64,000 bases of DNA from Pelolinea sp. Its GTDB lineage: Bacteria; Chloroflexota; Anaerolineae; Anaerolineales; Anaerolineaceae. The position numbers were made by a program, and so were the translations under genes. How positions within the stretch are numbered: position 1 is the stretch's first letter; each line of letters opens with the position of its first letter. Below, piece by piece: positions 1 to 64,000 of the stretch. The stretch covers positions 1 through 64,000 of the forward strand of contig JAAZOD010000014.1 in NCBI GenBank assembly GCA_012797975.1. Direction: 5' to 3'. The notes beneath the pieces are model-generated. The model did not search any database and was not told the DNA's origin. It was given only the letters and a program-made list of their open reading frames with translations.

Positions 1-60
1 ATCTCCACCATCCACGCCACCTCGCTGCAGGAATTTGCTGCCAAACTGGCTGCACTCTAA
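1..60 (+). CDS. 3' end of an unidentified protein (truncated by window edge)
   Basis: Frame 1 is open from the window edge to a TAA at 58-60 and would encode the last 19 residues of a protein ending in EFAAKLAAL. The next small ORF starts 22 bases later behind a good ribosome-binding site, which fits co-transcription. The fragment is too short to assign to a family. Confidence 0.45.
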   Translation: MSTIHATSLQEFAAKLAAL

Positions 61-82
61 AAATAACATCAGGAGAAATACC

Positions 83-190
83 ATGAAAAAGCTAACCTCT
101 AAAATCAATCTGCTCGTCGCCATCCTCACCATCGCCCTGTTCGTCTTGGCCGCCGGCGCTCCCAACGCCACCATCGGCATCGGCCGCTAG
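83..190 (+). CDS. 35-residue hydrophobic peptide, unknown function
   Basis: ATG at 83 is preceded by AGGAGA at 71-76, a well-placed Shine-Dalgarno sequence. The product has a basic N-terminus (MKKLTSK), then about 18 hydrophobic residues, then a short tail (ATIGIGR). This is the shape of a single-pass membrane peptide or a signal-like peptide. It directly follows the truncated upstream gene and is probably in its operon. No family is recognised. The ribosome-binding site and non-random composition are the only support for it being a real gene. Confidence 0.5.
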   Translation: MKKLTSKINLLVAILTIALFVLAAGAPNATIGIGR

Positions 191-308
191 ATTTTTTTCT
201 TCTGTACTGCATTTTTTGCCAGAGGACCAAGCCATGACCTTCTTTCTGGCATAAAACTTGCTAATTAATTACTGTTTTGAACCTTAACGTTTAGTGGATA
301 GAGAATTA

Positions 309-929
309 ATGGAGAATCTACAGCAAACCAAACATATGCAGTCGATCCTTGTGACCAGCACAAGGACATATGTGAATAATGCATCCATTGCAGCAGATCT
401 GGCTGCTATGGTAGCCCAATCGGGCAAGAAAACGGTATTGATGGATGCAGACCTGAACCGGCCGGTCATTCACCGAGTTTTCGAGTTGCCCAATCGCGTA
501 GGATTGAGCGATGTGCTGCAGGGGCAACGCACTGCCAATGCCATTATGCACTCCATGCTGGAAGGGAATTTGCACATCATCACCAGCGGCAGCATGCCCA
601 GCATGACCAAAGATCTCATCGGCACCAAGGAAATGAGCGCCCTGATCAAGCAATTGAAGCAGGAATACGAAAAGATCTTCATTCACGGCCCGGCTTTCTT
701 TTACAACGAAGCCACCCTGCTGGCGGCCCAGGTAGATGGTGTGGTTTTAATGATCAACCCCAGCTATGCAAAATCGGAAGCCACACAAGCGATCGTCGAA
801 CGATTTCAAAAAACCGGTTCCACCATCATCGGGATAGTCATGCGCGACCAACCTAAATACCAATCCAACCAATCCACATTCATCAACCGGCTTCTGAGCT
901 ATGACAAGCATAATCGCATGGAATCTTGA
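309..929 (+). CDS. BY-kinase/MinD-like P-loop protein with degenerate nucleotide-binding motifs
   Basis: The fold pattern is that of CpsD/CapB-type bacterial tyrosine kinases and MinD-like ATPases: an opening beta strand (SILVTST), the Walker A' strand VLMDADLNRP, then LPNRVGLSDVL, which is typical of exopolysaccharide tyrosine kinases. The Walker A segment that should read GKST-like reads YVNNAS, so the invariant lysine and the Ser/Thr are missing. The Walker B segment reads IFIHGPAF, with His where Asp is expected. No C-terminal tyrosine cluster is seen. It is therefore probably a pseudo-ATPase or scaffold in polysaccharide export or partitioning. An in-frame GTG lies at 294, but ATG 309 has a purine-rich stretch upstream and is preferred. 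Family assignment is fairly secure; loss of activity is inferred from the missing residues. Confidence 0.75.
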   Translation: MENLQQTKHMQSILVTSTRTYVNNASIAADLAAMVAQSGKKTVLMDADLNRPVIHRVFELPNRVGLSDVLQGQRTANAIMHSMLEGNLHIITSGSMPSMTKDLIGTKEMSALIKQLKQEYEKIFIHGPAFFYNEATLLAAQVDGVVLMINPSYAKSEATQAIVERFQKTGSTIIGIVMRDQPKYQSNQSTFINRLLSYDKHNRMES

Positions 930-961
930 CCGCTGTACATCCGGATAATTTTCCATCCACT

Positions 962-986
962 GGCTGCTTTTTCAGAAAAAGCAGCC
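962..986 (+). terminator. Hairpin terminator after the pseudo-BY-kinase gene
   Basis: An 11-bp perfect stem (GGCTGCTTTTT / AAAAAGCAGCC) with a 3-base loop lies 33 bases after the stop codon and is followed by TCTTCATTT. The T-rich tract is imperfect. It lies between two convergent genes. Confidence 0.6.
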
Positions 987-1077
987 TCTTCATTTAAAAA
1001 GCTGCCTTCTTTGGATCATCAATGCTGATCTCCCCTGAAAAAAGAACTTTCCTTTTTGCCATCCTATGAAAGGATGC

Positions 1078-1518
1078 TTAATGTAAACGTTGCAGGATGG
1101 CGCTCAACAGAATGGATGCTCCCAGTGCAACAAAAAACCCGGGGATCACCATGATGGGGGCGAACATTCCACAGCTGCCGGCTGCCAGACCCAAGAACAC
1201 GAAAACATACAGAAAGAGCATGGTCAAATTGTGGCGTAACTTTTTAATGAAGATACGCAGCAACAATTCAACCGTAAGAATGGCCGCGTTCCCCAACAAA
1301 AGCAGGGGGATGACCCGAAAATCGAAGGCATAACTCGCCAGCCAACTGCGCAGGAAGGGAAACCACACCAGATCGGGCAGGCGCCAATCAGCCACCCAGT
1401 GTTGAAAACCAGCCAGGATGGCAATCCCCATCCAGATCAACATCAGCGCCCAGATCACAGTGGCAAATCTGTCGTTGGCAATAATTTCATCCCGGTCGCG
1501 GTACCCTAGATCATCCAT
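1078..1518 (-). CDS. Small integral membrane protein, paralogue of the upstream gene
   Basis: The 146-residue product has four likely membrane segments (roughly residues 20-37, 70-88, 95-112 and 118-140) and a charged N-terminus. The pattern IW-x4-IWMGI followed by a segment ending in LLLRIFIKK resembles the neighbouring protein at 1584-2057 (AVLIWAGV, then IEVLTRLFV), so the two look like tandem duplicates. They are transcribed in the same direction about 65 bases apart. No enzymatic motif is visible, and it is left as an uncharacterised membrane protein. Confidence 0.7.
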   Translation of the reverse strand: MDDLGYRDRDEIIANDRFATVIWALMLIWMGIAILAGFQHWVADWRLPDLVWFPFLRSWLASYAFDFRVIPLLLLGNAAILTVELLLRIFIKKLRHNLTMLFLYVFVFLGLAAGSCGMFAPIMVIPGFFVALGASILLSAILQRLH

Positions 1519-1583
1519 GGTGCTCTATTATAAAACAAAAGTGGCATGTTTGTTCAACATGCCACTTCCATCATGCCATTGCT

Positions 1584-2057
1584 TCACTTCTTCTTTACCA
1601 ACCCACTTACCACCACACTCACCCCCACAGCGATCAACATGAGCGGCCAGAGAACATACCAGTTCAGGAAAGGTGAAAGTCCCCATCCCAGCAGAAAAAC
1701 CGCCAATACGATCTTTCCTGCCACATTGGCTTTGAACTCAGGGACAAAAAGGCGGGTCAGGACCTCGATCAAGACAATGATCCCGGCTCCAACCGCGATC
1801 ATGTGGAAGGTGCTGAAATCTATCAGTCCGACCCATCCATGAAAAAATCCAAAATCACGAGCATTCATTCCGAGCGAACGCCACCAGCCCAAGTTACGAC
1901 CCAGGAAAACAACACCCGCCCAGATCAGGACCGCCGCCCAGGCAATGGAACTCAGCAGATCGTTTTCACCTGTTCCTTCTTTTGGGTTTTCCTGTTCCTT
2001 CTCTATTTTTTCCTCGACCATTTTTTCATCTTTTTTCTTGACATCATTCTCAGACAT
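1584..2057 (-). CDS. Small integral membrane protein with acidic/basic N-terminal tail
   Basis: The 157-residue product starts with about 35 mostly Lys and Glu residues, which should be cytoplasmic and possibly coiled. Four hydrophobic segments follow (about 37-53, 80-100, 113-130 and 134-152), and the protein ends KKK. It is the larger of two tandem paralogues and probably the first gene of a two-gene unit. The start ATG at 2057 has GGAGGAAAC upstream on the minus strand, a strong ribosome-binding site. The function is unknown. Confidence 0.7.
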   Translation of the reverse strand: MSENDVKKKDEKMVEEKIEKEQENPKEGTGENDLLSSIAWAAVLIWAGVVFLGRNLGWWRSLGMNARDFGFFHGWVGLIDFSTFHMIAVGAGIIVLIEVLTRLFVPEFKANVAGKIVLAVFLLGWGLSPFLNWYVLWPLMLIAVGVSVVVSGLVKKK

Positions 2058-2148
2058 ATGTTTCCTCCAACGATACGGTTCTCGTTACATTACTAATACG
2101 GAAGAATGGGAGATAGGTTTCTCAAAAAAAGATGGGGGATCCGGGGAA

Positions 2149-3228
2149 TCAATCGCCCAATTCCTGGTTGAAAAAATCGATCATGCGCTGAATGAAAAGT
2201 GTATCGCCGCTGTTTTGAAAGGTATGCGGCTGCCCGTCGTAGAAATAACAATAGACTTTCTTTTGCAAGGCACCCAGATCGGTGCACAACTGGTCGGACC
2301 ATTCCTTCGGCACAACCGTATCCGCCGTACCGTGGTGGATGCTGACGGGGGCGGCGATGTGGTCAAGATAGGTGCTGGCGGAAAGGGAACGCAGCACTTC
2401 ATCGGTAGTGTGAATGGCCGGATTCCCGCGCCCATCATCCGTATCAAAGAACGCCAGATTGATCTTCTCATCCGCATTGATGGAGGCATACAATACGGCC
2501 GCATCGATATCCGTATCGATCTCCAGAACACGCAACACAATGCCGCCGCCCATGCTGTGCCCCCAAACGCCAATGCGTTCTCCATCCGCTTTTTCCAGCA
2601 GGCCTGCCGTGCCGGCCTGGGTGCGGATGAGCGCCAGCAGGTTCAACGTGTCAATGGTATCGCCGATGCCCACCGGGTCATAGGCATCCTCCGATGCTCC
2701 ATACCCGCGCAGGTTGGGATGCACCACAATGTAACCGGCTTCTGCCAGCGCATCGGCGTAGCGGGTGGAATAATCGAGCATGCTGTACTCCGCCGGATCG
2801 ACATAGCCATGCAGCACGACCACCACCGGGAAGGGACCTTCCCCATCCGGCACGTTCAAAAACCCATACAGCTCCAATCCTTCGCTGCGGTATTTAAAAA
2901 TGTAGCGTACGAAAGAAGCATTGTTCGCCAAGACCCCCTTATTCTGGAGCACGCCCCCGCCGTAGGTGCGCGCGCTCAACGCCTCCATGGTGTAGCGGTC
3001 ATACGGGTTGGGGGTGGGGGTGATGGTAGGCAGGGGGGTTGTGGTAAATTCCGGAGTGGGAGCGATGGTGGGCGTAAGGGTGGGAATGGGCGTGACAGTA
3101 GGGCTGACGCGCTGTATCAGCGGCTGGGGAAGCGTCTCTTCTTTCCCGCAAGCGGCAAAAAGGACCAAGAAAACTGCGATCGATAAAAAGACGATGCGGT
3201 GCAGAAGGTGCTTAGCGGTACTGGACAT
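2149..3228 (-). CDS. Lipoprotein alpha/beta hydrolase (S9-like peptidase or esterase)
   Basis: The chosen ATG gives a protein of 359 residues that begins with a lipoprotein signal peptide ending LFAACGK. A Thr/Pro-rich linker follows (about residues 35-70), then an alpha/beta-hydrolase domain. The oxyanion segment VVVLHGY, the nucleophile elbow GHSMGGG, the acid in GTADTVVP and the catalytic His in GQPHTF are all present. Such proteins are tethered outside the cytoplasmic membrane and cleave peptides or esters; the substrate cannot be told from sequence. A longer reading frame extends upstream but lacks a signal peptide at its start, so the internal Met was preferred. A long opposite-strand frame over this gene is treated as its shadow. 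Confidence 0.85.
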   Translation of the reverse strand: MSSTAKHLLHRIVFLSIAVFLVLFAACGKEETLPQPLIQRVSPTVTPIPTLTPTIAPTPEFTTTPLPTITPTPNPYDRYTMEALSARTYGGGVLQNKGVLANNASFVRYIFKYRSEGLELYGFLNVPDGEGPFPVVVVLHGYVDPAEYSMLDYSTRYADALAEAGYIVVHPNLRGYGASEDAYDPVGIGDTIDTLNLLALIRTQAGTAGLLEKADGERIGVWGHSMGGGIVLRVLEIDTDIDAAVLYASINADEKINLAFFDTDDGRGNPAIHTTDEVLRSLSASTYLDHIAAPVSIHHGTADTVVPKEWSDQLCTDLGALQKKVYCYFYDGQPHTFQNSGDTLFIQRMIDFFNQELGD

Positions 3229-3422
3229 GTCCGTGATAATACTATGATTTTCCACTGGCGATAAGTGACAGAAACCGAGATGGGCGCCGGATGGCAGAGA
3301 AAATTTCCGGCATCCCTCAATCGCTTTGAACAGCCACCGGGGTGTCTGTGTTTGTTGGATTCGCTGTAGACTGATAGAATACGGATGTAGTTCCAATAAC
3401 CCATTGTTTTTTCTGACCCAGG

Positions 3423-5633
3423 ATGAATAAGAATTCCAAAATCCACAGCGACAGAAGCATCCAGCCACCAATGTACGAGGATCTCTTTCACCACTCCGCC
3501 ACCCCGGCGGCGGTATTTGACTTTAAGGAACACTGCATCCTCGCCAACCATTCTTTCTACGTCCAACTGGGGTACCGGACCGGACAGGAGAGAGAGCCGG
3601 ACCTGGACCTTTTACAGATCTTTGAAGAAAAAGCCCAGGGCACTGCCTTCATCCGGCAACTTCGCGAAAGGCAGATCATCCGCAGGCATGAGATACGGTT
3701 GACGACCAAGAACGGGCGCGGTTTCCCCGTGCTGCTTTCCGGTCGCACGTTCTCCTCGGGGGAAGGGCAATATTTCCATGTCTCCTTCACCGATATTTCC
3801 CAGCTTAAAGAGCTGGAAGAGACCATTCGCAAAGACAGGGCAAAGATGGTCTCGATCATGGAGAACACCGCTGCCGGCCTGTTCTATGTGAACGCCGAAG
3901 GTATCTTGACCAACATCAACCTGAAACTTGTGGAACTGCTGGAAATCGAAGAAAAAGATTTTATCGGGCAGCCCTTCAGGATTTGGATGGGCAAACTGCT
4001 TTCCAAAACCTCAGAACCCGAGATCATCCAGCAGCGTATTTCCGCTGCCCTTGCCAATCTTGACCTGTATCCCAAGGTCGAATTTACCATGAAAACGGGC
4101 ATCACCCTCCATTATGAGATCGCATTTTTCCCAGTTCGGGATGAAGCGAATTCGCCGCTGGGCTGGGGAGGTCTGGTCCAGGATATCACCGAACTCAAAC
4201 AGCAAGTGAATTGGAAATTAGAACTGCTCTCCATTCTTTCCCACGATATTCGCTCCCCGCTGGCCACCCTGAAAGGCCACATTTCCATGCTGCAGGATAA
4301 TTATCAACAGTGGGGCACTGACATGGTCAAAGATTTTTTGGATACCATCGGGAAAAACGTGGATAAGCTCGCGCACCAGGTCGACCGCAACCTGGCGTTG
4401 ACCCGCGTGGAAGGGGGCGATCTGGGGTTGCGCCCGCAAAGCATGGACCTGGTGGCCTGCGCGGAGCAAGCCATCGCCTTCATTTCAGAGAAAAAAGAGC
4501 ACCTGATCATTGATCTGATCCACGATGATGCCCTTCCGAAAACGCGCGCCGATGCCGCACGCATTGAGGAGGTGTTCATCAATTTGCTGGATAATGCCGT
4601 TCGCTACAATCCGGCCGGGAAGAACATCATCATTGAAATCCACGCCAGCGCATCCTGGTTGGTCGTCTCGGTCCGGGATTTTGGAAAAGGAATTCCGGCA
4701 GATAAACAAAAAACGATCTTCGATAAATATGTGCGCGTGGATGAAGAGGAAGGCGGAACAGGGCTGGGATTGTATATTTCGCGCAAGATCATTGAAGCGC
4801 ACGGCGGCCAGATCAGAGTCCAGAGCCCCCTGCCGGATAGGAAGGCGGGCACGGAATTCATCTTCACCCTGCCGGTCACAATTCCTTCCCGTCCGCATGA
4901 CATCACAACGGATCGGCTCCCCGCCGGCACTCCTGCCACCAACCACGAGGCCACCATCCTGGTGATCGAAGACGAAAGCGATTACCTGTTACTTCTAAAA
5001 ACCCTGCTGAGCGAAGAGGGATACCAGGTTGAGACCGTCAGCAACGGTATTTCAGCACTGGATGTGATCAGGATCTCTCCGCCCGATCTCATCCTTCTGG
5101 ATTGGATGCTGCCCGGCATGAACGGATTGGCCGTTTGCCAGGGGATCCGCCGTTCCACCAACATCCCCATCATCGTAGTCACCTCCTGCACCGACCAGGA
5201 AGAGCTGTTGACCGCATTTGACGCCGGAGCAGACGATTATCTGATAAAACCATTCGACCGCAAGGAATTGTTTGCCAGGATTCGGGCGCTTTTGCGCAGG
5301 GAAGAGTCGGCCCAATCCCCTTCCAGGTCCAGCCGTTTCAGCGCGCATGGGTTGGTCATTGATTTCGACACCCGCGAGGTGTGGCTGGACGGAAAGAATC
5401 TCTTCCTCTCCATGACGGAATATGAAATCCTTGAATATCTGGCACGGCACCGGAATCAATTGCTGACCTACGACCAAATCACCGATAGCATTGACGCCTT
5501 GAAACCAGATCAAGACCGGAATGCATTGTATGTGCACATCAGTCGCCTGCGCTCCAAGATCGAACCGGATCCCAAGAACCCCAGCCATCTCATCACCCGT
5601 TGGGGGATCGGTTATGTGTTCATGCCCTACTGA
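3423..5633 (+). CDS. Soluble PAS-PAS histidine kinase fused to receiver and OmpR-type winged helix
   Basis: This 736-residue protein carries a whole two-component pathway in one chain. Two PAS-like sensor domains occupy about 20-130 and 140-265. The HisKA H-box LSHDIRSPLA has the phospho-acceptor His at 274. The HATPase domain has an N-box (NLLDNAVRYNP), G1 (DFGKGIP) and G2 (GGTGLGLYI). A receiver starts near 511, with the acidic pair IEDE, phospho-acceptor Asp560 (LLDWMLPG) and the conserved Lys in LIKPF. The C-terminus (about 640-736) is an OmpR/PhoB winged helix ending RWGIGYVF. There is no membrane segment, so it senses a cytoplasmic cue. It precedes the alpha-crystallin genes at 5767 and 6229 and is a good candidate to control them. 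The fused output domain replaces the usual separate response regulator. Confidence 0.92.
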   Translation: MNKNSKIHSDRSIQPPMYEDLFHHSATPAAVFDFKEHCILANHSFYVQLGYRTGQEREPDLDLLQIFEEKAQGTAFIRQLRERQIIRRHEIRLTTKNGRGFPVLLSGRTFSSGEGQYFHVSFTDISQLKELEETIRKDRAKMVSIMENTAAGLFYVNAEGILTNINLKLVELLEIEEKDFIGQPFRIWMGKLLSKTSEPEIIQQRISAALANLDLYPKVEFTMKTGITLHYEIAFFPVRDEANSPLGWGGLVQDITELKQQVNWKLELLSILSHDIRSPLATLKGHISMLQDNYQQWGTDMVKDFLDTIGKNVDKLAHQVDRNLALTRVEGGDLGLRPQSMDLVACAEQAIAFISEKKEHLIIDLIHDDALPKTRADAARIEEVFINLLDNAVRYNPAGKNIIIEIHASASWLVVSVRDFGKGIPADKQKTIFDKYVRVDEEEGGTGLGLYISRKIIEAHGGQIRVQSPLPDRKAGTEFIFTLPVTIPSRPHDITTDRLPAGTPATNHEATILVIEDESDYLLLLKTLLSEEGYQVETVSNGISALDVIRISPPDLILLDWMLPGMNGLAVCQGIRRSTNIPIIVVTSCTDQEELLTAFDAGADDYLIKPFDRKELFARIRALLRREESAQSPSRSSRFSAHGLVIDFDTREVWLDGKNLFLSMTEYEILEYLARHRNQLLTYDQITDSIDALKPDQDRNALYVHISRLRSKIEPDPKNPSHLITRWGIGYVFMPY

Positions 5634-5766
5634 GTTTCAAAGCTCTTTTTCCTGCACAAACCGAAAGAATTTTGCAAGATTTTCCGCCACCCTGCAAGAA
5701 CTTTGAAAGACCCCTGCTCTAGAATCTTCATTGTTGACCTCATTAAAAAACAATTCAGGAGCAACC

Positions 5767-6144
5767 ATGGAAATATCCCGAGCAATAGATACCGTTGAAA
5801 CTGCAAAACCGGAAGAAGAACCCGCAGGATTCTCGATCGAGCCCGATTGGAGCAGCGTCCCTTCCCCACTTTTTTCGAAGGTCGATTTTGTTGAAAGGAA
5901 GGATCATCTGCTCATTCAAATCGCACTTCCGGATGTCGATCTCTCCGATATCAAGATCACCGCATCGAACAAGACGTTGATCCTGCGCCTGCACCGTGAA
6001 GCGACAGGTAATTTCATCCGCGTCATCTCGCTTCCCACGCTGGTGAATTTCGAGCAGGGCAAAGCGGATTTTTCAAACAACATTTTAACCATCGGCTTTC
6101 CGATCCTGTCCTCCAGCCGTGAAATCGAGATCCAACACAGCTAA
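5767..6144 (+). CDS. Small Hsp20/alpha-crystallin-like protein
   Basis: The start ATG follows AGGAG at 5757-5761. The 125-residue product has an acidic N-terminal tail and then a compact beta-sandwich pattern of the Hsp20/CS type: FVERKDHLLIQIALPDVDL, then IKITASNKTLILRL, then ADFSNNILTIGFP. The last matches the family signature A-x-x-x-N-G-V-L-x-V-x-x-P. The C-terminus ends soon afterwards and lacks a clear I-x-I tail, so it is a minimal member. Small heat-shock proteins hold unfolded clients without ATP. It lies between the hybrid kinase gene and a gene whose N-terminus carries a similar domain, suggesting a common origin or joint assembly of the two. Confidence 0.8.
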   Translation: MEISRAIDTVETAKPEEEPAGFSIEPDWSSVPSPLFSKVDFVERKDHLLIQIALPDVDLSDIKITASNKTLILRLHREATGNFIRVISLPTLVNFEQGKADFSNNILTIGFPILSSSREIEIQHS

Positions 6145-6228
6145 CGAACCCGCGTTTTCCAGAACAAAATCTGTCATGAAGACTGGAGAAACTGAAACAG
6201 TCTTCTATTTCCATACTATGAGGTAAAA

Positions 6229-7866
6229 ATGGCCCATCCTTTCAACCAAAACCGCGTTTCCGGAATTGAAAAACAGCATCTGGTGGTGGATACCCATCTG
6301 TCTGTCGAAGCTTTCACCCTGTACGTTGCGCTGCCACCCATCCATGTACAGGATGAAAAATTGCACATTACCATCCTGGGCGACAATCTCACGATCAATT
6401 ACGAATTTCAACTCGAAAATTTTCACAGCCAGTCCAGGATCATCACACTCCCTGCTCATGTTGACCGGGATAAACTCAGTACGGAATTTGAAAATCGTAC
6501 GCTGCGGCTGGTCCTTCCCATTAATGAGAAAAGAGAACAAGAACAGGATTCCGTCATTTTTCTGACCTTTCCTGAGGAAGCGGGAAAAGCAAAAAAAGAA
6601 TTGGATCTCTCGAGGAACGAGGTGGAAGAACCGCTTGTTTTCCTTCCCAATCCTTTCGTGGCAAGCGCGCGGCCGACCGCCCTGATCGATGCTCTTTTTT
6701 CCGAATCGGCCTGCAAGGAAGTGCGCGAATTCCATGCGACCATCCCCGGATTTGAGACCAGCCCGCTGGTTTCGCTTCCCAACCTGGCACGCATGCTGGG
6801 CATTCGCAGTTTATGGGTCAAGGACGAGTCAAAACGGCTGCAGTTGAACGCCTTCAAGGTTTTGGGCGGATCGTACGCCATCGCCAAAACCATCCAATCC
6901 CTGGTAGGAGATAAAAGCGGCCTTCTGCGTTTCGAAGACCTGACCGCGGAGAGGACAAGCCAGAGGATCAGCGAGATCACCTTCGCTGCCGCAACCGATG
7001 GAAACCACGGCAAGGGTGTGGCGTGGGCAGCAGCACAGCTCGGCTACCGGTCCGTTATTTACGTTCACAAACTGACCTCCCAAGCCCGCATCCAGGCCAT
7101 TGAGAAGAACGGTGCAGAGGTGGTAGTGGTGAATGGGACCTACGATGATGCGGTTCGCCAGGTGAACGAGGATGCACAGCGCAACGGCTGGATGGTCATT
7201 TCAGACACCGCCTGGGAAGGATATGAAGATATCCCGCGCTGGGTGATGCAAGGATACACCACCATGTTTTCCGAGGCACAGAGCCAGTTCGCCGAACAAG
7301 GGATCGAAAAACCAAGCCACATCCTGGTCCAGGCAGGGGTGGGAGCGCTGGCAGCGGCCACCATCGGGTTCTATGCCGCACATTTCGGCCCACAACGCCC
7401 ACGAACGATGGTGGTCGAGCCCAATAAAGCAGCGTGTCTCTTCCACTCCATTGAAATTGGCGATGGTCAGCCCCATTCTTTTGGAGGGGAACTGGATACG
7501 ATCATGGCCGGGCTGGCGTGCGGTGACCCCAATCCACTGGCATGGCCGATCTTGAAAGACTGCACGGACTATTTCCTGCAGTGCCCCGATTATGTGGCCG
7601 CCAAAGGGATGCGCGTCTACGGATTACCGCTGAAAAATGATCCTTGCATCATCTCCGGAGAATCCGGGGCGGTCACCCTGGGCGCCCTGATGTTCCTGAT
7701 GCAGTGGGGGCAGACCGAATCCTTGCGCAAAGAACTGCAGATCGGCCTTCAGTCGGACGTTTTGTTGATCAACTCCGAAGGCAACACCGACCCCGATCAT
7801 TTTCGCAACGTGGTATGGGATGGAGGAGAATCCGTTCCAGCGATCTACAAGAATTACTGGCCATAA
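6229..7866 (+). CDS. Hsp20-like domain fused to diaminopropionate ammonia-lyase
   Basis: One uninterrupted 545-residue frame joins two normally separate proteins. Residues about 15-110 form an alpha-crystallin/CS-like beta-sandwich (LSVEAFTLYVALPP, then FENRTLRLVLPI). A charged linker (about 110-135) leads into a complete fold-type II PLP enzyme. This part carries ETSPLVSLPNLARMLG, the PLP lysine in NAFKVLGGSYA (Lys210), AATDGNHGKGVAWAA (Asp257) and DTAWEGYEDIP (Asp326). The Lys/Asp/Asp set matches the catalytic lysine and two aspartates of E. coli diaminopropionate ammonia-lyase, with the same Asp-Asp spacing of 69. The enzyme splits 2,3-diaminopropionate into pyruvate and ammonia. The ATG has AGGT upstream, and the next gene starts 25 bases after the stop. 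The ammonia-lyase call is strong; the function of the fused chaperone domain is unknown. Confidence 0.9.
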   Translation: MAHPFNQNRVSGIEKQHLVVDTHLSVEAFTLYVALPPIHVQDEKLHITILGDNLTINYEFQLENFHSQSRIITLPAHVDRDKLSTEFENRTLRLVLPINEKREQEQDSVIFLTFPEEAGKAKKELDLSRNEVEEPLVFLPNPFVASARPTALIDALFSESACKEVREFHATIPGFETSPLVSLPNLARMLGIRSLWVKDESKRLQLNAFKVLGGSYAIAKTIQSLVGDKSGLLRFEDLTAERTSQRISEITFAAATDGNHGKGVAWAAAQLGYRSVIYVHKLTSQARIQAIEKNGAEVVVVNGTYDDAVRQVNEDAQRNGWMVISDTAWEGYEDIPRWVMQGYTTMFSEAQSQFAEQGIEKPSHILVQAGVGALAAATIGFYAAHFGPQRPRTMVVEPNKAACLFHSIEIGDGQPHSFGGELDTIMAGLACGDPNPLAWPILKDCTDYFLQCPDYVAAKGMRVYGLPLKNDPCIISGESGAVTLGALMFLMQWGQTESLRKELQIGLQSDVLLINSEGNTDPDHFRNVVWDGGESVPAIYKNYWP

Positions 7867-7891
7867 AAAACGGATGGAAAGGAAGCAGGCA

Positions 7892-8254
7892 GTGACACCG
7901 ATCGACATACAGAAGATCAAAAAAGAATTGGAAGAGAAAAGAAAAGAACTTTTGACTTTTCTGAACTCCCCCCAGGCAAGCGAAAAAGGGAACCAGGATA
8001 ATTATGAGCTGGCACAGCATTACCAGATCTCGGAACAAAAGAACTCATTGAATTCCCATAACCAGAAGCTGCTGGCACAAATCGAGGATGCGCTGGGAAA
8101 AATAGAGAACGGCACCTACGGGGTATGCGACCATTGCGGCAAGCCCATCGATCCTGACCGACTGAAGATCCTGCCGTATGCCAGTTACTGCATGGAATGC
8201 CTGAACAAATTCCCTTCGAAACTGGTCTATTCCTCATCGAACGAGGAGAGGTGA
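7892..8254 (+). CDS. TraR/DksA-family zinc-finger protein
   Basis: The product has an N-terminal helical stretch rich in Lys and Glu (coiled coil, about residues 5-75) and a C-terminal four-cysteine zinc finger: CDHCGKPI, then 17 residues after the second Cys, then CMEC. That is the layout of TraR/DksA proteins, which bind in the RNA polymerase secondary channel and alter promoter response, often under starvation or stress. GTG at 7892 sits 8 bases after an AAAGGAAG ribosome-binding site. Upstream in-frame ATGs at 7874 and 7820 are possible, the latter overlapping the preceding gene. It ends the 3.4-8.3 kb cluster and is followed by a strong terminator. Confidence 0.85.
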   Translation: MTPIDIQKIKKELEEKRKELLTFLNSPQASEKGNQDNYELAQHYQISEQKNSLNSHNQKLLAQIEDALGKIENGTYGVCDHCGKPIDPDRLKILPYASYCMECLNKFPSKLVYSSSNEER

Positions 8255-8292
8255 GACAGGCATTCTGGCAAAACAGCAAATTTCTTAACAGT

Positions 8293-8330
8293 GCATAAAA
8301 AAAGCGAGGGATCCCTCGCTTTTTTTATGC
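8293..8330. terminator. Bidirectional terminator, 19-bp perfect palindrome
   Basis: The 38 bases are an exact inverted repeat with centre GCGAGGGATCCCTCGC and A7/T7 flanks, so it can form a GC stem followed by a U-tract on either strand. It lies between the convergent TraR-like gene and the RpiB-like gene. Confidence 0.9.
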
Positions 8331-8362
8331 ATGGTATTTCCGGCTGCCGCACCAATGATATT

Positions 8363-8836
8363 TCAGGCAGCCATGGATGTCCGCTTCTTATCCAATTCCT
8401 TGATCATCTCCACCTTGGGCAGCGACCTTCCACCGGCAAATTCGCTCTTCAACCAGATATCCAGATTCTTTTTGGCAGCGTCCACGCCGATCACCTGGCT
8501 GCCGAAGGCGGCGATCTGCGCATCGTTGCTGGCACGCGCCCGCTCGGCGGAATAGGGATCATGGATGACCGCGGCACGAATGCCCGGGATCTTGTTGGCG
8601 GTGACGGCCATGCCGATGCCCGTGCCGCACACCAGGATGCCCCGCTCATAACCCTCTTTCAACAGCTTTTCACAGAGAACGATCGCGATCTGGGGATACA
8701 GTGTTTTTTCATTCCCGTCCACCCCCACATCGATCACATCATATCCTTTTTCTTTCAAGTATTCCTTTAATTGGCCCTTCAGAACATAGCCGTTCTCATC
8801 GGATCCAATCAAGATGGAACGTTTGGTTTCAACCAT
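8363..8836 (-). CDS. RpiB/LacAB-family sugar-phosphate isomerase
   Basis: The 157-residue length and the pattern GSDxxGYxLKxxLKxYL, CGTGIGMAVTANK, HDPYSAERARASNDA and GSQVIG identify the RpiB/LacAB family, which interconverts aldose and ketose phosphates through an enediol using the cysteine in CGTGIG. The usual GSDHAG phosphate-binding motif reads GSDENG here, so the conserved His is replaced by Glu, and NN-A is N-D-A. The substrate may therefore differ from ribose-5-phosphate. The minus-strand start is preceded by GGAGATG. It stands alone and converges on the TraR-like gene. A link to the nearby PTS locus is possible but unproven. Confidence 0.85.
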   Translation of the reverse strand: MVETKRSILIGSDENGYVLKGQLKEYLKEKGYDVIDVGVDGNEKTLYPQIAIVLCEKLLKEGYERGILVCGTGIGMAVTANKIPGIRAAVIHDPYSAERARASNDAQIAAFGSQVIGVDAAKKNLDIWLKSEFAGGRSLPKVEMIKELDKKRTSMAA

Positions 8837-9013
8837 TAAAAATCATCTCCATGAGCATTTATCAATAAACTTGAATATCAAAAAACATCAAGAACCAGAT
8901 GAAATTTTAATCGCAAAGCCGCCCTGGAACCGTTCCGCGCAAATTTGCATTTTTGTGAAAAGCATTGCAGTAAGCCGAAAAACACGATCATTTTCCTATG
9001 ACCGCGTCCGCGA

Positions 9014-9041
9014 TGAACCCGGCAGGGTTCGAACCTGCGAC
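9014..9041 (-). pseudogene. 3' fragment of a tRNA gene (T-arm plus acceptor strand only)
   Basis: The minus strand contains a 5-bp T-stem (GCAGG/CCTGC) with a 7-base loop TTCGAAC, followed by CGGGTTC and A as acceptor 3' strand and discriminator. No matching 5' acceptor strand, D-arm or anticodon arm is present in the next 100 bases. Aligned with the 3' end of the intact tRNA at 10203-10274, 24 of 27 bases are identical. It is a remnant or an attachment-site duplicate. Confidence 0.65.
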
Positions 9042-9121
9042 AGGATAGATAATATCTCTTTTCCCTATGAGCATATATAATTGCATTTTCCAAGCATTTT
9101 CTCAAGGATCAAAAATACAGT

Positions 9122-10147
9122 ATGACAAAACAAACTCCGACCACCCGTGATTGGCTCGAAAAAGCGAATGAAGCCACCCAACCCGAAGAGCAAATTCGCT
9201 GCTACACCGAAGCAATCAAATTAAATCCCAAACTAATTCTTGCATATTTCCAACGTGGAAATTGTTATGCAAATCTAGGTCAATCTGTAAACGCGATCGA
9301 AGACTACGATCGTGCTCTCCACCTCGAACCTGAGATGATCGGGGCATATATCAACCGCGGACTGTGCCATGCAAATCTGGATCAACATGAGAAAGCAGTC
9401 GCTGATTACAGTTCGGCTGTCCAGCTCGATCCTGAAAATGCTGAAATCTATTACTACCGCGGAAACAGTTCTGTTCACCTGGAGCAGAATGAAAAAGCGA
9501 TTGAGGATTTCAGCCAGGCGATCAGACTCGACCCGGCCTTTGCGTATGCTTATGGTAATCGCGGTCTCAGCTACTCCAATCTGGGTCAGGATGAAAAAGC
9601 AATCTTTGATTATGACCAGGCCGCCCGTCTTGATCCTGAAAATGCTTCCATCTATTACAATCGTGGAAACAGCCATGCCTACCTGAGGCAACACGAGAAA
9701 GCAATTGACGACTACAGCCGGGCGATCAGCCTCGACCCTGAAATGGGTGAAGCGTATTACAACCGTGGGAATTGTTACGGTCATCTTAAGCAGTATGCAA
9801 AGGCGATCGAAAGTTACAGCCAGGCCATCCAGCTTGAACCCGATATTGCTTATGCCTATAACAACCGCGGACTGAGCTATGCAAATCTGGGACAGCATGA
9901 TAAGGCGATCGCCGATTACGACCGGGCGATCAGTCTCGATCCCGAAATGGAGGATGCGTATTACAACAAAGCCTGTTCCTGTGCTTTTCAGGATAAAACG
10001 AAAGAAGTTCTAATGAATCTTCGCCTGGCTCTCCAGTTCGGCCCGCAGAAATATCACGAGTTGGCAGGAAGTGATACTGCCTTTGCAAAGATAAGGGGGA
10101 ATGCCGATTTCCAGAATTTACTTCAAGAGTATTGCGATAAATGCTGA
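9122..10147 (+). CDS. Tetratricopeptide-repeat protein
   Basis: The 341-residue product consists of about eight consecutive 34-residue TPR units (for example AYNNRGLSYANLGQHDKAIADYDRAI split over two helices) with the conserved pattern A-Y-x-N-R-G, Y-x-x-L-x-x, A-I-x-D-Y and L-D-P. There is no signal peptide or membrane segment, so it should be a cytoplasmic scaffold for protein binding. A short non-repeat tail (about residues 290-341) ends in CDKC. Repeats are very similar at the DNA level, indicating recent internal duplication. It lies between a tRNA 3' fragment and an intact tRNA, so it may be cargo of an integration event. Confidence 0.85.
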   Translation: MTKQTPTTRDWLEKANEATQPEEQIRCYTEAIKLNPKLILAYFQRGNCYANLGQSVNAIEDYDRALHLEPEMIGAYINRGLCHANLDQHEKAVADYSSAVQLDPENAEIYYYRGNSSVHLEQNEKAIEDFSQAIRLDPAFAYAYGNRGLSYSNLGQDEKAIFDYDQAARLDPENASIYYNRGNSHAYLRQHEKAIDDYSRAISLDPEMGEAYYNRGNCYGHLKQYAKAIESYSQAIQLEPDIAYAYNNRGLSYANLGQHDKAIADYDRAISLDPEMEDAYYNKACSCAFQDKTKEVLMNLRLALQFGPQKYHELAGSDTAFAKIRGNADFQNLLQEYCDKC

Positions 10148-10202
10148 CTTTGAGGCCGGTTCAGATTGCCCAGCCCACATCATTTCACACAAAAAGTAGC
10201 AA

Positions 10203-10274
10203 TGGGCCCGGCAGGATTCGAACCTGCGACCAAGCGGTTATGAGCCGCGCGCTCTGCCGCTGAGCTACGGGCCC
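10203..10274 (-). tRNA. tRNA-Ile2 (anticodon CAT, lysidine type)
   Basis: Read on the minus strand, the sequence folds as a cloverleaf with acceptor GGGCCCG/CGGGCCC, D-arm TAGCTCAGCGGCAGAGC and T-arm GCAGGTTCGAATCCTGC. The anticodon loop is CTCATAA. A CAT anticodon could be Met or Ile2. The bases after the anticodon (CATAACCGCTTGGTCGC) closely match bacterial tRNA-Ile2, whose C34 is changed to lysidine by TilS, so Ile2 is preferred. CCA is not encoded. Confidence 0.88.
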
Positions 10275-10445
10275 GGCATCAGCCAGCGCAAGCATTATAA
10301 CATTGAATGTCCCTCGCTCCGATAAAAAGGTTTTTCTCACCATCGTGGAATTGCCGGAGGATCATTTTCCACCCTTTATGCCCATGCTCTTCCCGGTTCA
10401 TTCTCTCAAATTAATCCATTCCATGCTCGATCAGGTATAATTAAG

Positions 10446-10478
10446 GACAATGGAGCCCGGTTGCAGAGCTCCATTGTC
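10446..10478 (-). terminator. Hairpin after the PTS operon
   Basis: A perfect 11-bp stem (GACAATGGAGC / GCTCCATTGTC) with an 11-base loop lies 35 bases beyond the stop of the EIIC gene. On the minus strand it is followed by CTTAATT, a weak U-tract, so termination is likely but may be inefficient. Confidence 0.5.
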
Positions 10479-10512
10479 TGTTTGCTTGGTAAGAGGTGCT
10501 ATACGACTATTC

Positions 10513-11799
10513 TTAGAAGATCAAACTGACGATCTGCTTGAAGAAGATCGGGAAAACGGAATAGTCAAAGTCGTTGGACCAACGTGCAAAATCTGCGATG
10601 GTCGTGGGGAGAGCAGACACGGTCAGGAACTGACCAAATGACATCAGCAGACCGGCCACGATGCCAGCCAAGATAGCACCTCTCCAACCACCCGTGGAAT
10701 TGCCGAACACACCGGCAGGTCCTCCACCAAAGAAGGTGGTGATCACGGGCGGGGTCAGCGCATACAAACCAACAGCTCCAAAGACAACCACACAAACAAT
10801 AACGGTGGCCAGGCAGCTCAAGAAGCCCAGCATCACAGCGGTAGGTGCATAGTTGAAAACCACCGGACAATCCAGGGCGGGGATGGCATTGGGGACGATC
10901 TTTTCAGAGATACCTTTAAAGGCGGTGGTGATTTCTGCGATCATCATGCTCACGCCGGTCAATACGATGGTGATGCCCACGCCGAACTTGACACCCTGGG
11001 TGATGGCATACATGAAGGCGGCTTGACCGCCGCTGATATTGGCTTCGATCCAAGCCGGGCCAGCCAGCGCAACGCAGATCACATACAGCAGGGTCATGAC
11101 GATCGCGGTGGAAACCGTGATATCTTTCAAGAAGTTCAGAGATTCAGGGATCTTCAGATCTTCGGATGATTCATCCTTTTTACCCTTGAAAGCATTGCCG
11201 ACCAAAGAACCAACAATCACGCCGAAGGACGTAGTATGCCCGTAAGCCAGATCATTGGAACCGGTAACTTTGCGCATGAATGGCTGCACCAGGGCAGGAG
11301 ATAACGTGCAGTAAAGACCGGTGAGGATACCACCCAGGGCAATCAGCAGTGATTTATTGGGGGTGGGAACGACCTCAATGAAAATCGCCAGATAGACGAA
11401 AATGATGTAATAGGTCTGGTGGGCGGTAAGGTAGACATATTTGAACTTTGTGAAGCGAGCTAACAGTAAGTTCACAAAGAACCCAACCACCATGATGATG
11501 GCGATCGTTGATGCCCAGCTCGATGTGAAGGCATCGGTGCCCATGCCGGTCGTGGTCGCCTGAACGCCGATGACCTTGTTCAGAATGGTGGCGATGGGAA
11601 GAACGATGCCAGCCAACAATGAAGTACCCTGTGAAAGGATCAGGTACCCAATGCCAGTTTTAAAGGAACCGGTAATGACATCCTGGATGGGTTTCTTCTG
11701 AACGATCAAGCCAAGCATGGCGACCAAGCCCAACAGGATAAAGGGCTGGTTGAAGATGTAAGTGCTCATGAAATGTACAATCGCATTTAATACTGCCAT
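10513..11799 (-). CDS. PTS ascorbate-type EIIC permease (UlaA/SgaT family)
   Basis: The 428-residue protein is highly hydrophobic with about ten membrane segments. Family-typical stretches are the N-terminus with QPFILLGLVAMLGLIVQKK, GTSLLAGIVLPI, LTAHQTYYI, SNDLAYGHTTSFGV and FFGGGPAGVFGNSTGGWRGA. These belong to the L-ascorbate/galactitol superfamily of PTS permeases, which carry and phosphorylate sugar with partner EIIA and EIIB. It is the last gene of an operon read leftward: regulator, EIIA, NanE, SIS isomerase, EIIB, EIIC. Its start has AGGAGGTTC upstream. The sugar is probably an acetylated amino sugar because NanE lies in the operon, but that is inference. Confidence 0.88.
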   Translation of the reverse strand: MAVLNAIVHFMSTYIFNQPFILLGLVAMLGLIVQKKPIQDVITGSFKTGIGYLILSQGTSLLAGIVLPIATILNKVIGVQATTTGMGTDAFTSSWASTIAIIMVVGFFVNLLLARFTKFKYVYLTAHQTYYIIFVYLAIFIEVVPTPNKSLLIALGGILTGLYCTLSPALVQPFMRKVTGSNDLAYGHTTSFGVIVGSLVGNAFKGKKDESSEDLKIPESLNFLKDITVSTAIVMTLLYVICVALAGPAWIEANISGGQAAFMYAITQGVKFGVGITIVLTGVSMMIAEITTAFKGISEKIVPNAIPALDCPVVFNYAPTAVMLGFLSCLATVIVCVVVFGAVGLYALTPPVITTFFGGGPAGVFGNSTGGWRGAILAGIVAGLLMSFGQFLTVSALPTTIADFARWSNDFDYSVFPIFFKQIVSLIF

Positions 11800-11881
11800 T
11801 TTAAGAACCTCCTAATTCTAATTTTTTCCTTTTTTATTTTTCGCTTGCAGTTCATTCTTTTTATTTTTCGATACCTGCCTC

Positions 11882-12178
11882 CTAGATCAGTTTTTTTTCT
11901 TTCAAGTAAGCGCCTATTTTTGTTTTTAGTTCCTCTTTATCCATCAGGTTCTTGATCACCACCACGGAAGGGCAGAAAGATCTGGCTTCGGCAGAAAAAG
12001 TCTCGAAAGTGATGATCAGGTCACACTTCGTGCCCTTGGCACGTGACATGCTGGTGTTGATCACCTGCACCCTGAAAGGCAACGCAAAGCTCTTGAACGC
12101 CTCATCCACATTCACCCTCAATAAAGTGCTGGTGCCAACCCCAGCGCCACAAACAGTCAATACCTTCAAATCAGCCAT
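11882..12178 (-). CDS. PTS EIIB component (UlaB/SgaB type)
   Basis: The 98-residue cytosolic protein begins with KVLTVCGAGVGTS, the phosphocysteine loop of lactose/ascorbate-type EIIB domains, and ends with an amphipathic helix (KTKIGAYLKEKKL). It accepts phosphate from the EIIA encoded at 13706-14143 and passes it to sugar bound in the EIIC. AAGGAGAACC precedes the start. The gene lies about 80 bases upstream of the EIIC gene in the same direction. Confidence 0.88.
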   Translation of the reverse strand: MADLKVLTVCGAGVGTSTLLRVNVDEAFKSFALPFRVQVINTSMSRAKGTKCDLIITFETFSAEARSFCPSVVVIKNLMDKEELKTKIGAYLKEKKLI

Positions 12179-12205
12179 TCGGTTCTCCTTAACCTCGCAT
12201 ACTCT

Positions 12206-12955
12206 CTATAAATTCCTGATCCTGTAGAAATATTTGTCCATCAGGCGATCATTATGCTCTTTGGCATCAGGCATCTCATAGGTCAAATGACCGTTGTAAT
12301 AAACGTCAGGCGTGAACCCTTGTTTGACCAGATTGTCACAGGTTTGCACCAGGAGAGAATTCAAAAGGAAAACGGTGGGGATGGTGGAAGTGGAGCCAAC
12401 CTTCATCGGAAAGCCCTCCAGGGCGACGGCTGCATCGCCGATCAGCGAACAATTATCGATGACCACATCCGCATAATCCTTCAATTTTTTCCCGGAAGAA
12501 TGCTGGGTGGTCAGAAAGTCCGAATACTCCACGTTGGTGAACACGATCAACGGCAAACCGCGTTGTTTGGCTTCCATCGCCACATCGATGGTAATGGCAT
12601 TGTTTCCGGAGTTGGAAATACAGATCATGACATCGGGGGGAGTGATGCGCTGATAATTCATCAAGACCTGCCCCATGCCTTCGATCTTTTCCATGAATCC
12701 GCTCTTCGTGATCTCGTTGATCCCCGCCACACTTGGTTCAAAGATGGCATGCACATTGGCCATGGTAGCCGCGCGCCAAAAGACATCTTCGGTGACAAGA
12801 CCGGAATGACCGCAGCCAAAAAGGTGGATGATCCCTCCCTTTTTGGTGCAATCCGTCAGGATGTCGGCCGCCTTTAAAATATTCTTTTCCTGTGTCTCTT
12901 GCGCTTTTTTCACAACCTCTTGCATGATCGAGAAATATTCCTGCCATACTTTCAT
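12206..12955 (-). CDS. SIS-domain sugar-phosphate isomerase (UPF0309-like), first of two paralogues
   Basis: The 249-residue protein is a single SIS domain. The nucleotide-free phosphosugar-binding loop LFGCGHSGL occupies about residues 45-53, ISNSGNNAITIDVA the second phosphate-binding stretch, and GDAAVALEG the C-terminal part. SIS domains bind phosphosugars and act as isomerases or sensors. Gene order within a PTS operon suggests it works on the imported sugar phosphate together with NanE. A similar protein lies at 16461-17192 in the same locus. AAAGGAGAG precedes the start. Confidence 0.8.
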   Translation of the reverse strand: MKVWQEYFSIMQEVVKKAQETQEKNILKAADILTDCTKKGGIIHLFGCGHSGLVTEDVFWRAATMANVHAIFEPSVAGINEITKSGFMEKIEGMGQVLMNYQRITPPDVMICISNSGNNAITIDVAMEAKQRGLPLIVFTNVEYSDFLTTQHSSGKKLKDYADVVIDNCSLIGDAAVALEGFPMKVGSTSTIPTVFLLNSLLVQTCDNLVKQGFTPDVYYNGHLTYEMPDAKEHNDRLMDKYFYRIRNL

Positions 12956-12976
12956 AATTTTTACTCTCCTTTGTCG

Positions 12977-13690
12977 TTAAAGTTTTGCATCCTGCAAAAT
13001 TGTCTTCACAATCTTTTTCGGCTCAGTAATAGAGGTGCCGATCACAACACAATAGGCGCCAGCATCCAGTGCTTTTCGCATCTTTTCACCATTCGTGATC
13101 CGACCTTCCGCCACGATATGCTTCACACCCGCTTTCTTCAATTCCGCAATGATCTCATAATCGGGATCGGGGCTGGGCAGAGTGCCAAAGCGGATCGGAT
13201 TTTTCGAATAGGGGGTATATCCCGAAAGGGTGGTGCCCACCATATCCGCCCCGTATTCCCATGCTGCGACACCTTCCTCGAGGGTGGAAATATCCGTGAT
13301 AAGGAAAGCATTGAATTGACGCTTGATCTCGGAAATGAATTCGCGGACGGTCAGAGTGTCATAACGCTCGCGAAGCGTGCCGTCGATGGCGATCGCATCC
13401 GCCCCGGCTTTCAGCAACACTTCCACTTCTTTTAAGGTAGGAGTGATCCTGAAATCGCCCTCGAACATGTCGCCACTTTTATAGATCTTCTTGATGCCGA
13501 TGACAGGTACCTGCACGGCTTTTTTGATCGCAGACACGTTATCGTAATTGGTACGGATAGCACATGCGCCGCCGACAATGCAGCTATTCGCCACACAGAG
13601 CATGGTTTCAGGTCGAGCCATTTCTTCATTGAAATCCGCGCCCGCGTAACACGATACGATCAATCCATTCTTGAACTTTTCCAGCAGCAT
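12977..13690 (-). CDS. nanE: N-acetylmannosamine-6-phosphate 2-epimerase
   Basis: The 237-residue TIM-barrel protein matches NanE throughout: GLIVSCYAGA at the start, IRTNYDNVSAIKKAV, VPVIGIKKIY with the lysine expected for proton abstraction, GADAIAIDGT, DISTLEEG, GADMVGTTLSGYTP and the catalytic-type glutamate in IVAEGRI. The enzyme converts ManNAc-6-phosphate to GlcNAc-6-phosphate. NagA and NagB, which would continue the pathway, are not in this window. GGAGAG lies just upstream of the start. Confidence 0.9.
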   Translation of the reverse strand: MLLEKFKNGLIVSCYAGADFNEEMARPETMLCVANSCIVGGACAIRTNYDNVSAIKKAVQVPVIGIKKIYKSGDMFEGDFRITPTLKEVEVLLKAGADAIAIDGTLRERYDTLTVREFISEIKRQFNAFLITDISTLEEGVAAWEYGADMVGTTLSGYTPYSKNPIRFGTLPSPDPDYEIIAELKKAGVKHIVAEGRITNGEKMRKALDAGAYCVVIGTSITEPKKIVKTILQDAKL

Positions 13691-13705
13691 GAAATCTCTC
13701 CTTTT

Positions 13706-14143
13706 CTAAAACTCGATATCCTTAAGGCAAACCGCTTCTTGCAGGGCTTGCAAGTTTTTCTCTTCCGAAATGAATTCAGCGACCGCTTTGAACATCACCA
13801 GATGCTCCTTATTCGTCCGTGCCGCAATGGCAAACAGATAATGGACAGGGTCATTATCCTTGTTCCCGAAATTCACTCCCTGTGGAATGGTCAACAGTGC
13901 AACCTGATTCTTGAACACATTCCCGTTCGGGCGCGCGTGTGCCAGCGCGACCCCCGGCATGATGACAATATAAGGCCCGTTCGTCTCCACCATTTTGACC
14001 ATGTCCTCACGGTATCGCTCGTTAATGCTTCCCGAACCGATCAGCATGTTCCCCGCGAAACGGACCGCATCCTGCCAGCTACTAAAGTTCTCATTGAGAT
14101 GGATGTTTTCTTCAGAAATAAAATCTTTCAGTGTCATGCTCAC
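13706..14143 (-). CDS. PTS EIIA component (mannitol/ascorbate type, UlaC-like)
   Basis: The 145-residue protein is a PTS EIIA type-2 domain. The segment PGVALAHARP carries the phosphohistidine, and LLTIPQGVNFGNKDNDPVHYLFAIAA is the typical core. It receives phosphate from HPr, plausibly the one encoded at 17227-17502. A GTG start at 14143 overlaps the TGA of the regulator gene (GTGA), which implies translational coupling. An ATG two codons in, at 14137, is the alternative start. Confidence 0.88.
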   Translation of the reverse strand: MSMTLKDFISEENIHLNENFSSWQDAVRFAGNMLIGSGSINERYREDMVKMVETNGPYIVIMPGVALAHARPNGNVFKNQVALLTIPQGVNFGNKDNDPVHYLFAIAARTNKEHLVMFKAVAEFISEEKNLQALQEAVCLKDIEF

Positions 14144-16239
14144 TCGTCACTCCGATGCAAATATTCATGTAAGATGTAAGGATCTGTTTCTTCGCAAATG
14201 CAATCGACATCATTGCCGCGTAAAAACTCAATAAAATCTTCCAGCGCCGAAACGTGCGATGAATTATCAACAGGAGCCAGGCAAAGGATCAATTTGACCG
14301 GGTCATTCGTTGGATGGTGAAAAGGCACCGGCTCTTGCAAGGTGATCATGCTCATGGCGAGGTTGTTGATCCCCATACCAACCTCGCTATGCACCAGGGC
14401 CACCCCCCTGCTGACCACACTGTACGGCCCTGCGCTTTGGACAGTTTTCACAATGGACTCGACAAAATCGCCGGTCACATCCCCCGCTTCCAGCAGAATG
14501 GATCCGGCCAGACGAACAGCGCTTTCCCAATCGGAAACGACCTGGCGGCACTTGATCTTCTCTGGAGGAAGCAATTGGGCCAAGGTCGGCTGCACCCGGC
14601 TTCGTTTAATGGAAATCCCGGCTTTTTCAAAACATTTGATCAGGGAATCAATCAGGAGCGGCATATTATCTACCACGCACTGGTCTTCGATGGTGGACAC
14701 AATCTCGTTGAAAAAATTCAGCGATGTATTGGATGGCCGGCTCTTGGATGAATATTTTGCAATCATTCTTTCGATCTGACAGAAATCATCATCGGTCAGA
14801 ATCGGATTTACTTTCACCCAGGGTGAGGAACAGTGAGCCAAAGGAATGCTGGAAATGACAAAATCCACATCGCTCATTTCAATGGACGTCAAATCATTCT
14901 CGGTGGTTGTGGTGACCACCCGAATGCTCTTGAAACGGGAGCAAACCAGTTCTTTGAGCAGATTTGCAGTACCCACCCCGTGAACACAAACGATCGCCAC
15001 CCGGCTGATGGTAAAGATGCGTTCCCTGCGTTCGATGGAAGCGCAAAAATGCAGGGACAGATAAGCAATGTCATCCTCTTGAATTCCGGCCAGCAAAGGA
15101 GAATTGATGGATTGAATGACGGACTGCAGGGCGGAAAAAATATTCTCATAGGTATGTTTGATCTGCTTCAAACTCGGATTGAGCGCCGGAACTTTATTCT
15201 TCAAGCGGAACACCATCGGTCCCAAATGGGCCTGCAGAGCGGTATACATCTCTTCATCTTCCATGAAGGAGATCGACAGTTTTTCGCTCATGGCCTGGAT
15301 CATGCGGTCGGTCAGGATTTGTATCTCTGCCCAGTCTTCTTTCATGTAAGGTTCCGGTATGGAATATTTGGCGCCCACCAGCAGAACCGTAAAAGTGCAT
15401 TTTTCAGAAACAGGGATTTTGACCCCAAAACGATGATCGATCTGTTCGCTGATCTCTTCGGCAAGCTTATATTCCTTGGTCGCCTGCAGGAGAACCTGAT
15501 TCTCGGGTTCGATGGTGACAAAGTTCTTGTTCGAAATACGGGTCAATGCCACACATAGATACAATAAAAGATTGCGGAAGGAGCTATAGGATAGTTTTTT
15601 ATCAAGCCGCTGTTCGAGGTCATGAATGACACCGGTTAAGGGACGGAACCAGGCATCGCAGAAACATTTCTGCACCTGGCGTTCCACATATTCCGGGTTG
15701 TAGTCTTCATTGGAAAGGTAATCTGCAAAACTGAGACTCTGTTCGATGGTGTTCAAGCAAATCGCGCGGATCTTTCGCTCCTCACCGCGCAGGCGATCAC
15801 CGCTGCCCGGTTTGCACAGGAACTGCAATCCGTCGTTTTGTACCTGGGTTTTTAAGAGGGACAGGTCTTTATCAATGCAGCTCTTGCTTACCCCCAGCAT
15901 GTCGGCAAAATATTGACTGGTCAGGTAGCCGGGAGAGGAAAGCAGTAAAACCAGCATCACCGTTTTTCGTTCCTCGGCTGTCAAGGAAATGTCGTTCACA
16001 TCCAATCCAGCCAGCCATTGTTGAAAGTGGTCCTTTTCCTGTTCAGGGACCGGCAGGGAAACACCCAGACGATCACATTCGATCGTGCAGAACCCCTCCC
16101 TGGTTAAGAAAGAGTTCGCTTCTTCTATCTCATAACGAATCAAACGGGTGGAGATTCCCAGCATGCTGGCAAGATCGACAATACGACAGGTTTGACCGCT
16201 ACACAACTGCTTGATGATTCGGATCGATCGACTGTTCAT
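14140..16239 (-). CDS. PRD-containing transcriptional regulator with EIIB- and EIIA-like domains (MtlR/BglG class)
   Basis: The 699-residue protein starts with a helix-turn-helix (RIVDLASMLGISTRLIRYEI) and a second HTH-like region near residues 85-130. Two PTS-regulation domains follow (about 180-290 and 300-400). An EIIB-like domain carries an intact cysteine loop (VAIVCVHGVGTANLL, about 415-430). The C-terminal EIIA-like domain has an intact histidine (GVALVHSEVG). Such regulators read the phosphorylation state of the PTS through several His/Cys sites and activate the adjacent transport operon. The gene is first in the operon and overlaps EIIA by four bases. AAAGAGAGATC precedes the start. 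Confidence 0.9.
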   Translation of the reverse strand: MNSRSIRIIKQLCSGQTCRIVDLASMLGISTRLIRYEIEEANSFLTREGFCTIECDRLGVSLPVPEQEKDHFQQWLAGLDVNDISLTAEERKTVMLVLLLSSPGYLTSQYFADMLGVSKSCIDKDLSLLKTQVQNDGLQFLCKPGSGDRLRGEERKIRAICLNTIEQSLSFADYLSNEDYNPEYVERQVQKCFCDAWFRPLTGVIHDLEQRLDKKLSYSSFRNLLLYLCVALTRISNKNFVTIEPENQVLLQATKEYKLAEEISEQIDHRFGVKIPVSEKCTFTVLLVGAKYSIPEPYMKEDWAEIQILTDRMIQAMSEKLSISFMEDEEMYTALQAHLGPMVFRLKNKVPALNPSLKQIKHTYENIFSALQSVIQSINSPLLAGIQEDDIAYLSLHFCASIERRERIFTISRVAIVCVHGVGTANLLKELVCSRFKSIRVVTTTTENDLTSIEMSDVDFVISSIPLAHCSSPWVKVNPILTDDDFCQIERMIAKYSSKSRPSNTSLNFFNEIVSTIEDQCVVDNMPLLIDSLIKCFEKAGISIKRSRVQPTLAQLLPPEKIKCRQVVSDWESAVRLAGSILLEAGDVTGDFVESIVKTVQSAGPYSVVSRGVALVHSEVGMGINNLAMSMITLQEPVPFHHPTNDPVKLILCLAPVDNSSHVSALEDFIEFLRGNDVDCICEETDPYILHEYLHRSDE

Positions 16240-16324
16240 TTTGATCTCTCTTTAGACTCACCGGAATGAACCGACAATTCCAAGTCTATTAACCTCCAGT
16301 ATAGTGATTCTCCTGTCATAGGAA

Positions 16325-16347
16325 AAGCTCAGGTTATTCCTGAGCTT
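16325..16347 (-). promoter_or_regulatory. Hairpin in the leader of the PRD regulator operon
   Basis: A 9-bp perfect stem (AAGCTCAGG / CCTGAGCTT) with a 5-base loop lies 86 bases upstream of the regulator start. On the minus strand it is followed by TTCC rather than a U-tract, so it is more likely a leader or operator structure than a terminator. Downstream on the same strand is a -10-like CACTATACTGG. Confidence 0.4.
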
Positions 16348-16435
16348 CGGAACAAAATTTACAACAACCTCAAATTTGAAATGGAGCCCTGGGAGGAAGA
16401 CACCACCATGGTGCGCATCACCCCCATGAAAAAAG

Positions 16436-16461
16436 AGGTGAGGATTTCATATTCTTCACCT
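16436..16461 (-). terminator. Terminator of the HPr-SIS unit, overlapping the SIS stop codon
   Basis: On the minus strand AGGTGAAGA and TCCTCACCT form a 9-bp stem with one wobble pair and an 8-base loop, followed by CTTTTTTC. The stem begins within the stop codon of the SIS gene. It separates the HPr-SIS unit from the regulator operon. Confidence 0.65.
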
Positions 16462-17192
16462 TATAAATGTTTGATGCGCGGGCGAAATTGTTGAATTAAA
16501 CGAGCATTATATTCATCACTGCCAGGGCAATTCCCGCTGTGATAAACCTGAGGTTCGATCCCCCGCTTGCGCAACTGCTCACAGGCAGATAAGACAATGC
16601 TATCCACAATGAATAATATGGCCATACTGGAAAGGGGCCCGGCTTTACTGCCATCAGAACATACTTCAATGGTCGCATCGCCCATGGGAACATGATTGTC
16701 AATCGACAGGTCGCAAACATCCGGCAGATGCAATCCGTCTTTATGGCGTGATGGTTTTTCTTTGTATTGGGAAGAAGAAATACCGATCACTTTGGCTCCC
16801 TTTATTTTGGCGCATTGCGCCATTTCAATCGGGAAAGGATTGATGCCTGAATTGGAAGCAACCAGGAAACAATCCCCATCATGGATGGGATACCGGTCGA
16901 TCACATGCTGTGCGTACCCGCTCATACGTTCGATCTGACTGCTCTTGGCTGCCCCCTCATGCAGCATGGTACTGGTCTCAAATATCGGGCAAACAGCCGC
17001 CAACCCACCGGCACGATAGAAAAGTTCTTCGGAGATCATGTGGGAATGGCCGCAGCCAAAGGCATAGAGCATTCCATCTTGCTGCAGGGTATCGGCAACC
17101 ATTTCACCCGCCCGACTGAGCACACTTTCTTCTTTTTCAAAGATCGAAGAGAGGGCGGAGATCACTTCGTGCTTATAGTTTTCGACAATCAT
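16461..17192 (-). CDS. SIS-domain sugar-phosphate isomerase (UPF0309-like), second paralogue
   Basis: The 243-residue protein has the same layout as the product of 12206-12955: FGCGHSHMISEE near residue 44, VASNSGINPFPIEMA, GISSSQYK, and a C-terminus with CEQLRKRGI followed by VYHSGNCPG. It follows the HPr gene with about 34 bases between them, so HPr and this isomerase form a two-gene unit. Two different SIS paralogues in one PTS locus could act on successive intermediates or form a heteromer; sequence alone does not decide. Confidence 0.8.
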   Translation of the reverse strand: MIVENYKHEVISALSSIFEKEESVLSRAGEMVADTLQQDGMLYAFGCGHSHMISEELFYRAGGLAAVCPIFETSTMLHEGAAKSSQIERMSGYAQHVIDRYPIHDGDCFLVASNSGINPFPIEMAQCAKIKGAKVIGISSSQYKEKPSRHKDGLHLPDVCDLSIDNHVPMGDATIEVCSDGSKAGPLSSMAILFIVDSIVLSACEQLRKRGIEPQVYHSGNCPGSDEYNARLIQQFRPRIKHL

Positions 17193-17226
17193 TGTCCATT
17201 TCCTGATCGATCATATTCAGGCCCGG

Positions 17227-17502
17227 TCATTCACCGAAGCCAGTATTGATCAAAGCGACCAGACTCTCCACCGCTTCCACTTCGTCGGGACCCACTGCGG
17301 TAATTTCAACATCCATTCCCTGACAGATGCCAAGGGTCAACAACAGAACAATGGATTTAGCATTCACGGTCTTGTTCGATCCATCAGAAAAATTCCGTAT
17401 GGTGATCTTGGAAGAAAAAGTATTGGCTTTGTTGACGAACTCTGTGGCAGGCCTGGCATGCAGACCGGTGGCATTGATAACCCGGGTAACTTTCGAAACC
17501 AT
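17227..17502 (-). CDS. HPr-family phosphocarrier protein
   Basis: The chosen ATG has ACAGGAG upstream and gives 91 residues, the usual HPr length. The active-site motif GLHARPATEFV carries the histidine phosphorylated by Enzyme I. The segment NAKSIVLLLTLGICQG corresponds to the regulatory-serine region, with the Ser retained. No ptsI (Enzyme I) gene is in the window, so EI must be encoded elsewhere. Co-location suggests this HPr serves the 10.5-16.2 kb PTS. Confidence 0.88.
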   Translation of the reverse strand: MVSKVTRVINATGLHARPATEFVNKANTFSSKITIRNFSDGSNKTVNAKSIVLLLTLGICQGMDVEITAVGPDEVEAVESLVALINTGFGE

Positions 17503-17591
17503 AAAAATACTCCTGTCGGTTTGGTCTAACAATAAAACAATCGATGTTTATCAGTATCTCCAAACCATGAAGATGGAATTGATTGCCTTTC

Positions 17592-17609
17592 CAAACTGTT
17601 TGTATTATA
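17592..17609 (-). promoter_or_regulatory. Promoter -10 with overlapping palindromic operator, upstream of HPr
   Basis: On the minus strand TATAAT is followed one base later by CAAACAGTTTG, an 11-base perfect palindrome, about 90 bases before the HPr start. The same arrangement occurs at 20471-20489. A convincing -35 hexamer is not seen at the standard distance, which is compatible with activator dependence. Confidence 0.55.
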
Positions 17610-17702
17610 CGGCTCAAAAATCCGCAAGTTTTACTATCTTTTGTCAAAAGGAATGACAATTTTTTACGCAGAGGGAGAGAAAGCGATCAAGTTCAACGAA
17701 AA

Positions 17703-17733
17703 GCAGCCAGGATTTTCGTTGGTTCCCGGCTGC
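17703..17733. terminator. Terminator beyond the ABC exporter operon
   Basis: GCAGCC and GGCTGC pair, with further GG/CC pairing inside, to form a hairpin followed on the minus strand by TTTTCG and on the plus strand by CCTTTTTT. It lies about 95 bases past the stop of the ABC permease gene. Confidence 0.55.
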
Positions 17734-17826
17734 CCTTTTTTAACTCACCAATTTTGCAATCGGTTCCGGTTCATCCCGCAGAACATTTCCTTGGATGTGC
17801 CGGAATCGCTCCCTGCACAGACATCT

Positions 17827-18573
17827 CTATTCCAAGATCAATCGTGTGCGCTTAAAACGCTTTTTCGCCAGCAGCAGCGCCATGGCATCCAGCACGATCA
17901 AGATGGCAAAGACCGATCCAATAATGAGAGGTAATTTTGCATCCAGCACAGGTGCAACTTTCATAAAAAGACTTTGGACCTTATCAGGAAATGTCTGCAG
18001 CAGAATGAACGGGATCAGCCAGACCGCCATGATCGCCAGATTCAATTTTTGATAGGCCTGGCGGACAGTGGCAGCATTGAGCGAGACAAAAACGCCAATG
18101 CTGCTGATCAGGATCGCAATCAACAGGACCGCTGCCAATCCACCAAAGAACATGGCCGGGGCATAGAATTGGAATGCACCATTATTGGGAAAAGTAACAT
18201 TGATGGTGATGGCCGCCAAAACCGCGCAAGAAGTGGAAATGGACCAGGCATACAGCACCGAAGCGGCGATCTTTCCAAACAGAATACTGGCATCGGACAA
18301 ACGGGTTGCCAGCAGGGTTTCCAGCGTATGGCGTTCCCGTTCTCCGGCAAAAGCATCCGTCACCAGTCCGATGGTCATAAAGAGCGGCACCCATGCCCAG
18401 GTGAACAGGGCCATGGGGTTCTGCAGCCAATCCGTACCATTCAAATATGGCAGATAAACACCCAGCAACCCCAGCAAGATCAGCATGCTGATCCAGCTCT
18501 GCCGCCCACCCCCCCGATGGAAGACCACTTCCTTCCATTCTTTTCGAATCAATGTAGCGATATCCTGTATCAT
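17827..18573 (-). CDS. ABC-2 type exporter permease
   Basis: The 248-residue membrane protein begins RKEWKEVVF and has about six hydrophobic segments. The motif DAFAGERERHTLETLLATRLSD (positions about 72-93) is typical of NatB-like ABC-2 permeases, in which ERE..TLE lies on the cytoplasmic face contacting the ATPase. Its ATG overlaps the stop of the ATPase gene (ATGA), so the two are translationally coupled. It is the last gene of a four-gene operon with its own promoter at 20484-20511. The exported substrate is unknown. Confidence 0.88.
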   Translation of the reverse strand: MIQDIATLIRKEWKEVVFHRGGGRQSWISMLILLGLLGVYLPYLNGTDWLQNPMALFTWAWVPLFMTIGLVTDAFAGERERHTLETLLATRLSDASILFGKIAASVLYAWSISTSCAVLAAITINVTFPNNGAFQFYAPAMFFGGLAAVLLIAILISSIGVFVSLNAATVRQAYQKLNLAIMAVWLIPFILLQTFPDKVQSLFMKVAPVLDAKLPLIIGSVFAILIVLDAMALLLAKKRFKRTRLILE

Positions 18574-19508
18574 GCCTGTTCCTCCAACAAAGACAAAAAT
18601 GCTTCTTCCAATGATGCTTTCCCTTTGCGCACCTCATCGATCATCACATCTTTGGCAGCCAGGAACTGCACCAGGTTTCCAGAATCAGTTTCCTGCTTGA
18701 AATACACCACCAGATGGCGATCTTGCAGCTCCACTTTTTCCACATCCGGGAAAGTGCGCAATTCAGCCAGCAGCGCTTCATTGAATCCGCGCCCGACCAC
18801 GATGATGGAGTGAGCGCTCTTCTGCAGCCGCAGTTCATCCGGTGAACCCACCGTGAGCAACTTTCCTTTATTAATGACCGCAACCTGATCACAGATCTTC
18901 TCCGCTTCAGACAGATTATGTGTGGTGAGGAAAACCGTCACCCCATGCTGGCGCGCCAAATCCACCAGATCTTCGCGCAAACTGGCCGCTGCCACCGGAT
19001 CCAACCCATCGGTCGGTTCATCCAAAAAGACCAGTTGCGGGTTGTGCATCAAGGTGCGCACCACCGCCAGTTTTTGTTTCATCCCACGGCTCCACGAGTT
19101 CACCGTCTCTTTGCGGCGTTCATACAAATCCATTTTCTCCAGCAACTCCTGAATGCGCTGGGCACGCCGTTCAGCCGGAATATGCCAGATGCGCCCGAAC
19201 AGATCCAGGTTCTCTTCAGCGGAAAGGCGCTCATACAATCCGTTCTGTTCCAGCAGCGCCCCACAATGCAAGCGAATCTGATCGGCCTGGGTGCGAGTAT
19301 CGTATCCCAACACCTGGGCACTGCCGCTGCTCGGCTCCAGCAGCCCCAACAGCAGCCGGATGGTGGTCGTCTTGCCAGCCCCGTTCGGACCAAGAAAGCC
19401 AAACAATGTGCCGGTCTGCACTTCGAAGGTGATGCCATCCACCGCATGCACCTCGCCAAACTCACAATGCAGGTCGTTCGTACTGATACTAATTGTCCCT
19501 GATGTCAT
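18570..19508 (-). CDS. ABC exporter ATP-binding protein
   Basis: The 312-residue ATPase has Walker A GPNGAGKTTTIRLLLG, a signature region SRGMKQKLAVVRTL (a variant of LSGGQ seen in NatA/CcmA-like proteins), Walker B LVFLDEPTDGLDP and the H-loop TTHNLSEAE. An extra C-terminal domain (about 215-312) is typical of exporters paired with ABC-2 permeases. GGAG lies upstream of the start. It directly follows the regulator gene and overlaps the permease gene. Confidence 0.92.
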   Translation of the reverse strand: MTSGTISISTNDLHCEFGEVHAVDGITFEVQTGTLFGFLGPNGAGKTTTIRLLLGLLEPSSGSAQVLGYDTRTQADQIRLHCGALLEQNGLYERLSAEENLDLFGRIWHIPAERRAQRIQELLEKMDLYERRKETVNSWSRGMKQKLAVVRTLMHNPQLVFLDEPTDGLDPVAAASLREDLVDLARQHGVTVFLTTHNLSEAEKICDQVAVINKGKLLTVGSPDELRLQKSAHSIIVVGRGFNEALLAELRTFPDVEKVELQDRHLVVYFKQETDSGNLVQFLAAKDVMIDEVRKGKASLEEAFLSLLEEQA

Positions 19509-19826
19509 TTATGCTCCATTCATTTTTTTTATGATTTTTCTAAATTGATCGCGATATTCTTCAAAAGCCACGCGCCCCTGCGGGGTCATGCTGCAGAGGG
19601 TTTGAGTTTTTTTCTCATTGAAAACCTTACGGATTGTAATATAACCTGCTTCTTCCAGCTTGGTGAGATGCGATGAGAGGTTCCCTTTGGTCAGGCCGCT
19701 TTCATTGAGCAGGAAAAGAAAATCCGCTTCTTTCACCGAATACAAAATGGTACTGATCAACAGCCGGGCAGGTTCATGAATGACGCGATCCACCTCTGCC
19801 AGGTCGCGCAGATTCTTATCACTCAT
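19509..19826 (-). CDS. Small winged-helix transcriptional regulator
   Basis: The 105-residue protein has the layout of the winged-helix family that resembles MarR/ArsR: HEPARLLISTILYSVKEADF, then the recognition-helix region LTKGNLSSHLTKLEEAGYI and a wing (IRKVFNEKKTQTLCSMTPQGR). Its ATG overlaps the TGA of the upstream membrane-protein gene. A longer frame exists but lacks the family N-terminus. It probably binds the repeat-rich promoter of its own operon (20460-20511). The ligand is unknown, but drug or envelope stress would fit an exporter operon. Confidence 0.85.
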   Translation of the reverse strand: MSDKNLRDLAEVDRVIHEPARLLISTILYSVKEADFLFLLNESGLTKGNLSSHLTKLEEAGYITIRKVFNEKKTQTLCSMTPQGRVAFEEYRDQFRKIIKKMNGA

Positions 19827-20446
19827 GCACCCTCCGGTTTCGTTTTCAGCAGATAGACCATAAAAGCCGCCAGCCCCGAAACGAACCAGCCGGCACCGAT
19901 GCAAACCATGAGCAAGATAGACTGAAGATCGGAGCCAAGTGGCAAGCTTGAAGCAACCAAACCCAACCCAAATTCCATCACCGCCAGAATGAACAAACGG
20001 TTGATCCGATACCAGACCGCAAGAAATAAGGTGACCAAAGCCAGCAAACTGCCGATCATGATCAGGGAATTGACCTTCAGCACTTGCGGACCGATGTAGG
20101 TGATCACCATGCTCATGGCAAAACCCAGAACCCCTCCGATAATGGCCCGGACAACTCTGCTCTTGCGGTTTTTGGTTTGATAAGCCACATACCCCGTTCG
20201 CCGGTATGTGAAATGTTCTTTCACCCATCTCACCAAACGCCCATATCCAAACCAGCAAACCAAGAACAGCAGCGGCTCGGCAATCGCCAGCACCATACCG
20301 ATCGATTTTCCTTCGGGAATCTGTTCAATCAGGTAGTTATAACCGGCCAGAACGGCAAAAAAGAGACCCAGACCGATTTCGGCCATGCCATCCACCCACC
20401 AGTAACTGTACATTTTCCGTATGACTTGCTCTATCTTATCCTTCAT
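19823..20446 (-). CDS. Membrane protein of the exporter operon
   Basis: The start at 20446 has GAGGACCG upstream on the minus strand. The 207-residue product has an amphipathic N-terminus (KIEQVIRKMYSYWW) and about five hydrophobic segments. It is the first gene of the operon membrane protein, regulator, ATPase, permease. It may sense or sequester the exporter's signal, but no family is recognised. Upstream in-frame Met codons would place the promoter inside the gene and were rejected. Confidence 0.75.
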   Translation of the reverse strand: MKDKIEQVIRKMYSYWWVDGMAEIGLGLFFAVLAGYNYLIEQIPEGKSIGMVLAIAEPLLFLVCWFGYGRLVRWVKEHFTYRRTGYVAYQTKNRKSRVVRAIIGGVLGFAMSMVITYIGPQVLKVNSLIMIGSLLALVTLFLAVWYRINRLFILAVMEFGLGLVASSLPLGSDLQSILLMVCIGAGWFVSGLAAFMVYLLKTKPEGA

Positions 20447-20459
20447 CGGTCCTCTATTA

Positions 20460-20511
20460 GGTTTGTATTGCAAACTGGTTTGTATTATATACGATAGCAA
20501 CAGACTGTCAA
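20460..20511 (-). promoter_or_regulatory. Promoter and operator repeats of the exporter operon
   Basis: On the minus strand a consensus TTGACA (20506-20511) is separated by 16 bases from TATAAT (20484-20489). Just downstream lie two copies of AATACAAACC (20460-20469 and 20477-20486) spaced 17 bp apart, and the palindromes CAAACCAGTTTG and GTTTGCAATACAAAC. The repeats overlap the transcription start, the position of a repressor operator, likely for the winged-helix protein encoded in the operon. Confidence 0.8.
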
Positions 20512-20556
20512 GATGTTTTTTCTTCTCCTTTATAATTGCCATTAGAAAGGGAACCT

Positions 20557-21279
20557 ATGAAAAAGACATCTTCGTTGCAAAAGAAAATATCCTGGTCTTT
20601 CTGGTACGGAGTCGGGATGGCGCTGCTGGAAGCGGTGGTGGTGGTTTACCTGCGAGCACTGTACTATCCGGATGGTTTCAGCTTCCCCCTGGAAACCATG
20701 GACTGGAGCATTTACCGGATCGAAATTCTGCGCGAAGCAGGCACCCTGCTCATGCTGGCATGTGTGAGCGCTCTGGCTGCTGAAAGCTTCACCACATGGC
20801 TGGCATACTTTCTTTTCAATTTTGCGGTCTGGGATATCTTTTACTATGTTTGGCTGAAGGTCTTGCTGAACTGGCCGGCCAGCTTCATGGAGTGGGATGT
20901 TTTATTTCTCATTCCCATCACCTGGGACGGACCGGTGCTTTCACCGCTGCTCTGCACGATAGCCATGCTCACGCTGGCCGCTATCCTTCTCATCAACCAT
21001 CAGCACGGAAAGCAGGTGAAACTGAACGGGAAAGAATGGGCTTTGCTTGCAGGAGGAGCACTGCTGATCTTCACCAGTTTCATCTGGAACTACACCGGCC
21101 TCATGCTGCGGGGTGGTTATTTCATGGATCTCTCCAACCTTGGAAGCAGCGCCGATCTTCTGCAAGCATCCGCAACGTTCATCCCACCCAGTTTTCAATG
21201 GCCCATCTTTCTGGCCGGATATGGCCTGATCTGGATCGGCATTTGGATGCTGGCAGTCAGATTGCGAAAGCAAGCTTAA
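20557..21279 (+). CDS. Polytopic membrane protein, unknown function
   Basis: ATG 20557 has AAAGGGAA upstream. The 240-residue product has about seven hydrophobic segments with conserved-looking aromatic patches (TWLAYFLFNFAVWDIFYYVWLK, residues about 75-97, and ITWDGPVLSPLLC). No charged catalytic motif is visible. It is transcribed away from the exporter operon and is followed by a strong terminator. Confidence 0.75.
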   Translation: MKKTSSLQKKISWSFWYGVGMALLEAVVVVYLRALYYPDGFSFPLETMDWSIYRIEILREAGTLLMLACVSALAAESFTTWLAYFLFNFAVWDIFYYVWLKVLLNWPASFMEWDVLFLIPITWDGPVLSPLLCTIAMLTLAAILLINHQHGKQVKLNGKEWALLAGGALLIFTSFIWNYTGLMLRGGYFMDLSNLGSSADLLQASATFIPPSFQWPIFLAGYGLIWIGIWMLAVRLRKQA

Positions 21280-21281
21280 TC

Positions 21282-21312
21282 AACAAAGGGCAGGAAGAAC
21301 CTGCCCTTTGTT
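21282..21312. terminator. Bidirectional terminator, 13-bp perfect stem
   Basis: AACAAAGGGCAGG pairs perfectly with CCTGCCCTTTGTT around a 5-base loop. It lies three bases after the stop of the upstream plus-strand gene and 15 bases before the end of the convergent peptidase gene. Confidence 0.75.
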
Positions 21313-21327
21313 CTGTCAACGGATAGT

Positions 21328-23325
21328 CTATTGATGATTGTAGATATAATCCACCGCAGCATTCAACACAGCATCTTCGCCTGAGATCAGACTTTCGACA
21401 GTGGTGGGTATGGTAATCTGCGGCACCACCCCGACACCTTCCAGTAAAATAGTACCATCCGGCTTCATGAAGCGCCCGGTGGGAATGGTAAGGGTGATAT
21501 TCCCCGGCAAGACGAACTCGCCGCGTGCCACTTCCGCTTCCATTCCGGCGGTCGGATTCTCACCCATCACGACCATCCCCGGAACCTGGCTGAAGCCGTA
21601 TGCTTCAAGCTCACAGGCGCTGGCGCAGTACTGGTCAACCAGCAGGACGATCGGATCAAAGCTGTACTGCTCTTCATTCGGATACACCTCATCCAACAGC
21701 CCTTCCGGTTCAAATTGACCGGTTTGCTCGCTATAATATTCAAGCTGGCCAATGGGAATGTTCTGATCGTATAAGAATCCGGCCAACCCCAGATTGGTTC
21801 CGCCGCCATTGACACGCATGTCAATGATCAAGCCCGTTGCACCATAATCGGTGAAAGTTTTCAGCGCATGTCCGAACAGGCGGATGATCAATCCGATGTC
21901 ATCGCTGTTCGAATTGATCTTGATATAGCCGATCTGGTCCGAGAGCATGCGGTATTCCACCGGCATCACCGAGGAAAAATAAGAAGCCCAGGAGGAATCC
22001 ACATTAATAAAACTGTACGGATCATAGAAAGAGGTCAACGTTAGCGGAGCGGTTTTTCCATCCGGATTGCGATATTCGATGGTCATTTGCTGACCTTCGG
22101 GAGCGCGAAACGCATCCGTTACCTGGTCATAGCGGTATAAATGATCGGAAGAGGTGGAAAAGAAGATCTTGGTTTGAGAGATCCAATCGGCCACATCCAT
22201 ACCGTTCACGGTGAGGATTTGCGCACCCTTCTGCAGCCCTGCTTTTTCCGCTTCGCTATCGGCGGTGATGTAGACCACAACCGCTTCTCCATCATCCGTC
22301 TCTTTCACAGAAAAACCGTAGCCCGGGAAGACATTTTCATACAGGTAGTTCCAGTAGTAATCATTCCCATCAAAGTAGACATGCCCATCATTGAATCCAA
22401 GCGTGAACTCATGCAATGCCAGGAAAAAAGCATACGGATCTTGATCGTTTTGTGCTTGTTCCACCATGGGCATAACCCTGTCGTACAGCGCCTGCCAATC
22501 GGGCTCCTTCCCCTCCACCCCGTTGAAGGCATATTCCACACTGATCGTGTCATACATGGTTTGGAACGCCTCGCTGTAGGAAAGCTCGGAATAATCTTTG
22601 ATGGCGACGTCTTTGGGCTCATACAGTTCCACATCTTCGATCTCGTTCCGGCTGATCCCGAACGGATCCTTATCCAGATCGATCACCGAATAACCGGCAG
22701 GCACGTCCATGACCGGATCATCGCTGGTGAACAGCAATCCATCCTCCCCGAACCCGCTGGGAAATTGCTGTTTATCATCCGGCGCCCAAATGATCAATTT
22801 TCCACCGATGACTTCATCATTATTTTCGGTATCCGTTTGAACGGATGCCAAGTAGGATGGCCAACCCATGGTGCGATCATCACCCACAGAAAAAACATCG
22901 CCGGTGAGATTGGGTGAATAAGCCACGGCAAAGACCTGCACCCCCTGATCTTTTTTTCCGTCCTGATCCACGTCTTGCATTTGTCCCTCGGGCAGCGCCG
23001 GCAGTGAAAGGCGATAGGTGGCGGAATTGGCATCTTCATCCACATCCACGTAACCCAGCACCTGCGAATCGACCGGCAGCTCCCATTTGAGGTCGCGCAA
23101 AACAAAACTGGTCATATCGGTGAGCATGACCGCATGTTCCACATAATAAGATTCCAGTACAAATTCATTGGAATAGGTGAACGAGCCGGTGATCAGCACC
23201 GGAGCATCGCCCGCCAGGTCCGTTTCAGGCAGATTGGAATTGACGGCATTGGTCTGCGATCTGCTCACGCAGGCGGTCAACCCCACGGCCAGGATTAAAA
23301 CAATCAATAAACTTTTCTGTTTCAT
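21328..23325 (-). CDS. S41-family lipoprotein protease with N-terminal extension
   Basis: The 665-residue protein has a lipoprotein signal peptide (lipobox LTAC). Its N-terminal region of about 230 residues includes an Asp-rich, calcium-loop-like segment (DVDQDGKKDQG). A helical cap follows (about 255-330), then a PDZ-like domain (about 340-430) and the S41 catalytic core. Catalytic-core features are YIKINSNSDD, GLIIDMRVNGGG and the nucleophile Ser in CASACELEAY. Family members cut C-terminal tails of exported proteins. GGGAGAA lies before the start. The long N-terminal domain is not typical of CtpA and its role is unknown. Confidence 0.88.
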   Translation of the reverse strand: MKQKSLLIVLILAVGLTACVSRSQTNAVNSNLPETDLAGDAPVLITGSFTYSNEFVLESYYVEHAVMLTDMTSFVLRDLKWELPVDSQVLGYVDVDEDANSATYRLSLPALPEGQMQDVDQDGKKDQGVQVFAVAYSPNLTGDVFSVGDDRTMGWPSYLASVQTDTENNDEVIGGKLIIWAPDDKQQFPSGFGEDGLLFTSDDPVMDVPAGYSVIDLDKDPFGISRNEIEDVELYEPKDVAIKDYSELSYSEAFQTMYDTISVEYAFNGVEGKEPDWQALYDRVMPMVEQAQNDQDPYAFFLALHEFTLGFNDGHVYFDGNDYYWNYLYENVFPGYGFSVKETDDGEAVVVYITADSEAEKAGLQKGAQILTVNGMDVADWISQTKIFFSTSSDHLYRYDQVTDAFRAPEGQQMTIEYRNPDGKTAPLTLTSFYDPYSFINVDSSWASYFSSVMPVEYRMLSDQIGYIKINSNSDDIGLIIRLFGHALKTFTDYGATGLIIDMRVNGGGTNLGLAGFLYDQNIPIGQLEYYSEQTGQFEPEGLLDEVYPNEEQYSFDPIVLLVDQYCASACELEAYGFSQVPGMVVMGENPTAGMEAEVARGEFVLPGNITLTIPTGRFMKPDGTILLEGVGVVPQITIPTTVESLISGEDAVLNAAVDYIYNHQ

Positions 23326-23418
23326 GTAGGTTCTCCCTTGAACAAATAGCTGAAATGATTGTACACGAAATTCAAAACGCTTTTCGATGATACAAGATAA
23401 TCCCCTTTAAAACAAAAG

Positions 23419-23490
23419 AGCGGGCGATGGGATTCGAACCCACGGATATCAGCTTGGAAGGCTGACGCCTTACCACTTGGCGACGCCCGC
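23419..23490 (-). tRNA. tRNA-Gly (anticodon TCC)
   Basis: The minus strand folds into a cloverleaf: acceptor GCGGGCG/CGCCCGC, D-arm TCGCCAAGTGGTAAGGC, anticodon stem TCAGC with loop CTTCCAA, and T-arm GTGGGTTCGAATCCCAT. Anticodon TCC reads glycine codons GGA and GGG. CCA is not encoded. Confidence 0.93.
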
Positions 23491-23500
23491 GTGGTTTAAG

Positions 23501-23529
23501 ATTGTACTCAGCAACCCCCCGGTCGTCAA
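23501..23529 (-). promoter_or_regulatory. Promoter of tRNA-Gly
   Basis: On the minus strand TTGACG (23524-23529) and TACAAT (23501-23506) are separated by exactly 17 bases, and the tRNA 5' end begins 10 bases after the -10 box. This is a near-consensus housekeeping promoter. Confidence 0.8.
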
Positions 23530-23615
23530 GGGAAATGAATCGGGCATCTTCCGCATGGGATGAAAAAAAAGCATGATTCGGCTACAATTAGCAATAGTTG
23601 GGAGCACAGACGGAT

Positions 23616-24509
23616 ATGATCACGAACATCAAGAAATTCTTATATCGTATCGGTATCCGCAAACACGTGCTGCGTGATTATTTTCTGGTGCTGCTGGGTG
23701 CCAGCGTGCAAGCCCTGGGCATGCGCTTGTTCCTCATCCCCGGTCAACTGGTAAGCGGTGGTGTTAGCGGTGCGGCACAGATCATCCAGCATTTCACCCA
23801 TTTTCCGATCGGCGTCATGGTGATCATCGGCAACATCCCGCTCTATATCATCGGCTGGCGGCATCTGGGCGGGATCAAATTCGCCTTGCGCACGCTGGTT
23901 GCGGTGGTTGCCTTTTCCATCCTCACCGATACGCTCCCCTACATCTTGCCAATACAAAGTATCACCAACGACATCTTGCTGGATACCCTGTACGGTGCCG
24001 TTCTGCTGGGCGCCGGGCTTGGCCTGGTATATCTGGGACGCGGCACCTCCGGCGGTTCGGATATCCTGGGGCGCATTCTCAACTACCGTTTTGGGTTTTC
24101 CATTTCCGCCGCATACATGATCACCGATTCCCTGGTGGTGCTGGCCAGCGGATTCGCCTTCGGCTGGGAAAAAGCGTTGTATGGCTTGATCGTTATTTAC
24201 ATGAGCGGAATTGTGGCAGAAATGGTTTCGGAAGGTTCCAGCGTGGTGCGCACCATCATGGTGATCAGCGACAAACCCGATGGGATCGCCGCCGAAGTGA
24301 TGGAAGAATTGGAACGGGGGGTAACCTATCTATATGGCAAAGGCGGATATACCGGCTCTGACCGCACCATTCTTTACTGCATTGTCTCGCGCCCCGAGGT
24401 CAGCATCGTTAAAGGTATCATCAGCGATATCGACCCGGATGCTTTCGTTGTGATCGGCCAGGCGAATGAAGCGTTGGGGGAAGGGTTCAGACCCCTGCTC
24501 AGGAAATAG
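23616..24509 (+). CDS. YitT-family membrane protein (DUF161/DUF2179)
   Basis: The 297-residue product has five to six membrane segments in the first 200 residues with typical YitT stretches: MRLFLIPGQLVSGGVSGAAQI (residues about 30-50), GNIPLYIIGWRHLG, and LGRGTSGGSDILGRIL. A soluble C-terminal domain (about 215-290) carries GVTYLYGKGGYTG and ends with a beta-rich DUF2179 pattern. The family is widespread and uncharacterised. ATG 23616 was preferred to a TTG six codons upstream. Confidence 0.88.
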   Translation: MITNIKKFLYRIGIRKHVLRDYFLVLLGASVQALGMRLFLIPGQLVSGGVSGAAQIIQHFTHFPIGVMVIIGNIPLYIIGWRHLGGIKFALRTLVAVVAFSILTDTLPYILPIQSITNDILLDTLYGAVLLGAGLGLVYLGRGTSGGSDILGRILNYRFGFSISAAYMITDSLVVLASGFAFGWEKALYGLIVIYMSGIVAEMVSEGSSVVRTIMVISDKPDGIAAEVMEELERGVTYLYGKGGYTGSDRTILYCIVSRPEVSIVKGIISDIDPDAFVVIGQANEALGEGFRPLLRK

Positions 24510-24517
24510 CATCAACC

Positions 24518-25186
24518 TTAGGAAAAATTCATGACCGCAGCGGCGATGAGCGCGATCTGTGCCAGATGGTAGGTCACACGCACCCAAAAACGCGCTTTAT
24601 AAAAAGGGCCCACGAATTCCCGATATGCCAGCATGGTATCGGAGCAAAAGAAAAGCATCGCCCCTGAAGTAGCCAATCCTGCTGCAGCCGGCTTCCAATC
24701 AGCGCTGAAAAGAGTGGAGATGGCGAAGAACACCATCAAGCTGATGACCAGCATATAGATCAGCACCGGAACCCTCATTTTGCCCGAGGACCTCTTCGTA
24801 CCGATCCCCCGTAGAATGATGGGAGCGATCCAATACAACCCGACCCCGATCAAGACCATGCTGATGAAATGAGGGAGCCGCAGTTGTGCCCAATCGAACC
24901 AAAAGCCAGCCACATACGCCAGATGGCCGATCAGAAAGGATACCAGGCCGGCAAGGAAGAAACGGCGCGACATCAGCAGAAAGATATCCCCCAGCAACCC
25001 AAACACCAAAGCCAGCGCAAACCAGAGCAATTTCCCTGAAAAACCCGCCGTCCAACCCAGCCAGGCCAATAACGCAAGCATGGCAGCCGGTTTGGTGAAG
25101 CGGTTCATTTTCTCGTTTTCGGTCCAGACCGCATACCAATCCAACGCAGCAAAAAGAAAGACCACCCCCAACCAGCCTGCGTTCAT
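24518..25186 (-). CDS. YhhN/lysoplasmalogenase-family membrane protein
   Basis: The 222-residue polytopic protein has about eight hydrophobic segments and the family motifs GLLGDIFLL, FLIGHLAYV and SDTMLAY. These correspond to YhhN/TMEM86 proteins, some of which hydrolyse the vinyl-ether bond of lysoplasmalogens. Anaerobes often make plasmalogens, so the role is plausible, but activity cannot be assumed. Its ATG overlaps the era stop codon (ATGA). Confidence 0.8.
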   Translation of the reverse strand: MNAGWLGVVFLFAALDWYAVWTENEKMNRFTKPAAMLALLAWLGWTAGFSGKLLWFALALVFGLLGDIFLLMSRRFFLAGLVSFLIGHLAYVAGFWFDWAQLRLPHFISMVLIGVGLYWIAPIILRGIGTKRSSGKMRVPVLIYMLVISLMVFFAISTLFSADWKPAAAGLATSGAMLFFCSDTMLAYREFVGPFYKARFWVRVTYHLAQIALIAAAVMNFS

Positions 25187-26112
25187 TTTTTCTCCACAGT
25201 TTCGTATCCCATTCGTCGTAAAAAAACAGCGTTATCACGCCAATTTTCGCTGACTTTCACCCGCAATTGCAAAAATACCGATCGCCCGCTCATCTCTTCG
25301 ATGGATTTGCGCGCCAGACTGCCGATCTTTTTCAGCATGGAGCCGCCGCTGCCAATGACAATGCCCTTTTGTGATTCCTTCTCCACAAAGAGTGTGGCGG
25401 CAATGTAGGCAGCCCCATTCTCCCGTTCGGTGAACTCATCCACCCGCACCGCAATGGCATGCGGGACTTCCTGCTGCAGGAACAGCAAAGCCGCCTCACG
25501 GATCAGATCAGCCGCAATTTGGCGTTCTTGATAATCGGTGATCTGCTCCTCAGGAAAATAAGGAGCGCCAACCGGGAGTATGTTCTTGATTTTCTCCACC
25601 AGTTCATCCAGACCACTGTGCTGACGTGCCGAAAGCAGCATCAAATCCACAGCCACCGGATAGAGATCACGAAAATGTGCTGTGCGCGTGTTTTTCTCTT
25701 CCTCTGAAAGGAGATCGATCTTGTTCATGCCCAGCAGCACAGGGGGTAAATTTTTGGCGGAGCGCAAGAAACCGGCGATCAATTCATCTTCCGATTGTGG
25801 AGGTTGGCTGGCATCCACCAGCCATAAAATGAGATCGGTATCTTGCAGGGTTTCTTCCACAATGGCATTCATGGCACGACCCAGCTTATGCAGCGGGTTA
25901 TGCATTCCGGGAGTATCCATCAGGATGATCTGCGATTCTTCATCGGTCAAGATGGCCAATTGGCGCGCGCGGGTGGTTTGCGGTTTGGGAGAAACAGCAG
26001 CGATCTTCTGACCCATCAGGGCATTTATCAGGGTTGACTTTCCCACATTCGGACGGCCCAGGATGGTCACAAAACCCGAACGGAAAGAATTCTCTTTTTT
26101 CTCAGTCATCAA
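25183..26112 (-). CDS. era: GTPase Era
   Basis: The 309-residue protein has the G1 motif GRPNVGKSTL, G2 region KPQTTRAR, G3 DTPGMH, G4 NKID and G5 SAR. A C-terminal KH domain carries the RNA-binding loop IGSGGSMLKKIGSLARKSIE. Era binds the 3' end of 16S rRNA and assists 30S maturation. Two adjacent Met codons at 26112 and 26109 are possible starts. The downstream yhhN-like gene overlaps by four bases. Confidence 0.96.
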   Translation of the reverse strand: MMTEKKENSFRSGFVTILGRPNVGKSTLINALMGQKIAAVSPKPQTTRARQLAILTDEESQIILMDTPGMHNPLHKLGRAMNAIVEETLQDTDLILWLVDASQPPQSEDELIAGFLRSAKNLPPVLLGMNKIDLLSEEEKNTRTAHFRDLYPVAVDLMLLSARQHSGLDELVEKIKNILPVGAPYFPEEQITDYQERQIAADLIREAALLFLQQEVPHAIAVRVDEFTERENGAAYIAATLFVEKESQKGIVIGSGGSMLKKIGSLARKSIEEMSGRSVFLQLRVKVSENWRDNAVFLRRMGYETVEKK

Positions 26113-26123
26113 TGCATTCTATG

Positions 26124-26663
26124 TCAGACCAACCGATTTTCCTGGATGCGGTGACCTTCATGCTGCAGCAGCCAGCTCTTGGTTTCCAAACCTCCCGGAG
26201 CAGAGAAACCATGTAAATGTCCATCACTCCCCACCACCCTGTGGCAGGGCACAATGAGAGCGATCGGATTCGCCCCGAGGGCCCGCCCTACCGCACGGGA
26301 GGCCTCAGGATTCTTGATCATTCCGGCGATCTCTCCATACGTCCGAACCTCTCCAAACGGTATCTGCATGGTGGCCTGGTATACCTTTTTGGCGAAGGGT
26401 GTTATTCCCTCCCAGTCTATCGGGATATCAAAGCTGGTCAATTCCCCCGATAAATAAGCATTGATCTGGCTGACCGCGTTCGAAAGAATTTGAGCAGCGG
26501 TCGGATCCAGACATTCTTCCTGGGCCAGCAAGACTCTTTCAAAATCTCCTAGGGAACTAAATTCACACTTGCAAATCCCTTTTGCAGTGGCAGAAATCAA
26601 CAATGGTCCGGTGTTTTTATTTTCAATGTAGGCCATACAAACCTGCCTGGTACTTTCTTCCAT
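26124..26663 (-). CDS. ogt: Methylated-DNA--protein-cysteine methyltransferase
   Basis: The chosen start gives 179 residues. The active-site segment ALIVPCHRVVGSDG has the acceptor cysteine, preceded by the helix-turn-helix-like EVRTYGEIAGMI and RAVGRALGANPI. The enzyme removes alkyl groups from O6-alkylguanine in DNA in a suicide reaction. A weak N-terminal domain (residues 1-80) resembles Ogt-type proteins. It lies 11 bases upstream of era in the same direction. A -10-like TATACT lies about 60 bases upstream of the start. Confidence 0.92.
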   Translation of the reverse strand: MEESTRQVCMAYIENKNTGPLLISATAKGICKCEFSSLGDFERVLLAQEECLDPTAAQILSNAVSQINAYLSGELTSFDIPIDWEGITPFAKKVYQATMQIPFGEVRTYGEIAGMIKNPEASRAVGRALGANPIALIVPCHRVVGSDGHLHGFSAPGGLETKSWLLQHEGHRIQENRLV

Positions 26664-26771
26664 GGCACAAATTTTTCGATCCAATGGCAATGGAAAAGCC
26701 ACCCTGGATCTACCCCTTTCTATTAAGTATAGCCGAAAGAGGATTTCAAGTTTCTTAAAAATACAGCACCC

Positions 26772-26804
26772 GCGTAGGGTAAGCGTAGGGTAACAGTTGG
26801 GTAA
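26772..26804. repeat. Three tandem 11-bp repeats with GGGTAA core
   Basis: GCGTAGGGTAA occurs twice in tandem and is followed directly by CAGTTGGGTAA, so the GGGTAA core recurs at exact 11-bp intervals, one helical turn. This is the spacing of direct-repeat operators. It lies between divergent genes, about 110 bases from the ogt start. Confidence 0.7.
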
Positions 26805-26875
26805 ACGTCCAGCAAGAAACAAGCACATCCTTTAAGATATTTACAAGGGCGACTTCTCTTCTTCTCCTCCTTATA

Positions 26876-26906
26876 AGAGGGCCAGGGCTGATATCACTGG
26901 CTCTCT
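26876..26906. terminator. Orphan hairpin upstream of the phosphoribosyltransferase gene
   Basis: AGAGGGCCAG and CTGGCTCTCT form a 10-bp stem with one mismatch and an 11-base loop, followed by ATTAATTT. No protein gene ends here on either strand, so it may belong to a leader or a small RNA. Confidence 0.4.
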
Positions 26907-26976
26907 ATTAATTTAAAGCCCCGGCCATCGTTTCGTGATACACTCAATGGGACACAGCTTTCTTCAGGAGGAATCT

Positions 26977-27534
26977 ATGGACTATTCGCAAAAAACATAT
27001 CCCATTGAGATCAGCGGTGTAAAGCGCGACCTGCGTTTATTTGAGATAAAACCCGGCTTAAAGATCGCCATCCTGAACATTTTAGGAGATGCTGAATTGG
27101 TGCAAGCCTGTGCCAAGGCACTGGCTCAGAAAATGGACGCAAGTCGATATGACGTCCTGGTGACCGCTGAGAGCAAGAGCATCCCCCTGGCACATCAATT
27201 ATCGGTGGAAACGAAGAAACCCTACGTCATCCTGCGCAAAGATTACAAGATTTACATGGGAGATGCCATCAAAGCGGAGACCCTTTCCATCACCACCGGA
27301 AAACCCCAAACGCTCATCCTGGATGAGAAGGACCGACCGTTGATCAAGGGGAAAAAGGTTGCCATTGTTGATGATGTCATCAGCACCGGCTCGACCCTGG
27401 AAGGTATGCGCAGCATTGTTGAAAAAGCAGGAGGGACGATCACCCTGCAGGCTGCCATTTTCACCGAAGGCGACCCGGATTGCTGGAAAAACGTCATCGC
27501 ACTGGGAAATTTGCCAGTTTTCGTTGAAAAATAA
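26977..27534 (+). CDS. Adenine/xanthine phosphoribosyltransferase-like protein
   Basis: The start has a strong AGGAGG site six bases upstream. The 185-residue product carries the PRPP-binding motif KVAIVDDVISTGSTLEGM and the type I PRTase fold with AESKSIPLAHQLS and YVILRKDYKIYMGD. These resemble adenine phosphoribosyltransferase and its relatives, which salvage purine bases to nucleotides with PRPP. The base specificity cannot be fixed. It converges on galK with five bases between stop codons. Confidence 0.85.
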   Translation: MDYSQKTYPIEISGVKRDLRLFEIKPGLKIAILNILGDAELVQACAKALAQKMDASRYDVLVTAESKSIPLAHQLSVETKKPYVILRKDYKIYMGDAIKAETLSITTGKPQTLILDEKDRPLIKGKKVAIVDDVISTGSTLEGMRSIVEKAGGTITLQAAIFTEGDPDCWKNVIALGNLPVFVEK

Positions 27535-27556
27535 AGCGGTCATCCGGCCGCTTTTT
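27533..27556 (+). terminator. Terminator of the PRTase gene lying inside the galK 3' end
   Basis: AAAGCGG and CCGCTTT pair around an 8-base loop and are followed by TTCTAT. The stem starts at the PRTase stop codon and extends over the stop and last codons of the convergent galK gene. Confidence 0.65.
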
Positions 27557-28727
27557 CTATCGTTTCCACATACGCACCACGATCTGCCTGACAGATATAC
27601 GTTTTCAATTCCACAGAAAAACGATCACGGTAATCTTTGGCAAGTCCAACACAAAATTGTTCGGCAAACGATCGCTGAACCAAATTCACCGTGCAGCCCC
27701 CAAAACCAGCTCCCGTCAATCTAGCCCCCAGGCAACCGGGTATTCCAGCCGCCGTATCCACCAGAAAATCCAATTCTTCACAGCTCACTTCATAGAGGTC
27801 GCGCAAGGAGCGATGCCCCTCGAACATGATCCTGCCAAAACTCTGTGCGTCATCCTTGGCAAGAAAGATGGCAGAGCGCTGTACCCGCTCGATCTCCTGA
27901 ACGACATGCAGGGCACGTTTGGCCACCACCTCAGGAAGCAGGTTTTGATATTTCTTATACGTATCCAGGTCCACATCGCGCAAGGACTGAATAGCTGGAT
28001 CTTGTTCTTTCAATATTTCCACCGCCTGCTGGCATTCCTGCCGGCGCCGATTATAGGCAGAAGTAGCCAGTTCGCGCTTTTTCCCCGAATCCGCCACCAC
28101 CAGCACCGCATCGGGCGGCAGAGGGATGGGCTGCCATGCCAGCGAACGTGTATCGAAATACAGCGCATGGCGAGCCACGCCGTGACTGACTGCAAATTGA
28201 TCCATCAAGCCGCAATGTACGCCAATATAGGAACTTTCGGCCGCCTGACAGAGCTGCGCAAGCTGCATGCGTTCCATGGTTATACCCGCCATGGTTTGAA
28301 AAGCCAATGCAAAAGCCACTTCGATGGCTGCAGAACTGCTCAACCCGGCGCGCATGGGCAAATTGGAAGCAACGCATGCCCGCAGGCCATGAACCGGAAA
28401 ACCTTTGGAATGGAAAATCCAGGCAACAGCAGCCGGATAAAAACTCCACAAGGGAAGTGGTTTCCCCTGAACATCCACCCTGCCATCCAGATCGTTCAGA
28501 TCAATCCGCACTTCTTCACCCAGGTCCAATGCCTGGATATGCAGAATGGATTCCTCTACCGGTCGGGCCGCCACCCACAAACGCCGATCCACGGTCACCG
28601 GCAATACGACACCCATGTTGTAATCAACATGTTCGCCGATCAAATTCACCCTTCCGGGGGCCGAGATCAACAGCTTGGCATCCGGTAAACAAGCAAGGAC
28701 AAGATCCCGTGGATTCTCTTTATCCAT
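27540..28727 (-). CDS. galK: Galactokinase
   Basis: The 395-residue protein has the GHMP-kinase signatures of galactokinase: APGRVNLIGEHVDYN at residues about 22-36, LPMRAGLSSSAAIEVA (ATP-binding), GLMDQFA (catalytic Asp region) and GARLTGAGFGGCTV. It phosphorylates galactose at C1. The ATG at 28727 was chosen over a TTG two codons upstream. It follows the TyrA-like gene by 12 bases and is probably co-transcribed with it. No galT or galE is adjacent. Confidence 0.94.
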   Translation of the reverse strand: MDKENPRDLVLACLPDAKLLISAPGRVNLIGEHVDYNMGVVLPVTVDRRLWVAARPVEESILHIQALDLGEEVRIDLNDLDGRVDVQGKPLPLWSFYPAAVAWIFHSKGFPVHGLRACVASNLPMRAGLSSSAAIEVAFALAFQTMAGITMERMQLAQLCQAAESSYIGVHCGLMDQFAVSHGVARHALYFDTRSLAWQPIPLPPDAVLVVADSGKKRELATSAYNRRRQECQQAVEILKEQDPAIQSLRDVDLDTYKKYQNLLPEVVAKRALHVVQEIERVQRSAIFLAKDDAQSFGRIMFEGHRSLRDLYEVSCEELDFLVDTAAGIPGCLGARLTGAGFGGCTVNLVQRSFAEQFCVGLAKDYRDRFSVELKTYICQADRGAYVETIEKAAG

Positions 28728-28739
28728 TCCCAACCGTTC

Positions 28740-29705
28740 TTATGAGGAATGTTCTGAAAATCTTTTTAACGCATCCTGCTTCAACGGTATGCTGCTGGCG
28801 AGAAATTGATCCCATTTGCCCTGTTTGCGTTTATTGAGCCATTCCTGACGGGTGAGCAAAATATCACGCAGCAAATCGGTCAACCCTTCATGATCCTCTT
28901 TTTCCAACAGCTGGCGGATATGCTGCAGGACCGCAATATACTTATCCAGGATCGGCAGAAGGTTTTGTCGATTCTGATACATGCTGATGCCGTAATCCTC
29001 CGTTTCATTCACCAGTTCCAGCGGTTTTAAAGCGAGATGGTAAACATTACCCGCCAGCCGCTGATTATCATTCCAGCCGGGCTGCAACATGGTGGAACCG
29101 GCCAGAGCTGCTGCTGCCAATTCCGGGAGCAAAATGACATTGGCGATCAACCCTTCCACCTCATCCAGATCGGTGAAACAGGGCTTAGCACCCAGCAGCA
29201 CTGTGAAATCGACCACCACCGCGATCACTTCTTTGCGCAGTTTTGCATCACCCGCAATGAACATCATACTCTGGGCAAAAAGATCGGCCCGGGCACCGGC
29301 GGGTTCCTTTTTCACATCCTCCATGCTTTCATAGTTGAAGGCAGGGATGGCATTGACATAAAAAACATTTTTGGGAAGCAAATCCGCCGCCCATTGAGAG
29401 GATGTTTTGGCCATGGGTGACAGATTAATCACAATGCTGTTCGGTTTGAGAGAAGGAGCAATCGCCACAAAGACGGTGCGCAGTTTGTTGACCGGGATAT
29501 CCAGCACAACCAGATCGGCTTCTTGGATGGCATCCCGAATGTTACCCGGATACTCATCGAAGCTTTTTTTCTTTTTTGCCAGATTCTTCAGTTCCTTATC
29601 TTCATCGAAACCAACCCGGATCACCCCTTTTTTCACATCTCCCAGCGCCAAACCAACAGAAATACCAGTTTTTCCCAAACCTAATACTGTAATTCGTGTT
29701 GCCAT
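28740..29705 (-). CDS. Prephenate-dehydrogenase-like NAD-binding protein
   Basis: The 321-residue protein begins with a Rossmann motif ITVLGLGKTGISVGLAL and has the TyrA-like segments ADLVVLDIPV, VINLSPMAK and YVNAIPAFNYE. The helical C-terminal domain (about 170-321) differs from typical TyrA and lacks a clear HxxG substrate-binding motif, so it may act on another substrate. AGGAG precedes the start. It lies between an M50 protease gene and galK, all in the same direction with almost no spacing. Confidence 0.75.
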   Translation of the reverse strand: MATRITVLGLGKTGISVGLALGDVKKGVIRVGFDEDKELKNLAKKKKSFDEYPGNIRDAIQEADLVVLDIPVNKLRTVFVAIAPSLKPNSIVINLSPMAKTSSQWAADLLPKNVFYVNAIPAFNYESMEDVKKEPAGARADLFAQSMMFIAGDAKLRKEVIAVVVDFTVLLGAKPCFTDLDEVEGLIANVILLPELAAAALAGSTMLQPGWNDNQRLAGNVYHLALKPLELVNETEDYGISMYQNRQNLLPILDKYIAVLQHIRQLLEKEDHEGLTDLLRDILLTRQEWLNKRKQGKWDQFLASSIPLKQDALKRFSEHSS

Positions 29706-29706
29706 T

Positions 29707-30357
29707 TTAAGCTCCTAAAAGAAATTTTGCGATTCCCGTCATTGCGGGCTGTAAAACCATACTGATTAGATTGAAGCCGGAAAATTGACCAAGAACGATA
29801 ATGGCCAGTAAAATGAACGACCCATAAGGGCGGATCTTCTCATACGAATAGGCCATCTTTTCGGGGAGAACGAACGCCAGAATCTGTTCGCCATCCAGAG
29901 GCGGGATCGGCAGCAAATTGAAAAGCATCAGACCCAGATTAATGAACAGAAAGTACACAAAAAAATCAAACAGACTGGGAAGGTAAGAACTGACCGCAGC
30001 CGTTTGTGCCACCCATCCAAAGCGCAGCGGTATGGCGGCAACGATCGCCAAAATAAAATTGGCCAATGGCCCAGCCAGCGCCACAGCCATCAGCGCAGCG
30101 GGATGTTTCTGTTTAAGGGTAAAACCATTGATCGGCACCGGTTTCGCCCACCCAAAACCCACCAGCAAGAGCATAAGACTGCCTACCGGATCAAGGTGTT
30201 TAAAGGGGTTAAGCGTCAACCGTCCCGCCCAACGCGGGGTTTCATCTCCAAAATGAACTGCCATCCAAGCATGAGAGAATTCGTGAAAAGTCAGTGAGAT
30301 GAGTAAAACCAGAATACGGGTGAAAAGTACAGAGGGGGTTGTATTGAAAAGGTTCAT
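29707..30357 (-). CDS. M50/site-2-protease family membrane metalloprotease
   Basis: The 216-residue protein has the zinc-binding motif TFHEFSHAWMA in the first membrane segment and the third ligand region LLPIPPLDGEQI near residue 155. Five to six membrane segments are seen. No PDZ domain is present, making it a minimal FtsH-independent site-2 protease of the kind that cleaves membrane-embedded regulators. It ends one base before the start of the TyrA-like gene. Confidence 0.88.
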   Translation of the reverse strand: MNLFNTTPSVLFTRILVLLISLTFHEFSHAWMAVHFGDETPRWAGRLTLNPFKHLDPVGSLMLLLVGFGWAKPVPINGFTLKQKHPAALMAVALAGPLANFILAIVAAIPLRFGWVAQTAAVSSYLPSLFDFFVYFLFINLGLMLFNLLPIPPLDGEQILAFVLPEKMAYSYEKIRPYGSFILLAIIVLGQFSGFNLISMVLQPAMTGIAKFLLGA

Positions 30358-30407
30358 AGTTCATTTCCCATTCGTGAAGCGATTATATCATGCGATATAA
30401 TGCTGAC

Positions 30408-30605
30408 ATGTTGTTTGACCTGGAAAAAGGAGATGTGATCCGTATGCGCAAGGAACATCCTTGCGGAGGAACAGCCTGGATCGTGACCCGTCTGGGCGCT
30501 GACATCGGGTTGGAATGTCTCACCTGCAAACGACGCATCATGCTCACTCGCCGAGAGCTATTGAAAAGAATGAAAGAAAATCTCGGAAGGGAAAAAAAAG
30601 AATAG
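30408..30605 (+). CDS. DUF951 small protein, probably leaderless
   Basis: The 65-residue product matches the DUF951 layout: FDLEKGDVIRMRKEHPCGG, then IGLECLTCKRRIMLTR. It has three cysteines, which could bind metal, and basic charge suggesting nucleic-acid binding. ATG 30408 fits the family N-terminus. A TATAAT box at 30396-30401 ends six bases before it, so the transcript probably starts at the start codon. It lies upstream of tsaE and tsaB. Confidence 0.85.
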   Translation: MLFDLEKGDVIRMRKEHPCGGTAWIVTRLGADIGLECLTCKRRIMLTRRELLKRMKENLGREKKE

Positions 30606-30644
30606 GTGCGAGCAGCATGCCTGAGAAATGTAAAGGTTTTTCAA

Positions 30645-31145
30645 ATGCCGATCCTGGATGAAAGCACACTCGAGTTCCTCAGCCGCAGCCCCGATCAGAC
30701 ACGTCGGGTTGGAGCGCGCCTTGGATCTCTTCTGCACTCCGGCGATACACTGTGTTTGAACGGTGATCTGGGTGCAGGGAAAACCACCCTGGTGCAGGGC
30801 ATTGCCCAGGGTTGGGGTTCAGCCGACCCCGTCACCAGCCCAACCTTCGTGCTGGTGAACCACTATCGCCGACCGGATGGACAGCAGATCTCCCACCTCG
30901 ATGCATATCGGCTTTCGGGCGCACTGGAAGCGGAGGACCTTGACCTGGAATATATGCTGGAAAATGGCCCTCTGATCGTGGAATGGCCCCTGCGCATCAT
31001 GAGCGCTCTGCCAGAGATGCATCTGTGGATCGACCTGCAGTATATCAACGAACAGCAGCGCATGCTGCTCATCAAACCTGCAGGCAGCACATACAAGAAT
31101 ATCGTCTTACAATTAAGAAAGCAGGTTTTCTCGGATTTGACATGA
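30645..31145 (+). CDS. tsaE: tRNA t6A biosynthesis ATPase TsaE
   Basis: The 166-residue protein has Walker A LNGDLGAGKTTLVQGIA, the conserved VTSPTFVLVNHY and HLDAYRL, and VEWPLRI (the conserved E-W after the fourth strand). With TsaB and TsaD it drives threonylcarbamoyl-adenosine formation at A37 of ANN-decoding tRNAs. ATG 30645 has AAAGG upstream and gives the usual length. Its stop overlaps the tsaB start (ATGA). Confidence 0.93.
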   Translation: MPILDESTLEFLSRSPDQTRRVGARLGSLLHSGDTLCLNGDLGAGKTTLVQGIAQGWGSADPVTSPTFVLVNHYRRPDGQQISHLDAYRLSGALEAEDLDLEYMLENGPLIVEWPLRIMSALPEMHLWIDLQYINEQQRMLLIKPAGSTYKNIVLQLRKQVFSDLT

Positions 31146-31819
31146 TCCTGGCAATCGATACTTCCACGCAATGGTTGAGTGTGGCGCTCTATGATGCCAC
31201 CCAAGAAGTCTTCTCCTTTGAAAAGACCTGGTGTTCCACACGCCGCCATACCATCGAACTGGCACCAGCCATTGCCAATCTGCTGCAAGAAGCCGGCGCA
31301 AGCATACAAACTGTTGATACACTGGCAGTCGCCACCGGTCCCGGTTCTTTTACCAGTTTACGCATCGGGCTGGCATTTGCCAAAGGCATGGCACTCGCCA
31401 ACCATATTAATTTGATTGGCATACCCAGTCTGGATATTCTCGCTTTTTCACAGCCGGCTGCTGTCATTCCGTTGATCTGCGTATTGCAGGCCGGCCGCAA
31501 TAAACTGGCCGCCTGCCGGTATTCCTACCAAGAAGGATGGATCGCTCAGGGCGATCCGTTTGTTCTCTCTCCTCAAGAGCTCAGCGAGGGAATTGACGAG
31601 GAGACGATCATCTGCGGCGAAATGGACGCAGAAGAACGCAGGGTGATCAGCAGAAAATGGAAAAAAGTCCATATCCCGTCCACTGCAAGCTGCATCCGCC
31701 GGGCGGCTTTTCTGGCGGAAATCGCTGCTCAAAAAGCAGCGCAGGGGAAATTGGATGATCCCATGACGCTGGCACCCATCTATTTACACACTGCCAATCC
31801 CATTCCTGATGGTTCTTAA
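31142..31819 (+). CDS. tsaB: tRNA t6A biosynthesis protein TsaB
   Basis: The 225-residue protein starts MILAIDTSTQWLSVAL and has the conserved VATGPGSFTSLRIGLAFAKG (residues about 67-86), typical of the ASKHA-fold TsaB that scaffolds TsaD and TsaE. Translational coupling with tsaE is seen in the ATGA overlap. A longer upstream frame overlapping tsaE is not needed. Confidence 0.93.
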   Translation: MILAIDTSTQWLSVALYDATQEVFSFEKTWCSTRRHTIELAPAIANLLQEAGASIQTVDTLAVATGPGSFTSLRIGLAFAKGMALANHINLIGIPSLDILAFSQPAAVIPLICVLQAGRNKLAACRYSYQEGWIAQGDPFVLSPQELSEGIDEETIICGEMDAEERRVISRKWKKVHIPSTASCIRRAAFLAEIAAQKAAQGKLDDPMTLAPIYLHTANPIPDGS

Positions 31820-31878
31820 TGTTGACATCAGAAACATCAGAACATTGTAAAATTACCTGCAGGTAGAAAGGATTTACC

Positions 31879-32520
31879 GTGACCCCAGAGAACACATTGA
31901 TTGAAATACGAGCGGAGATCGCTCAATGCATGAAATGCCCTCTTGCCTATGGCAGAAAAAATACAGTTCCGGGTGAAGGGCCGGCCGATGCAGAAATCAT
32001 GTTCATCGGCGAGGGTCCGGGATTCTACGAAAATGAACAGGGTAAACCCTTTGTAGGGCAAGCCGGTAAATTCCTGGACGAGTTGCTGGCAAGCGCCGGA
32101 TTGAAAAGAGAGCGAGTTTTTATCACCAACGTGGTAAAATGCCGTCCACCCGACAATCGCGATCCGGAACCAAGCGAACTGGAAGCGTGCGCAACCTACC
32201 TCGACCGGCAGATCGCTTTTCTGCATCCCAAAGTGATCGTTACCCTGGGCAGGCATTCCATGGGCAAATTCTTGCCCACTGCCAAAATCAGCCAAATCCA
32301 CGGGCGGTCGGCCTGGGTGCGCGGTCAATTGATCGTTGCCATGTATCATCCGGCCGCCGGTTTACATCAGCCCAATTTGAAATCAACCATTGTGGCCGAC
32401 TTCAAAAAACTTCCCCAGATTATCGAGCAGGCGCGCAGTTCCGAAATGGCTCAAAAAGCGCCCCAGCAGATCGAAGAAGAACCTCACAAAGAAGACCCGA
32501 CACAATTGAGCTTCTTCTAG
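31879..32520 (+). CDS. Family-4 uracil-DNA glycosylase with 4Fe-4S cluster
   Basis: A GTG start with GAAAGG upstream gives 213 residues. Cys17, Cys20, Cys88 and Cys104 form the 4Fe-4S ligand set of thermostable family-4 UDGs. Motif GEGPGFYENEQGKPFVGQAG surrounds the active site, TNVVKCRPPDNRDP follows, and MYHPAAGL is the C-terminal DNA-contact loop. The enzyme removes uracil from DNA. The last residues, QLSFF, match the short beta-clamp-binding pattern QL(S/D)LF at the end of an acidic tail, suggesting tethering to the replication clamp. Confidence 0.92.
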   Translation: MTPENTLIEIRAEIAQCMKCPLAYGRKNTVPGEGPADAEIMFIGEGPGFYENEQGKPFVGQAGKFLDELLASAGLKRERVFITNVVKCRPPDNRDPEPSELEACATYLDRQIAFLHPKVIVTLGRHSMGKFLPTAKISQIHGRSAWVRGQLIVAMYHPAAGLHQPNLKSTIVADFKKLPQIIEQARSSEMAQKAPQQIEEEPHKEDPTQLSFF

Positions 32521-32534
32521 GAGAAAAAGAAAGC

Positions 32535-33851
32535 ATGAACTATACAAAAGACTTGATCGAAAAATTCATCCATAAAACCGCTCGCATCGGTGTATTGGGG
32601 CTTGGATATGTGGGCCTGCCGCTGGCGGTGGTTTTCGCGCAGGCAGGTTTTGAAGTAACCGGGATCGACCCGATCGAAGAAAAAATAAAAAAATTGCAGC
32701 AAGGAAAGAGTTACGTGCTGGATGTCCCCGACGAGACGATCCAAATTCTGACCGCCAGCGGGAAATTGAAAGCCACCTCTGATTTTTCTGTGCTGAAAGA
32801 ATTGGATGCCGTCAGCATCTGTGTTCCCACACCGCTACGCAAGACCGGCGATCCTGACCTTTCCTATATCCTCTCGGTGGCGGATTCACTAAAAGAATAT
32901 GTCCACCCGGGCATGGCCATTGTCCTGGAATCCACCACCTACCCTGGCACCACCCGCGAAATGATCCTCACCAAATTGACCGACGGAACCAATTTGAAAA
33001 TCGGTGAAGACTTGTTCTTGGCGTTCTCCCCCGAACGGGTGGACCCCGGAAGAGCGGATTACACCACCATCAATACACCCAAGGTGATCGGCGGGATCAC
33101 ACCCGCCTGCCTTGAAGTCACTTCCTGCTGGTACGGGCAAGCACTGCAAAAGGTGGTGCCTGTATCCTCTGCCGAAGTGGCGGAAATGGCAAAACTGCTT
33201 GAAAACACCTTCCGCATGATCAATATCGGTCTGGTCAATGAAATGGCGATGATGTGCGATCGGTTGGGTGTAGATGTATGGGAAGTGATCGACGCCGCCT
33301 CGACAAAGCCGTTCGGTTTCATGAAATTCCAACCTGGCCCCGGGTTGGGCGGGCACTGCATTCCCATCGATCCGCTTTATCTCTCCTGGAAACTGAAGAC
33401 GCTGAACTATTCAACACGCTTCATCAACCTGGCATCGGAGATCAACACCGGAATGCCGCGCTACACGGTTTCGAAAATTCAGGATGCGCTGAACCAGCAC
33501 AAGAAACCCATCAACGGCAGCAAGGTGCTGGTTCTGGGCGTATCGTACAAACCCGACATCGATGATCTGCGGGAATCGCCAGCCCTGGATATCATTCATC
33601 TGCTGCATGAAAAAGGCGCGCAGGTACAATACCATGATCCGTTCATCCCATCCATCAACCATGATGAAATACGAATGCAGTCGGTGGCTGATCTTGACAA
33701 GGCAGTGAAAGAAGCCGATTGCGTGGTGATCGTCACCAATCATAGTTTATATGATTATCCAAAACTTCTACAGGATGCCAAATTGATCTTTGATGCACGC
33801 AACGCAATCGGCGCGCTGGGGAAAGATAATCCAAAGGTAGTGAAACTATAA
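32535..33851 (+). CDS. UDP-sugar 6-dehydrogenase (nucleotide-sugar dehydrogenase)
   Basis: The 438-residue protein has the NAD motif IGVLGLGYVGLPLAVVFA, CVPTPLRKTGDPD, ESTTYPGTT, the catalytic cysteine in GPGLGGHCIPIDP, and VLVLGVSYKPDIDDLRESPA. The motif set resembles UDP-GlcNAc dehydrogenases (WbpA/TviB) more than UDP-glucose dehydrogenases, but substrate is not certain. It oxidises C6 to a carboxylate, making a uronic-acid precursor for the polysaccharide made by the downstream genes. The next gene starts on its stop codon. Confidence 0.92.
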   Translation: MNYTKDLIEKFIHKTARIGVLGLGYVGLPLAVVFAQAGFEVTGIDPIEEKIKKLQQGKSYVLDVPDETIQILTASGKLKATSDFSVLKELDAVSICVPTPLRKTGDPDLSYILSVADSLKEYVHPGMAIVLESTTYPGTTREMILTKLTDGTNLKIGEDLFLAFSPERVDPGRADYTTINTPKVIGGITPACLEVTSCWYGQALQKVVPVSSAEVAEMAKLLENTFRMINIGLVNEMAMMCDRLGVDVWEVIDAASTKPFGFMKFQPGPGLGGHCIPIDPLYLSWKLKTLNYSTRFINLASEINTGMPRYTVSKIQDALNQHKKPINGSKVLVLGVSYKPDIDDLRESPALDIIHLLHEKGAQVQYHDPFIPSINHDEIRMQSVADLDKAVKEADCVVIVTNHSLYDYPKLLQDAKLIFDARNAIGALGKDNPKVVKL

Positions 33852-34828
33852 TGGGCGTTTATTTCGTAACCGGTGCGGCAGGTTTCATCGCTTCCAAAGT
33901 ATGCGAATTCCTGCTGGCAGATGGAAACACAGTCATCGGGATCGACAACTTTGACCCGGTTTATGATCTGCGTTTAAAGGACTGGCGGCTCAAACGATTG
34001 CAGGCATATCCGCAGTTTACCTTTCACCGTGAAGATATTTGTGATTATGCCACTCTGAAAGAGATCTTCGCAAACAACCCTGCGGTGGGTGCCATCATCA
34101 ATCTGGCTGCCAAAGCCGGGGTGCGCGATTCGGTGCTTGACCCCTGGTCCTATTACAACACCAATGTAACAGGGACTTTAAATTTGCTGGAGATGTGCAA
34201 AAACCACAACATTAAAAAATTCATTCTGGCTTCCACATCCAGCATTTATGGCAATGATGCGCCCTACCCTACCCCCGAAACAACCGATTCCAGCCACCCT
34301 TTGCAACCTTACGCAGCCAGCAAGAAAGCAGCCGAAACATTAAGCTACAGCTACCACTACTTGCATCACCTGGATGTCAGTGTGGTGCGCTATTTCACGG
34401 TATATGGACCTGCCGGAAGGCCCGCCATGTCGATGTACCGCTTCACAAAATGGATCACAGAAGGAGAACCGGTCATCGTGTACGGAGACGGGAATCAAAC
34501 ACGCGGTTTCACCTATGTGGATGATATCGCACGCGGCACCATCCAAGCCCTGAAACCTGTAGGATATGAGATCATCAATCTGGGCGGTCACCAAACCATC
34601 TCCATTAACGATCTGATCCATACCTTTGAAACAATCATCGGAAAAAAAGCGAAACTTGAATTCCTTCCGGCCAATCCAGCCGACATGAACGCAAGTTGGG
34701 CAGATGTGAGCAAGGCCAAGGACCTGCTAGGGTGGATGCCAGAGGTGCCCCTGGAAAAGGGAATTCCGAAGATCATCGATTGGTACATGCAGGAACGTTC
34801 CTGGGCCAGCCAGGTTTCAACGGAATGA
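33851..34828 (+). CDS. NAD-dependent nucleotide-sugar epimerase
   Basis: The 325-residue short-chain dehydrogenase has the TGAAGFIASKVCEFLL cofactor motif, the catalytic ASTSSIYG with YAASKKAAE (YxxxK), and C-terminal NLGGHQTISINDLI. It is most like UDP-glucuronate/UDP-GlcNAcA 4-epimerases and fits the preceding dehydrogenase in a pathway to a galacturonate-type sugar. The start overlaps the upstream TAA by one base and the stop overlaps the flippase ATG. Confidence 0.9.
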   Translation: MGVYFVTGAAGFIASKVCEFLLADGNTVIGIDNFDPVYDLRLKDWRLKRLQAYPQFTFHREDICDYATLKEIFANNPAVGAIINLAAKAGVRDSVLDPWSYYNTNVTGTLNLLEMCKNHNIKKFILASTSSIYGNDAPYPTPETTDSSHPLQPYAASKKAAETLSYSYHYLHHLDVSVVRYFTVYGPAGRPAMSMYRFTKWITEGEPVIVYGDGNQTRGFTYVDDIARGTIQALKPVGYEIINLGGHQTISINDLIHTFETIIGKKAKLEFLPANPADMNASWADVSKAKDLLGWMPEVPLEKGIPKIIDWYMQERSWASQVSTE

Positions 34829-36165
34829 AAACCATCAAAGACATTTGGGATGATTGGAGCAAAGATTCAACCGTCGTAAGGGTCCTCCGCAATTCCGGAT
34901 ACCTGCTCTTCAGCAATGTTTTCAGCGTGATTCAAAGTGTCTTGACCGGACGCTTGCTCGGCATCATGGGTTTTGGGACCGTTGGTACCATCACAATCTT
35001 TGCTTCCACCCTGAACCGACTGTTCTCCTTCCGCATGAACGAACTGGTGGTGAAATATTACGGTGAAGCCATCGAGAAAAAACAACCGGAACGGGCAGCC
35101 GCCGTTGTAAAAGCTTCGCTGATTGCCGAAGCGGCCACCTCCATACTTTCTTTCATGGTTTGTACTTTGCTGGCTTCTTTTGCCGCTACCTATATTGCAG
35201 ACGATCCCTCCCTGAAACCTCATTTCATTTTGTACGGGACGATCATTTTAGCCAACCTCGTCATGGAAACCACCACCGGTGTGCTGCAGGTAAATGGAAA
35301 ATTTCGGGTTCAGGCATTCATCACCTTTCTCAGCAGTGTTTGCACCGCCGCCATCATCGTTTGGGCGTATGTTGCCAAAGGCGGGCTATGGGAGATCGTG
35401 ATCGCCTACATGGCAGGGAAATTCGTTTTAGGTATTGGAACAGCCATGGTGGGCTTCAAAGAATTGCGAGCCACACTCGGCAAAGGTTGGTTGAAGACAT
35501 CCTTCTCCTATTTGCCGCCCGTCAAGGAATTGACCCGCTTTGCCTTCAGCACCAACATCAGCAGCACCATCATGATGCTGGTGCGCGATAACGAAGTATT
35601 GTGGGTAGCATATTTCTTATCCCCGTTGGAAGCCGGATACGCCCGTGCAGCGCTGGCAATCATCAACTTCGTGCAACTTCCCATCACCCCGTTCATTTCC
35701 ACCACCTATCCTGAGATCAACCGGGCCATCACCCAAAAAGCCTGGGGGCACGTCAAAGAGCTGTTGCGAAAAATTACCCTCATTTCAGGAAGCTGGACCA
35801 TTGGTGCTTCGCTTGGACTGGCAATCTTTGGAAAATGGCTGCTTTCGCTATACGGCGCAGATTTTGTCCCGGCCTACTCGACCATGATGATCTTTTTGTT
35901 AGGTCTGGGGTTTGCCAATATCTTCTTCTGGAACCGACCGCTGCTGCTTTCATTGGAGCTTCCCATGGTTCCATACAAAGCCAGTTTGTATTGTGGCCTT
36001 GCGAAAGTGCTGTTATCTTTCCTCCTGGTACCCATGCTGGGTCTGAATGTTGAAGCCTGGCTGCTTTCCATCTTTTTCTTGATCAGCATCAGCGTGATCG
36101 TGCTGCGCGGGATCAAGGAGATCAATGCACGCGTACAGCTCGGACAATCTGAGGCCCCCTCATGA
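34825..36165 (+). CDS. Wzx-like polysaccharide flippase (MATE/MOP superfamily)
   Basis: The 446-residue protein has about 12 to 14 hydrophobic segments and an N-terminus typical of polysaccharide transporters (SGYLLFSNVFSVIQSVLTGRLLG). It should move lipid-linked oligosaccharide units across the cytoplasmic membrane. It overlaps both neighbours by four bases (ATGA), so it is in one operon with the dehydrogenase, epimerase and glycosyltransferase genes. Confidence 0.85.
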   Translation: MKTIKDIWDDWSKDSTVVRVLRNSGYLLFSNVFSVIQSVLTGRLLGIMGFGTVGTITIFASTLNRLFSFRMNELVVKYYGEAIEKKQPERAAAVVKASLIAEAATSILSFMVCTLLASFAATYIADDPSLKPHFILYGTIILANLVMETTTGVLQVNGKFRVQAFITFLSSVCTAAIIVWAYVAKGGLWEIVIAYMAGKFVLGIGTAMVGFKELRATLGKGWLKTSFSYLPPVKELTRFAFSTNISSTIMMLVRDNEVLWVAYFLSPLEAGYARAALAIINFVQLPITPFISTTYPEINRAITQKAWGHVKELLRKITLISGSWTIGASLGLAIFGKWLLSLYGADFVPAYSTMMIFLLGLGFANIFFWNRPLLLSLELPMVPYKASLYCGLAKVLLSFLLVPMLGLNVEAWLLSIFFLISISVIVLRGIKEINARVQLGQSEAPS

Positions 36166-37331
36166 AAATTGCATGCATTACCACCTCTCAAATTCCTTCG
36201 CGCACTGCCAACAGTATTCAAGCCATGAAGGTATGCCATGCCTTGAAGCAGTGCGGTGAGGAAATAAAGGTTTGGGTTCCGCTCTTTAAAAAAGCGGATT
36301 GGAGTGAATTAAAAGACCTGTATGGTCTGCAGGAGGAATTTCCCGTAGCATGGCTGCCGTTCAAGCCATCCTTGAAACAGTATGATTTCTGCTGGCACTC
36401 CGTTGAACTGGCAAAGCAATGGGGAGCGGATGTGATCTACACCTGGGCGCTGCAGAGTGCCGTGTTTGCACAGCAGCAGCATCTGCCAACCGTCATGGAA
36501 TTCCACGATTTTCCAATGGGCACCTTTGGACCCCACCTGTTCCGAAGGTATATCCGCCATCAGGCCAACTCTCTTTCACTCACAACCACCGCAGCACTTG
36601 CCAAGGGGCTTGAAGAGAAATACAGATTCACCTTTCAAGCCAGTACCCTGCAGATCGCGCCCAACGGTACCGACCCCGAACGGTACGCCCATCTGCCCGG
36701 CCCTGCACAGGCACGCAAACAATTGGAGCTGAAAGAAAATACAACGGTGGGGTTCACCGGCCACTTCTACAGCGGCAGGGGTGTTGACCTGCTGCTTGAA
36801 ATTGCCTTGGCGTTGCCTGAGGTTCAATTCCTGTGGGTGGGCGGAAAAGAAGAGCATATCCGACCCTGGCGTGAAGAGCTGAAACAAAGAAATGTCCAGA
36901 ACGTTGTTCTGACGGGATTCATTCCCAATCAACAGCTACCGCTTTATCAAGCCGCCTGCGACATACTGGTCATGCCGTACGGAAAGACGATCTCGGGCAG
37001 CAGCGGGGGGGACATTTCCAAGGTCATCAACCCGATGAAAATGTTCGATTACATGGCGAGCGGCCGGGCGATCGTTGCCAGTGAGATCCCCGTATTTCAT
37101 GAAATTTTATCCGAACAAAGCGCTGTATTTTGCCCACCCGATGACAGCCAGGTCTGGGCGGCAGCGATTCGGAACCTGGCGGAAGATGCAGAAATTCGAA
37201 AGAAATTGGCAAACAATGCCAAAGTGCTTTCCCAACGGTACAGTTGGAAAACTCGCGCTGAAAAGTCTCTGGCATTGATCAAAGGTTTGGAGGGCTTTCG
37301 TCATGAAGAAAGGACTGATCAAGAATCTTAA
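36162..37331 (+). CDS. Glycosyltransferase family 4-like protein
   Basis: The 389-residue protein has the GT-B fold pattern: an N-terminal domain starting IACITTSQIPSRTANSIQAMK, then VGFTGHFYSGRGVDLLLE, GFIPNQQLPLYQAACDILVMPYG and KMFDYMASGRAIVASEIP, the donor-binding region. It should transfer a sugar to the growing repeat unit. It overlaps the flippase by four bases and the next gene by 29 bases. Confidence 0.87.
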   Translation: MKIACITTSQIPSRTANSIQAMKVCHALKQCGEEIKVWVPLFKKADWSELKDLYGLQEEFPVAWLPFKPSLKQYDFCWHSVELAKQWGADVIYTWALQSAVFAQQQHLPTVMEFHDFPMGTFGPHLFRRYIRHQANSLSLTTTAALAKGLEEKYRFTFQASTLQIAPNGTDPERYAHLPGPAQARKQLELKENTTVGFTGHFYSGRGVDLLLEIALALPEVQFLWVGGKEEHIRPWREELKQRNVQNVVLTGFIPNQQLPLYQAACDILVMPYGKTISGSSGGDISKVINPMKMFDYMASGRAIVASEIPVFHEILSEQSAVFCPPDDSQVWAAAIRNLAEDAEIRKKLANNAKVLSQRYSWKTRAEKSLALIKGLEGFRHEERTDQES

Positions 37332-38832
37332 GGTTTCCATTCCGGCTGCGGCCTTATTGGGGGGAATCGTATGCCTGGTAAACCCGGGCAACAAGCCATG
37401 GGTGGGTTGGCTGGGCAGCGCAATTCTTTCTTTCATCTTCCTGTTCGGAATCCATTATGCGGTTGAAAAATTGAACAGCCCCCGACAGGTTAAAACAATC
37501 ACCACCGTCAACCTGCTCTTGCGAATCATTACAGGCATCGCGTTATTTTTGCTGTTGCCCATCTGGGGATACGATGAAGAACCACCCCAAGCAGGTTATC
37601 TATATCTCGATGCATATCGGCGCGACACCGATGCCTGGCAGATCGCAAGCACGGACGAACCAATTTGGACAGGTTTTCAGGATGAATTCTATACCGACCA
37701 ATATGGTGGCATGCTCTCCTTGAGCGCATCGACCTACCGCGTTTTCAGCCCTGATGCCCATCGCCCCATCCTGATCTTGTTGCTGACCTCTTTCGTCAGC
37801 ACACTGGGCATACCCTTCTACTGGCAGGCGATCCAAAAACGCTTCGGCGACAAAGTCGCCAGCCTGGCATGCTGGATCATGGCACTTTATCCAGAAAGCA
37901 TCATTCTGGGCGGCTCTCAGATGCGCGAGCCGCTGATCATCGGCTTGAGCGGCATCATTCTATGGGGCCTGGAACACCGCAAGCAGGATAAGCGAGCAGG
38001 AACAATCACTTTCATCATCAGTCTGCTGGCGTTGACCCTGATCTCCACCCGCTACGCCATTGCGGTTGTGCTGCTGATTGCACTGTGGACATGGTCTGAC
38101 CTCACCACGCGCGAAACAGAAACCCGCCAGAAGGTGTGGAAGAGCTTACCGCTGGTGCTCATTGTGCTGGCAGGTTTGTTCATCAGTTGGAGATGGTTGA
38201 TCGATACCTCGCGCTGGGATCTTTATCTCATGGAAAGCAGTTCCGGAAGAGTCCAGTTCGAGCTGGATGCGATCGGTGAGCAATTCCGTATTCCTTTTCT
38301 GGTGCTGTACGGCATATTGCAGCCCGTACTGCCCGCCGCCATCGCTTACCCCGGCATCGCCATTATGCGCGTCATTGCCATCTTCCGTTCAACCGGCTGG
38401 TACCTCATTGCCCCCTCTTTGCTGATTTCATTGTTCTTCATCCCCCGAGAAAAAGACAGGAAAAACCGAAAAGTTTTAATTCTGACCGCCTGCTTCATCC
38501 TGTTCTGGATCTTCCTCTCTTCGCTGCGGGCCGGCGGTGATCAATGGGATAACCCGCGCTACCGTACTGCCATTCTGCCTTGGATCGCGCTGGTGGCCAG
38601 CTGGGTCATGGTGTTCTTCAACGAGCAAAAGAACCCATGGTTGAAAAGAACCTACAGCATCGTGGGCGTCTTCTGTTTATTCTTCCTGCAATGGTATCTG
38701 AGCCGTTACTATAAACTCTGGGCACGTCTGCCCTTCATGAAGATGGTGCTGGTACTGGCAGCGACCATTCTGGTGATGATCGCCGGCTTTTTGTTGGTCG
38801 ACCATCTACGTCACAAATCCGGGGAGAAATAA
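37303..38832 (+). CDS. Polytopic GT-C-like membrane protein
   Basis: The 509-residue protein has about 11 membrane segments. The first large loop carries an acidic pattern (YLYLDAYRRDTDAW) like the Asp-containing loops of GT-C glycosyltransferases and O-antigen polymerases, and a basic loop lies between later helices (REKDRKNRK). It could be a polymerase or glycosyltransferase of the locus. No family signature is complete. It overlaps the preceding GT4 gene by 29 bases. Confidence 0.65.
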   Translation: MKKGLIKNLKVSIPAAALLGGIVCLVNPGNKPWVGWLGSAILSFIFLFGIHYAVEKLNSPRQVKTITTVNLLLRIITGIALFLLLPIWGYDEEPPQAGYLYLDAYRRDTDAWQIASTDEPIWTGFQDEFYTDQYGGMLSLSASTYRVFSPDAHRPILILLLTSFVSTLGIPFYWQAIQKRFGDKVASLACWIMALYPESIILGGSQMREPLIIGLSGIILWGLEHRKQDKRAGTITFIISLLALTLISTRYAIAVVLLIALWTWSDLTTRETETRQKVWKSLPLVLIVLAGLFISWRWLIDTSRWDLYLMESSSGRVQFELDAIGEQFRIPFLVLYGILQPVLPAAIAYPGIAIMRVIAIFRSTGWYLIAPSLLISLFFIPREKDRKNRKVLILTACFILFWIFLSSLRAGGDQWDNPRYRTAILPWIALVASWVMVFFNEQKNPWLKRTYSIVGVFCLFFLQWYLSRYYKLWARLPFMKMVLVLAATILVMIAGFLLVDHLRHKSGEK

Positions 38833-39048
38833 AAAGCAAATGTTATAATCACCTGCGGGAACCGGGCAAAAGGGCCGGAGCACCGGTCATGCTCCCCATG
38901 CTAGCAACCCAACATCCTTCTCAAGAATTTCATGTTTCACGGGGATGTTGTAAAATGGAGAAACGCAGAGCGATACTCACACGCTCCGTAGCGCTCTTGT
39001 TAACAAACTGAGTATTTCGAAATACTTTTGAACAGTCAGGAGAAAACG
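38833..39048. promoter_or_regulatory. Intergenic regulatory region with palindromes
   Basis: It contains a long-range pair CAACATCC (38910-38917) and GGATGTTG (38943-38950), then TTGTTAACAA (38997-39006) and AGTATTTCGAAATACT (39011-39026), both perfect palindromes, followed by the AGGAG site of the next gene. It is likely a promoter and operator region that starts a new unit within the polysaccharide locus. Confidence 0.55.
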
Positions 39049-40020
39049 ATGGATCTTTCTATCGTGGTACCGGTTTACAACGAACAAGAAAACATCAAGT
39101 CCGTCTACGAAGCGGTCTGCAATGCCATCATCCCGTTGAAGAAAAAATGGGAACTTGTTCTGGTCGACGATGGCAGCAGCGATGGCAGTTTGCAGGAGAT
39201 GAAAACCATCGCCCAAAAGGATGCCGAACATGTGCGGGTGATCGTTTTCCGTCGTAATTTTGGACAAACAGCCGCCATAGCCGCCGGCATCGATCACTCC
39301 ACGGGCGATGTTGTGGTTTTATGCGATGCAGACATGCAGAACGATCCCGCCGATATTCCCATGATGCTGGAGAAGTTGAATGAGGGATACGATGTGGTCA
39401 GCGGCTGGCGCTACGACCGCCAGGATAAATTCCTGACCCGCGTGCTGCCTTCCTTCCTGGCAAACAAGCTCATCTCTTCGGTTACCGGGGTCCACCTGCA
39501 CGATTATGGCTGCACGCTGAAAGCATATCGAAGAGAGATCCTTTCCGGTTTTCACCTGTACGGTGAGATGCACCGTTTCATTCCGGTATATGCCAATTCT
39601 GTTGGCGCAAAAATTGCCGAGGTGCGGGTACACCACCATGCGCGGAAATATGGAAAAGCGAAATATGGGCTGGAGCGCACCTTCAAAGTGATCCTGGACC
39701 TGTTCACGGTCAAATTCCTTACGACATTTGCCAATAAACCCATTTACCTGTTTGGAGGGCTGGGAATTGCCCTGATCCTGGCGGGTGGCCTTGTCTTGCT
39801 GTACCTCTTCATCCGCCGGGTGTGGTTCCAGGTTTCTGTGACGGCCACACCCTGGTTCCTGATCAGTGTGACCAGCGTGATCATGGGGTTCCAATCTGTT
39901 TTAAACGGATTCATTGCCGAGCTGTTGGTCAGAACCTATCACGAATCACAGAATAAGCCAACCTATACCATACGATCCATCATTAACGGCAGCTCTACCA
40001 AATCAACCGGGAAAGAATAA
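39049..40020 (+). CDS. GT2 glycosyltransferase of the GtrB/DPM type, with two C-terminal membrane helices
   Basis: ATG 39049 has AGGAG ten bases upstream. The 323-residue protein begins DLSIVVPVYNEQENI and contains the acceptor/donor motif LVDDGSSDGS, CDADMQNDPADIP and a C-terminal pair of membrane helices (about 235-262 and 272-300), the layout of polyprenyl-phosphate glycosyltransferases. It likely makes a polyprenyl-linked sugar donor used by the GT-C-like proteins of the locus. Confidence 0.9.
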   Translation: MDLSIVVPVYNEQENIKSVYEAVCNAIIPLKKKWELVLVDDGSSDGSLQEMKTIAQKDAEHVRVIVFRRNFGQTAAIAAGIDHSTGDVVVLCDADMQNDPADIPMMLEKLNEGYDVVSGWRYDRQDKFLTRVLPSFLANKLISSVTGVHLHDYGCTLKAYRREILSGFHLYGEMHRFIPVYANSVGAKIAEVRVHHHARKYGKAKYGLERTFKVILDLFTVKFLTTFANKPIYLFGGLGIALILAGGLVLLYLFIRRVWFQVSVTATPWFLISVTSVIMGFQSVLNGFIAELLVRTYHESQNKPTYTIRSIINGSSTKSTGKE

Positions 40021-40027
40021 AACCGCG

Positions 40028-41164
40028 ATGCGCATCCTTGTTCTCAGCCATGAATACCCGCCCGTAGGGGGAGGAGGAGGAAGGGTGTCGCAGGATCTTA
40101 ATTTGGGTTTCTGCCAGCATGGTCATGAAGTAAAGATCATCACCCCATACCTAAAAGGATTAGCGCACACGGAAAGTTACGCTCACTACGAGATCATTCG
40201 TGTGCCTTCTTTTAGAAAATACGCTTTTCGCGCCACCCTGGTCGACATGGGTGCTTATATCTTGAGCAGCTATGTTGCAGGCAGTCGATTGATCCGGACC
40301 TGGCGGCCGGATATCATCCAGGGTCATTTTGCTGTTCCAGCGGGTGCCGCAGCCCGCATGCTGTCAAAGAAATTCAACATTCCCTATTTTCTGACCGCCC
40401 ACCTGGGTGATATCCCCGGGGGAGTTCCAGAGAAAACCGGAACGTGGTTTCGGTTTTTCTACCCTTTCACAAAGAAAATATGGCAAGACGCCGATCGCAT
40501 CGTCACCGTCAGCAGCTATACACAAGAACTGGCACAACAGAGTTATCCCGGCATCCAGCCCGAACTTATTTTCAATGGCGTGGATACGCAGGCGATCAAA
40601 CCAGACCATCTTGCAATCCATGATCCCATTCAAATCGTCTTTGCCGGGCGATTCATGGAACAAAAGAATCCTTTGTTGATCGTGGAAGTCCTCAATCAGC
40701 TCAAAGACCTGAACTGGAAATGTGTGATGATGGGCGATGGACCATTGAAAACGAGCGTTGAGCAAAAGATCCAGGACTATGGACTGCAGGAACGGTTCAC
40801 CCTGACCGGCTGGATCGATCCGGAACAGGTCATCGGCACTTACCGGGACAGCGACATTCTTTTTATGCCTTCCCGCTCCGAGGGTTTGCCGGTGGCCGGG
40901 GTGCAGGCGATCGCGATGGGGCTTGTTCCTGTCATTTCCAACGTGGGAGGATGCCCCGATCTGGTGGATGAGAATCGAAACGGTTTTCTGGTCGACCCCA
41001 ATGACACAGCAGCATTCCGCAATTCCATCCGAACCCTGCTGACCAATGAGGCACTGTTGTTGAAATATAAAGAAGCAAGTTACAAACTGGCAAAAAAATT
41101 CGACCTGCATACCATTGTGGCACAATACGAAACGGTCATGCAGGAAATCATCGCCAGCCATTAG
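40028..41164 (+). CDS. Glycosyltransferase family 4
   Basis: The 378-residue GT-B protein has the N-terminal glycine-rich loop EYPPVGGGGGRVSQDL, VFAGRFMEQKNPLLIVE, GDGPLKTSVEQ, and the C-terminal E-x7-E-like signature SRSEGLPVAGVQAIAMG. It transfers a sugar from a nucleotide donor. It follows the GT2 gene by seven bases. The last four bases overlap the end of the convergent gene. Confidence 0.92.
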   Translation: MRILVLSHEYPPVGGGGGRVSQDLNLGFCQHGHEVKIITPYLKGLAHTESYAHYEIIRVPSFRKYAFRATLVDMGAYILSSYVAGSRLIRTWRPDIIQGHFAVPAGAAARMLSKKFNIPYFLTAHLGDIPGGVPEKTGTWFRFFYPFTKKIWQDADRIVTVSSYTQELAQQSYPGIQPELIFNGVDTQAIKPDHLAIHDPIQIVFAGRFMEQKNPLLIVEVLNQLKDLNWKCVMMGDGPLKTSVEQKIQDYGLQERFTLTGWIDPEQVIGTYRDSDILFMPSRSEGLPVAGVQAIAMGLVPVISNVGGCPDLVDENRNGFLVDPNDTAAFRNSIRTLLTNEALLLKYKEASYKLAKKFDLHTIVAQYETVMQEIIASH

Positions 41165-42105
41165 AGCTGGACCGATTCTTCCTTTTTTACATCTTTTGTC
41201 TCTGAAATGATCTTCCGCATCCAGATCACACCCGGTAAAGTGACCAGTGTTGAGAAAATCCTGGAAATAATCGCCAGTGCCGTCGCCTGTTCCAGCGTGG
41301 CACCCAGCATGGTATAGAGAGTGGTGGTCGTGATTTCCCGAAGTCCATAACCGGAGATGGAGATGGGCAGCAGGGTAATGAAATATGAAACAATGTTCAC
41401 ACCCACCACCTGCCAAAGCGTTAGCTGCATTCCGATCCCCTTTGCAACCACCCAAACGGAACTGATGATGATGAAGCGCGAGATCCAGGTGATCGCGAAA
41501 GCCAACACAAGAGAAGATGGCTTCTTTCCCCACCGTTTGACGACCTCGGCATATTTTTGATAAGTTTTCTTGAACCAATTTCCAATCTTGTTTTGAGCCA
41601 GCACCGCTCCGGCAAATGCAAAGAGATCGGTATCAAAGTGGATCCCGGTTGTGTTCAGGATATTGATGCCAAAAGGGATCAACGTACAGGTCGCAACCAG
41701 ATTCACCAAGCGATCCAGCACCACCGAAGCCAGACTGAGCGGTTGGTCCTGGGTGATCTTGGCAATGGCCAGAAAACGCAAACTATCACCGCCGATGGTG
41801 GAAGGCAGGAAATTGGAAGCAAAGGATCCGCCCAGATAGATCTGGAAGGCTTCCAGAACGCTGATCGGAACATTCTGCGCTTTCAAAAGAACATACCAGC
41901 GCACAGAGTTCATGAACTGCCCCAAAAAGAGAATGGCGATCGCCAGCAGACAGCTATAAAAGGGCATGTTCTTCAAGATGCCCCAGGCCTCCTGCCAGTT
42001 CAGCCGTGTGAGCAACCAGACGAACAATGCAATGGAAACCAGCGTACCGCTCCATTTCAGGATGGTCTTCCAATGTAGTTTTTGCGATCGTTTATCCGTA
42101 TTCAT
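41161..42105 (-). CDS. LPG synthase-like transmembrane protein (flippase-like, UPF0104)
   Basis: The 314-residue protein has about eight membrane segments and the family patterns LGQFMNSVRWYVLLKAQ, FASNFLPSTIGGDSLRF and ISGYGLREITTTTLY. Members are the membrane half of lysylphosphatidylglycerol synthase or AglD-like flippases. In a polysaccharide locus a lipid-carrier or lipid-head-group role is plausible. Its TAA overlaps the TAG of the convergent glycosyltransferase gene. Confidence 0.85.
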   Translation of the reverse strand: MNTDKRSQKLHWKTILKWSGTLVSIALFVWLLTRLNWQEAWGILKNMPFYSCLLAIAILFLGQFMNSVRWYVLLKAQNVPISVLEAFQIYLGGSFASNFLPSTIGGDSLRFLAIAKITQDQPLSLASVVLDRLVNLVATCTLIPFGINILNTTGIHFDTDLFAFAGAVLAQNKIGNWFKKTYQKYAEVVKRWGKKPSSLVLAFAITWISRFIIISSVWVVAKGIGMQLTLWQVVGVNIVSYFITLLPISISGYGLREITTTTLYTMLGATLEQATALAIISRIFSTLVTLPGVIWMRKIISETKDVKKEESVQL

Positions 42106-43320
42106 TTATTTATTGAAGAGAGACCGCAAAGCAGCAAGGTTCTTTGCGATCACAGCGCCCACGTTCTGCGTCACTCTCTGTTTTTCCCCTTTCAGGTCTT
42201 GAAAACTTGTTTCCACTTTCTGCCAGAGCAGGCCGGGTTCTTGCATGATCCCGGTAATGTGAACTGCATGATCGTCCAATCCCAATGTGTGGAAACCACC
42301 CATACCCTTCGAAGAATAACTGATATTGATGGCAGGATTGCCAAAACGCATGACGGTAAGACTGGAGTGCAGGCGCATGCTGATGGCCAGATCCACCTTG
42401 CTCATCAACGACATATAATCCACCATATTCAAGTCTTTGTCCATCAGCAGAACATCCTCATCACCTGCGAAAGAAGATTTGATCTTGGCCAGCCACGGCA
42501 AATCATCTTCCCAACTGAATACCCCCGGATTATACGCGGATACCAAAAGGATACGCGCATCATACTGTTTGCGTATCTTGCGAACCAAATTCACATAAAT
42601 CTCAACCAGTTGCTGCATTTGTTCCTGCCCGCGATTCTCATAACGCCTTTGCGCCATTTGAAAAGGGATGAGGTCAGAGGAAAAATGGAACCAGCGCCGC
42701 ATGTTCACCGCCACAACCGGTTTTCCATGCGAAGGTAAATATTCCTTCATAACAGCCGGGTCAGAATTCTCTTTGATCTGTTCTTCAAAACCAGGCATGA
42801 AAATAGCGTCGCCCGCCAGAAGACATGGCAGGGACGGGTTGAGCTGGTTCACCAATTCATAAGAACGTTCATCACGAGCAATGAACGTGGAGACCCGCTT
42901 CAGGATCTGCCGTGAAATGATCTTTCCGGTGCGCGTACCCAAGGGGCCAGCCCCCTGAAAGGTACAATCGATCCTTTTTCCGATCATCCGATATTGAGAA
43001 AAGATGGCCAGCAAATACAGCAGTTTTGCCATGCTGGACTCATCCGTCATATCCAATCCTCCTCCCCACAACACACGATCGGCATTTCTCAATGCATATC
43101 TTGCGGATGGTGACAGGACAAGATTATGATATTTACCATATTGGTCAAAATGGCTCTTCATCGGTTCGGGCAAGTCACTGCTGCGATGTGCAAAGACATG
43201 CACCTCTTTTTCTCCGATGGCGAGCAACCCGTTCAGCAAACCCCAGCGGCTTAAAATATCACCGCGATTCCCATAGATCACTCTCGGAAGCAAAATTCGT
43301 TCGTTTGTAGGTTGAGCCAT
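42106..43320 (-). CDS. Polysaccharide pyruvyl transferase family protein
   Basis: The 404-residue protein has the CsaB/WcaK pattern: NRGDILSRWGLLNGLL at the N-terminus, VLWGGGLDMTD, FQGAGPLGTR, and C-terminal SMRLHSSLTVMRFGNPAINISYSSKG split as RLHSS and GNPAI. It adds a pyruvate ketal to a polysaccharide or carrier-linked sugar. It ends next to the start of the membrane protein gene at 42105, so the two form a minus-strand pair within the locus. Confidence 0.85.
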   Translation of the reverse strand: MAQPTNERILLPRVIYGNRGDILSRWGLLNGLLAIGEKEVHVFAHRSSDLPEPMKSHFDQYGKYHNLVLSPSARYALRNADRVLWGGGLDMTDESSMAKLLYLLAIFSQYRMIGKRIDCTFQGAGPLGTRTGKIISRQILKRVSTFIARDERSYELVNQLNPSLPCLLAGDAIFMPGFEEQIKENSDPAVMKEYLPSHGKPVVAVNMRRWFHFSSDLIPFQMAQRRYENRGQEQMQQLVEIYVNLVRKIRKQYDARILLVSAYNPGVFSWEDDLPWLAKIKSSFAGDEDVLLMDKDLNMVDYMSLMSKVDLAISMRLHSSLTVMRFGNPAINISYSSKGMGGFHTLGLDDHAVHITGIMQEPGLLWQKVETSFQDLKGEKQRVTQNVGAVIAKNLAALRSLFNK

Positions 43321-43391
43321 TTTCTATCCGCGTGGTTTTTCTACTATCAAGTTTATAATTGTATCAAATTTGTGCTGAAAAGAATCGACTG

Positions 43392-45389
43392 ATGAACAAT
43401 AAAAGAAAACAAACGAATCCAATTTTGTTTCTCCTCGCAGCAACACTGGTAATTTTCATCATCAGTTTTATGGAGATGAAAAAGATCTACTGGGGTGGAT
43501 TGGATAAAAATCTATATTTCACACCCTGGTCCATTCTGGTTTTGGTTTTCTTCATCGGCATCATTTGTCTGGCCTTTGGGTTATTGATCAGCCATTTTCT
43601 TTTCCATAGAGACTGCCCTGATTGGTTGCAGAAATCATCCATTCTTAAAACACTGGCTTTCATTTTTTTCGGTATCTTTCCATCCTACTTCTTCCAATTT
43701 TCCAAATGGGGATTGATATTCAACAGTGTTTTTCTCAGGGTCCTGTTATTGGCAAGTATTATCTTCCTTACGACCTACATCCGGGTAGGAAAGAAAATTT
43801 TCTCATTCAAAATCCATCATTTCTTTCCCTCGCTCATTTTTACAGTTTCCTGCATCCTTCTCTGCAGCCGACTGCGCTTGATCGTCGATTATCCCTTTTC
43901 GCTTTCCTGGTCCGAAGGGAACCGTTTCTGGGATTATTCCCTCTTGTTCTGGAAAGATCATTACACTGTCGCCAAAGGCAGCACCGCTGCCGCATTCCTT
44001 GATCTTGGCCGGCAGAGTTTTTGGGGATTGGCTTTTCTCAACCAAAATCTTACCATCGCTGGAATGCGAGCGTGGAACGCGATCCTTTATTTCATTCCCC
44101 CGTTGACCCTGGGCTTTCTTTTGTTCAAAAAGAAAAAGATCAAACTTCCAACATTATTGTTGTACGCATTGGGGACTTACGCATTCCTGAACGAAGGTCC
44201 CATTTACGCACCGCTGATTCTTTGCACCATTCTTGTATTTCTTGCCGGCGAAGTAAAAATTTTCCCGTTTGCACTTGTGCTGATCGTTTGCGCTGGCTAT
44301 GTTGCCAATATGACACGCTTTACATGGATCATCGCACCGGTGGTTTGGTCATTTCTTTTGATCTATTTTCGTGAAAAGAACTCTCCCCCTCTTCAACGAA
44401 ACCTGAAAAGTTATCTTGCGGCGCTTTCAGGATTGGTTGGCGGGATCATTCTTCCTAATTTCATCTCTCCTCCCACCTCCTCCATCATTCTTAAGGAGAA
44501 TTCATCCTCGGACATCTTCAACTCAGCAAGAACCATTTTTGAAAGCCAGGACCTGCTCTGGTACCGGCTTTTCCCTTCCAAAACGTTCCCACTGGGAATT
44601 CTGCCGGCCCTTTTTTTAATCGTCGCCCCCCTGCTCATCCTATTGATCATCTACCTGAAAAAAGAAAAAGTCCAACTGGAAAAAGCGGAAAGATTCTACT
44701 TGACCGCCTCACTCGTTGGGTTCTTCGTGGTGGGTGCGGTGGTCAGCGTGAAAATTGGCGGTGGGAGCAATCTGCATAATATGGACATGTTCCTTCTCAC
44801 TCTTTTCATCATCATCGGTATTTTCTGGAAAAATGGATTGGCAGAATGGTTTGAAACGGAGATCAAAACAACCAACTGGGCCAGCATACTGGTCCTGTTT
44901 CTGCTTGTATACCAGAACGTCCAGTACATTAAATCAGCTATGCCGATCTCCCTGCCTTCCGATGCGGTTGTAGAAAATGCACTCGATTCCATCCAGAGTT
45001 CTGTGGACGAGTTCAAAAAAAACGGTGATGTTTTATTCATCGATCAAAGGCAACTGCTCACATTTGGTGAAATCAAAAATGTTGATCTTGTCGGGGAATA
45101 TGAAAAAAAGTTATTAATGAACGAAGCTTTAAGCAACGATCAGGACTACTTCAATTCGTTTTACCAAGACCTGCGCTCCCAAAGATTCGCTCTAATCATC
45201 AACGAACCAACCCGCGTCGTTTACCAAACCGATGAAAACAATTTCGGGGAGGAAAACAATGCCTATGTCAAATGGGTTTCGGAACCTTTGCTTTGTTATT
45301 ACGAGCCGCTGAAAACTTTTCCGGAAGTCGGCGTTGAGCTGCTCATCCCACGAACCTCACCCATCCCGGATGAACTTACCTGCCCTTAG
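43392..45389 (+). CDS. Large polytopic membrane protein with C-terminal soluble domain
   Basis: The 665-residue protein has about 11 to 12 membrane segments in the first 530 residues and a soluble C-terminal part (about 535-665). The loop YPFSLSWSEGNRFWDYSLL resembles a GT-C first-loop region with an acidic residue. It is AT-richer than its neighbours. A TATAAT box lies about 35 bases upstream of the start. Likely a membrane glycosyltransferase or polymerase; no signature is complete. Confidence 0.6.
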   Translation: MNNKRKQTNPILFLLAATLVIFIISFMEMKKIYWGGLDKNLYFTPWSILVLVFFIGIICLAFGLLISHFLFHRDCPDWLQKSSILKTLAFIFFGIFPSYFFQFSKWGLIFNSVFLRVLLLASIIFLTTYIRVGKKIFSFKIHHFFPSLIFTVSCILLCSRLRLIVDYPFSLSWSEGNRFWDYSLLFWKDHYTVAKGSTAAAFLDLGRQSFWGLAFLNQNLTIAGMRAWNAILYFIPPLTLGFLLFKKKKIKLPTLLLYALGTYAFLNEGPIYAPLILCTILVFLAGEVKIFPFALVLIVCAGYVANMTRFTWIIAPVVWSFLLIYFREKNSPPLQRNLKSYLAALSGLVGGIILPNFISPPTSSIILKENSSSDIFNSARTIFESQDLLWYRLFPSKTFPLGILPALFLIVAPLLILLIIYLKKEKVQLEKAERFYLTASLVGFFVVGAVVSVKIGGGSNLHNMDMFLLTLFIIIGIFWKNGLAEWFETEIKTTNWASILVLFLLVYQNVQYIKSAMPISLPSDAVVENALDSIQSSVDEFKKNGDVLFIDQRQLLTFGEIKNVDLVGEYEKKLLMNEALSNDQDYFNSFYQDLRSQRFALIINEPTRVVYQTDENNFGEENNAYVKWVSEPLLCYYEPLKTFPEVGVELLIPRTSPIPDELTCP

Positions 45390-45398
45390 GAGATAAGA

Positions 45399-46214
45399 AT
45401 GAACCTTGCTTACCTGGCACCTCGCGCGATCCGTCATTTCATGCCCGAAAAGCTTGCTGATTGGATGAAACGGAGAAATCTCATCATCAAAGCCGGCGTT
45501 GAAACCATGGACCCTTTTGCTGCGGTAAATCGATATGAGGCCTTTTTCGACACGGCAAACATCAGCATCCAAAATAAAACCCTCATGGTTTTTGGTTACG
45601 GAGGAAATATCCTGACGGGATGCGAACTTTTGAAACGTGGGGCCAAACAGGTTGTGTTGTGCGAGCGCCAAGGTTTTCCATTCTTGAAGTTCAACCAGGA
45701 GCAATTAAAAAATTACCCTGCCTATTTTTTTGACCAAGGCGATGGCCCCCAACCGGATCCCCGCTATTTCCAGATCGTCCATGACGATATCAGGACAGTT
45801 GCCGCAGACCACAAGATCGACCCGGTCGATCTCATTCTCAGCAGTTCAGTTTTCGAACATCTGGACGACGTGGATACCATTACCCATGCGCTTGCCTGCC
45901 TGACAAAAGCCAGCGGAAAACAGGTTCATTTTATCGATCTGCGTGACCACTTTTTCAAATATCCCTTTGAAATGCTCACATTCTCCGATGCGGTTTGGAA
46001 AAGATTCCTAAACCCGACAAGCAATCTGAACCGATATCGTCTCTTTCATTATGAAGCCATCTTCCGCAAGAATTTCAAAGAAGTTCGAATCCAAGTGCAA
46101 GAATCCGATCAAGCGGCCTTTCTTCAGGTAAAAGAGCGAATTCGCAAAGAGTTCCTTAGCGGAGATGACTCCATCGATTCCGCCACATTGATCACCGTCG
46201 AAGCGACCAAATAA
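45399..46214 (+). CDS. SAM-methyltransferase-like protein
   Basis: The 271-residue protein has a class I methyltransferase pattern: strand-loop MVFGYGGNILTGCELLKRGAKQVVLCER (split as FGYGGN and LCER), then the mid-region DLILSSSVFEHLDDVDTI that matches the post-I motif region. The glycine-rich loop is GYGGN rather than GxGxG. It probably methylates a sugar of the polysaccharide. The AGGAG site precedes its start by ten bases after the previous stop. Confidence 0.65.
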   Translation: MNLAYLAPRAIRHFMPEKLADWMKRRNLIIKAGVETMDPFAAVNRYEAFFDTANISIQNKTLMVFGYGGNILTGCELLKRGAKQVVLCERQGFPFLKFNQEQLKNYPAYFFDQGDGPQPDPRYFQIVHDDIRTVAADHKIDPVDLILSSSVFEHLDDVDTITHALACLTKASGKQVHFIDLRDHFFKYPFEMLTFSDAVWKRFLNPTSNLNRYRLFHYEAIFRKNFKEVRIQVQESDQAAFLQVKERIRKEFLSGDDSIDSATLITVEATK

Positions 46215-46374
46215 AAATAAAGCATTTCCGTCAAGCCGTTTTTCAGGCAGGTGCGAACAGCCAAGAAAATCAGGGAAAATTGCGTAAAGCACATATTAAC
46301 CATCCTTCCAGGATACGCTTTCGATATAATAGAACCATCACACGTTTTTATTCTCTGATCGAAAGTGAATTCAA

Positions 46375-48588
46375 TTGATAAAGCATGGAAATTTTCTAGA
46401 CGAACACAAAGGGAAAATTTGGATGCTGGTGGCGGGATTTTTTGTCACAGCCAGCTTAAGCCACCATCTATTCTCCATCTGGGAAAAGAAGGGGATCTGG
46501 ATCATCCTCGACTTTCTTCTACTGACCCCCCTAACGGCATGGATCTTCTCGAAACTATCCCCCCGTTTCAGTTCCGCTTTTCAGCGGATGAAAAGCAAAC
46601 AAAAACTTTTCCTTTCTTCTGCATTTGTCCTGGGTTCTTTCGCCGCTTTCCTATCCTTTCGGGCGCCGATTTCCTATCAAACCATCACGATAACGCCGCA
46701 GATCGCGCAGAGTCAACGGGTGGAACTGCTCGAGATCAAAGTTGGCGGGGATGTTCTTCCGGTTGAACCACAGGCAATGGAAAATGGGTGGAGCCTGAAA
46801 GATTCCGTATTATCCGCCAATCGAGATTCCCAATCTCTTCAAATGACATTTCAGGGCAAGGTGAATGCAAAAATCACCGTGCTCTTCAATTCATCACCCG
46901 AAGGAGGAAAGGTTCTGCTCTCTTATGGCAATCAAAAGGAAATAGTTGATCTATCCTCCCCTGCCTTACAGCAAAGGCTTATCACCTTGCACTGCAATTA
47001 CCGCAGCATTTCAAGATGGCTGTTCATTCCCTTCTTGGCGATCGCTGACATTTTTTCATTTTCTTTATTATTTTTATTGATCTTTCTGTTACAGGAGGAA
47101 GGGCAAAAACACCTCATTGAAGATCCTCATGAAAGATTTCCAAGCCAGCGTGCAAGCATAACCATCTTGATCGTTCTTGCCTGTCTACTTCATCTATTGA
47201 ACGCGCTGGCTGTGCCATTGATCGTATCCAGCGATTCTCCTCACTACCTTCAGGGTGCTGTTCATTTGTTGAAATATGGCAATTTTGACGGGGTATCACT
47301 ATTCTGTGGACCAGGGACCACATTTTTCTTTGCTCCGGTACTGCTACTGTTTGGCAGAAATCCGTGGGGAATGAAATTATTCTTACATTTAATTGCCATT
47401 GCCTGTGTTCTTCTGGCCTATCGATTGGGCTGGCAGCTAAGTAAAAAACGCTGGGTCGCTTTCTGCATCGGCTTCGCGACCATGCTGCTGCCCGATCTCT
47501 ATTATTACTCCAACTTCATCATGAGCGATCTGATCAATATATTCTTGGTGATGCTCTTCACCAGTCTGCTGCTGGAGGCTTCAGAAAAGTATTCCTTCGT
47601 GCATGTCCTGTTACCACTGCTGGTCGCCAGTTTCGCAACCCTTTTACGAGCTGAAAACTTACTGCTGTTACCAATCGGCGTCGTTTATTTGGGTTTTCAA
47701 CCAGGAATGGACTGGCTGAAAGTCAACATGCACAAAAAGAATGCACAGCCACAATCACACAATGCGCGGTCCTTGACAATTCTATTCCTTGCTCTCCTCA
47801 TCTCCCTGCTGCCACTATTATGGTGGTCCTGCAAGAATTTACAACTGAATGGGTATTTTGGTGTTCGGAACTCTGGAGGAACGGTTCTTTATGACGGATG
47901 GGTATATTATGCCGAAGCAAGCGGCATTGATTTTCAAGATGATGATTCTCCCGCCGTTCAGGAAATTGAGCACTGGATCGATATCTACCCCATCGAAGAC
48001 ACGGAAAAAGAGAACGTGGCCACCGGCGGAAAAATCTACCCCAGTCTCATCAAGGCCGGGCATTCACCGCAAGAAGCGTTTGATCTGCTCGAACAGGCAG
48101 CCCTCGATTCAATAAAAGCTAACTATCGGTGGATCCCGAAAATAGTGGAGCTTAAATTAAAGGATGCCTTTAAGCCAAGGATCTATCACATGTTCACCTA
48201 TCCGCTTGACGGGGAGTCAACGCAACCTGCCGAAGTCTATGCAAAGTTTTTTGATACAAACAATGTGACCGTTCCATTCTTGATCAATACGCAGCGAGCG
48301 TTTTATGAAATCTTCCAGAACCACCTCGCAAAAATCTACCGTTTCTTCACATTGTTCGCGTTGGTTGCCGCCCTTTTCAGTTTGTACAGAAAACCATTCT
48401 TGCAATGGTTTACGCTGGTGGTCATTGTTCTGACACGCATCTTTATTTCCAACCTGATCAGCATCGCAATGTGGCGTTATACCATGGCCGGAATCGTGTT
48501 CCTGGTGGTCTTTGGGCTCATAGGTTCGGCAGTTTTGATCTATGGTATCCAAGATATTCTCACTCAGAAAAAAGGATCCAACGAATGA
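46375..48588 (+). CDS. GT-C-like (PMT/GT39-type) membrane glycosyltransferase
   Basis: The product is about 737 residues with about 13 membrane segments. The first large loop starts VIVSSDSPHYLQGAVHLLKYGNF, which carries the DxPHY-type acidic motif of dolichyl/undecaprenyl-phosphate mannosyltransferase-like proteins. A Thr/Glu-rich soluble loop follows near 500-620. The TTG at 46375 is the farthest start; an ATG at 46423 with AAGGG upstream is an alternative. It should use a polyprenyl-phosphate sugar, for which the GT2 at 39049 is a likely source. Confidence 0.7.
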   Translation: MIKHGNFLDEHKGKIWMLVAGFFVTASLSHHLFSIWEKKGIWIILDFLLLTPLTAWIFSKLSPRFSSAFQRMKSKQKLFLSSAFVLGSFAAFLSFRAPISYQTITITPQIAQSQRVELLEIKVGGDVLPVEPQAMENGWSLKDSVLSANRDSQSLQMTFQGKVNAKITVLFNSSPEGGKVLLSYGNQKEIVDLSSPALQQRLITLHCNYRSISRWLFIPFLAIADIFSFSLLFLLIFLLQEEGQKHLIEDPHERFPSQRASITILIVLACLLHLLNALAVPLIVSSDSPHYLQGAVHLLKYGNFDGVSLFCGPGTTFFFAPVLLLFGRNPWGMKLFLHLIAIACVLLAYRLGWQLSKKRWVAFCIGFATMLLPDLYYYSNFIMSDLINIFLVMLFTSLLLEASEKYSFVHVLLPLLVASFATLLRAENLLLLPIGVVYLGFQPGMDWLKVNMHKKNAQPQSHNARSLTILFLALLISLLPLLWWSCKNLQLNGYFGVRNSGGTVLYDGWVYYAEASGIDFQDDDSPAVQEIEHWIDIYPIEDTEKENVATGGKIYPSLIKAGHSPQEAFDLLEQAALDSIKANYRWIPKIVELKLKDAFKPRIYHMFTYPLDGESTQPAEVYAKFFDTNNVTVPFLINTQRAFYEIFQNHLAKIYRFFTLFALVAALFSLYRKPFLQWFTLVVIVLTRIFISNLISIAMWRYTMAGIVFLVVFGLIGSAVLIYGIQDILTQKKGSNE

Positions 48589-48709
48589 TGGAATAAGCCA
48601 TCAGATTTTCCGGGTCAAAATTTCCAAGTGGATTTTTAGACCGTTGTCTGCATCAAATATATTCAGGGTATTGTGCTATACTCAAAAAAAATAGTGCGAA
48701 ATCCAAGCC

Positions 48710-49216
48710 ATGGACGAACATCTTGACGAAAAGAAATGCCCGGTTTGTGGAAGGCCCAATTTGGGGCAAGCCACAAAATGCTGGTTCTGCCAGACACCTC
48801 TAGAAGAAGCGGAGGAAACTCATCAGAACAGTCTATTGTCGGAAGATGAACTCCTGGAGCAAAGCGGTGAGAGGTCATCCTTCGTCCAATCTGTCCTGGA
48901 AGACAGTTCCAAAGAGAAGAAAGATACCGCTCCGGAATGGCTGCGCAGAGTGCGGGAACTGATCGCAGCAGATAAGAAAGAAGAAGAACCGGTGATCGAT
49001 TGGCAACAACAGCAGTTGTTCGATGAATCGGAAAAGAAAGAGAAAAAGCCGCCGAAGACGACCCCGTCAGCAACACCCGACCCTGTTGCAAACGTTCAAA
49101 AAAATCCGGTCAAACCTGCTTCCAAGACAGAGGAGAAGAAAGACGATCCGCCGGCAGAAGCGAAAGAAGAATTGCCAGATGGATTCACCCCCTTATCCAC
49201 ACACCCGGATGAATAA
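48710..49216 (+). CDS. Zinc-ribbon protein with PEWLxRVR motif
   Basis: The 168-residue protein begins with a four-Cys zinc ribbon (KKCPVCGRPN, then KCWFCQTPL). An acidic region follows, then PEWLRRVRELIAAD and a Lys/Pro/Glu-rich tail. PEWLxRVR segments occur in several Chloroflexi proteins of unknown role. It precedes a single-pass protein by 21 bases and may work with it at the membrane. Confidence 0.75.
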   Translation: MDEHLDEKKCPVCGRPNLGQATKCWFCQTPLEEAEETHQNSLLSEDELLEQSGERSSFVQSVLEDSSKEKKDTAPEWLRRVRELIAADKKEEEPVIDWQQQQLFDESEKKEKKPPKTTPSATPDPVANVQKNPVKPASKTEEKKDDPPAEAKEELPDGFTPLSTHPDE

Positions 49217-49237
49217 TTGTAGAAAAAGAGAGCGATC

Positions 49238-49624
49238 ATGGATCACGAGCGAAAAGACATAGAAGAACAAGAAGGTCTTTCAGAAGAAGAAAGCATTCTG
49301 GATAGCGCCAAACCGCAAAAAAAGAACAAGAAACGCCATCCCTTGCGCTGGTTTTTCTTTCTGATCCTGCTGGCAGCGGCAGCTTTGTATCTGCAGCAGT
49401 GGTATTTGGACCTGGAAGCGGAAGCGCTGGTTTACGCACGGCAAACTGCCTCCGCAATGCCACCCGCCACCTCACAAGTGGAAGAACAAGAGCCGGCAAC
49501 CGCCCAAACCTCCACGGCCATTCCAGCCACAGCCACGCAGGATCCAAACCTCATGATTACACAAACCGTGGCAGCCCAGTTGACCGAGGTGGCTGAGTTT
49601 CAGCAAACACCTACCGCCGAATAA
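49238..49624 (+). CDS. Single-pass membrane protein with Thr/Pro-rich exterior
   Basis: The 128-residue protein has an acidic cytoplasmic N-terminus, a Lys-rich stop-transfer stretch (KKNKKRH), a membrane helix (WFFFLILLAAAALYLQQW) and an outer Thr/Ala-rich tail. It is the second gene of a pair with the zinc-ribbon protein and is followed by a strong terminator. Confidence 0.7.
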   Translation: MDHERKDIEEQEGLSEEESILDSAKPQKKNKKRHPLRWFFFLILLAAAALYLQQWYLDLEAEALVYARQTASAMPPATSQVEEQEPATAQTSTAIPATATQDPNLMITQTVAAQLTEVAEFQQTPTAE

Positions 49625-49625
49625 C

Positions 49626-49659
49626 AAAAAGCCCTTCCATTCCTGGAAGGGCTTTTTTT
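49626..49659. terminator. Bidirectional terminator
   Basis: AAAAAGCCCTTCCA pairs with TGGAAGGGCTTTTT around a 4-base loop and is followed by TT. It is two bases after the stop of one gene and two bases before the end of the convergent phosphomutase gene. Confidence 0.9.
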
Positions 49660-49660
49660 A

Positions 49661-51121
49661 TCATTGAAAATCCTCGGCGATCTTTTCGCCATAGCGCAGG
49701 AGCGCCTGAACCATATCATTGGAACGACCTTCCGCATAGACCCGCAGCACCGGTTCCGTTCCGGAAGGCCGGATCAACAGCCATGAATCATCGGCCATGA
49801 TATATTTCACGCCATCCAGTGACACAACCTGAGTCACCGCCTCCCCTCCAATGGAAGCGGGGGCATCGGAAATGAGCCGGTCGACCATTTGCTGTTTGGC
49901 AACCGGACGGTTCAACCGCAGATCGGTCCGTTCGTAAAAAGCCGGTCCAACATCCTTCAGCAGGTCATCCACCAGCTCAGAAAGCGTGCCGCCCGACTCC
50001 GCCACGATCTCGGTGAGCAACAAACCCATCAGCGGGCCATCCCCTTCGGGAATATGCCCCAGGAAGGAAATGCCACCCGATTCCTCACCGCCGATCAACA
50101 CCTGTTCGTTCAGCATGTGGTCAGCGATCTGGTTGAACCCAACCGGCGTTTCATACAGGGTCAAACCATAGCGTTTTGCCAACCGGTCGATCATGCGCGT
50201 GGTAGAAACGGTGCGCACCACCGAACCGGTGAGATGGCGTTTTTCTACCAGATAGCGGATCGAAAGCGCCATGATGCGGTGCGGATCGACAAAGACGCCT
50301 CGTTCATCCATTGCCCCAATGCGATCGGCATCGCCATCGGTTGCCAGGCCGAGCGTACCTTTTCCATTGATGATAGCGCCCGAAAGCGGCTTCAAGTAAG
50401 CAGCGATCGGTTCCGGATGCACTCCGCCAAAACCGGGGTTCATCTCGCTGCGGATCTCATAGATCTCGCAGCCAGTCCCTTCCAGAACACCCTTGATGAC
50501 GCCCCGTCCTGAACCATACATGGAATCTGCCACAATATATTGGGGATTCTCTGCGATAACGTTGAAATCGATCAGTTTTCGCAGGTGATCATAATAGGAA
50601 GGTATGGGATTGAAACGCGTGATCAAGCCATCTTCGCGCGCTTTATCGAAATCCATGAGGTTGGGTCCCCTGCCCTGCTCTTCATTATCGTTCAGATAAA
50701 TTTCCACCTTGCGGCATTGATCGGGGGAGGCGGAACCACCATAGCAGGCCTTCAATTTTACGCCGTTATAGCGGGGGGCATTATGCGATGCGGTGATCAT
50801 GATGCCCGCAATCGCATTCAGGTCACGAACGGCGAATGAGACGGTGGGAGTAGGCGCATCGGACTGGCAAAGAAAAACCTTATAACCATTGGCAGCCATA
50901 ACGCGAGCGGCTTCCTTGGCATACCGATCGGAAAGAAAACGAGTGTCGAATCCAATAACGATCTTCTTGGGGTCCGGCTTTTGCTCCAGCTTGGTACCGT
51001 TGATCCAGCCCTCCGATGCCACCGCGTCGGCAATTGCCTGGCTGACCAACTGCAGATTGTGAAAAGTAAACGTATCCGAAATTACCGCACGCCAGCCATC
51101 CGTTCCAAAGTGAATTGGCAT
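49661..51121 (-). CDS. Phosphoglucomutase/phosphomannomutase-type phosphohexomutase
   Basis: The 486-residue protein has the active-site loop TASHNAPRYNG with the phosphoserine, the metal-binding DGDADRIGA, the sugar-binding GEESGGISF and the phosphate-binding RPSGTEPV. It swaps phosphate between C1 and C6 and would supply sugar-1-phosphate for the nucleotide sugars used in the neighbouring polysaccharide locus. AGGAGAAG precedes the start. Confidence 0.93.
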   Translation of the reverse strand: MPIHFGTDGWRAVISDTFTFHNLQLVSQAIADAVASEGWINGTKLEQKPDPKKIVIGFDTRFLSDRYAKEAARVMAANGYKVFLCQSDAPTPTVSFAVRDLNAIAGIMITASHNAPRYNGVKLKACYGGSASPDQCRKVEIYLNDNEEQGRGPNLMDFDKAREDGLITRFNPIPSYYDHLRKLIDFNVIAENPQYIVADSMYGSGRGVIKGVLEGTGCEIYEIRSEMNPGFGGVHPEPIAAYLKPLSGAIINGKGTLGLATDGDADRIGAMDERGVFVDPHRIMALSIRYLVEKRHLTGSVVRTVSTTRMIDRLAKRYGLTLYETPVGFNQIADHMLNEQVLIGGEESGGISFLGHIPEGDGPLMGLLLTEIVAESGGTLSELVDDLLKDVGPAFYERTDLRLNRPVAKQQMVDRLISDAPASIGGEAVTQVVSLDGVKYIMADDSWLLIRPSGTEPVLRVYAEGRSNDMVQALLRYGEKIAEDFQ

Positions 51122-51261
51122 ATTTTCTTCTCCTGTGACAAGGTTTCACTCAATAAAAAAGTCCGCTTGAAAAGAACTCAAAGCGGGCTGCCTATTCATC
51201 CATCGTTTCAAATTACGGATTTCACGTGAATATTATAACTTAATCCTTTTCATGGTGTAAA

Positions 51262-52269
51262 ATGTCGCTTATGAGAAAAAAAGCCCTGCTCTTCATGCTG
51301 CTGGTAATCATTGGAAGTTTGTTCATCTCCTGTAAAGGGAAGGCAGACCAAGCCGCTCAATCCGAAACCCCCACCAGCGCTCCTTTACCCACTCCCACCA
51401 TTGCAGCGGACCGCGTTGTGCTCATCACCGGCGATACCCCCGACGCCTGGACCTTGCAACAGGCCAGCACCACCCTGCAAGAACTGGCTGCTTCTTCAGG
51501 GCTGGTCTTTGAGACGCGCACCGCCATCCAATCCAATGAGATCACATCCGATGTCAAAGTGCTGGTTTTTTTGAGCCATCCGCAAAATTTGGGCAGCCTT
51601 TCCAATTCAGCCCCTGCTACCCAATTCATTGTGATCAGCGATCAGGACTGGGCTCCAGAAAACAATGTGAATATCATCCGCTCCGATCCGAAAAATCAAA
51701 TCTTCATGGCTGGCTACGCTTCGGTCATGCTGGCAGAGAATTTCCGGGGGGGCGGATTGCTGATCAGTGAAAACAGCGATCAGACAACCGTATTTAAAAA
51801 TGGCGCCAAATACTTTTGCGGAATCTGCAATGCATTGATCACCCCCCTGAACCAGTACCCGATCACCAAGGAACTCTCTCAAACCAGTCAACCGGCGGAT
51901 TGGGTAGCCGCTTTTGATGAAATCAACTTGAGCACCATCCTGTACGTCTTTGTGCCGCCGCAGGCCTATTCCGCCGACCTCTTCAACCACATCGCGCAAA
52001 CCAACGTGAAGGTCATCGGCATCAGCTCCCCACCTGCCGAAGCCCAGACAATTTGGGCAGGCACTTTTCTCATCGACGGAATCACCCCCATCAAAGATAT
52101 CTGGAACGACGTTGTGGCGGGAAATGGCGGAAAAACGATCAATGCCAGCTTATATCTGGCTGATGTGCAAAATGGTCTGATCAGTTCCGGCCGGCAAATG
52201 CTCTTGCAGCAGGTGATCAACGAGTTGCAGGCGGGCAGAATCTACACCCTCAACCCCCTGGCCGAATAG
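51262..52269 (+). CDS. Lipoprotein with periplasmic-binding-protein-like domain
   Basis: The 335-residue protein has a lipoprotein signal peptide with lipobox FISC, then a short Thr/Pro-rich linker and a two-lobe alpha/beta pattern with QIFMAGYASVMLAENFRGGG, similar to basic-membrane-protein (PnrA-like) binding proteins. The second in-frame ATG at 51271 could be the true start, because a TAAAAT box ends just before it. No transporter genes are adjacent. Confidence 0.7.
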   Translation: MSLMRKKALLFMLLVIIGSLFISCKGKADQAAQSETPTSAPLPTPTIAADRVVLITGDTPDAWTLQQASTTLQELAASSGLVFETRTAIQSNEITSDVKVLVFLSHPQNLGSLSNSAPATQFIVISDQDWAPENNVNIIRSDPKNQIFMAGYASVMLAENFRGGGLLISENSDQTTVFKNGAKYFCGICNALITPLNQYPITKELSQTSQPADWVAAFDEINLSTILYVFVPPQAYSADLFNHIAQTNVKVIGISSPPAEAQTIWAGTFLIDGITPIKDIWNDVVAGNGGKTINASLYLADVQNGLISSGRQMLLQQVINELQAGRIYTLNPLAE

Positions 52270-52271
52270 CT

Positions 52272-52895
52272 CTATTTTTCATCCCCCATGAATTCATCCA
52301 TGGTGGCGTGCCCTGGCTGTGAGATCCCTTCCCGGCGCAAGGTTTTCCAGACTGTCAGGAGAAGGATCCTGATATCCAACCAGAACGTCCAGTGATCCAC
52401 GTACCAGACATCCAGCTCAAATTTCTTTTTCCACGAGATGGCGTTGCGCCCATTGATCTGCGCCCAGCCGGTGATGCCGGGCAACACTTCGTGGCGGCGT
52501 GCCTGTTCGGGTGAATAGCGCTGCAAATAGGCCACCAGAAGCGGGCGAGGACCGACCAAACTCATTTCCCCTAAAAAGACATTGAAGAACTCCGGCAACT
52601 CATCCAAACTGGTTCTTCGCAAGAATTTTCCAAAGGGCGAGATCCGTTCGCCATCCGGAAGAAGCGTCCCATGCTCATCGCGGAACTCACCCATGGTGCG
52701 AAATTTCCAAATTTTGAATATTTTTCCGTGCAAACCCGGACGTTGTTGTGAGAAAAGAACCGGCCACCCTTCGGTGATCCAAACCAAAAGCGCAACCAAT
52801 CCATACACGGGGGATAGGATCGCCAGGATAAAAGTGGAAACCAGGAGATCGAACACTCTTTTTTGAACGGGAACACCTTTTGGAAACCAGTGCAT
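52272..52895 (-). CDS. Initiating sugar-phosphate transferase (monotopic phosphoglycosyl transferase)
   Basis: The 207-residue protein has an N-terminal hydrophobic segment (LLVSTFILAILSPVYGLVALLVW split at residues 17-39), a KFRTM motif, RRTSLDELPEFFNV carrying the catalytic Asp-Glu, and VGPRPLLV and GWAQINGR. It resembles the catalytic part of WcaJ/PglC and should transfer a sugar-1-phosphate to undecaprenyl phosphate, starting the repeat unit of the polysaccharide. Confidence 0.92.
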   Translation of the reverse strand: MHWFPKGVPVQKRVFDLLVSTFILAILSPVYGLVALLVWITEGWPVLFSQQRPGLHGKIFKIWKFRTMGEFRDEHGTLLPDGERISPFGKFLRRTSLDELPEFFNVFLGEMSLVGPRPLLVAYLQRYSPEQARRHEVLPGITGWAQINGRNAISWKKKFELDVWYVDHWTFWLDIRILLLTVWKTLRREGISQPGHATMDEFMGDEK

Positions 52896-52961
52896 ACAAT
52901 GATTTTACCAAAAGCCAAACATGTTTACGTTATAATGGTTAGGAACCATACAGGAGAATCG

Positions 52962-53210
52962 ATGATCAAGAGTTTATCCATTGAATATTGCGTTCCCTGC
53001 CAGTACGAAAAAGATGCCCGAAACTTGGCCACGATCATCCAGGAGCAATTTGGATTGGACGCAGCCGCCATCGAACTGATCCCGTCGAAGAAGATCGGCA
53101 CGTTCGAGATCTGCGCGGATGGGAAACTGATCTACTCAAAGACCAAGAGCGGGAAAATGCCCGCTCCTGAAGAAATCATCAATTGTATTTTTCTACAATC
53201 CAAAGGATAA
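52962..53210 (+). CDS. SelT/SelW/SelH-family Rdx protein (Cys form)
   Basis: The 82-residue protein has a thioredoxin-like fold with the CxxC redox motif CVPCQY at residues 10-13 and the family C-terminal pattern IGTFEICADGKLIYSK. In eukaryotic homologues the second Cys is selenocysteine. An AGGAG site and a TATAAT box (52931-52936) lie upstream. It ends ten bases before trpS. Confidence 0.85.
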   Translation: MIKSLSIEYCVPCQYEKDARNLATIIQEQFGLDAAAIELIPSKKIGTFEICADGKLIYSKTKSGKMPAPEEIINCIFLQSKG

Positions 53211-53220
53211 AAGAAGGAAT

Positions 53221-54207
53221 ATGAACAAAAAAGGGCGAGTTTTTTCAGGGGCCAGACCAACCGGCCGGCAGCACTTGGGAAATTACCTGGGAGCTGTGCA
53301 GAACTATGTGAAACTGCAGGATGAATACGAATGCATTTACTGCATCGTTGATGTACATGCTTTGACGACCATGGAAACCACCAAAGACCTGAAGTCAAAT
53401 TCACTGGAAATGGCTTTGGATTGGCTGGCAGCCGGCGTACGGCCCGAAGACACCATCATCTTCATCCAATCGCACGTTCCTGAAGTGATGGAACTGCATA
53501 CCATGCTCTCGATGGTAACCCCCCTGGGAAAACTGACCGATCTGCCTACCTTCAAGGAAAAAGTGCGTGAACAGCCCAACAATGTGAATTACGGTTTGGT
53601 GGGCTACCCGGTGCTCATGGCTGCGGATATCCTTCTATATAAAGCCAACTTTGTGCCGGTGGGGGTTGACCAGGCACCGCATATTGAATTCACCCGTGAG
53701 GTAGCCCGTTCGTTCAATTTCCGCTACGGAAAGAATGTTCTGGTGGAACCCCAAATGAAAGTGACGGAAGTTCCCAAAGTGCTGGGCATCGACGGGCAAC
53801 AAAAAATGGGCAAGAGTTTGAACAATCATATCGAGATCGCCTCCAGCCCCGAAGAAACCCAGGCGCGGGTCATGCAGATGGTTACCGATCCGGCGCGCAT
53901 CAAACGCAGCGATCCCGGCAACCCGGATGTTTGCAACGTTTTCAGCATGCACAAGATATTTTCATCCAGAGAAGACGTTGAAATGGTCAATGTGGAATGC
54001 AGACGGGCAGGTATTGGCTGTGTGGACTGCAAAAAATTGTATGCCAAGAACCTCAACGAACATCTGGCACCGCTTCGAGAACGCAGGACCAAGCTCGCGG
54101 ATGATCCCCAAGCCATTTGGGACATTCTGGATCACGGCGCACAACAGGCCAGAACCATTGCCCGGCAAACCATGCAAGAAGTGCGGGATGCGATCGGGCT
54201 GCCATAG
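53221..54207 (+). CDS. trpS: Tryptophanyl-tRNA synthetase
   Basis: The 328-residue class I synthetase has the HIGH-like motif ARPTGRQHLGNYLGA and the KMSKS-like motif KMGKSLNN, plus CIVDVHALT and VGVDQAPHIEFTR. The KMGKS variant is typical of one trpS branch. It charges tRNA-Trp. GAAGGAAT precedes the start. Confidence 0.96.
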   Translation: MNKKGRVFSGARPTGRQHLGNYLGAVQNYVKLQDEYECIYCIVDVHALTTMETTKDLKSNSLEMALDWLAAGVRPEDTIIFIQSHVPEVMELHTMLSMVTPLGKLTDLPTFKEKVREQPNNVNYGLVGYPVLMAADILLYKANFVPVGVDQAPHIEFTREVARSFNFRYGKNVLVEPQMKVTEVPKVLGIDGQQKMGKSLNNHIEIASSPEETQARVMQMVTDPARIKRSDPGNPDVCNVFSMHKIFSSREDVEMVNVECRRAGIGCVDCKKLYAKNLNEHLAPLRERRTKLADDPQAIWDILDHGAQQARTIARQTMQEVRDAIGLP

Positions 54208-54218
54208 AAGACAAACCC

Positions 54219-54656
54219 ATGAAAGCAGTGCTGCAGCGTGTTGCCCATAGTTCGGTCTCGATTGAAGGCCAAATGATCTCCTCGATCGGGAAGGGCTTAT
54301 TGATCCTTCTGGGCATTGAAAGAGAAGATGGCATCGAAAAGGCGCAGGCGCTCAGTAAAAAGATCGTCCATCTGCGAATTTTCGAAGATGCACAGGAAAA
54401 AATGAACCTGTCCGTGCTTGACATTCAGGGGGAGGTACTGGTCATTTCGCAATTTACCCTCATGGCGGATGCCCAAAAGGGCAACCGCCCCTCTTTTGTG
54501 AAAGCCGCTCCTCCTGAGATCGCAAAACCCTTGATCGAAGAATTCTGCCGGAATCTGCACGGTTATGGGTTGACCGTGAAGCAGGGCGTTTTTGGAGCGC
54601 ACATGGCGGTGGACCTGTTGAACGATGGCCCGGTGACAATCTGGCTGGAAAATTGA
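54219..54656 (+). CDS. dtd: D-aminoacyl-tRNA deacylase
   Basis: The chosen ATG gives 145 residues, the usual Dtd length. Motifs are VLQRVAHSSVSIEG, VISQFTLMADAQKGNRPSF, GAHMAVDLLNDGPVTIW. Dtd removes D-amino acids (and Gly) mischarged on tRNA. It follows trpS by 11 bases, so the two are probably co-transcribed, a functional pairing. Confidence 0.95.
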   Translation: MKAVLQRVAHSSVSIEGQMISSIGKGLLILLGIEREDGIEKAQALSKKIVHLRIFEDAQEKMNLSVLDIQGEVLVISQFTLMADAQKGNRPSFVKAAPPEIAKPLIEEFCRNLHGYGLTVKQGVFGAHMAVDLLNDGPVTIWLEN

Positions 54657-54746
54657 GGTACAGAAGGGGGAAAATCAACCCTCGATCGGCAATAATCCGC
54701 AAAAATCCTCATTGCGATGATGGGCGGATATTTGAAATTCTATTCC

Positions 54747-54775
54747 TTGACGTACCTTCCTTGACGTGCTAACAT
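54747..54775 (+). promoter_or_regulatory. Promoter of the lipoprotein gene at 54836
   Basis: TTGACG (54747-54752) and TAACAT (54770-54775) are separated by exactly 17 bases. The -35 sequence is part of a repeated CCTTGACGT (a second copy at 54759-54767). Confidence 0.65.
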
Positions 54776-54835
54776 ACATTCTAGAAATTGAAAAATATTT
54801 TCTATTTTCGGAGGGAAGAACCAGAGGAGATCAAC

Positions 54836-55522
54836 ATGAAGAAAAGAATCTTTTCTCTACTCGCATTAATCGTTCTATCATCTTTAGTATTTTCTGCATG
54901 CGTTCGCCCCGCCAGTGGAACCACGGAAAGTGTTCCCACTACGAATGCAACACTGCCAAATCCGGTGTCAACCCAATCTCAGTTAATGAAAGATATCATC
55001 GCCGGAACGCAAACAGCGATGGCACTTGCCTCCAGCAATGGCACTCCTGCAGCAACCTCATCTTCATCGACGGTTGCCGCTACCAGCGCAGGCACCACGA
55101 CAACGATCAACACGCCTTCTGCAACCTCAACGCCTGCCCTGCCTACTGCCACCGCTGGCCCACCGCCTGTAGTGACATTGACCTACAACAGCAGTTCCTG
55201 CGGTCCGGGTCTTTACATCTGCACGGTTAGCGTGATCAAAGACCAAAGTGTGACCATTCAAGGCGCCAACAGCTGGATGATGAAAGGTTGGAATTTGAAG
55301 TTCACCATGCGGCCCAACGGTGCTGATGAATCACAGGGCATTATTGTGGGGACCGCCGTCTACGATACGGATGGCAGTCCGGGCTTCCAGGTCACCCTGA
55401 CCATTCCTGATTCACTGCGCGGCTTTGAGACCATCATTGTCAGACTTGATTCAGACGATTGTTCCACGTATTACGGAACCACGTGCTACGGCCAGGAATA
55501 CTTCTACAATACTGCACAGTAA
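54836..55522 (+). CDS. Ser/Thr-rich lipoprotein with cysteine-containing C-terminal domain
   Basis: ATG 54836 has AGAGGAGA upstream. The 228-residue protein has a lipobox FSAC, a long Thr/Ser/Ala-rich stretch (about residues 25-115) and a C-terminal beta-type domain (about 117-228) with several Cys (SSSCGPGLYICTV and DDCSTYYGTTCYG), likely disulfide-bonded outside the cell. The function is unknown. Confidence 0.75.
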   Translation: MKKRIFSLLALIVLSSLVFSACVRPASGTTESVPTTNATLPNPVSTQSQLMKDIIAGTQTAMALASSNGTPAATSSSSTVAATSAGTTTTINTPSATSTPALPTATAGPPPVVTLTYNSSSCGPGLYICTVSVIKDQSVTIQGANSWMMKGWNLKFTMRPNGADESQGIIVGTAVYDTDGSPGFQVTLTIPDSLRGFETIIVRLDSDDCSTYYGTTCYGQEYFYNTAQ

Positions 55523-55528
55523 AACCAG

Positions 55529-55562
55529 AAAAGGCCGCGGAGAATACTCCGCGGCCTTTTTA
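55529..55562 (+). terminator. Strong intrinsic terminator
   Basis: AAAAGGCCGCGGAG pairs perfectly with CTCCGCGGCCTTTT around a 4-base loop, followed by TT. It lies six bases after the lipoprotein stop codon. Confidence 0.92.
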
Positions 55563-55582
55563 TTTTCAGATACAATGAAACA

Positions 55583-56104
55583 ATGAAAATCGAAACGTCA
55601 TCTACCATTCACAATGGAAGAGCATTTTCCGTTGAAGAAGTTCAGGTATCCTTGCCCACCGGAAAGGTAAAAGCCTACGACCGTGTGAACCACCGTGATT
55701 CTGTGACCATCCTGCCCATCGATGAAAAGGGCACGATCTGGTTCGTGAACCAGTACCGCATCGGCAGTGAAAATGAGCTGCTGGAGCTGCCGGCAGGTGT
55801 GATGGAATATGGGGAAGATCCGTTGAGCAGTGCGCAGCGGGAAATTCGTGAAGAAATCGGCATGGCCGCCAGATCCTGGAAAAAGATCGCTTCCCTTTAT
55901 CTCGCTCCGGGGTACTGCACCGAAATCAACCACATCTATCTTGCCAGTGACCTTTATGCAGATCCTCTGGATTCCGATGAAGACGAATTTTTATCCATCC
56001 AAAAACTCACCACCGCCGAAACGTTGAAAAAGGTGGCACAAGGCGAGCTGCTGGACTGTAAAACCGTGGCCGCATTGGGCATTTTCTTTCAAATGGACCG
56101 CTAA
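55583..56104 (+). CDS. Nudix hydrolase, ADP-ribose pyrophosphatase type, probably leaderless
   Basis: The 173-residue protein has a canonical Nudix box (GVMEYGEDPLSSAQREIREE with following IG) that binds metal and cleaves nucleoside diphosphate-linked substrates, and an N-terminal domain like NudF/ADP-ribose pyrophosphatases. A TACAAT box ends six bases before the ATG, so the transcript may start at the start codon. There is no Shine-Dalgarno sequence. Confidence 0.88.
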   Translation: MKIETSSTIHNGRAFSVEEVQVSLPTGKVKAYDRVNHRDSVTILPIDEKGTIWFVNQYRIGSENELLELPAGVMEYGEDPLSSAQREIREEIGMAARSWKKIASLYLAPGYCTEINHIYLASDLYADPLDSDEDEFLSIQKLTTAETLKKVAQGELLDCKTVAALGIFFQMDR

Positions 56105-56237
56105 AAGTGGGCGTTGAGCGTTAACAATAGAAAAGTGGTATTATTAATCGGATTTGGGAAATGCATTGAGAAGAGATTGATTACTGGTTCCTATCTGCCC
56201 AAAAGCCCTAATAACATCTATTTAAGGAGTGTCATTC

Positions 56238-59200
56238 ATGAAGCGTCAATACCGTATGATGGATGGTAATGAAGCGGTAGCTTACGTTGCCTATCGATTG
56301 AACGAGGTAATTGCCATCTATCCAATTACACCATCCTCAGCCATGGGTGAACACGCCGATGCCTGGTCAGCTGCCCGTATCCCGAACATTTGGGGAACCG
56401 TTCCGACGGTCATGGAAATGCAATCGGAAGGCGGCGCTTCTGGCGCAGTGCATGGCGCGCTCACGTCAGGCTCTTTAACCACCACGTTCACCGCATCACA
56501 GGGTCTTTTACTGATGATCCCGAACATGTACAAGATCGCCGGTGAACTTACCCCGACCGTTTTTCACGTTTCCGCCAGGTCCTTAGCGACCCATGCCCTG
56601 TCCATCTTTGGCGACCAGAGCGATATCGCTGCCGTGCGCAGCACCGGCTTTGCCCTGCTGGCATCGAGCTCGGTTCAGGAAGCGCACGATATGGCGGTCA
56701 TCGCTCAAGCCGCAACCCTGGAATCACGAATTCCCTTCCTGCACTTCTTTGACGGTTTCCGCACCTCCCATGAGGTGAACAAAGTGGAAATCCTCAACGA
56801 AGAGGACCTGAAAGCGATGATCGATGCCAAGCTGATCTATGAGCATCGCAGCCGCGCACTCACCCCTGATCATCCCTCCATTCGCGGGACCGCTCAAAAT
56901 CCGGACGTCTATTTCCAGGCACGCGAAACGGTCAACCCGTTCTATGAAAAATGTCCGGCCATCACCCAGGCCGCCATGGACAAATTTGCAGCGCTCACCG
57001 GCCGCAGTTATCACCTCTTTGATTATGCCGGTGCACCCGATGCAAAACAGGTCATCATCATCATGGCCTCGGGTGCCGAAACCAGCGAAGAAACCGTGAA
57101 ATATCTGACCGCCAAAGGCGAAAAGGTGGGCGTGGTCACGGTGCATCTGTACCGGCCGTTTTCCACCAGCCACCTTTTGGCTGCCCTGCCCGCAACGGTA
57201 GAATCGATCGCCGTTCTCGACCGCACGAAGGAAGCAGGTGCGGATGGCGAACCTCTGTATAAAGACATCACCACCGCCATCCTTGAAGGCCTTGCCACGG
57301 GTATCGCGCCCTTCAAAAAAGCTCCCGTTGTCATAGGCGGTCGTTATGGCCTTTCCTCAAAAGAGTTCACACCCGGCATGGTAAAAGGGGTTTTCGACGA
57401 ACTCAAGAAGGCCACTCCCAAGAATCATTTCACCATCGGCATCCGCGATGATGTCAGCCACAGCTCTGTCGAGTATGATGAAAACTTCTCCATCGCAGCC
57501 GATGATGTGGTACGCTGTGTTTTCTTCGGGCTGGGTTCCGACGGAACCGTAGGGGCAAATAAGAACTCCACCAAGATCATTGGCGAAGAGGGCAACAACT
57601 ATGCCCAGGGATATTTCGTGTACGACTCGAAGAAATCAGGAACCGTCACCGAATCTCACCTGCGCTTCGGCCCCCGACCCATCAAAGCGCCCTACCTGGT
57701 TGGCAAAGGCGATGCAAATTTCGTGGCCTGTCATCAATTCAGTTTCCTCGAAAAGTACGATATGTTGAAATATGCAAAACCAGGCGGTGTGTTCCTGCTC
57801 AACAGCATTTACGGCAAAGATCAAACATGGAATAACATTCCCTATGAAGTCCAGCAAGCGATCATCGATAAAAAATTAAAATTCTATGTGATCGATGCCT
57901 ATGAGGTTGCGAAAGCGACCGGCATGGGTGTGCGCATTAATACCATCATGCAGACCTGCTTCTTTGCCATCAGCGGCATTCTCCCCAAGGATGAAGCCAT
58001 CGCCGAGATCAAGAAATACATCAAGAAAACCTACGGCAAACGTGGAGAAGCGGTGGTCAACCAAAACTTCAAAGCAGTGGATTCGAGCGTTGAGAACCTC
58101 TTCGAAGTAAAGGTGCCGGAAAAAGCTGACAGCAAGATCAGAATGGCAAAACCGGTTCCTGATGCGGCGCCTGATTTCGTTAAAAACGTGCTGGGAAAGA
58201 TGATCGCTCAAGATGGGGATTCTCTGCCCGTCAGCGCACTTCCCGTGGATGGGACATTCCCGTCCGGAACCACCCAATGGGAGAAACGCAACATCGCCCT
58301 GGAAATTCCGGTTTGGGAACCCGACCTTTGCATTCAATGCGGAAAATGCGCTTTCAACTGTCCGCATGCGGCCATCCGCGTCAAGGTTTATGATGGCGCA
58401 TTATTGAAAGATGCTCCCGCAACCTTCAAGTCGATCGATGCGAAGTTCAAGGAATTCCCAGGAACGAAATATACCGTTCAGGTAGCCCCCGAAGATTGCA
58501 CCGGTTGTGGTGTTTGCGTGGAATACTGCCCGGCGAAGGACAAAGCCGACGCCAGCCGAAAAGCCATCAATATGGCTCCTCAGCCGCCATTGCGCGCAAG
58601 CGAAAGCAAGAATTTCGCTTTCTTCCTCAACCTGCCCGATCCTGACCGGACAACGTTCGAATATGATTCCATCAAGAACTCACAGCTTCTGCACCCCTTG
58701 TTTGAGTTTTCCGGCGCCTGCGCAGGATGTGGTGAAACACCTTATATCAAATTGATGTCCCAGCTGTTCGGCGACCGCACCATCATCGCCAATGCCACCG
58801 GCTGCACCTCGATTTACGGCGGCAATCTGCCCACCACTCCCTGGACCTTCAACAAAGACGGACGCGGCCCCGCCTGGTCCAACTCGCTGTTTGAAGATAA
58901 TGCGGAGTTCGGATTGGGGATGCGCCTGACCATCGACAAACAAAACGAATTCGCCAAAGAACTGTTGAAGAAGCTCTCTGCCAAGGTCGGCGGAACCCTT
59001 GTTGACGAACTGTTGAATGCCGACCAGAACGACGAAAAAGGCATCGATGCCCAACGGGAGCGTGTGGCAGTTCTAAAATCCAAACTGCAAGCGGAGAAAG
59101 ATGCAGATGCCCAGCAGCTCTTCAATATCGCAGATATGCTGGTCAAGAAGAGCGTATGGATCCTGGGCGGCGATGGTTGGGCCTACGACATCGGTTACGG

Positions 59201-59813
59201 TGGCCTGGACCATGTTTTGGCCAGCGGTCGAAACGTGAATATCCTGGTGCTGGATACCGGTGTTTATTCCAACACCGGCGGTCAATCATCCAAAGCCACA
59301 CCACGCGCAGCGGTTGCGAAATTCGCCGCCAATGGAAAAGACCTGCCCCGCAAAGACCTTGGGTTGATCGCCATGACCTATGGATATATCTATGTGGCAC
59401 AGGTCGCCATGGGGTACAGTGACCTGCAGACATTGCGCGCACTGCGCGAAGCGGATGCGTACGAAGGTCCATCCCTCATCATTGCTTACTCACACTGCAT
59501 CAACCACGGTTATGACCTGCGCAAGGGATTGAACCAGCAGAAACTGGCAGTCAATTCCGGAATCTGGCCAGTCTATCGCTACAACCCTGCCTTGAAAGAA
59601 CAGGGACTGAATCCGCTCAAGCTGGACTGCAAAGAACCCACCATTCCGGTGAAGGACTTTGCCTACAATGAAACCCGCTTCAGCATGCTTGTTCAGAGCA
59701 ACGAAGCCCGCGCCGAGGAGCTGATGGAAAGTGCCCAGACTGATGCGAATGAAAGATGGAAATATTTCAGCCAGCTAGCAGCGCTGGATTTCAGCAAGTC
59801 AAAGGCTGAATAG
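56238..59813 (+). CDS. nifJ: Pyruvate:ferredoxin oxidoreductase, single-chain
   Basis: The 1191-residue protein contains all domains of homodimeric PFOR. The pyruvate-binding N-terminal domain (MDGNEAVAYVAYRLNEVIAIYPIT split) is followed by PFOR domains II and III. A two-cluster ferredoxin region holds CIQCGKCAFNCPH from residue 698 and CTGCGVCVEYCP from residue 754. A thiamine-diphosphate domain follows (GCTSIYGGN, then GDGWAYDIGYGGLDHVLASG and DTGVYSNTGGQ). It oxidises pyruvate to acetyl-CoA and reduces ferredoxin in anaerobic metabolism. AAGGAG lies eight bases before ATG 56238. Confidence 0.97.
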   Translation: MKRQYRMMDGNEAVAYVAYRLNEVIAIYPITPSSAMGEHADAWSAARIPNIWGTVPTVMEMQSEGGASGAVHGALTSGSLTTTFTASQGLLLMIPNMYKIAGELTPTVFHVSARSLATHALSIFGDQSDIAAVRSTGFALLASSSVQEAHDMAVIAQAATLESRIPFLHFFDGFRTSHEVNKVEILNEEDLKAMIDAKLIYEHRSRALTPDHPSIRGTAQNPDVYFQARETVNPFYEKCPAITQAAMDKFAALTGRSYHLFDYAGAPDAKQVIIIMASGAETSEETVKYLTAKGEKVGVVTVHLYRPFSTSHLLAALPATVESIAVLDRTKEAGADGEPLYKDITTAILEGLATGIAPFKKAPVVIGGRYGLSSKEFTPGMVKGVFDELKKATPKNHFTIGIRDDVSHSSVEYDENFSIAADDVVRCVFFGLGSDGTVGANKNSTKIIGEEGNNYAQGYFVYDSKKSGTVTESHLRFGPRPIKAPYLVGKGDANFVACHQFSFLEKYDMLKYAKPGGVFLLNSIYGKDQTWNNIPYEVQQAIIDKKLKFYVIDAYEVAKATGMGVRINTIMQTCFFAISGILPKDEAIAEIKKYIKKTYGKRGEAVVNQNFKAVDSSVENLFEVKVPEKADSKIRMAKPVPDAAPDFVKNVLGKMIAQDGDSLPVSALPVDGTFPSGTTQWEKRNIALEIPVWEPDLCIQCGKCAFNCPHAAIRVKVYDGALLKDAPATFKSIDAKFKEFPGTKYTVQVAPEDCTGCGVCVEYCPAKDKADASRKAINMAPQPPLRASESKNFAFFLNLPDPDRTTFEYDSIKNSQLLHPLFEFSGACAGCGETPYIKLMSQLFGDRTIIANATGCTSIYGGNLPTTPWTFNKDGRGPAWSNSLFEDNAEFGLGMRLTIDKQNEFAKELLKKLSAKVGGTLVDELLNADQNDEKGIDAQRERVAVLKSKLQAEKDADAQQLFNIADMLVKKSVWILGGDGWAYDIGYGGLDHVLASGRNVNILVLDTGVYSNTGGQSSKATPRAAVAKFAANGKDLPRKDLGLIAMTYGYIYVAQVAMGYSDLQTLRALREADAYEGPSLIIAYSHCINHGYDLRKGLNQQKLAVNSGIWPVYRYNPALKEQGLNPLKLDCKEPTIPVKDFAYNETRFSMLVQSNEARAEELMESAQTDANERWKYFSQLAALDFSKSKAE

Positions 59814-59819
59814 AAAACG

Positions 59820-59854
59820 AAGAAGCGTATGCACCTGCGTACGCTTCTTTTTTA
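59820..59854 (+). terminator. Terminator of the PFOR gene
   Basis: AAGAAGCGTA pairs with TACGCTTCTT around a 10-base loop and is followed by TTTTTT. It sits seven bases after the PFOR stop. Confidence 0.88.
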
Positions 59855-59876
59855 TCTCTTCGTGGAGGAAAAGAAG

Positions 59877-60881
59877 ATGGACCTGCATACAACATATCTG
59901 GGAATCCCTCTGAAAAATCCACTGGTTGCATCGGCATCGGTCATTTCAAAAAAGATCAGCAATATCAAGAAATTGGAGGATTCGGGAGTCGGTGCGGTAG
60001 TGCTGTACTCCCTGTTTGAAGAACAGATCACCCAAGAAAGTCTGGCATTGAATTATTTCCTCGAGCGCGGGACGGAATCATACGCCGAAGCGATCACCTA
60101 TTTCCCGGAACTGCCATCGTACAACCTGGAACCGGAGAAGTATCTGGAGCATATTCAGAAAGCGAAACAGGCGGTGGACATCCCCATCATCGCCAGTCTG
60201 AATGGCGTTTCGCAAAGCGGTTGGATCAAATATGCAAAATTGATCGAAGAGGCCGGCGCCGATGCGCTTGAATTGAACATCTACTATCTGTCAACCAGCC
60301 CTTACATCGACAGTGCCATGCTCGAGGAAATGTACAGCGGTTTGGTCAAAAAGGTCGCCGATTCGATCGATATTCCCCTGGCGGTGAAATTGAACCCATT
60401 CATCACCAGTTTGCCAAGTTTTGGAAAGGAACTGGTTGACTGCGGGGCGAAAGGGTTGGTGCTCTTCAACCGTTTTTATCAACCCGATCTGGATATTGAA
60501 ACCAGGGAAGTCGTACCCACGCTGGACCTGAGCACTTCGAAAGACCTGCGTTTGCCCTTGCGCTGGACCGCCATCCTGTACAAGCGCATCCAAGCCGACC
60601 TGGCGTTAAGCGGAGGGATCCACAATGGAGTGGATATCGTAAAAGCCCTGATGGCCGGGGCGAGCATTGCCATGAGCGCTTCAGAACTGGTGGGAAACGG
60701 CATTCAACGTGCCAGGAGCATGCTGGATGAGCTGATCACCTGGATGCAGATCCATGAATATGAAAAGGTTGATGAAATGCGCGGCAGTATGAGCCAAAAA
60801 AATGTTGCCGAACCCGCCGCATTCGAGCGCGCGAATTACATGAAAGCGTTGACCTTATTCGACAACGATTTTCGATATTAA
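59877..60881 (+). CDS. Dihydroorotate-dehydrogenase-like flavoprotein
   Basis: The ATG with GGAGG upstream gives 334 residues, a TIM barrel of the PyrD/DHODH family: TTYLGIPLKNPLVASASVIS at the N-terminus, SLNGVSQSGWIKYAKLIEEAGADALELN, KLNPFITSL, and flavin-binding LSGGIHNGVDIVKALMAGA. The pattern LNIYY replaces the usual NxSCP-like active-site loop, so it may be a related oxidoreductase. It follows the PFOR gene across a terminator; the pairing is seen in other anaerobes, which suggests a redox link. Confidence 0.85.
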   Translation: MDLHTTYLGIPLKNPLVASASVISKKISNIKKLEDSGVGAVVLYSLFEEQITQESLALNYFLERGTESYAEAITYFPELPSYNLEPEKYLEHIQKAKQAVDIPIIASLNGVSQSGWIKYAKLIEEAGADALELNIYYLSTSPYIDSAMLEEMYSGLVKKVADSIDIPLAVKLNPFITSLPSFGKELVDCGAKGLVLFNRFYQPDLDIETREVVPTLDLSTSKDLRLPLRWTAILYKRIQADLALSGGIHNGVDIVKALMAGASIAMSASELVGNGIQRARSMLDELITWMQIHEYEKVDEMRGSMSQKNVAEPAAFERANYMKALTLFDNDFRY

Positions 60882-60895
60882 CCATGTCCTTAAAG

Positions 60896-60927
60896 AAGGA
60901 TCCCCCGGGTTGCGGGGGGTCCTTTTT
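60896..60927 (+). terminator. Terminator between convergent genes
   Basis: AAGGATCCCCCG pairs with CGGGGGGTCCTT around a 5-base loop with one wobble pair, followed by TTTAT. It lies 15 bases after the DHODH-like gene and overlaps the infA end. Confidence 0.85.
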
Positions 60928-61174
60928 ATTCCTCTTCGTCAGAAATGGGATTATTTTTCTTTTGGCGATACGTGATCCGACCACGGGTCAAATCATAGGG
61001 CGACATCTCAACCTTTACACGATCACCTAATAAGATGCGGATGTAATATCTGCGCATTTTTCCAGAAAGATAAGCGAGAACTTCGTGACCATTATCAAGG
61101 CGAACACGGAATTGCGTTGCAGGCAGGGCTTCAATGACGGTGCCATCGACCTGTATCTTCTCTTCCTTCCCCAT
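60926..61174 (-). CDS. infA: Translation initiation factor IF-1
   Basis: The 82-residue S1/OB-fold protein has [48 protein letters not shown] (split at [13 protein letters not shown] and [13 protein letters not shown]), the IF-1 core that binds the 30S A site. A C-terminal acidic tail (ISDEEE) extends the family length by about eight residues. AAGGAG precedes the start. It follows rpsU by about 38 bases. Confidence 0.95.
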
Positions 61175-61212
61175 TTAAAACTCCTTCCTGCAGTTCACTG
61201 CAACACATTGTC

Positions 61213-61404
61213 CTAATGGGTCATCTGGTGCCGCTTCATTCGGCGAACTGCTTTTTTCTTTTCTGCACGACGGGTTTCGCTTTTTGATGAATACCAACGT
61301 TTCTTGCGGATCGTGCTTAAGACACCGCTTTTGATGACTTTCTTGCGAAAGCGACGTAATAGCTGATCTTGAGATTCGTTAGGTCTTAATACCACTTTCG
61401 TCAA
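61213..61404 (-). CDS. rpsU: Ribosomal protein bS21, TTG start
   Basis: The 63-residue basic protein is bS21: TKVVLRPNESQDQLLRRFRKK, then VLSTIRKKRWYSSKSETRR and a KR-rich tail. The TTG at 61404 has GGAGGTG eight bases upstream; the in-frame GTG at 61413 lies on the Shine-Dalgarno sequence itself and was rejected. bS21 helps mRNA entry on the 30S subunit. Confidence 0.92.
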   Translation of the reverse strand: MTKVVLRPNESQDQLLRRFRKKVIKSGVLSTIRKKRWYSSKSETRRAEKKKAVRRMKRHQMTH

Positions 61405-61441
61405 ACTTCTCACCTCCCTTCGCTCGAAGGGTTAAGAAAAT

Positions 61442-61477
61442 AAAAACTCGGCTGACAGAAAAAGCAACAGTCGAGTT
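61442..61477 (-). promoter_or_regulatory. Attenuator-like hairpin in the rpsU leader
   Basis: On the minus strand AACTCGACTG pairs with CAGCCGAGTT (10 bp with one A/C mismatch) around a 13-base loop, and is followed by TTTATTTTC. It lies between the rpsU promoter and the rpsU start, so it would terminate transcription in the leader unless prevented. Confidence 0.65.
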
Positions 61478-61577
61478 ATCTTGAAAAAGTAACTTCAATC
61501 CTGGAAGCGAGCGATAAAATGCCTCCTCACATTAAGATAAGTACTGCGCCTTTTTCTTCTTCCGAACAGCCGGAATG

Positions 61578-61606
61578 ATTATACTTAGAACCAATTTGCT
61601 TGTCAA
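61578..61606 (-). promoter_or_regulatory. Strong promoter of rpsU-infA
   Basis: On the minus strand consensus TTGACA (61601-61606) and TATAAT (61578-61583) are separated by exactly 17 bases. Transcription starts about 165 bases upstream of rpsU, giving a long leader. Confidence 0.92.
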
Positions 61607-62887
61607 TTATTCAGATTTTTCTGTTTTAGCGTGTTTTTTCAAGCTTTGAAACACGAAAAAGCTGATCAGGGAACACACAAAACAGAAGCAGAATAGGAAC
61701 CGATAACCCCAAAATGCCCCCGGTTTGCACCGGTTCAGCAGGTCAATCAAGGGACCTTCCAATTTTCCCAGGGCGCTGGCACCGGCGGTTGCCAGATTGG
61801 TCAAGCCGAGGAACTTGCCTGCCTGGTCAGCAGGGGCCAGTTTGACAGCCATGGTCCAGTTGGAGGTCAGATACAGGCCCATGCCCGCTCCGATGAAAGC
61901 CGCCACCACCATCAGCATGGTCATCTGCTGCACAAAGACCAGCGCAAGTCCACCTGTCGCGGTGATCAGCATGGCAGCGTTCATCATTCTTTCAGGCCCT
62001 GTTCTATCGGAGAGCCAGCCGGAGATCAGAACGAACGCCACCAGCGCACAGGCAATGACGATCATCAGCGAACCGGTGGCCTCCACAGGGTTCTCCACGG
62101 CCAGCACATCGCGGATGAAGTACTGGGCAAAGGTTTGAATGCCATACACCCCCAGCAGAAAAATGAACCTGGAGACCAGCAGATTGGAGAAAGGGCGATT
62201 TGTTTTCCGGTCAAAGGAAAAAACCTCACGCACCGAAAAGCCGGCCGAAGGCGATTCGGTTCCCGTGCTTTTTTTTCTTTCATGCGCGGCGAAGATGGTG
62301 ACCGCTGCCGTGATGCACAAAATCCCGATCACGACCAGAAAAATTCGATAGGTGCCGGAACCATCGGGGGCCAACAAAAAACCAGCCAGCACAGAGGCGC
62401 ATACCACGCCGAACACATCCATGAAATTCTTTATTCCGCTTGCCAGCCCTTTTTGTCGCTCGGGGACGATATCCGGGATCAAAGCCTGCATGGGTCCCTG
62501 GGCAATATTCGAGGCAACCTGAAGGGTGATATAGCCGAAGAAAATACCCACCAAAGAATTGGCAGCCGCAATGCATAGAAGCACACAAACATCCAGTATG
62601 GTACCCAAAGCGATAAAGGGGGTCCGTCTTCCCCAGCGCGAATGGGACCGATCGCTGAACGCGCCGGACAGCGGTTGGACCAGCATGGCAAGGACCAGGC
62701 CGAGAAAGGTAAGCAGCCCCAACCAGGTGTTTTTGCTGGTTTCCGGGACATAGCTTAACAACATGGCAGGCAGCACGATAGGATGCAACGTATTCCATAA
62801 AAAAGATAAGCCAAACGAATATGCGTTGATGGAGATGAGATTGGTGAAAGATAGTTTTTGTTTCATGGAAGACTCATTTTGAAGCAT
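61607..62887 (-). CDS. MFS transporter, SLC45/GPH-like
   Basis: The product is about 426 residues with 12 membrane segments. Typical stretches are FGLSFLWNTLHPIVLPAML, QPLSGAFSDRSHSRWGRRTPFI (loop 2-3 MFS motif, split as GAFSDRSHSRWGRR) and GNGMGLYLTSNWT-like late helices. These resemble sugar/cation symporters of the GPH or SLC45 type. The substrate is unknown. An ATG at 62866 (MKQK) is a plausible alternative start. Confidence 0.85.
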   Translation of the reverse strand: MLQNESSMKQKLSFTNLISINAYSFGLSFLWNTLHPIVLPAMLLSYVPETSKNTWLGLLTFLGLVLAMLVQPLSGAFSDRSHSRWGRRTPFIALGTILDVCVLLCIAAANSLVGIFFGYITLQVASNIAQGPMQALIPDIVPERQKGLASGIKNFMDVFGVVCASVLAGFLLAPDGSGTYRIFLVVIGILCITAAVTIFAAHERKKSTGTESPSAGFSVREVFSFDRKTNRPFSNLLVSRFIFLLGVYGIQTFAQYFIRDVLAVENPVEATGSLMIVIACALVAFVLISGWLSDRTGPERMMNAAMLITATGGLALVFVQQMTMLMVVAAFIGAGMGLYLTSNWTMAVKLAPADQAGKFLGLTNLATAGASALGKLEGPLIDLLNRCKPGAFWGYRFLFCFCFVCSLISFFVFQSLKKHAKTEKSE

Positions 62888-62920
62888 GGAATTTTCTAAT
62901 TTTATTCCTGTCCGGGTGTA

Positions 62921-63769
62921 TCAGCAAAGCCAGGCAGCATGGGGATGCAAAAATTCATTCCTGGCCAGCATATTTTGCGCCAGTTCAAAACCAGCATCAC
63001 CCAACTGCGTGATCACGGCCATTTCATCCAAAAAAGCGATCTGCCCGGGTGCCAGTTGAACAAATCGTTTATCCAGGAAGCCCCACAAATCCCAGGGAAG
63101 CAGTTCCACGGAATTAAGCGCCAGCAGGTCACGCTGCAGGTTCCCAACGATGAACATTTCCCCTTTATATTGAAAGATACCAAACTTGCGCGCATCCGCT
63201 TTATGCAGCCGGACAAGCTGCCAGGCACGGCCCGCAGGAATAAATTTTCCAACGGGCATATCCAAGGTATCGAAATGGATCTTCAGCGCTTCTTTTTGAA
63301 AATCATCCAACTGCGCATCCACCATACACCAGCGCTGTTCACCGGCCTGCCAGTATTCCGTGACCCAATGGTCTTCATATTTTCCGGGTGTGAAATAGGT
63401 GGCAAAACCACATCTTGCCCTGGCAGGGATTCCCTTTGCCTTCAGCAAGGCAGCCAGGATCAAGGAGATATCCCGACAATTCACCACCAGGCGGGCGGCC
63501 AGCGGTCTCTCCACCTGCAACGGAGAGGGATCAAGTTCAAAAAGTCTGTCGAGCTTCTTTTCCACCGATCGGATCTGCACCTCGGCCTGGCGCTGCTCGG
63601 ATAAGGGGAAGCCCATCCTTTCAGCCCAAAAAATATGCAGTGTGGTGGATTGGATGATCTTGCATAAAGATGGGGTGTCATCAGGCAGGTCAGCGCAGGC
63701 ATGCCGATGCTTATTTAGGGAAGAAAGCGGGCCTGTCATTTCATAGAATTGCTGCGGTTGGGGAGTCAT
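62921..63769 (-). CDS. Transglutaminase-like cysteine-protease-fold protein
   Basis: ATG 63769 has AAAGGA seven bases upstream and gives 282 residues. The catalytic triad pattern of transglutaminase-core proteins is present: Cys in VVNCRDISLIL, His in YEDHWVTEYW and Asp in CMVDAQLD. Such proteins can be peptidases, deamidases or isopeptidases. No signal peptide is seen. It precedes the MFS gene with about 33 bases between them. Confidence 0.87.
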   Translation of the reverse strand: MTPQPQQFYEMTGPLSSLNKHRHACADLPDDTPSLCKIIQSTTLHIFWAERMGFPLSEQRQAEVQIRSVEKKLDRLFELDPSPLQVERPLAARLVVNCRDISLILAALLKAKGIPARARCGFATYFTPGKYEDHWVTEYWQAGEQRWCMVDAQLDDFQKEALKIHFDTLDMPVGKFIPAGRAWQLVRLHKADARKFGIFQYKGEMFIVGNLQRDLLALNSVELLPWDLWGFLDKRFVQLAPGQIAFLDEMAVITQLGDAGFELAQNMLARNEFLHPHAAWLC

Positions 63770-63833
63770 TCCAAGTCCTTTCAATGAAAATCGTTGGGGA
63801 AGGAATGATTATAACAAATTAAATAAAAAAAGC

Positions 63834-63953
63834 CTCTTGGCAACGACCTACTCTCCCGGGGGGTCGCCCCCCAAGTACCATCGGCGCTGACGGCCTTAAC
63901 TTCCGGGTTCGGGATGTTACCGGGTGTACCACCGTCGCTCAAATCACCAAGAG
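63834..63953 (-). rRNA. rrf: 5S ribosomal RNA
   Basis: The 120 bases read on the minus strand as a complete 5S rRNA: the terminal helix CTCTTGG/CCAAGAG, the loop with CCCGAACCCGGAAGTTAAG, and GGGAGAGTAGGTC near the 3' end. A TTTTTTT tract follows its 3' end. The 23S gene should lie to the right of the window. Nothing else is seen from 63954 to 64000. Confidence 0.96.
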
Positions 63954-64000
63954 ACTTTTCTGTAACCTTTGAATAGTATGTAGATGATATCTTGAAAGAG

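Follow-up and report, generated by a model that had tools for sequence, protein, structure and literature searches.

The HTCS proteins of Bacteroides are described in PMC11253607 as membrane sensors with AraC-type output. PhoB binds a pair of 11-bp direct repeats, each made of 7+4 bp (PMC2648988), and YgeX of the reductive urate pathway takes diaminopropionate as its substrate (PMC12507026). Our search of the open-licence PMC literature found no report of an Hsp20-like domain fused to a PLP lyase, or of the operon described here. In the window (the whole stretch of DNA analysed here, 64,000 nucleotides), the ORF list and Pfam place four ORFs at 3423-8254, encoding a regulator, an Hsp20-like protein, an Hsp20-like/lyase fusion and a DksA/TraR-like protein; all four lie on the + strand, as an earlier note made from the sequence had described. 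The cluster is real, restricted to one genus, and made of known parts newly combined. Its regulator shares with the Bacteroides HTCS the arrangement of sensor kinase, receiver and DNA-binding domain on a single chain, but is soluble and has an OmpR-type output.

The full gene order was also found in a second species of the genus (G002), with near-identical gene lengths. Protein identities between this and the window species (G000) are 73% for the regulator, 52% for the Hsp20-like protein, 68% for the fusion and 61% for the DksA-like protein, and the G+C content of the cluster differs between the two (52% versus 41%). Judged from this comparison, in which the same order is kept at 52-73% protein identity, the genes are more than chance neighbours. 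In a third species (G001) the lyase end and the DksA-like gene are present, and its contig breaks off there. None of the four genes was found in the other two species of the genus (G003 and G004), so the unit is dispensable. Conservation of the order across Anaerolineae, which the earlier note had supposed, was not borne out: the unit was found in one genus only. Taken as a whole, the interpretation given in that note stands for a conserved unit with a soluble regulator carrying its own output but not for the Anaerolineae-wide spread, and the Hsp20 identity is uncertain. Support at the level of sequence comes from the gene order, the domains, the conserved active-site residues and the conserved boxes with their spacing. 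The reading that we favor, with a probability of roughly 0.55, is that of a genus-specific, locally self-regulated operon in which the regulator activates the downstream genes, the lyase is docked on the Hsp20-like protein and the DksA-like protein tunes the polymerase.

The regulator (3423-5633, + strand; 736 aa, with an ortholog of the same length in the second species) is a one-protein two-component system with the architecture PAS-PAS-HisKA(H274)-HATPase_c-REC(D560)-OmpR-type winged helix. Pfam identified two PAS domains, HisKA, HATPase_c, Response_reg and Trans_reg_C. In the output half, PF00072 (102.3 bits) and PF00486 (70.2 bits) both score above cut-off. The receiver, with the phospho-acceptor Asp560 within LILLDW, is followed by the Trans_reg_C winged helix, as in OmpR/PhoB-type regulators; HisKA with its His, HATPase_c and the receiver lie on one chain, as in hybrid histidine kinases. 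No membrane-like segment was found in this protein, the highest 19-residue mean hydropathy being 1.2, versus 2.3 and 2.8 in two membrane-like proteins of the window. Hydropathy and domain content thus bear out the earlier proposal of a cytoplasmic sensor with its own DNA-binding output. The winged-helix segment NALYVHISRLR is unchanged between the two species. Upstream of the gene, the two-species comparison points to a weak promoter-like element, TTGTTG-17-TAGAAT (3352-3380, + strand), which may serve the regulator gene; the second species retains TTGTT(A/G), the 17-base spacer and TAGAATACG at the corresponding place. A consensus promoter scan did not flag 3352-3380.

A regulator architecture unique to the genus was considered and rejected. 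Fusions with the same order of sensor, receiver and output are widespread in the phylum outside the family, at least 60 matches lacking an internal stop being listed in the phylum sample, all of them outside the family. Among the family relatives listed, every regulator match contains internal stops, and the ten loci that were checked are separate neighbouring ORFs. These surveys scored at most seven candidates per genome in the family and at most two in the phylum sample, so that misses are possible.

The gap between the regulator gene and the following genes contains two 18-bp direct-repeat boxes of OmpR/PhoB type with an 11-bp period. Motif and two-species comparison define putative box 1, CGAAAGA-ATTT-TGCAAGA (7+4+7; 5662-5679, + strand), and, 31 bp after it, putative box 2, TGCAAGA-ACTT-TGAAAGA (5693-5710, + strand). 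A -10-like TAGAAT (5720-5725, + strand), presumably functional, lies 9 bp past box 2; TAAAAT replaces it at the same position in the second species. The two boxes are 105 and 74 bases upstream of the start codon in both species, and in each TA(G/A)AAT follows them after 9 bp. Between the two species box 1 is identical at 16/18 positions and box 2 at 13/18, versus 9/25 and 17/41 in the flanks. A motif-free test gave the 11-bp period as the best among offsets 8-15, a score equalled by none of 4000 column shuffles; when the window species is taken by itself, the 11-bp score is reached in 30 of 4000 shuffles. The region at 5634-5766, suggested earlier as the binding region of the winged helix, contains a -10-like element preceded by a conserved putative double site of OmpR/PhoB type. 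Adjoining the regulator gene in two species, these 11-bp direct repeats are candidate OmpR/PhoB-type sites. They resemble the pho box in their paired repeats of 7+4 bp; unlike it, they have the half-site NGMAAGA instead of CTGTCAT, the box is doubled, and there is apparently one target. The exact box motif occurs three times in the five genus genomes, each time in the regulator-operon gap, a count to be read with the motif having been derived from this same gap and its conservation coming from two species only. Elsewhere, one-mismatch sites are roughly as numerous as those of a reversed-pattern control. The conserved operator spacing and the uniqueness of the exact motif to this gap support what would be a self-contained, single-target regulatory unit. 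A consensus scan found no sigma-70 site upstream of the Hsp20-like gene; this would follow from the boxes taking the place of the -35 element, but does not count as evidence that they do.

The first gene after the boxes encodes an Hsp20-like protein with an alpha-crystallin domain (5767-6144, + strand; 125 aa), and its start is most likely the ATG at 5767 instead of the TTG of the ORF at 5731. PF17886 (ArsA_HSP20) scores above cut-off and PF00011 slightly below. The ArsA_HSP20 cut-off is passed by this stand-alone protein only, and that of PF00011 is missed by both Hsp20-like domains of the cluster. AlphaFold predicts the beta-sandwich of the alpha-crystallin fold, with block mean pLDDT of 85-92 over residues 41-110, and Foldseek matched the model to Hsp16.5 and Hsp20.1 with E about 1e-6 (for 4rzk_A, TM 0.76 by target length and rmsd 2.1 over 80 columns). 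With Sulfolobus Hsp20.1 (4rzk) and M. jannaschii Hsp16.5 the protein shares the beta-sandwich and a C-terminal I-x-I, which is I-E-I in the window species (REIEIQ and REINIQ in the two species). It differs from ordinary small heat-shock proteins between strands 5 and 7, where roughly 15 residues, the beta6 loop, are missing. These residues are absent from both cluster proteins and present in all 11 of the relatives' Hsp20 proteins aligned (alignment A3, 13 chosen rows, with the fetched Hsp20 loci L001 and L003 excluded). In bacterial small heat-shock proteins the beta6 loop carries the strand used for strand-swap dimers. The designation as a small heat-shock protein is thus upheld by the fold and the I-x-I but not by the dimer-strand loop, and a stress role of the four-gene unit is something that we infer. 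Between this gene and the next is a perfect 8-bp inverted repeat with a 12-nt loop (6178-6205, + strand), which has no counterpart in the second species.

The third gene (6229-7866, + strand) encodes the fusion, for which Pfam, NCBIfam and a structure model delimit an Hsp20-like domain (about residues 1-105), a linker and a diaminopropionate ammonia-lyase (about residues 133-545). Pfam found PALP, together with an HSP20-like match under threshold (19.7 versus 22.5 bits). The lyase passes NF006058 (519.8 versus a cut-off of 276 bits) and narrowly misses the stricter TIGR03528 (512.6 versus 532.25 bits). In the alignment with E. coli 4d9g, residues K210, D257, D326, C403 and C431 correspond to K77, D120, D189, C265 and C291, and the same five are found in the second species; we take them to be the PLP lysine, the two catalytic aspartates and the paired cysteines. 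The domain thus retains the catalytic residues and is a predicted diaminopropionate ammonia-lyase. It resembles E. coli 4d9g, 4d9i and 4d9m and Salmonella 5ygr over the entire lyase domain (Z 60-63, rmsd 1.2-1.5, 380-388 residues) and in the aligned active-site residues, but has an additional N-terminal Hsp20-like domain. On that domain the structural match list, which holds lyases only, is uninformative. A single profile comparison of the fused domain with the Hsp20 alignment gave a probability of 97.4 and E of 8.9e-12, the domain being below the Pfam cut-off, and AlphaFold models residues 1-130 at low confidence (block mean pLDDT 33-61). Like the stand-alone protein, the fused domain is missing the loop with the dimer strand. 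Identity between the two species is 43% in the Hsp20-like domain, 33% in the linker and 76% in the lyase. Because the fused domain is sub-cut-off, modelled at low confidence and fast-evolving, its docking on the Hsp20-like protein could be wrong.

Outside the genus the fusion was not found in 147 family genomes or in a 400-genome phylum sample, a survey that in the phylum scored at most three candidates per genome and may have missed some. Relatives beyond the genus encode the lyase without an Hsp20-like domain, and near-kin lyases occur in 36 of the 147 family genomes. In a species collection (80 retained loci of 108 confirmed) no lyase aligns upstream of query residue 109, and none contains an Hsp20-like-domain match. 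Some lyase loci of this collection carry other N-terminal extensions. On a horizontal origin of the lyase, the lyase tree (35 rows picked from the fetched lyases) shows the two fusions as sister to each other (100/100), with a stem of 0.51, and places them among lyases of Chloroflexota; the fork with the fusions is open and other phyla are nearby. Alignment A2 comprises 34 chosen rows.

The fast divergence of the fused domain and linker, and the limitation of the fusion to one genus, would suit a recent neutral joining of the Hsp20-like domain and the lyase, with the genes adjacent by shared history only and the boxes serving another OmpR-type regulator, to which sequence alone, unable to tie the boxes to the cluster's regulator, leaves room. 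We think this improbable, since frame, order and boxes have been retained even though the proteins have diverged to 52-73% identity and the G+C contents differ, and since the boxes were not found elsewhere in the genome, unlike what would be expected of the sites of a general regulator.

A co-expressed DksA-like protein and separate Hsp20-like protein are unusual in catabolic operons. This counts against reading the locus as a plain catabolic operon, in which an amino-acid or nitrogen cue would elicit diaminopropionate breakdown and the Hsp20-like domains would keep the lyase soluble or oligomeric, with no stress response. The unit also lacks a transporter or pathway gene, and in the window species YgfK, the reductase of the urate pathway, does not rise above cut-off (best match 78 versus 835 bits). 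On the other side, none of the other downstream products is as well conserved as the lyase, whose active site is intact; near-kin lyases are found in the family as counted above; and YgeX acts on diaminopropionate in the reductive urate pathway (PMC12507026). Weighing these, we regard the catabolic explanation as unlikely, though still worth considering. The urate pathway as genome context was rejected, YgfK being above cut-off in one of 41 genomes, which is not the window species. Around stand-alone lyases of five relatives, a by-eye reading of the first 70 residues per ORF revealed no common partner.

The last gene encodes a DksA/TraR-like protein (7892-8254, + strand), starting most likely at GTG 7892 or at ATG 7874 and not at 7820. 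With the DksA/TraR family it shares a Cys4 zinc finger (PF01258, zf-dskA_traR, 46.3 versus 24.9 bits) and the motif D-x-x-E-x-A, which we take to be the acidic coiled-coil tip of the family; DNYELA or DDYELA and CxxC...CxxC are found in the two species. In contrast to DksA and DksA-like proteins, it falls under both NCBIfam cut-offs (TIGR02420, 54.9 versus 115.5; NF033459, 76.5 versus 105 bits). It is the sole zf-dskA_traR protein of the window species. Folding places a bidirectional intrinsic terminator at 8291-8332, between the cluster and a convergent RpiB/LacAB-like gene, with a 19-bp uninterrupted stem and a 4-nt loop (-29.9 kcal/mol, z -7.4), in agreement with the strong terminator described earlier. 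A consensus scan gave no terminator-like site at 8291-8332, the hairpin having been seen through folding, and the terminator is absent in the second species.

In the self-regulated operon that we favor, phosphotransfer, binding, activation and docking would proceed as follows. The regulator would be expressed from its own weak promoter, and a cytoplasmic signal would act on its PAS domains; H274 would be phosphorylated and the phosphate moved to D560 of the same chain. The winged helix could then bind the boxes at 5662-5679 and 5693-5710 as two dimers, substituting for the -35 element and drawing in RNA polymerase at the -10 (5720), so that a single transcript would cover the Hsp20-like, fusion and DksA-like genes, with the hairpin at 8291-8332 as its end. 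Diaminopropionate, or a similar amino acid, would be cleaved by the lyase domain, yielding pyruvate and ammonia. Most likely, the fused Hsp20-like domain would serve to dock the enzyme on the Hsp20-like protein encoded next to it: the I-x-I at the C-terminal tail of that protein could be a ligand of the fused domain, which would bring enzyme and chaperone into one complex. The DksA-like protein would adjust RNA polymerase. A more tentative extension, which we consider doubtful, is that a chaperone fold has here been recruited to target a metabolic enzyme. The two loop-less Hsp20-like partners would form a dedicated hetero-complex, the I-x-I tail of one sitting in the groove of the other, and thereby bring the diaminopropionate lyase to damaged protein or to a storage particle; control would lie with a one-protein two-component switch that serves this operon alone and co-delivers an RNA-polymerase modulator.

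With one double site, placed at exact spacing, the regulator may offer a compact model of how a soluble sensor can work when its DNA-binding domain is part of the same protein. With a readable operator, both the regulator model and the Hsp20-like pairing are directly testable. If the two Hsp20-like proteins do pair, the cluster would encode a connection that ties an amino-acid enzyme to a chaperone-like scaffold.

The four + strand genes at 3423-8254 (ORF calls) are best read as a self-contained regulatory cassette that serves a single target operon. The window corresponds to contig C30 of the G000 assembly (2.57 Mb, 98.5% complete). The first gene (3423-5633) encodes a 736-residue regulator in which two PAS domains are followed by HisKA, HATPase_c, a receiver and an OmpR-type winged helix (Pfam). 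Its H274 and D560 sit in the expected motifs, and a search for a membrane-like stretch found none. The product of the second (5767-6144) is 125 residues long and contains an alpha-crystallin-like domain (Pfam ArsA_HSP20 30.5 bits, cut-off 22.5; HSP20 20.0, cut-off 20.8); that of the third (6229-7866) is a 545-residue fusion in which a linker joins a weak Hsp20-like domain to a diaminopropionate ammonia-lyase (Pfam, NCBIfam). An 8-bp perfect inverted repeat (6178-6205) lies between these two genes and is without counterpart in the same gap of G002, another genome of the genus. The fourth product (7892-8254) is a DksA/TraR-like zinc-finger protein (Pfam, NCBIfam), the sole zf-dskA_traR match in G000; within the genus the domain occurs in 3 of 5 species, the cluster-bearing ones only. 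A 19-bp hairpin (8291-8332, from folding) ends the cluster, with a convergent RpiB/LacAB-like gene beyond. The minus-strand run at 8363-14143 looks by eye like a sugar uptake and breakdown operon, its RpiB/LacAB-like label coming from Pfam and its PTS, SIS and NanE-like labels from ORF reading by eye only. A 5S rRNA gene (63835-63951, minus strand) lies near the window end.

The four-gene unit described in the earlier note is real: G002 holds all four genes in unchanged order, at 73, 52, 68 and 61% identity. Conservation across Anaerolineae was not borne out, the full order being found only in G000 and G002 and part of it in G001 of the same genus (the DksA-like gene and the end of the lyase, the contig breaking off within the latter). 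All four genes were looked for in the remaining genus genomes, G003 (80% complete) and G004 (85% complete), and none was found. Lyase matches at E 1e-50 or better occur in 36/147 family-sample genomes; outside G000 and G002 every alignment starts at query residue 123 or later, the G001 match being cut. The 400-genome phylum sample yields 23 genomes at this threshold, with the window's own match alone extending into the Hsp20-like part. Among 60 relatives, close kin of the Hsp20-like protein are found in G002 only and those of the DksA-like protein in G001 and G002 only. Because the fusion and the close kin of its partners are confined to the genus in these samples, the unit is, as judged by sequence comparison, an invention or survival at genus level. 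Immediately 5' of the G002 regulator there is a TPR gene, and a tRNA-Met-like stretch is found downstream, while in the window a related TPR gene and tRNA-Met both lie downstream of the cluster; the TPR proteins (9122-10147, 341 aa; 6618-7640 of L114, the G002 cluster locus, 340 aa) are identical at 217 of 340 aligned residues. The TPR gene on opposite sides and the downstream tRNA-Met in both species therefore point to one inherited locus with local rearrangement.

The gap between the regulator and Hsp20-like genes (133 bases in G000, 130 in G002) holds, in both genomes, two heptamer pairs NGMAAGA with 11-bp spacing. These 18-bp boxes, a candidate operator, read CGAAAGAATTTTGCAAGA (box 1, 5662-5679) and TGCAAGAACTTTGAAAGA (box 2, 5693-5710) in G000, and TGCAAGAATTTTGCAAGA and AGAAAGTGTTTTGAAAGA in G002. 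In both, the two pairs begin 105 and 74 bases 5' of the start codon, and exactly 9 bp past them stands TAGAAT or TAAAAT. Just 3' of this -10-like element, TGACCTCA (5733-5740) is identical in the two genomes despite differing surroundings. Identity between the species is 16/18 and 13/18 inside the boxes, as against 5/13 between, 9/25 before and 17/41 after them. In the two-species alignment, with no motif chosen, 11 was the best of offsets 8-15 (score 23 versus at most 17); this score was matched by 0/4000 column shuffles of the right-anchored alignment, and the single-species shuffles gave 30/4000 (window species) and 0/4000. Across the five genus genomes, GMAAGANNTTTGMAAGA occurs with no mismatch twice in G000 and once in G002, always at the boxes, and the second G002 box differs from it by one mismatch. 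At up to one mismatch there are 3, 2, 4, 3 and 3 sites in G000 to G004 (reversed-pattern control: 6, 4, 3, 2 and 1); as the motif was taken from the same gap, the genome count speaks only to the absence of further exact copies. According to PMC2648988 and PMC4971064, PhoB binds a pair of 11-bp direct repeats, each made up of 7+4 bp, and the cluster boxes share this 7+4 layout and 11-bp period; binding here is predicted. The winged-helix segment NALYVHISRLR is identical in the G000 and G002 regulators. The region proposed earlier for regulator binding, 5634-5766, was rightly placed, a conserved candidate double box having been found there.

Upstream of the regulator, TTGTT(A/G)-17-TAGAATACG is kept in both genomes and is plausibly a separate regulator promoter. 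The protein resembles the Bacteroides hybrid two-component systems in that a single chain carries the sensor, the receiver and the DNA-binding domain. Those systems, as PMC11253607 describes them, are membrane sensors with AraC output that must somehow silence their tethered DNA-binding domains, whereas the cluster regulator is soluble with OmpR-type output. Its soluble sensor fits the remark, in a study of how two-component genes are organised (PMC3018481), that the one-chain or two-chain form depends on membrane sensors and DNA-binding outputs. Within the family, every other regulator match among the matches listed has an internal stop, and kinase and regulator are adjacent separate ORFs in 10/10 checked loci. 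The fused form recurs in the phylum, since many phylum-sample matches have no internal stop.

A segment of about 15 residues between strands 5 and 7, present in 11/11 aligned Hsp20 proteins from related genomes, is missing from the stand-alone Hsp20-like proteins of the cluster (2/2), both of which keep the C-terminal I-x-I (alignment A3, of chosen Hsp20 rows). AlphaFold models a beta-sandwich at a mean pLDDT of 73.7, with block values of 85-92 over residues 41-110 and low confidence at the N-terminus; the small heat-shock proteins that Foldseek matched to it include 4rzk (TM 0.76, by target length). In Sulfolobus Hsp20.1 the dimer protects substrate (PMC9133787). For the fused domain the evidence of Hsp20-like identity is weaker than for the stand-alone protein: profile comparison gave 97.4% and pairwise alignment with its neighbour 29% over 76 residues, model confidence is low, and Pfam is sub-threshold, the G002 copy scoring only 13.2 bits.

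The lyase model matches solved diaminopropionate ammonia-lyases with Z 60-63 over 380-388 residues (apo form 53), whereas other PLP enzymes score about 40 or less. The aligned positions that we take to be the PLP lysine, two catalytic aspartates and two cysteines are present in G000 and G002. In the reductive urate pathway, YgeX converts diaminopropionate to pyruvate and ammonia (PMC12507026); YgfK of that pathway was sought in G000 and gave no match over the cut-off. 2-Aminoacrylate, reported to be released by some PLP enzymes, damages others of this class (PMC9127364); that such damage bears on the chaperone partner here is speculation.

The products of the target operon are best read as bringing together a lyase with an Hsp20-like scaffold and a modulator of RNA polymerase, and for the cluster we infer signal, activation and docking. 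The parts are already known; the combination, the fusion and the operator are new within what was searched.

Follow-up and report, generated by a model that had tools for sequence, protein, structure and literature searches.

An alpha-crystallin-type domain joined to a probable diaminopropionate ammonia-lyase in Pelolinea

Does one gene of this Pelolinea contig truly join an alpha-crystallin-type domain (ACD) to a diaminopropionate ammonia-lyase (DpaL) and, if it does, what might such a domain do on such an enzyme? The features that bear on the question are collected in Table 1, with positions counted in the window, the whole stretch of 64,000 nucleotides that was analysed. The frame at 6229-7866 on the forward strand has no internal stop, and a GAGGT ribosome-binding site lies 4 bases ahead of its ATG. 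A collinear orthologue, also of 545 residues, is found in a second species of the genus (G002, the source genome being G000). It is 67.5% identical without a single gap and has the same GAGGTAAAAATG start, and the gene order around it is that of the window: sensor-regulator, stand-alone ACD, fusion, DksA/TraR-type gene. An assembly artefact or a frameshift is thereby ruled out. The sequence-only reading of the locus had both parts in one frame, and had named absence from close relatives or a frameshift between the parts as grounds for giving the idea up; the frame proves uninterrupted and the fusion conserved in the second species, whose orthologue keeps the frame.

Table 1. Features of the fusion gene and its cassette, in window positions
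Feature	Position	Strand	Evidence or remark
Sensor-regulator, PAS-PAS-HisKA-HATPase-receiver-Trans_reg_C, 736 aa	3423..5633	+	Pfam; G002 counterpart 72.8% identical, gapless, same place
Stand-alone loop-less ACD protein, 125 aa, C-terminal I-E-I	5767..6144	+	PF17886 2.6e-7; G002 counterpart 52%
Ribosome-binding site GAGGT of fusion gene	6220..6224	+	GAGGTAAAAATG identical in G002
ACD-DpaL fusion gene, 545 aa	6229..7866	+	One ORF; collinear 545-aa G002 orthologue
Fusion ACD, residues 16-113	6274..6567	+	Profile and fold evidence; dN about 0.5, dS saturated
Linker, residues 114-131	6568..6621	+	pLDDT <50; 27.8% identity, no indel between species
Complete DpaL, residues 132-545	6622..7863	+	Profile and 4d9g matches; unfused homologues begin here
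PLP lysine K210	6856-6858	+	Aligns with K77 of 4d9g
Catalytic aspartate D257	6997-6999	+	Aligns with D120 of 4d9g
Catalytic aspartate D326	7204-7206	+	Aligns with D189 of 4d9g
DksA/TraR-type zinc protein, 120 aa, GTG start assumed	7892..8254	+	PF01258 3.3e-12; G002 and G001 counterparts

Comparison of the two species also bears on selection. Identity is 78.5% in the lyase core, 45% in the fused ACD and 27.8% in the linker. For the ACD, dN is 0.47-0.50 and dS is saturated (about 2.3 by one estimate); a domain that stays in frame and gapless at such values is under some constraint, and we hold the ACD-DpaL fusion to be real and selected with near certainty. The independent fusion lineages available number only two. 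A further genome (G001) is nearly identical to G002; there the end of the contig breaks the lyase, and the DksA-like gene after it is kept. Expression of a free lyase from an internal start is unlikely: the in-frame TTG125 and GTG132 of the source gene have no counterpart in the second species, and the linker holds no in-frame start codon common to both. In the full-length AlphaFold model the linker is disordered, the lyase part is mostly above pLDDT 90 and the N-domain is of low confidence, with two sequences only in that region.

The enzyme part matches NF006058 over residues 155-535 (E = 3.4e-156; 519.8 bits against a cut-off of 276) and TIGR01747 (471.7 bits; cut-off 274), and with the narrower TIGR03528 it falls just below the cut-off (512.6 bits against 532). 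In a search of the PDB, E. coli DpaL/YgeX (4d9g; EC 4.3.1.15) is matched with E = 2.9e-114, the likeness extending to the whole catalytic domain, the active-site lysine and two aspartates and a cysteine pair (C403/C431). K210, D257 and D326, already picked out from the letters, align as expected with the structure and are invariant or nearly so across 40 DpaLs. Known DpaLs have about 400-420 residues, as against 545 in the fusion, and the first residue of the unfused family homologues corresponds to about residue ~132 of the fusion; the native enzyme is therefore contained in full. The lyase had been described as apparently complete, and with NF006058 far above its cut-off and the catalytic set present the description holds. 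Judged from these matches, the lyase is very probably an active DpaL. It would presumably convert 2,3-diaminopropionate to pyruvate and ammonia, which we take to be the reaction of the family.

DpaL is sensitive to what precedes it. N-terminal tags bring the E. coli and Salmonella enzymes down from 80 and 190 to ~4 U/mg, and cleavage of a GST tag restores activity about 10-fold (PMC4000059). Extra N-terminal domains thus do affect DpaL and, by analogy, a natural domain at this end could tune lyase activity; the published effect may fail to apply to the fusion. The engineered His-, GST-, MBP- and SUMO-DAL proteins of that study resemble the fusion in bearing a domain on the DpaL N-terminus through a short linker, but they are artificial, less active and relieved of the domain by protease, whereas the fusion is natural.

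What kind of domain lies at the N-terminus? Its best Pfam match is PF17886 (ArsA_HSP20), which gives 23.3-23.5 bits with the excised domain of the source protein, against a cut-off of 22.5, and a sub-threshold 19.7 bits with the whole protein; the whole orthologue of the second species gives no match at E 0.01. PF00011 (HSP20) reaches 13.7-16.5 bits, below its cut-off of 20.8. When the two fused N-domains were made into a profile and run against 4649 frames, many from loci that had been retrieved with the fusion N-domain as query, the best non-self matches were canonical Hsp20s (best E = 4e-10). A profile built from the four cassette ACDs and run against PDB sequences gives a more independent check: 3w1z came first (E = 1.2e-9), and every match better than E 0.9 was a small heat-shock protein (sHSP). 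With the AlphaFold model of the N-domain, sHSPs are the top folds (Foldseek 8e-6; VIA Z 9-10) and CS domains score slightly below sHSP ACDs; because the alignment behind the model held canonical Hsp20s, the sHSP outcome was favoured. The sequence-only reading had named a failure to match Hsp20 by profile as a ground for refutation; Hsp20-type profiles do match, as do Hsp20-type folds, and the N-domain is thus an alpha-crystallin-type domain.

Within that superfamily its place can be narrowed further. With sHSPs such as MjHsp16.5, S. pombe Hsp16 and AgsA it shares the beta-sandwich fold, and the C-terminal I-x-I of sHSPs is common to the stand-alone neighbour. The fusion ACD differs from them in scoring below the PF00011 cut-off, in having no beta-6 dimerisation loop and in being attached to an enzyme. 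The beta-6 stretch, some 13 residues present in all 22 canonical Hsp20s aligned, is absent from both ACDs of the cassette. The only I-x-I-like sequence in the fusion is I-F-L/I-V-L ahead of the linker, and the conserved ACD arginine, R70 of the fusion, is lysine in the second species. The beta-6 loop forms the dimer in non-metazoan sHSPs (PMC4823740). An ACD without it is that of Get3d, for which neither dimers nor oligomers were found (PMC10248533). The cassette ACDs, fused and stand-alone, thus appear by sequence to resemble the loop-less Get3d/ArsA_HSP20 type rather than canonical bacterial Hsp20. The Hsp20 label originally given to the N-domain therefore survives, by profile and fold, as a statement about the ACD, but it was too specific for a domain that is loop-less and under the PF00011 cut-off.

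Get3d is not among the structure matches listed by Foldseek, VIA or the PDB-sequence profile search, and kinship may exist all the same. The likeness to Get3d (PMC10248533) is that of a loop-less ACD fused to an enzyme. There the ACD is C-terminal, on a Get3/ArsA ATPase, whereas here it is N-terminal, on a PALP/DpaL PLP enzyme; and the accessible text on Get3d describes no stand-alone ACD partner, DksA or sensor gene with it, while all three accompany the fusion.

The distribution of the fusion is narrow. No further ACD-DpaL fusion was found in 147 genomes of the family, 396 of the class and 400 of the phylum (overlapping sets), nor among 80 DpaL loci, and none of the DpaL homologues examined outside the genus carries an ACD. 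No Hsp20-type match lies near the unfused DpaLs examined, and the viral contigs searched gave no match. Several candidates were rejected: a frame of 1008 residues in G1077 is a read-through in DNA of 76% G+C, a long tblastn match on a Rhizobium plasmid proved to be a normal DpaL frame (431 residues), and the longer DpaL frames of the family are stop-to-stop extensions. The three DpaL sequences of the genus form one clade (100/100) inside the Chloroflexota DpaLs; two further genomes (G003 and G004) have no DpaL, but are only 80-85% complete. Most simply, the fusion arose once, in this genus, to which it is restricted on these sequence comparisons. As a separate observation, the DpaL frame of G016 (L011/L040; 400 residues) aligns with just two parts of the query, 131-216 and 245-543, the stretch between them being possibly deleted.

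The fusion stands third in a set of four genes which, with intergenic gaps of 25-133 bases in the window, form an apparent operon; scans for promoters and terminators gave nothing above chance. The gene ahead of the fusion had been taken for a stand-alone relative of the N-domain and is indeed of the same superfamily, PF17886 scoring above cut-off for the stand-alone ACDs of both species; their tails read I-E-I in the source genome and I-N-I in the second species. Tails of the I-x-I kind bind the beta4-beta8 groove of a neighbouring ACD and mediate sHSP assembly (PMC4823740). The DksA/TraR-type protein is 60.7% identical between the two species and matches NF033459 with 1.1e-21, yet below the cut-off of that model. 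The kinase has its receiver and its OmpR-type DNA-binding domain in one polypeptide. Elsewhere in the order, its counterparts from other families are 37-47% identical and have different neighbours, none of them an ACD gene; the kinase is therefore not tied to ACDs. The stand-alone ACD gave weak, generic Hsp20 matches only in 301 genomes of the order and, on these two grounds, occurrence of the cassette elsewhere was rejected.

Two further observations concern the surroundings. A TPR-repeat protein is encoded downstream of the cassette (9122-10147) and its counterpart in the second species, 63.8% identical, sits beyond the kinase, the gene being near the cassette in both species on opposite sides. 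On the minus strand, 8363-16239 encodes an RpiB/LacAB isomerase, PTS EIIC-GAT, EIIB, a SIS-domain protein, a NanE-type epimerase, EIIA and a PRD/EIIA regulator, which may together serve the uptake of amino sugars.

How might the fused ACD work? The best overall explanation, to which we give a probability of roughly 45%, is that a tethering or regulatory ACD sits on an active lyase and has a stand-alone partner. A loop-less ACD has been attached by a short flexible linker at the point where the native lyase starts, the lyase being full-length and probably active, and the ACD would serve as an interaction module, not as a free oligomeric holdase. Most likely it would bind the co-encoded stand-alone ACD, whose I-x-I tail would enter the beta4-beta8 groove; the lyase would thereby be held in an ACD assembly and depend on the state of that assembly for its activity or stability, and the cassette would be switched by its own sensor-regulator. 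The component claims differ in strength. That the fused ACD is a binding or assembly module for the stand-alone partner is, on sequence grounds, a tentative proposal a little short of even odds; that it gates lyase activity, by analogy with the tagged enzymes, is doubtful; and it is rather improbable that the loop-less ACD holds the lyase in a low-active or partner-assembled state from which stress, through the sensor-regulator or ACD assembly, releases or recruits it. The sensor-regulator at the head of the four genes suggests that their expression is under the control of a signal. In the stringent response DksA-type proteins target RNA polymerase, a role established for the E. coli DksA; stress or starvation is therefore a plausible setting. 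Against the explanation we count that the fused ACD is less conserved than the lyase core and that R70 is not kept in the second species; the failure of the loop-less Get3d ACD to dimerise or oligomerise (PMC10248533) also counts against ACD-ACD binding.

Alternatively, the ACD could be a passenger, the stop codon having been lost between two adjacent genes of one operon, a second ACD gene and dpaL; the lyase would work like its unfused relatives, with an ACD that only solubilises it or does little and co-expression as the sole selected link. The poorly conserved linker and an ACD that diverges far faster than the lyase fit such an origin, as does the ACD gene directly upstream, expected from a tandem ACD pair before dpaL. 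It is likewise in keeping with it that unfused relatives have no ACD gene near dpaL, which ties the fusion to this single locus. What tells against it is an ACD that remains gapless and in frame, with dN about 0.5 against a saturated dS, in two species, and the harm that N-terminal additions do to known DpaLs makes a neutral passenger less expected. We consider a passenger unlikely but not negligible.

The sequence-only reading had named enzyme stabilisation under stress among the possible roles. On such a view the ACD would be a classical intramolecular chaperone, an sHSP holdase that prevents the lyase, or clients brought to it, from coming out of solution when heat or oxidative stress strikes. 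The likeness to sHSPs in sequence and fold, the I-x-I tail of the stand-alone neighbour and the presence of the DksA/TraR-like gene and the sensor-regulator in the same gene set would suit it. But with the beta-6 dimerisation loop missing and PF00011 below cut-off, a chaperone-like domain that stabilises the enzyme under stress finds no specific support; the comparable Get3d ACD does not oligomerise (PMC10248533), and three canonical Hsp20 genes of the source genome are there for such a task. A holdase is thus improbable, and the tethering or regulatory ACD remains our preferred explanation.

A possible source of the substrate lies elsewhere in the genome. SsnA is encoded at C25:87789-89111 (486.5 bits against a cut-off of 455.5). 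Positions 514-11147 of the locus L204 (C25:78001-97000) hold xanthine-dehydrogenase subunits, an F420-type LLM oxidoreductase, cofC/cofD/cofE and SsnA, followed on the opposite strand by an M20 dipeptidase-like gene. Such clusters have been assigned to uric-acid breakdown in Chloroflexota (PMC12507026), which makes this pathway a possible source of diaminopropionate. One could go further and see in the fusion the last enzyme (YgeX) of a Chloroflexota-type reductive uric-acid pathway, localised by its ACD to the pathway enzymes. The genes of the cluster are those of the published case (PMC12507026), and the fusion is the sole DpaL of the genome. YgeY (TIGR03526), however, reaches at best 31.4 bits in the source genome against a cut-off of 321.5, and the genes are on separate contigs. 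SsnA is found in 116 of the 147 family genomes and DpaL in 36, SsnA being present in 83 of the 111 without DpaL as against 33 of the 36 with it. Contact between the fusion and the pathway enzymes would be a supposition, and we think this explanation very improbable.

The ACD-DpaL fusion was not found in the open-access literature searched, and the combination looks undescribed. As a loop-less ACD-enzyme fusion is already known in Get3d, what is new here is the PLP-lyase partner, the reverse domain order and the operon with a second ACD.

With this gene a PLP lyase joins the short list of enzymes known with an alpha-crystallin-type domain. The system brings its own comparison, in the unfused DpaLs of the family, the ACD partner in the operon and a published assay of N-terminal extensions, so that the role of loop-less ACDs on enzymes, Get3d included, becomes directly testable with few proteins.
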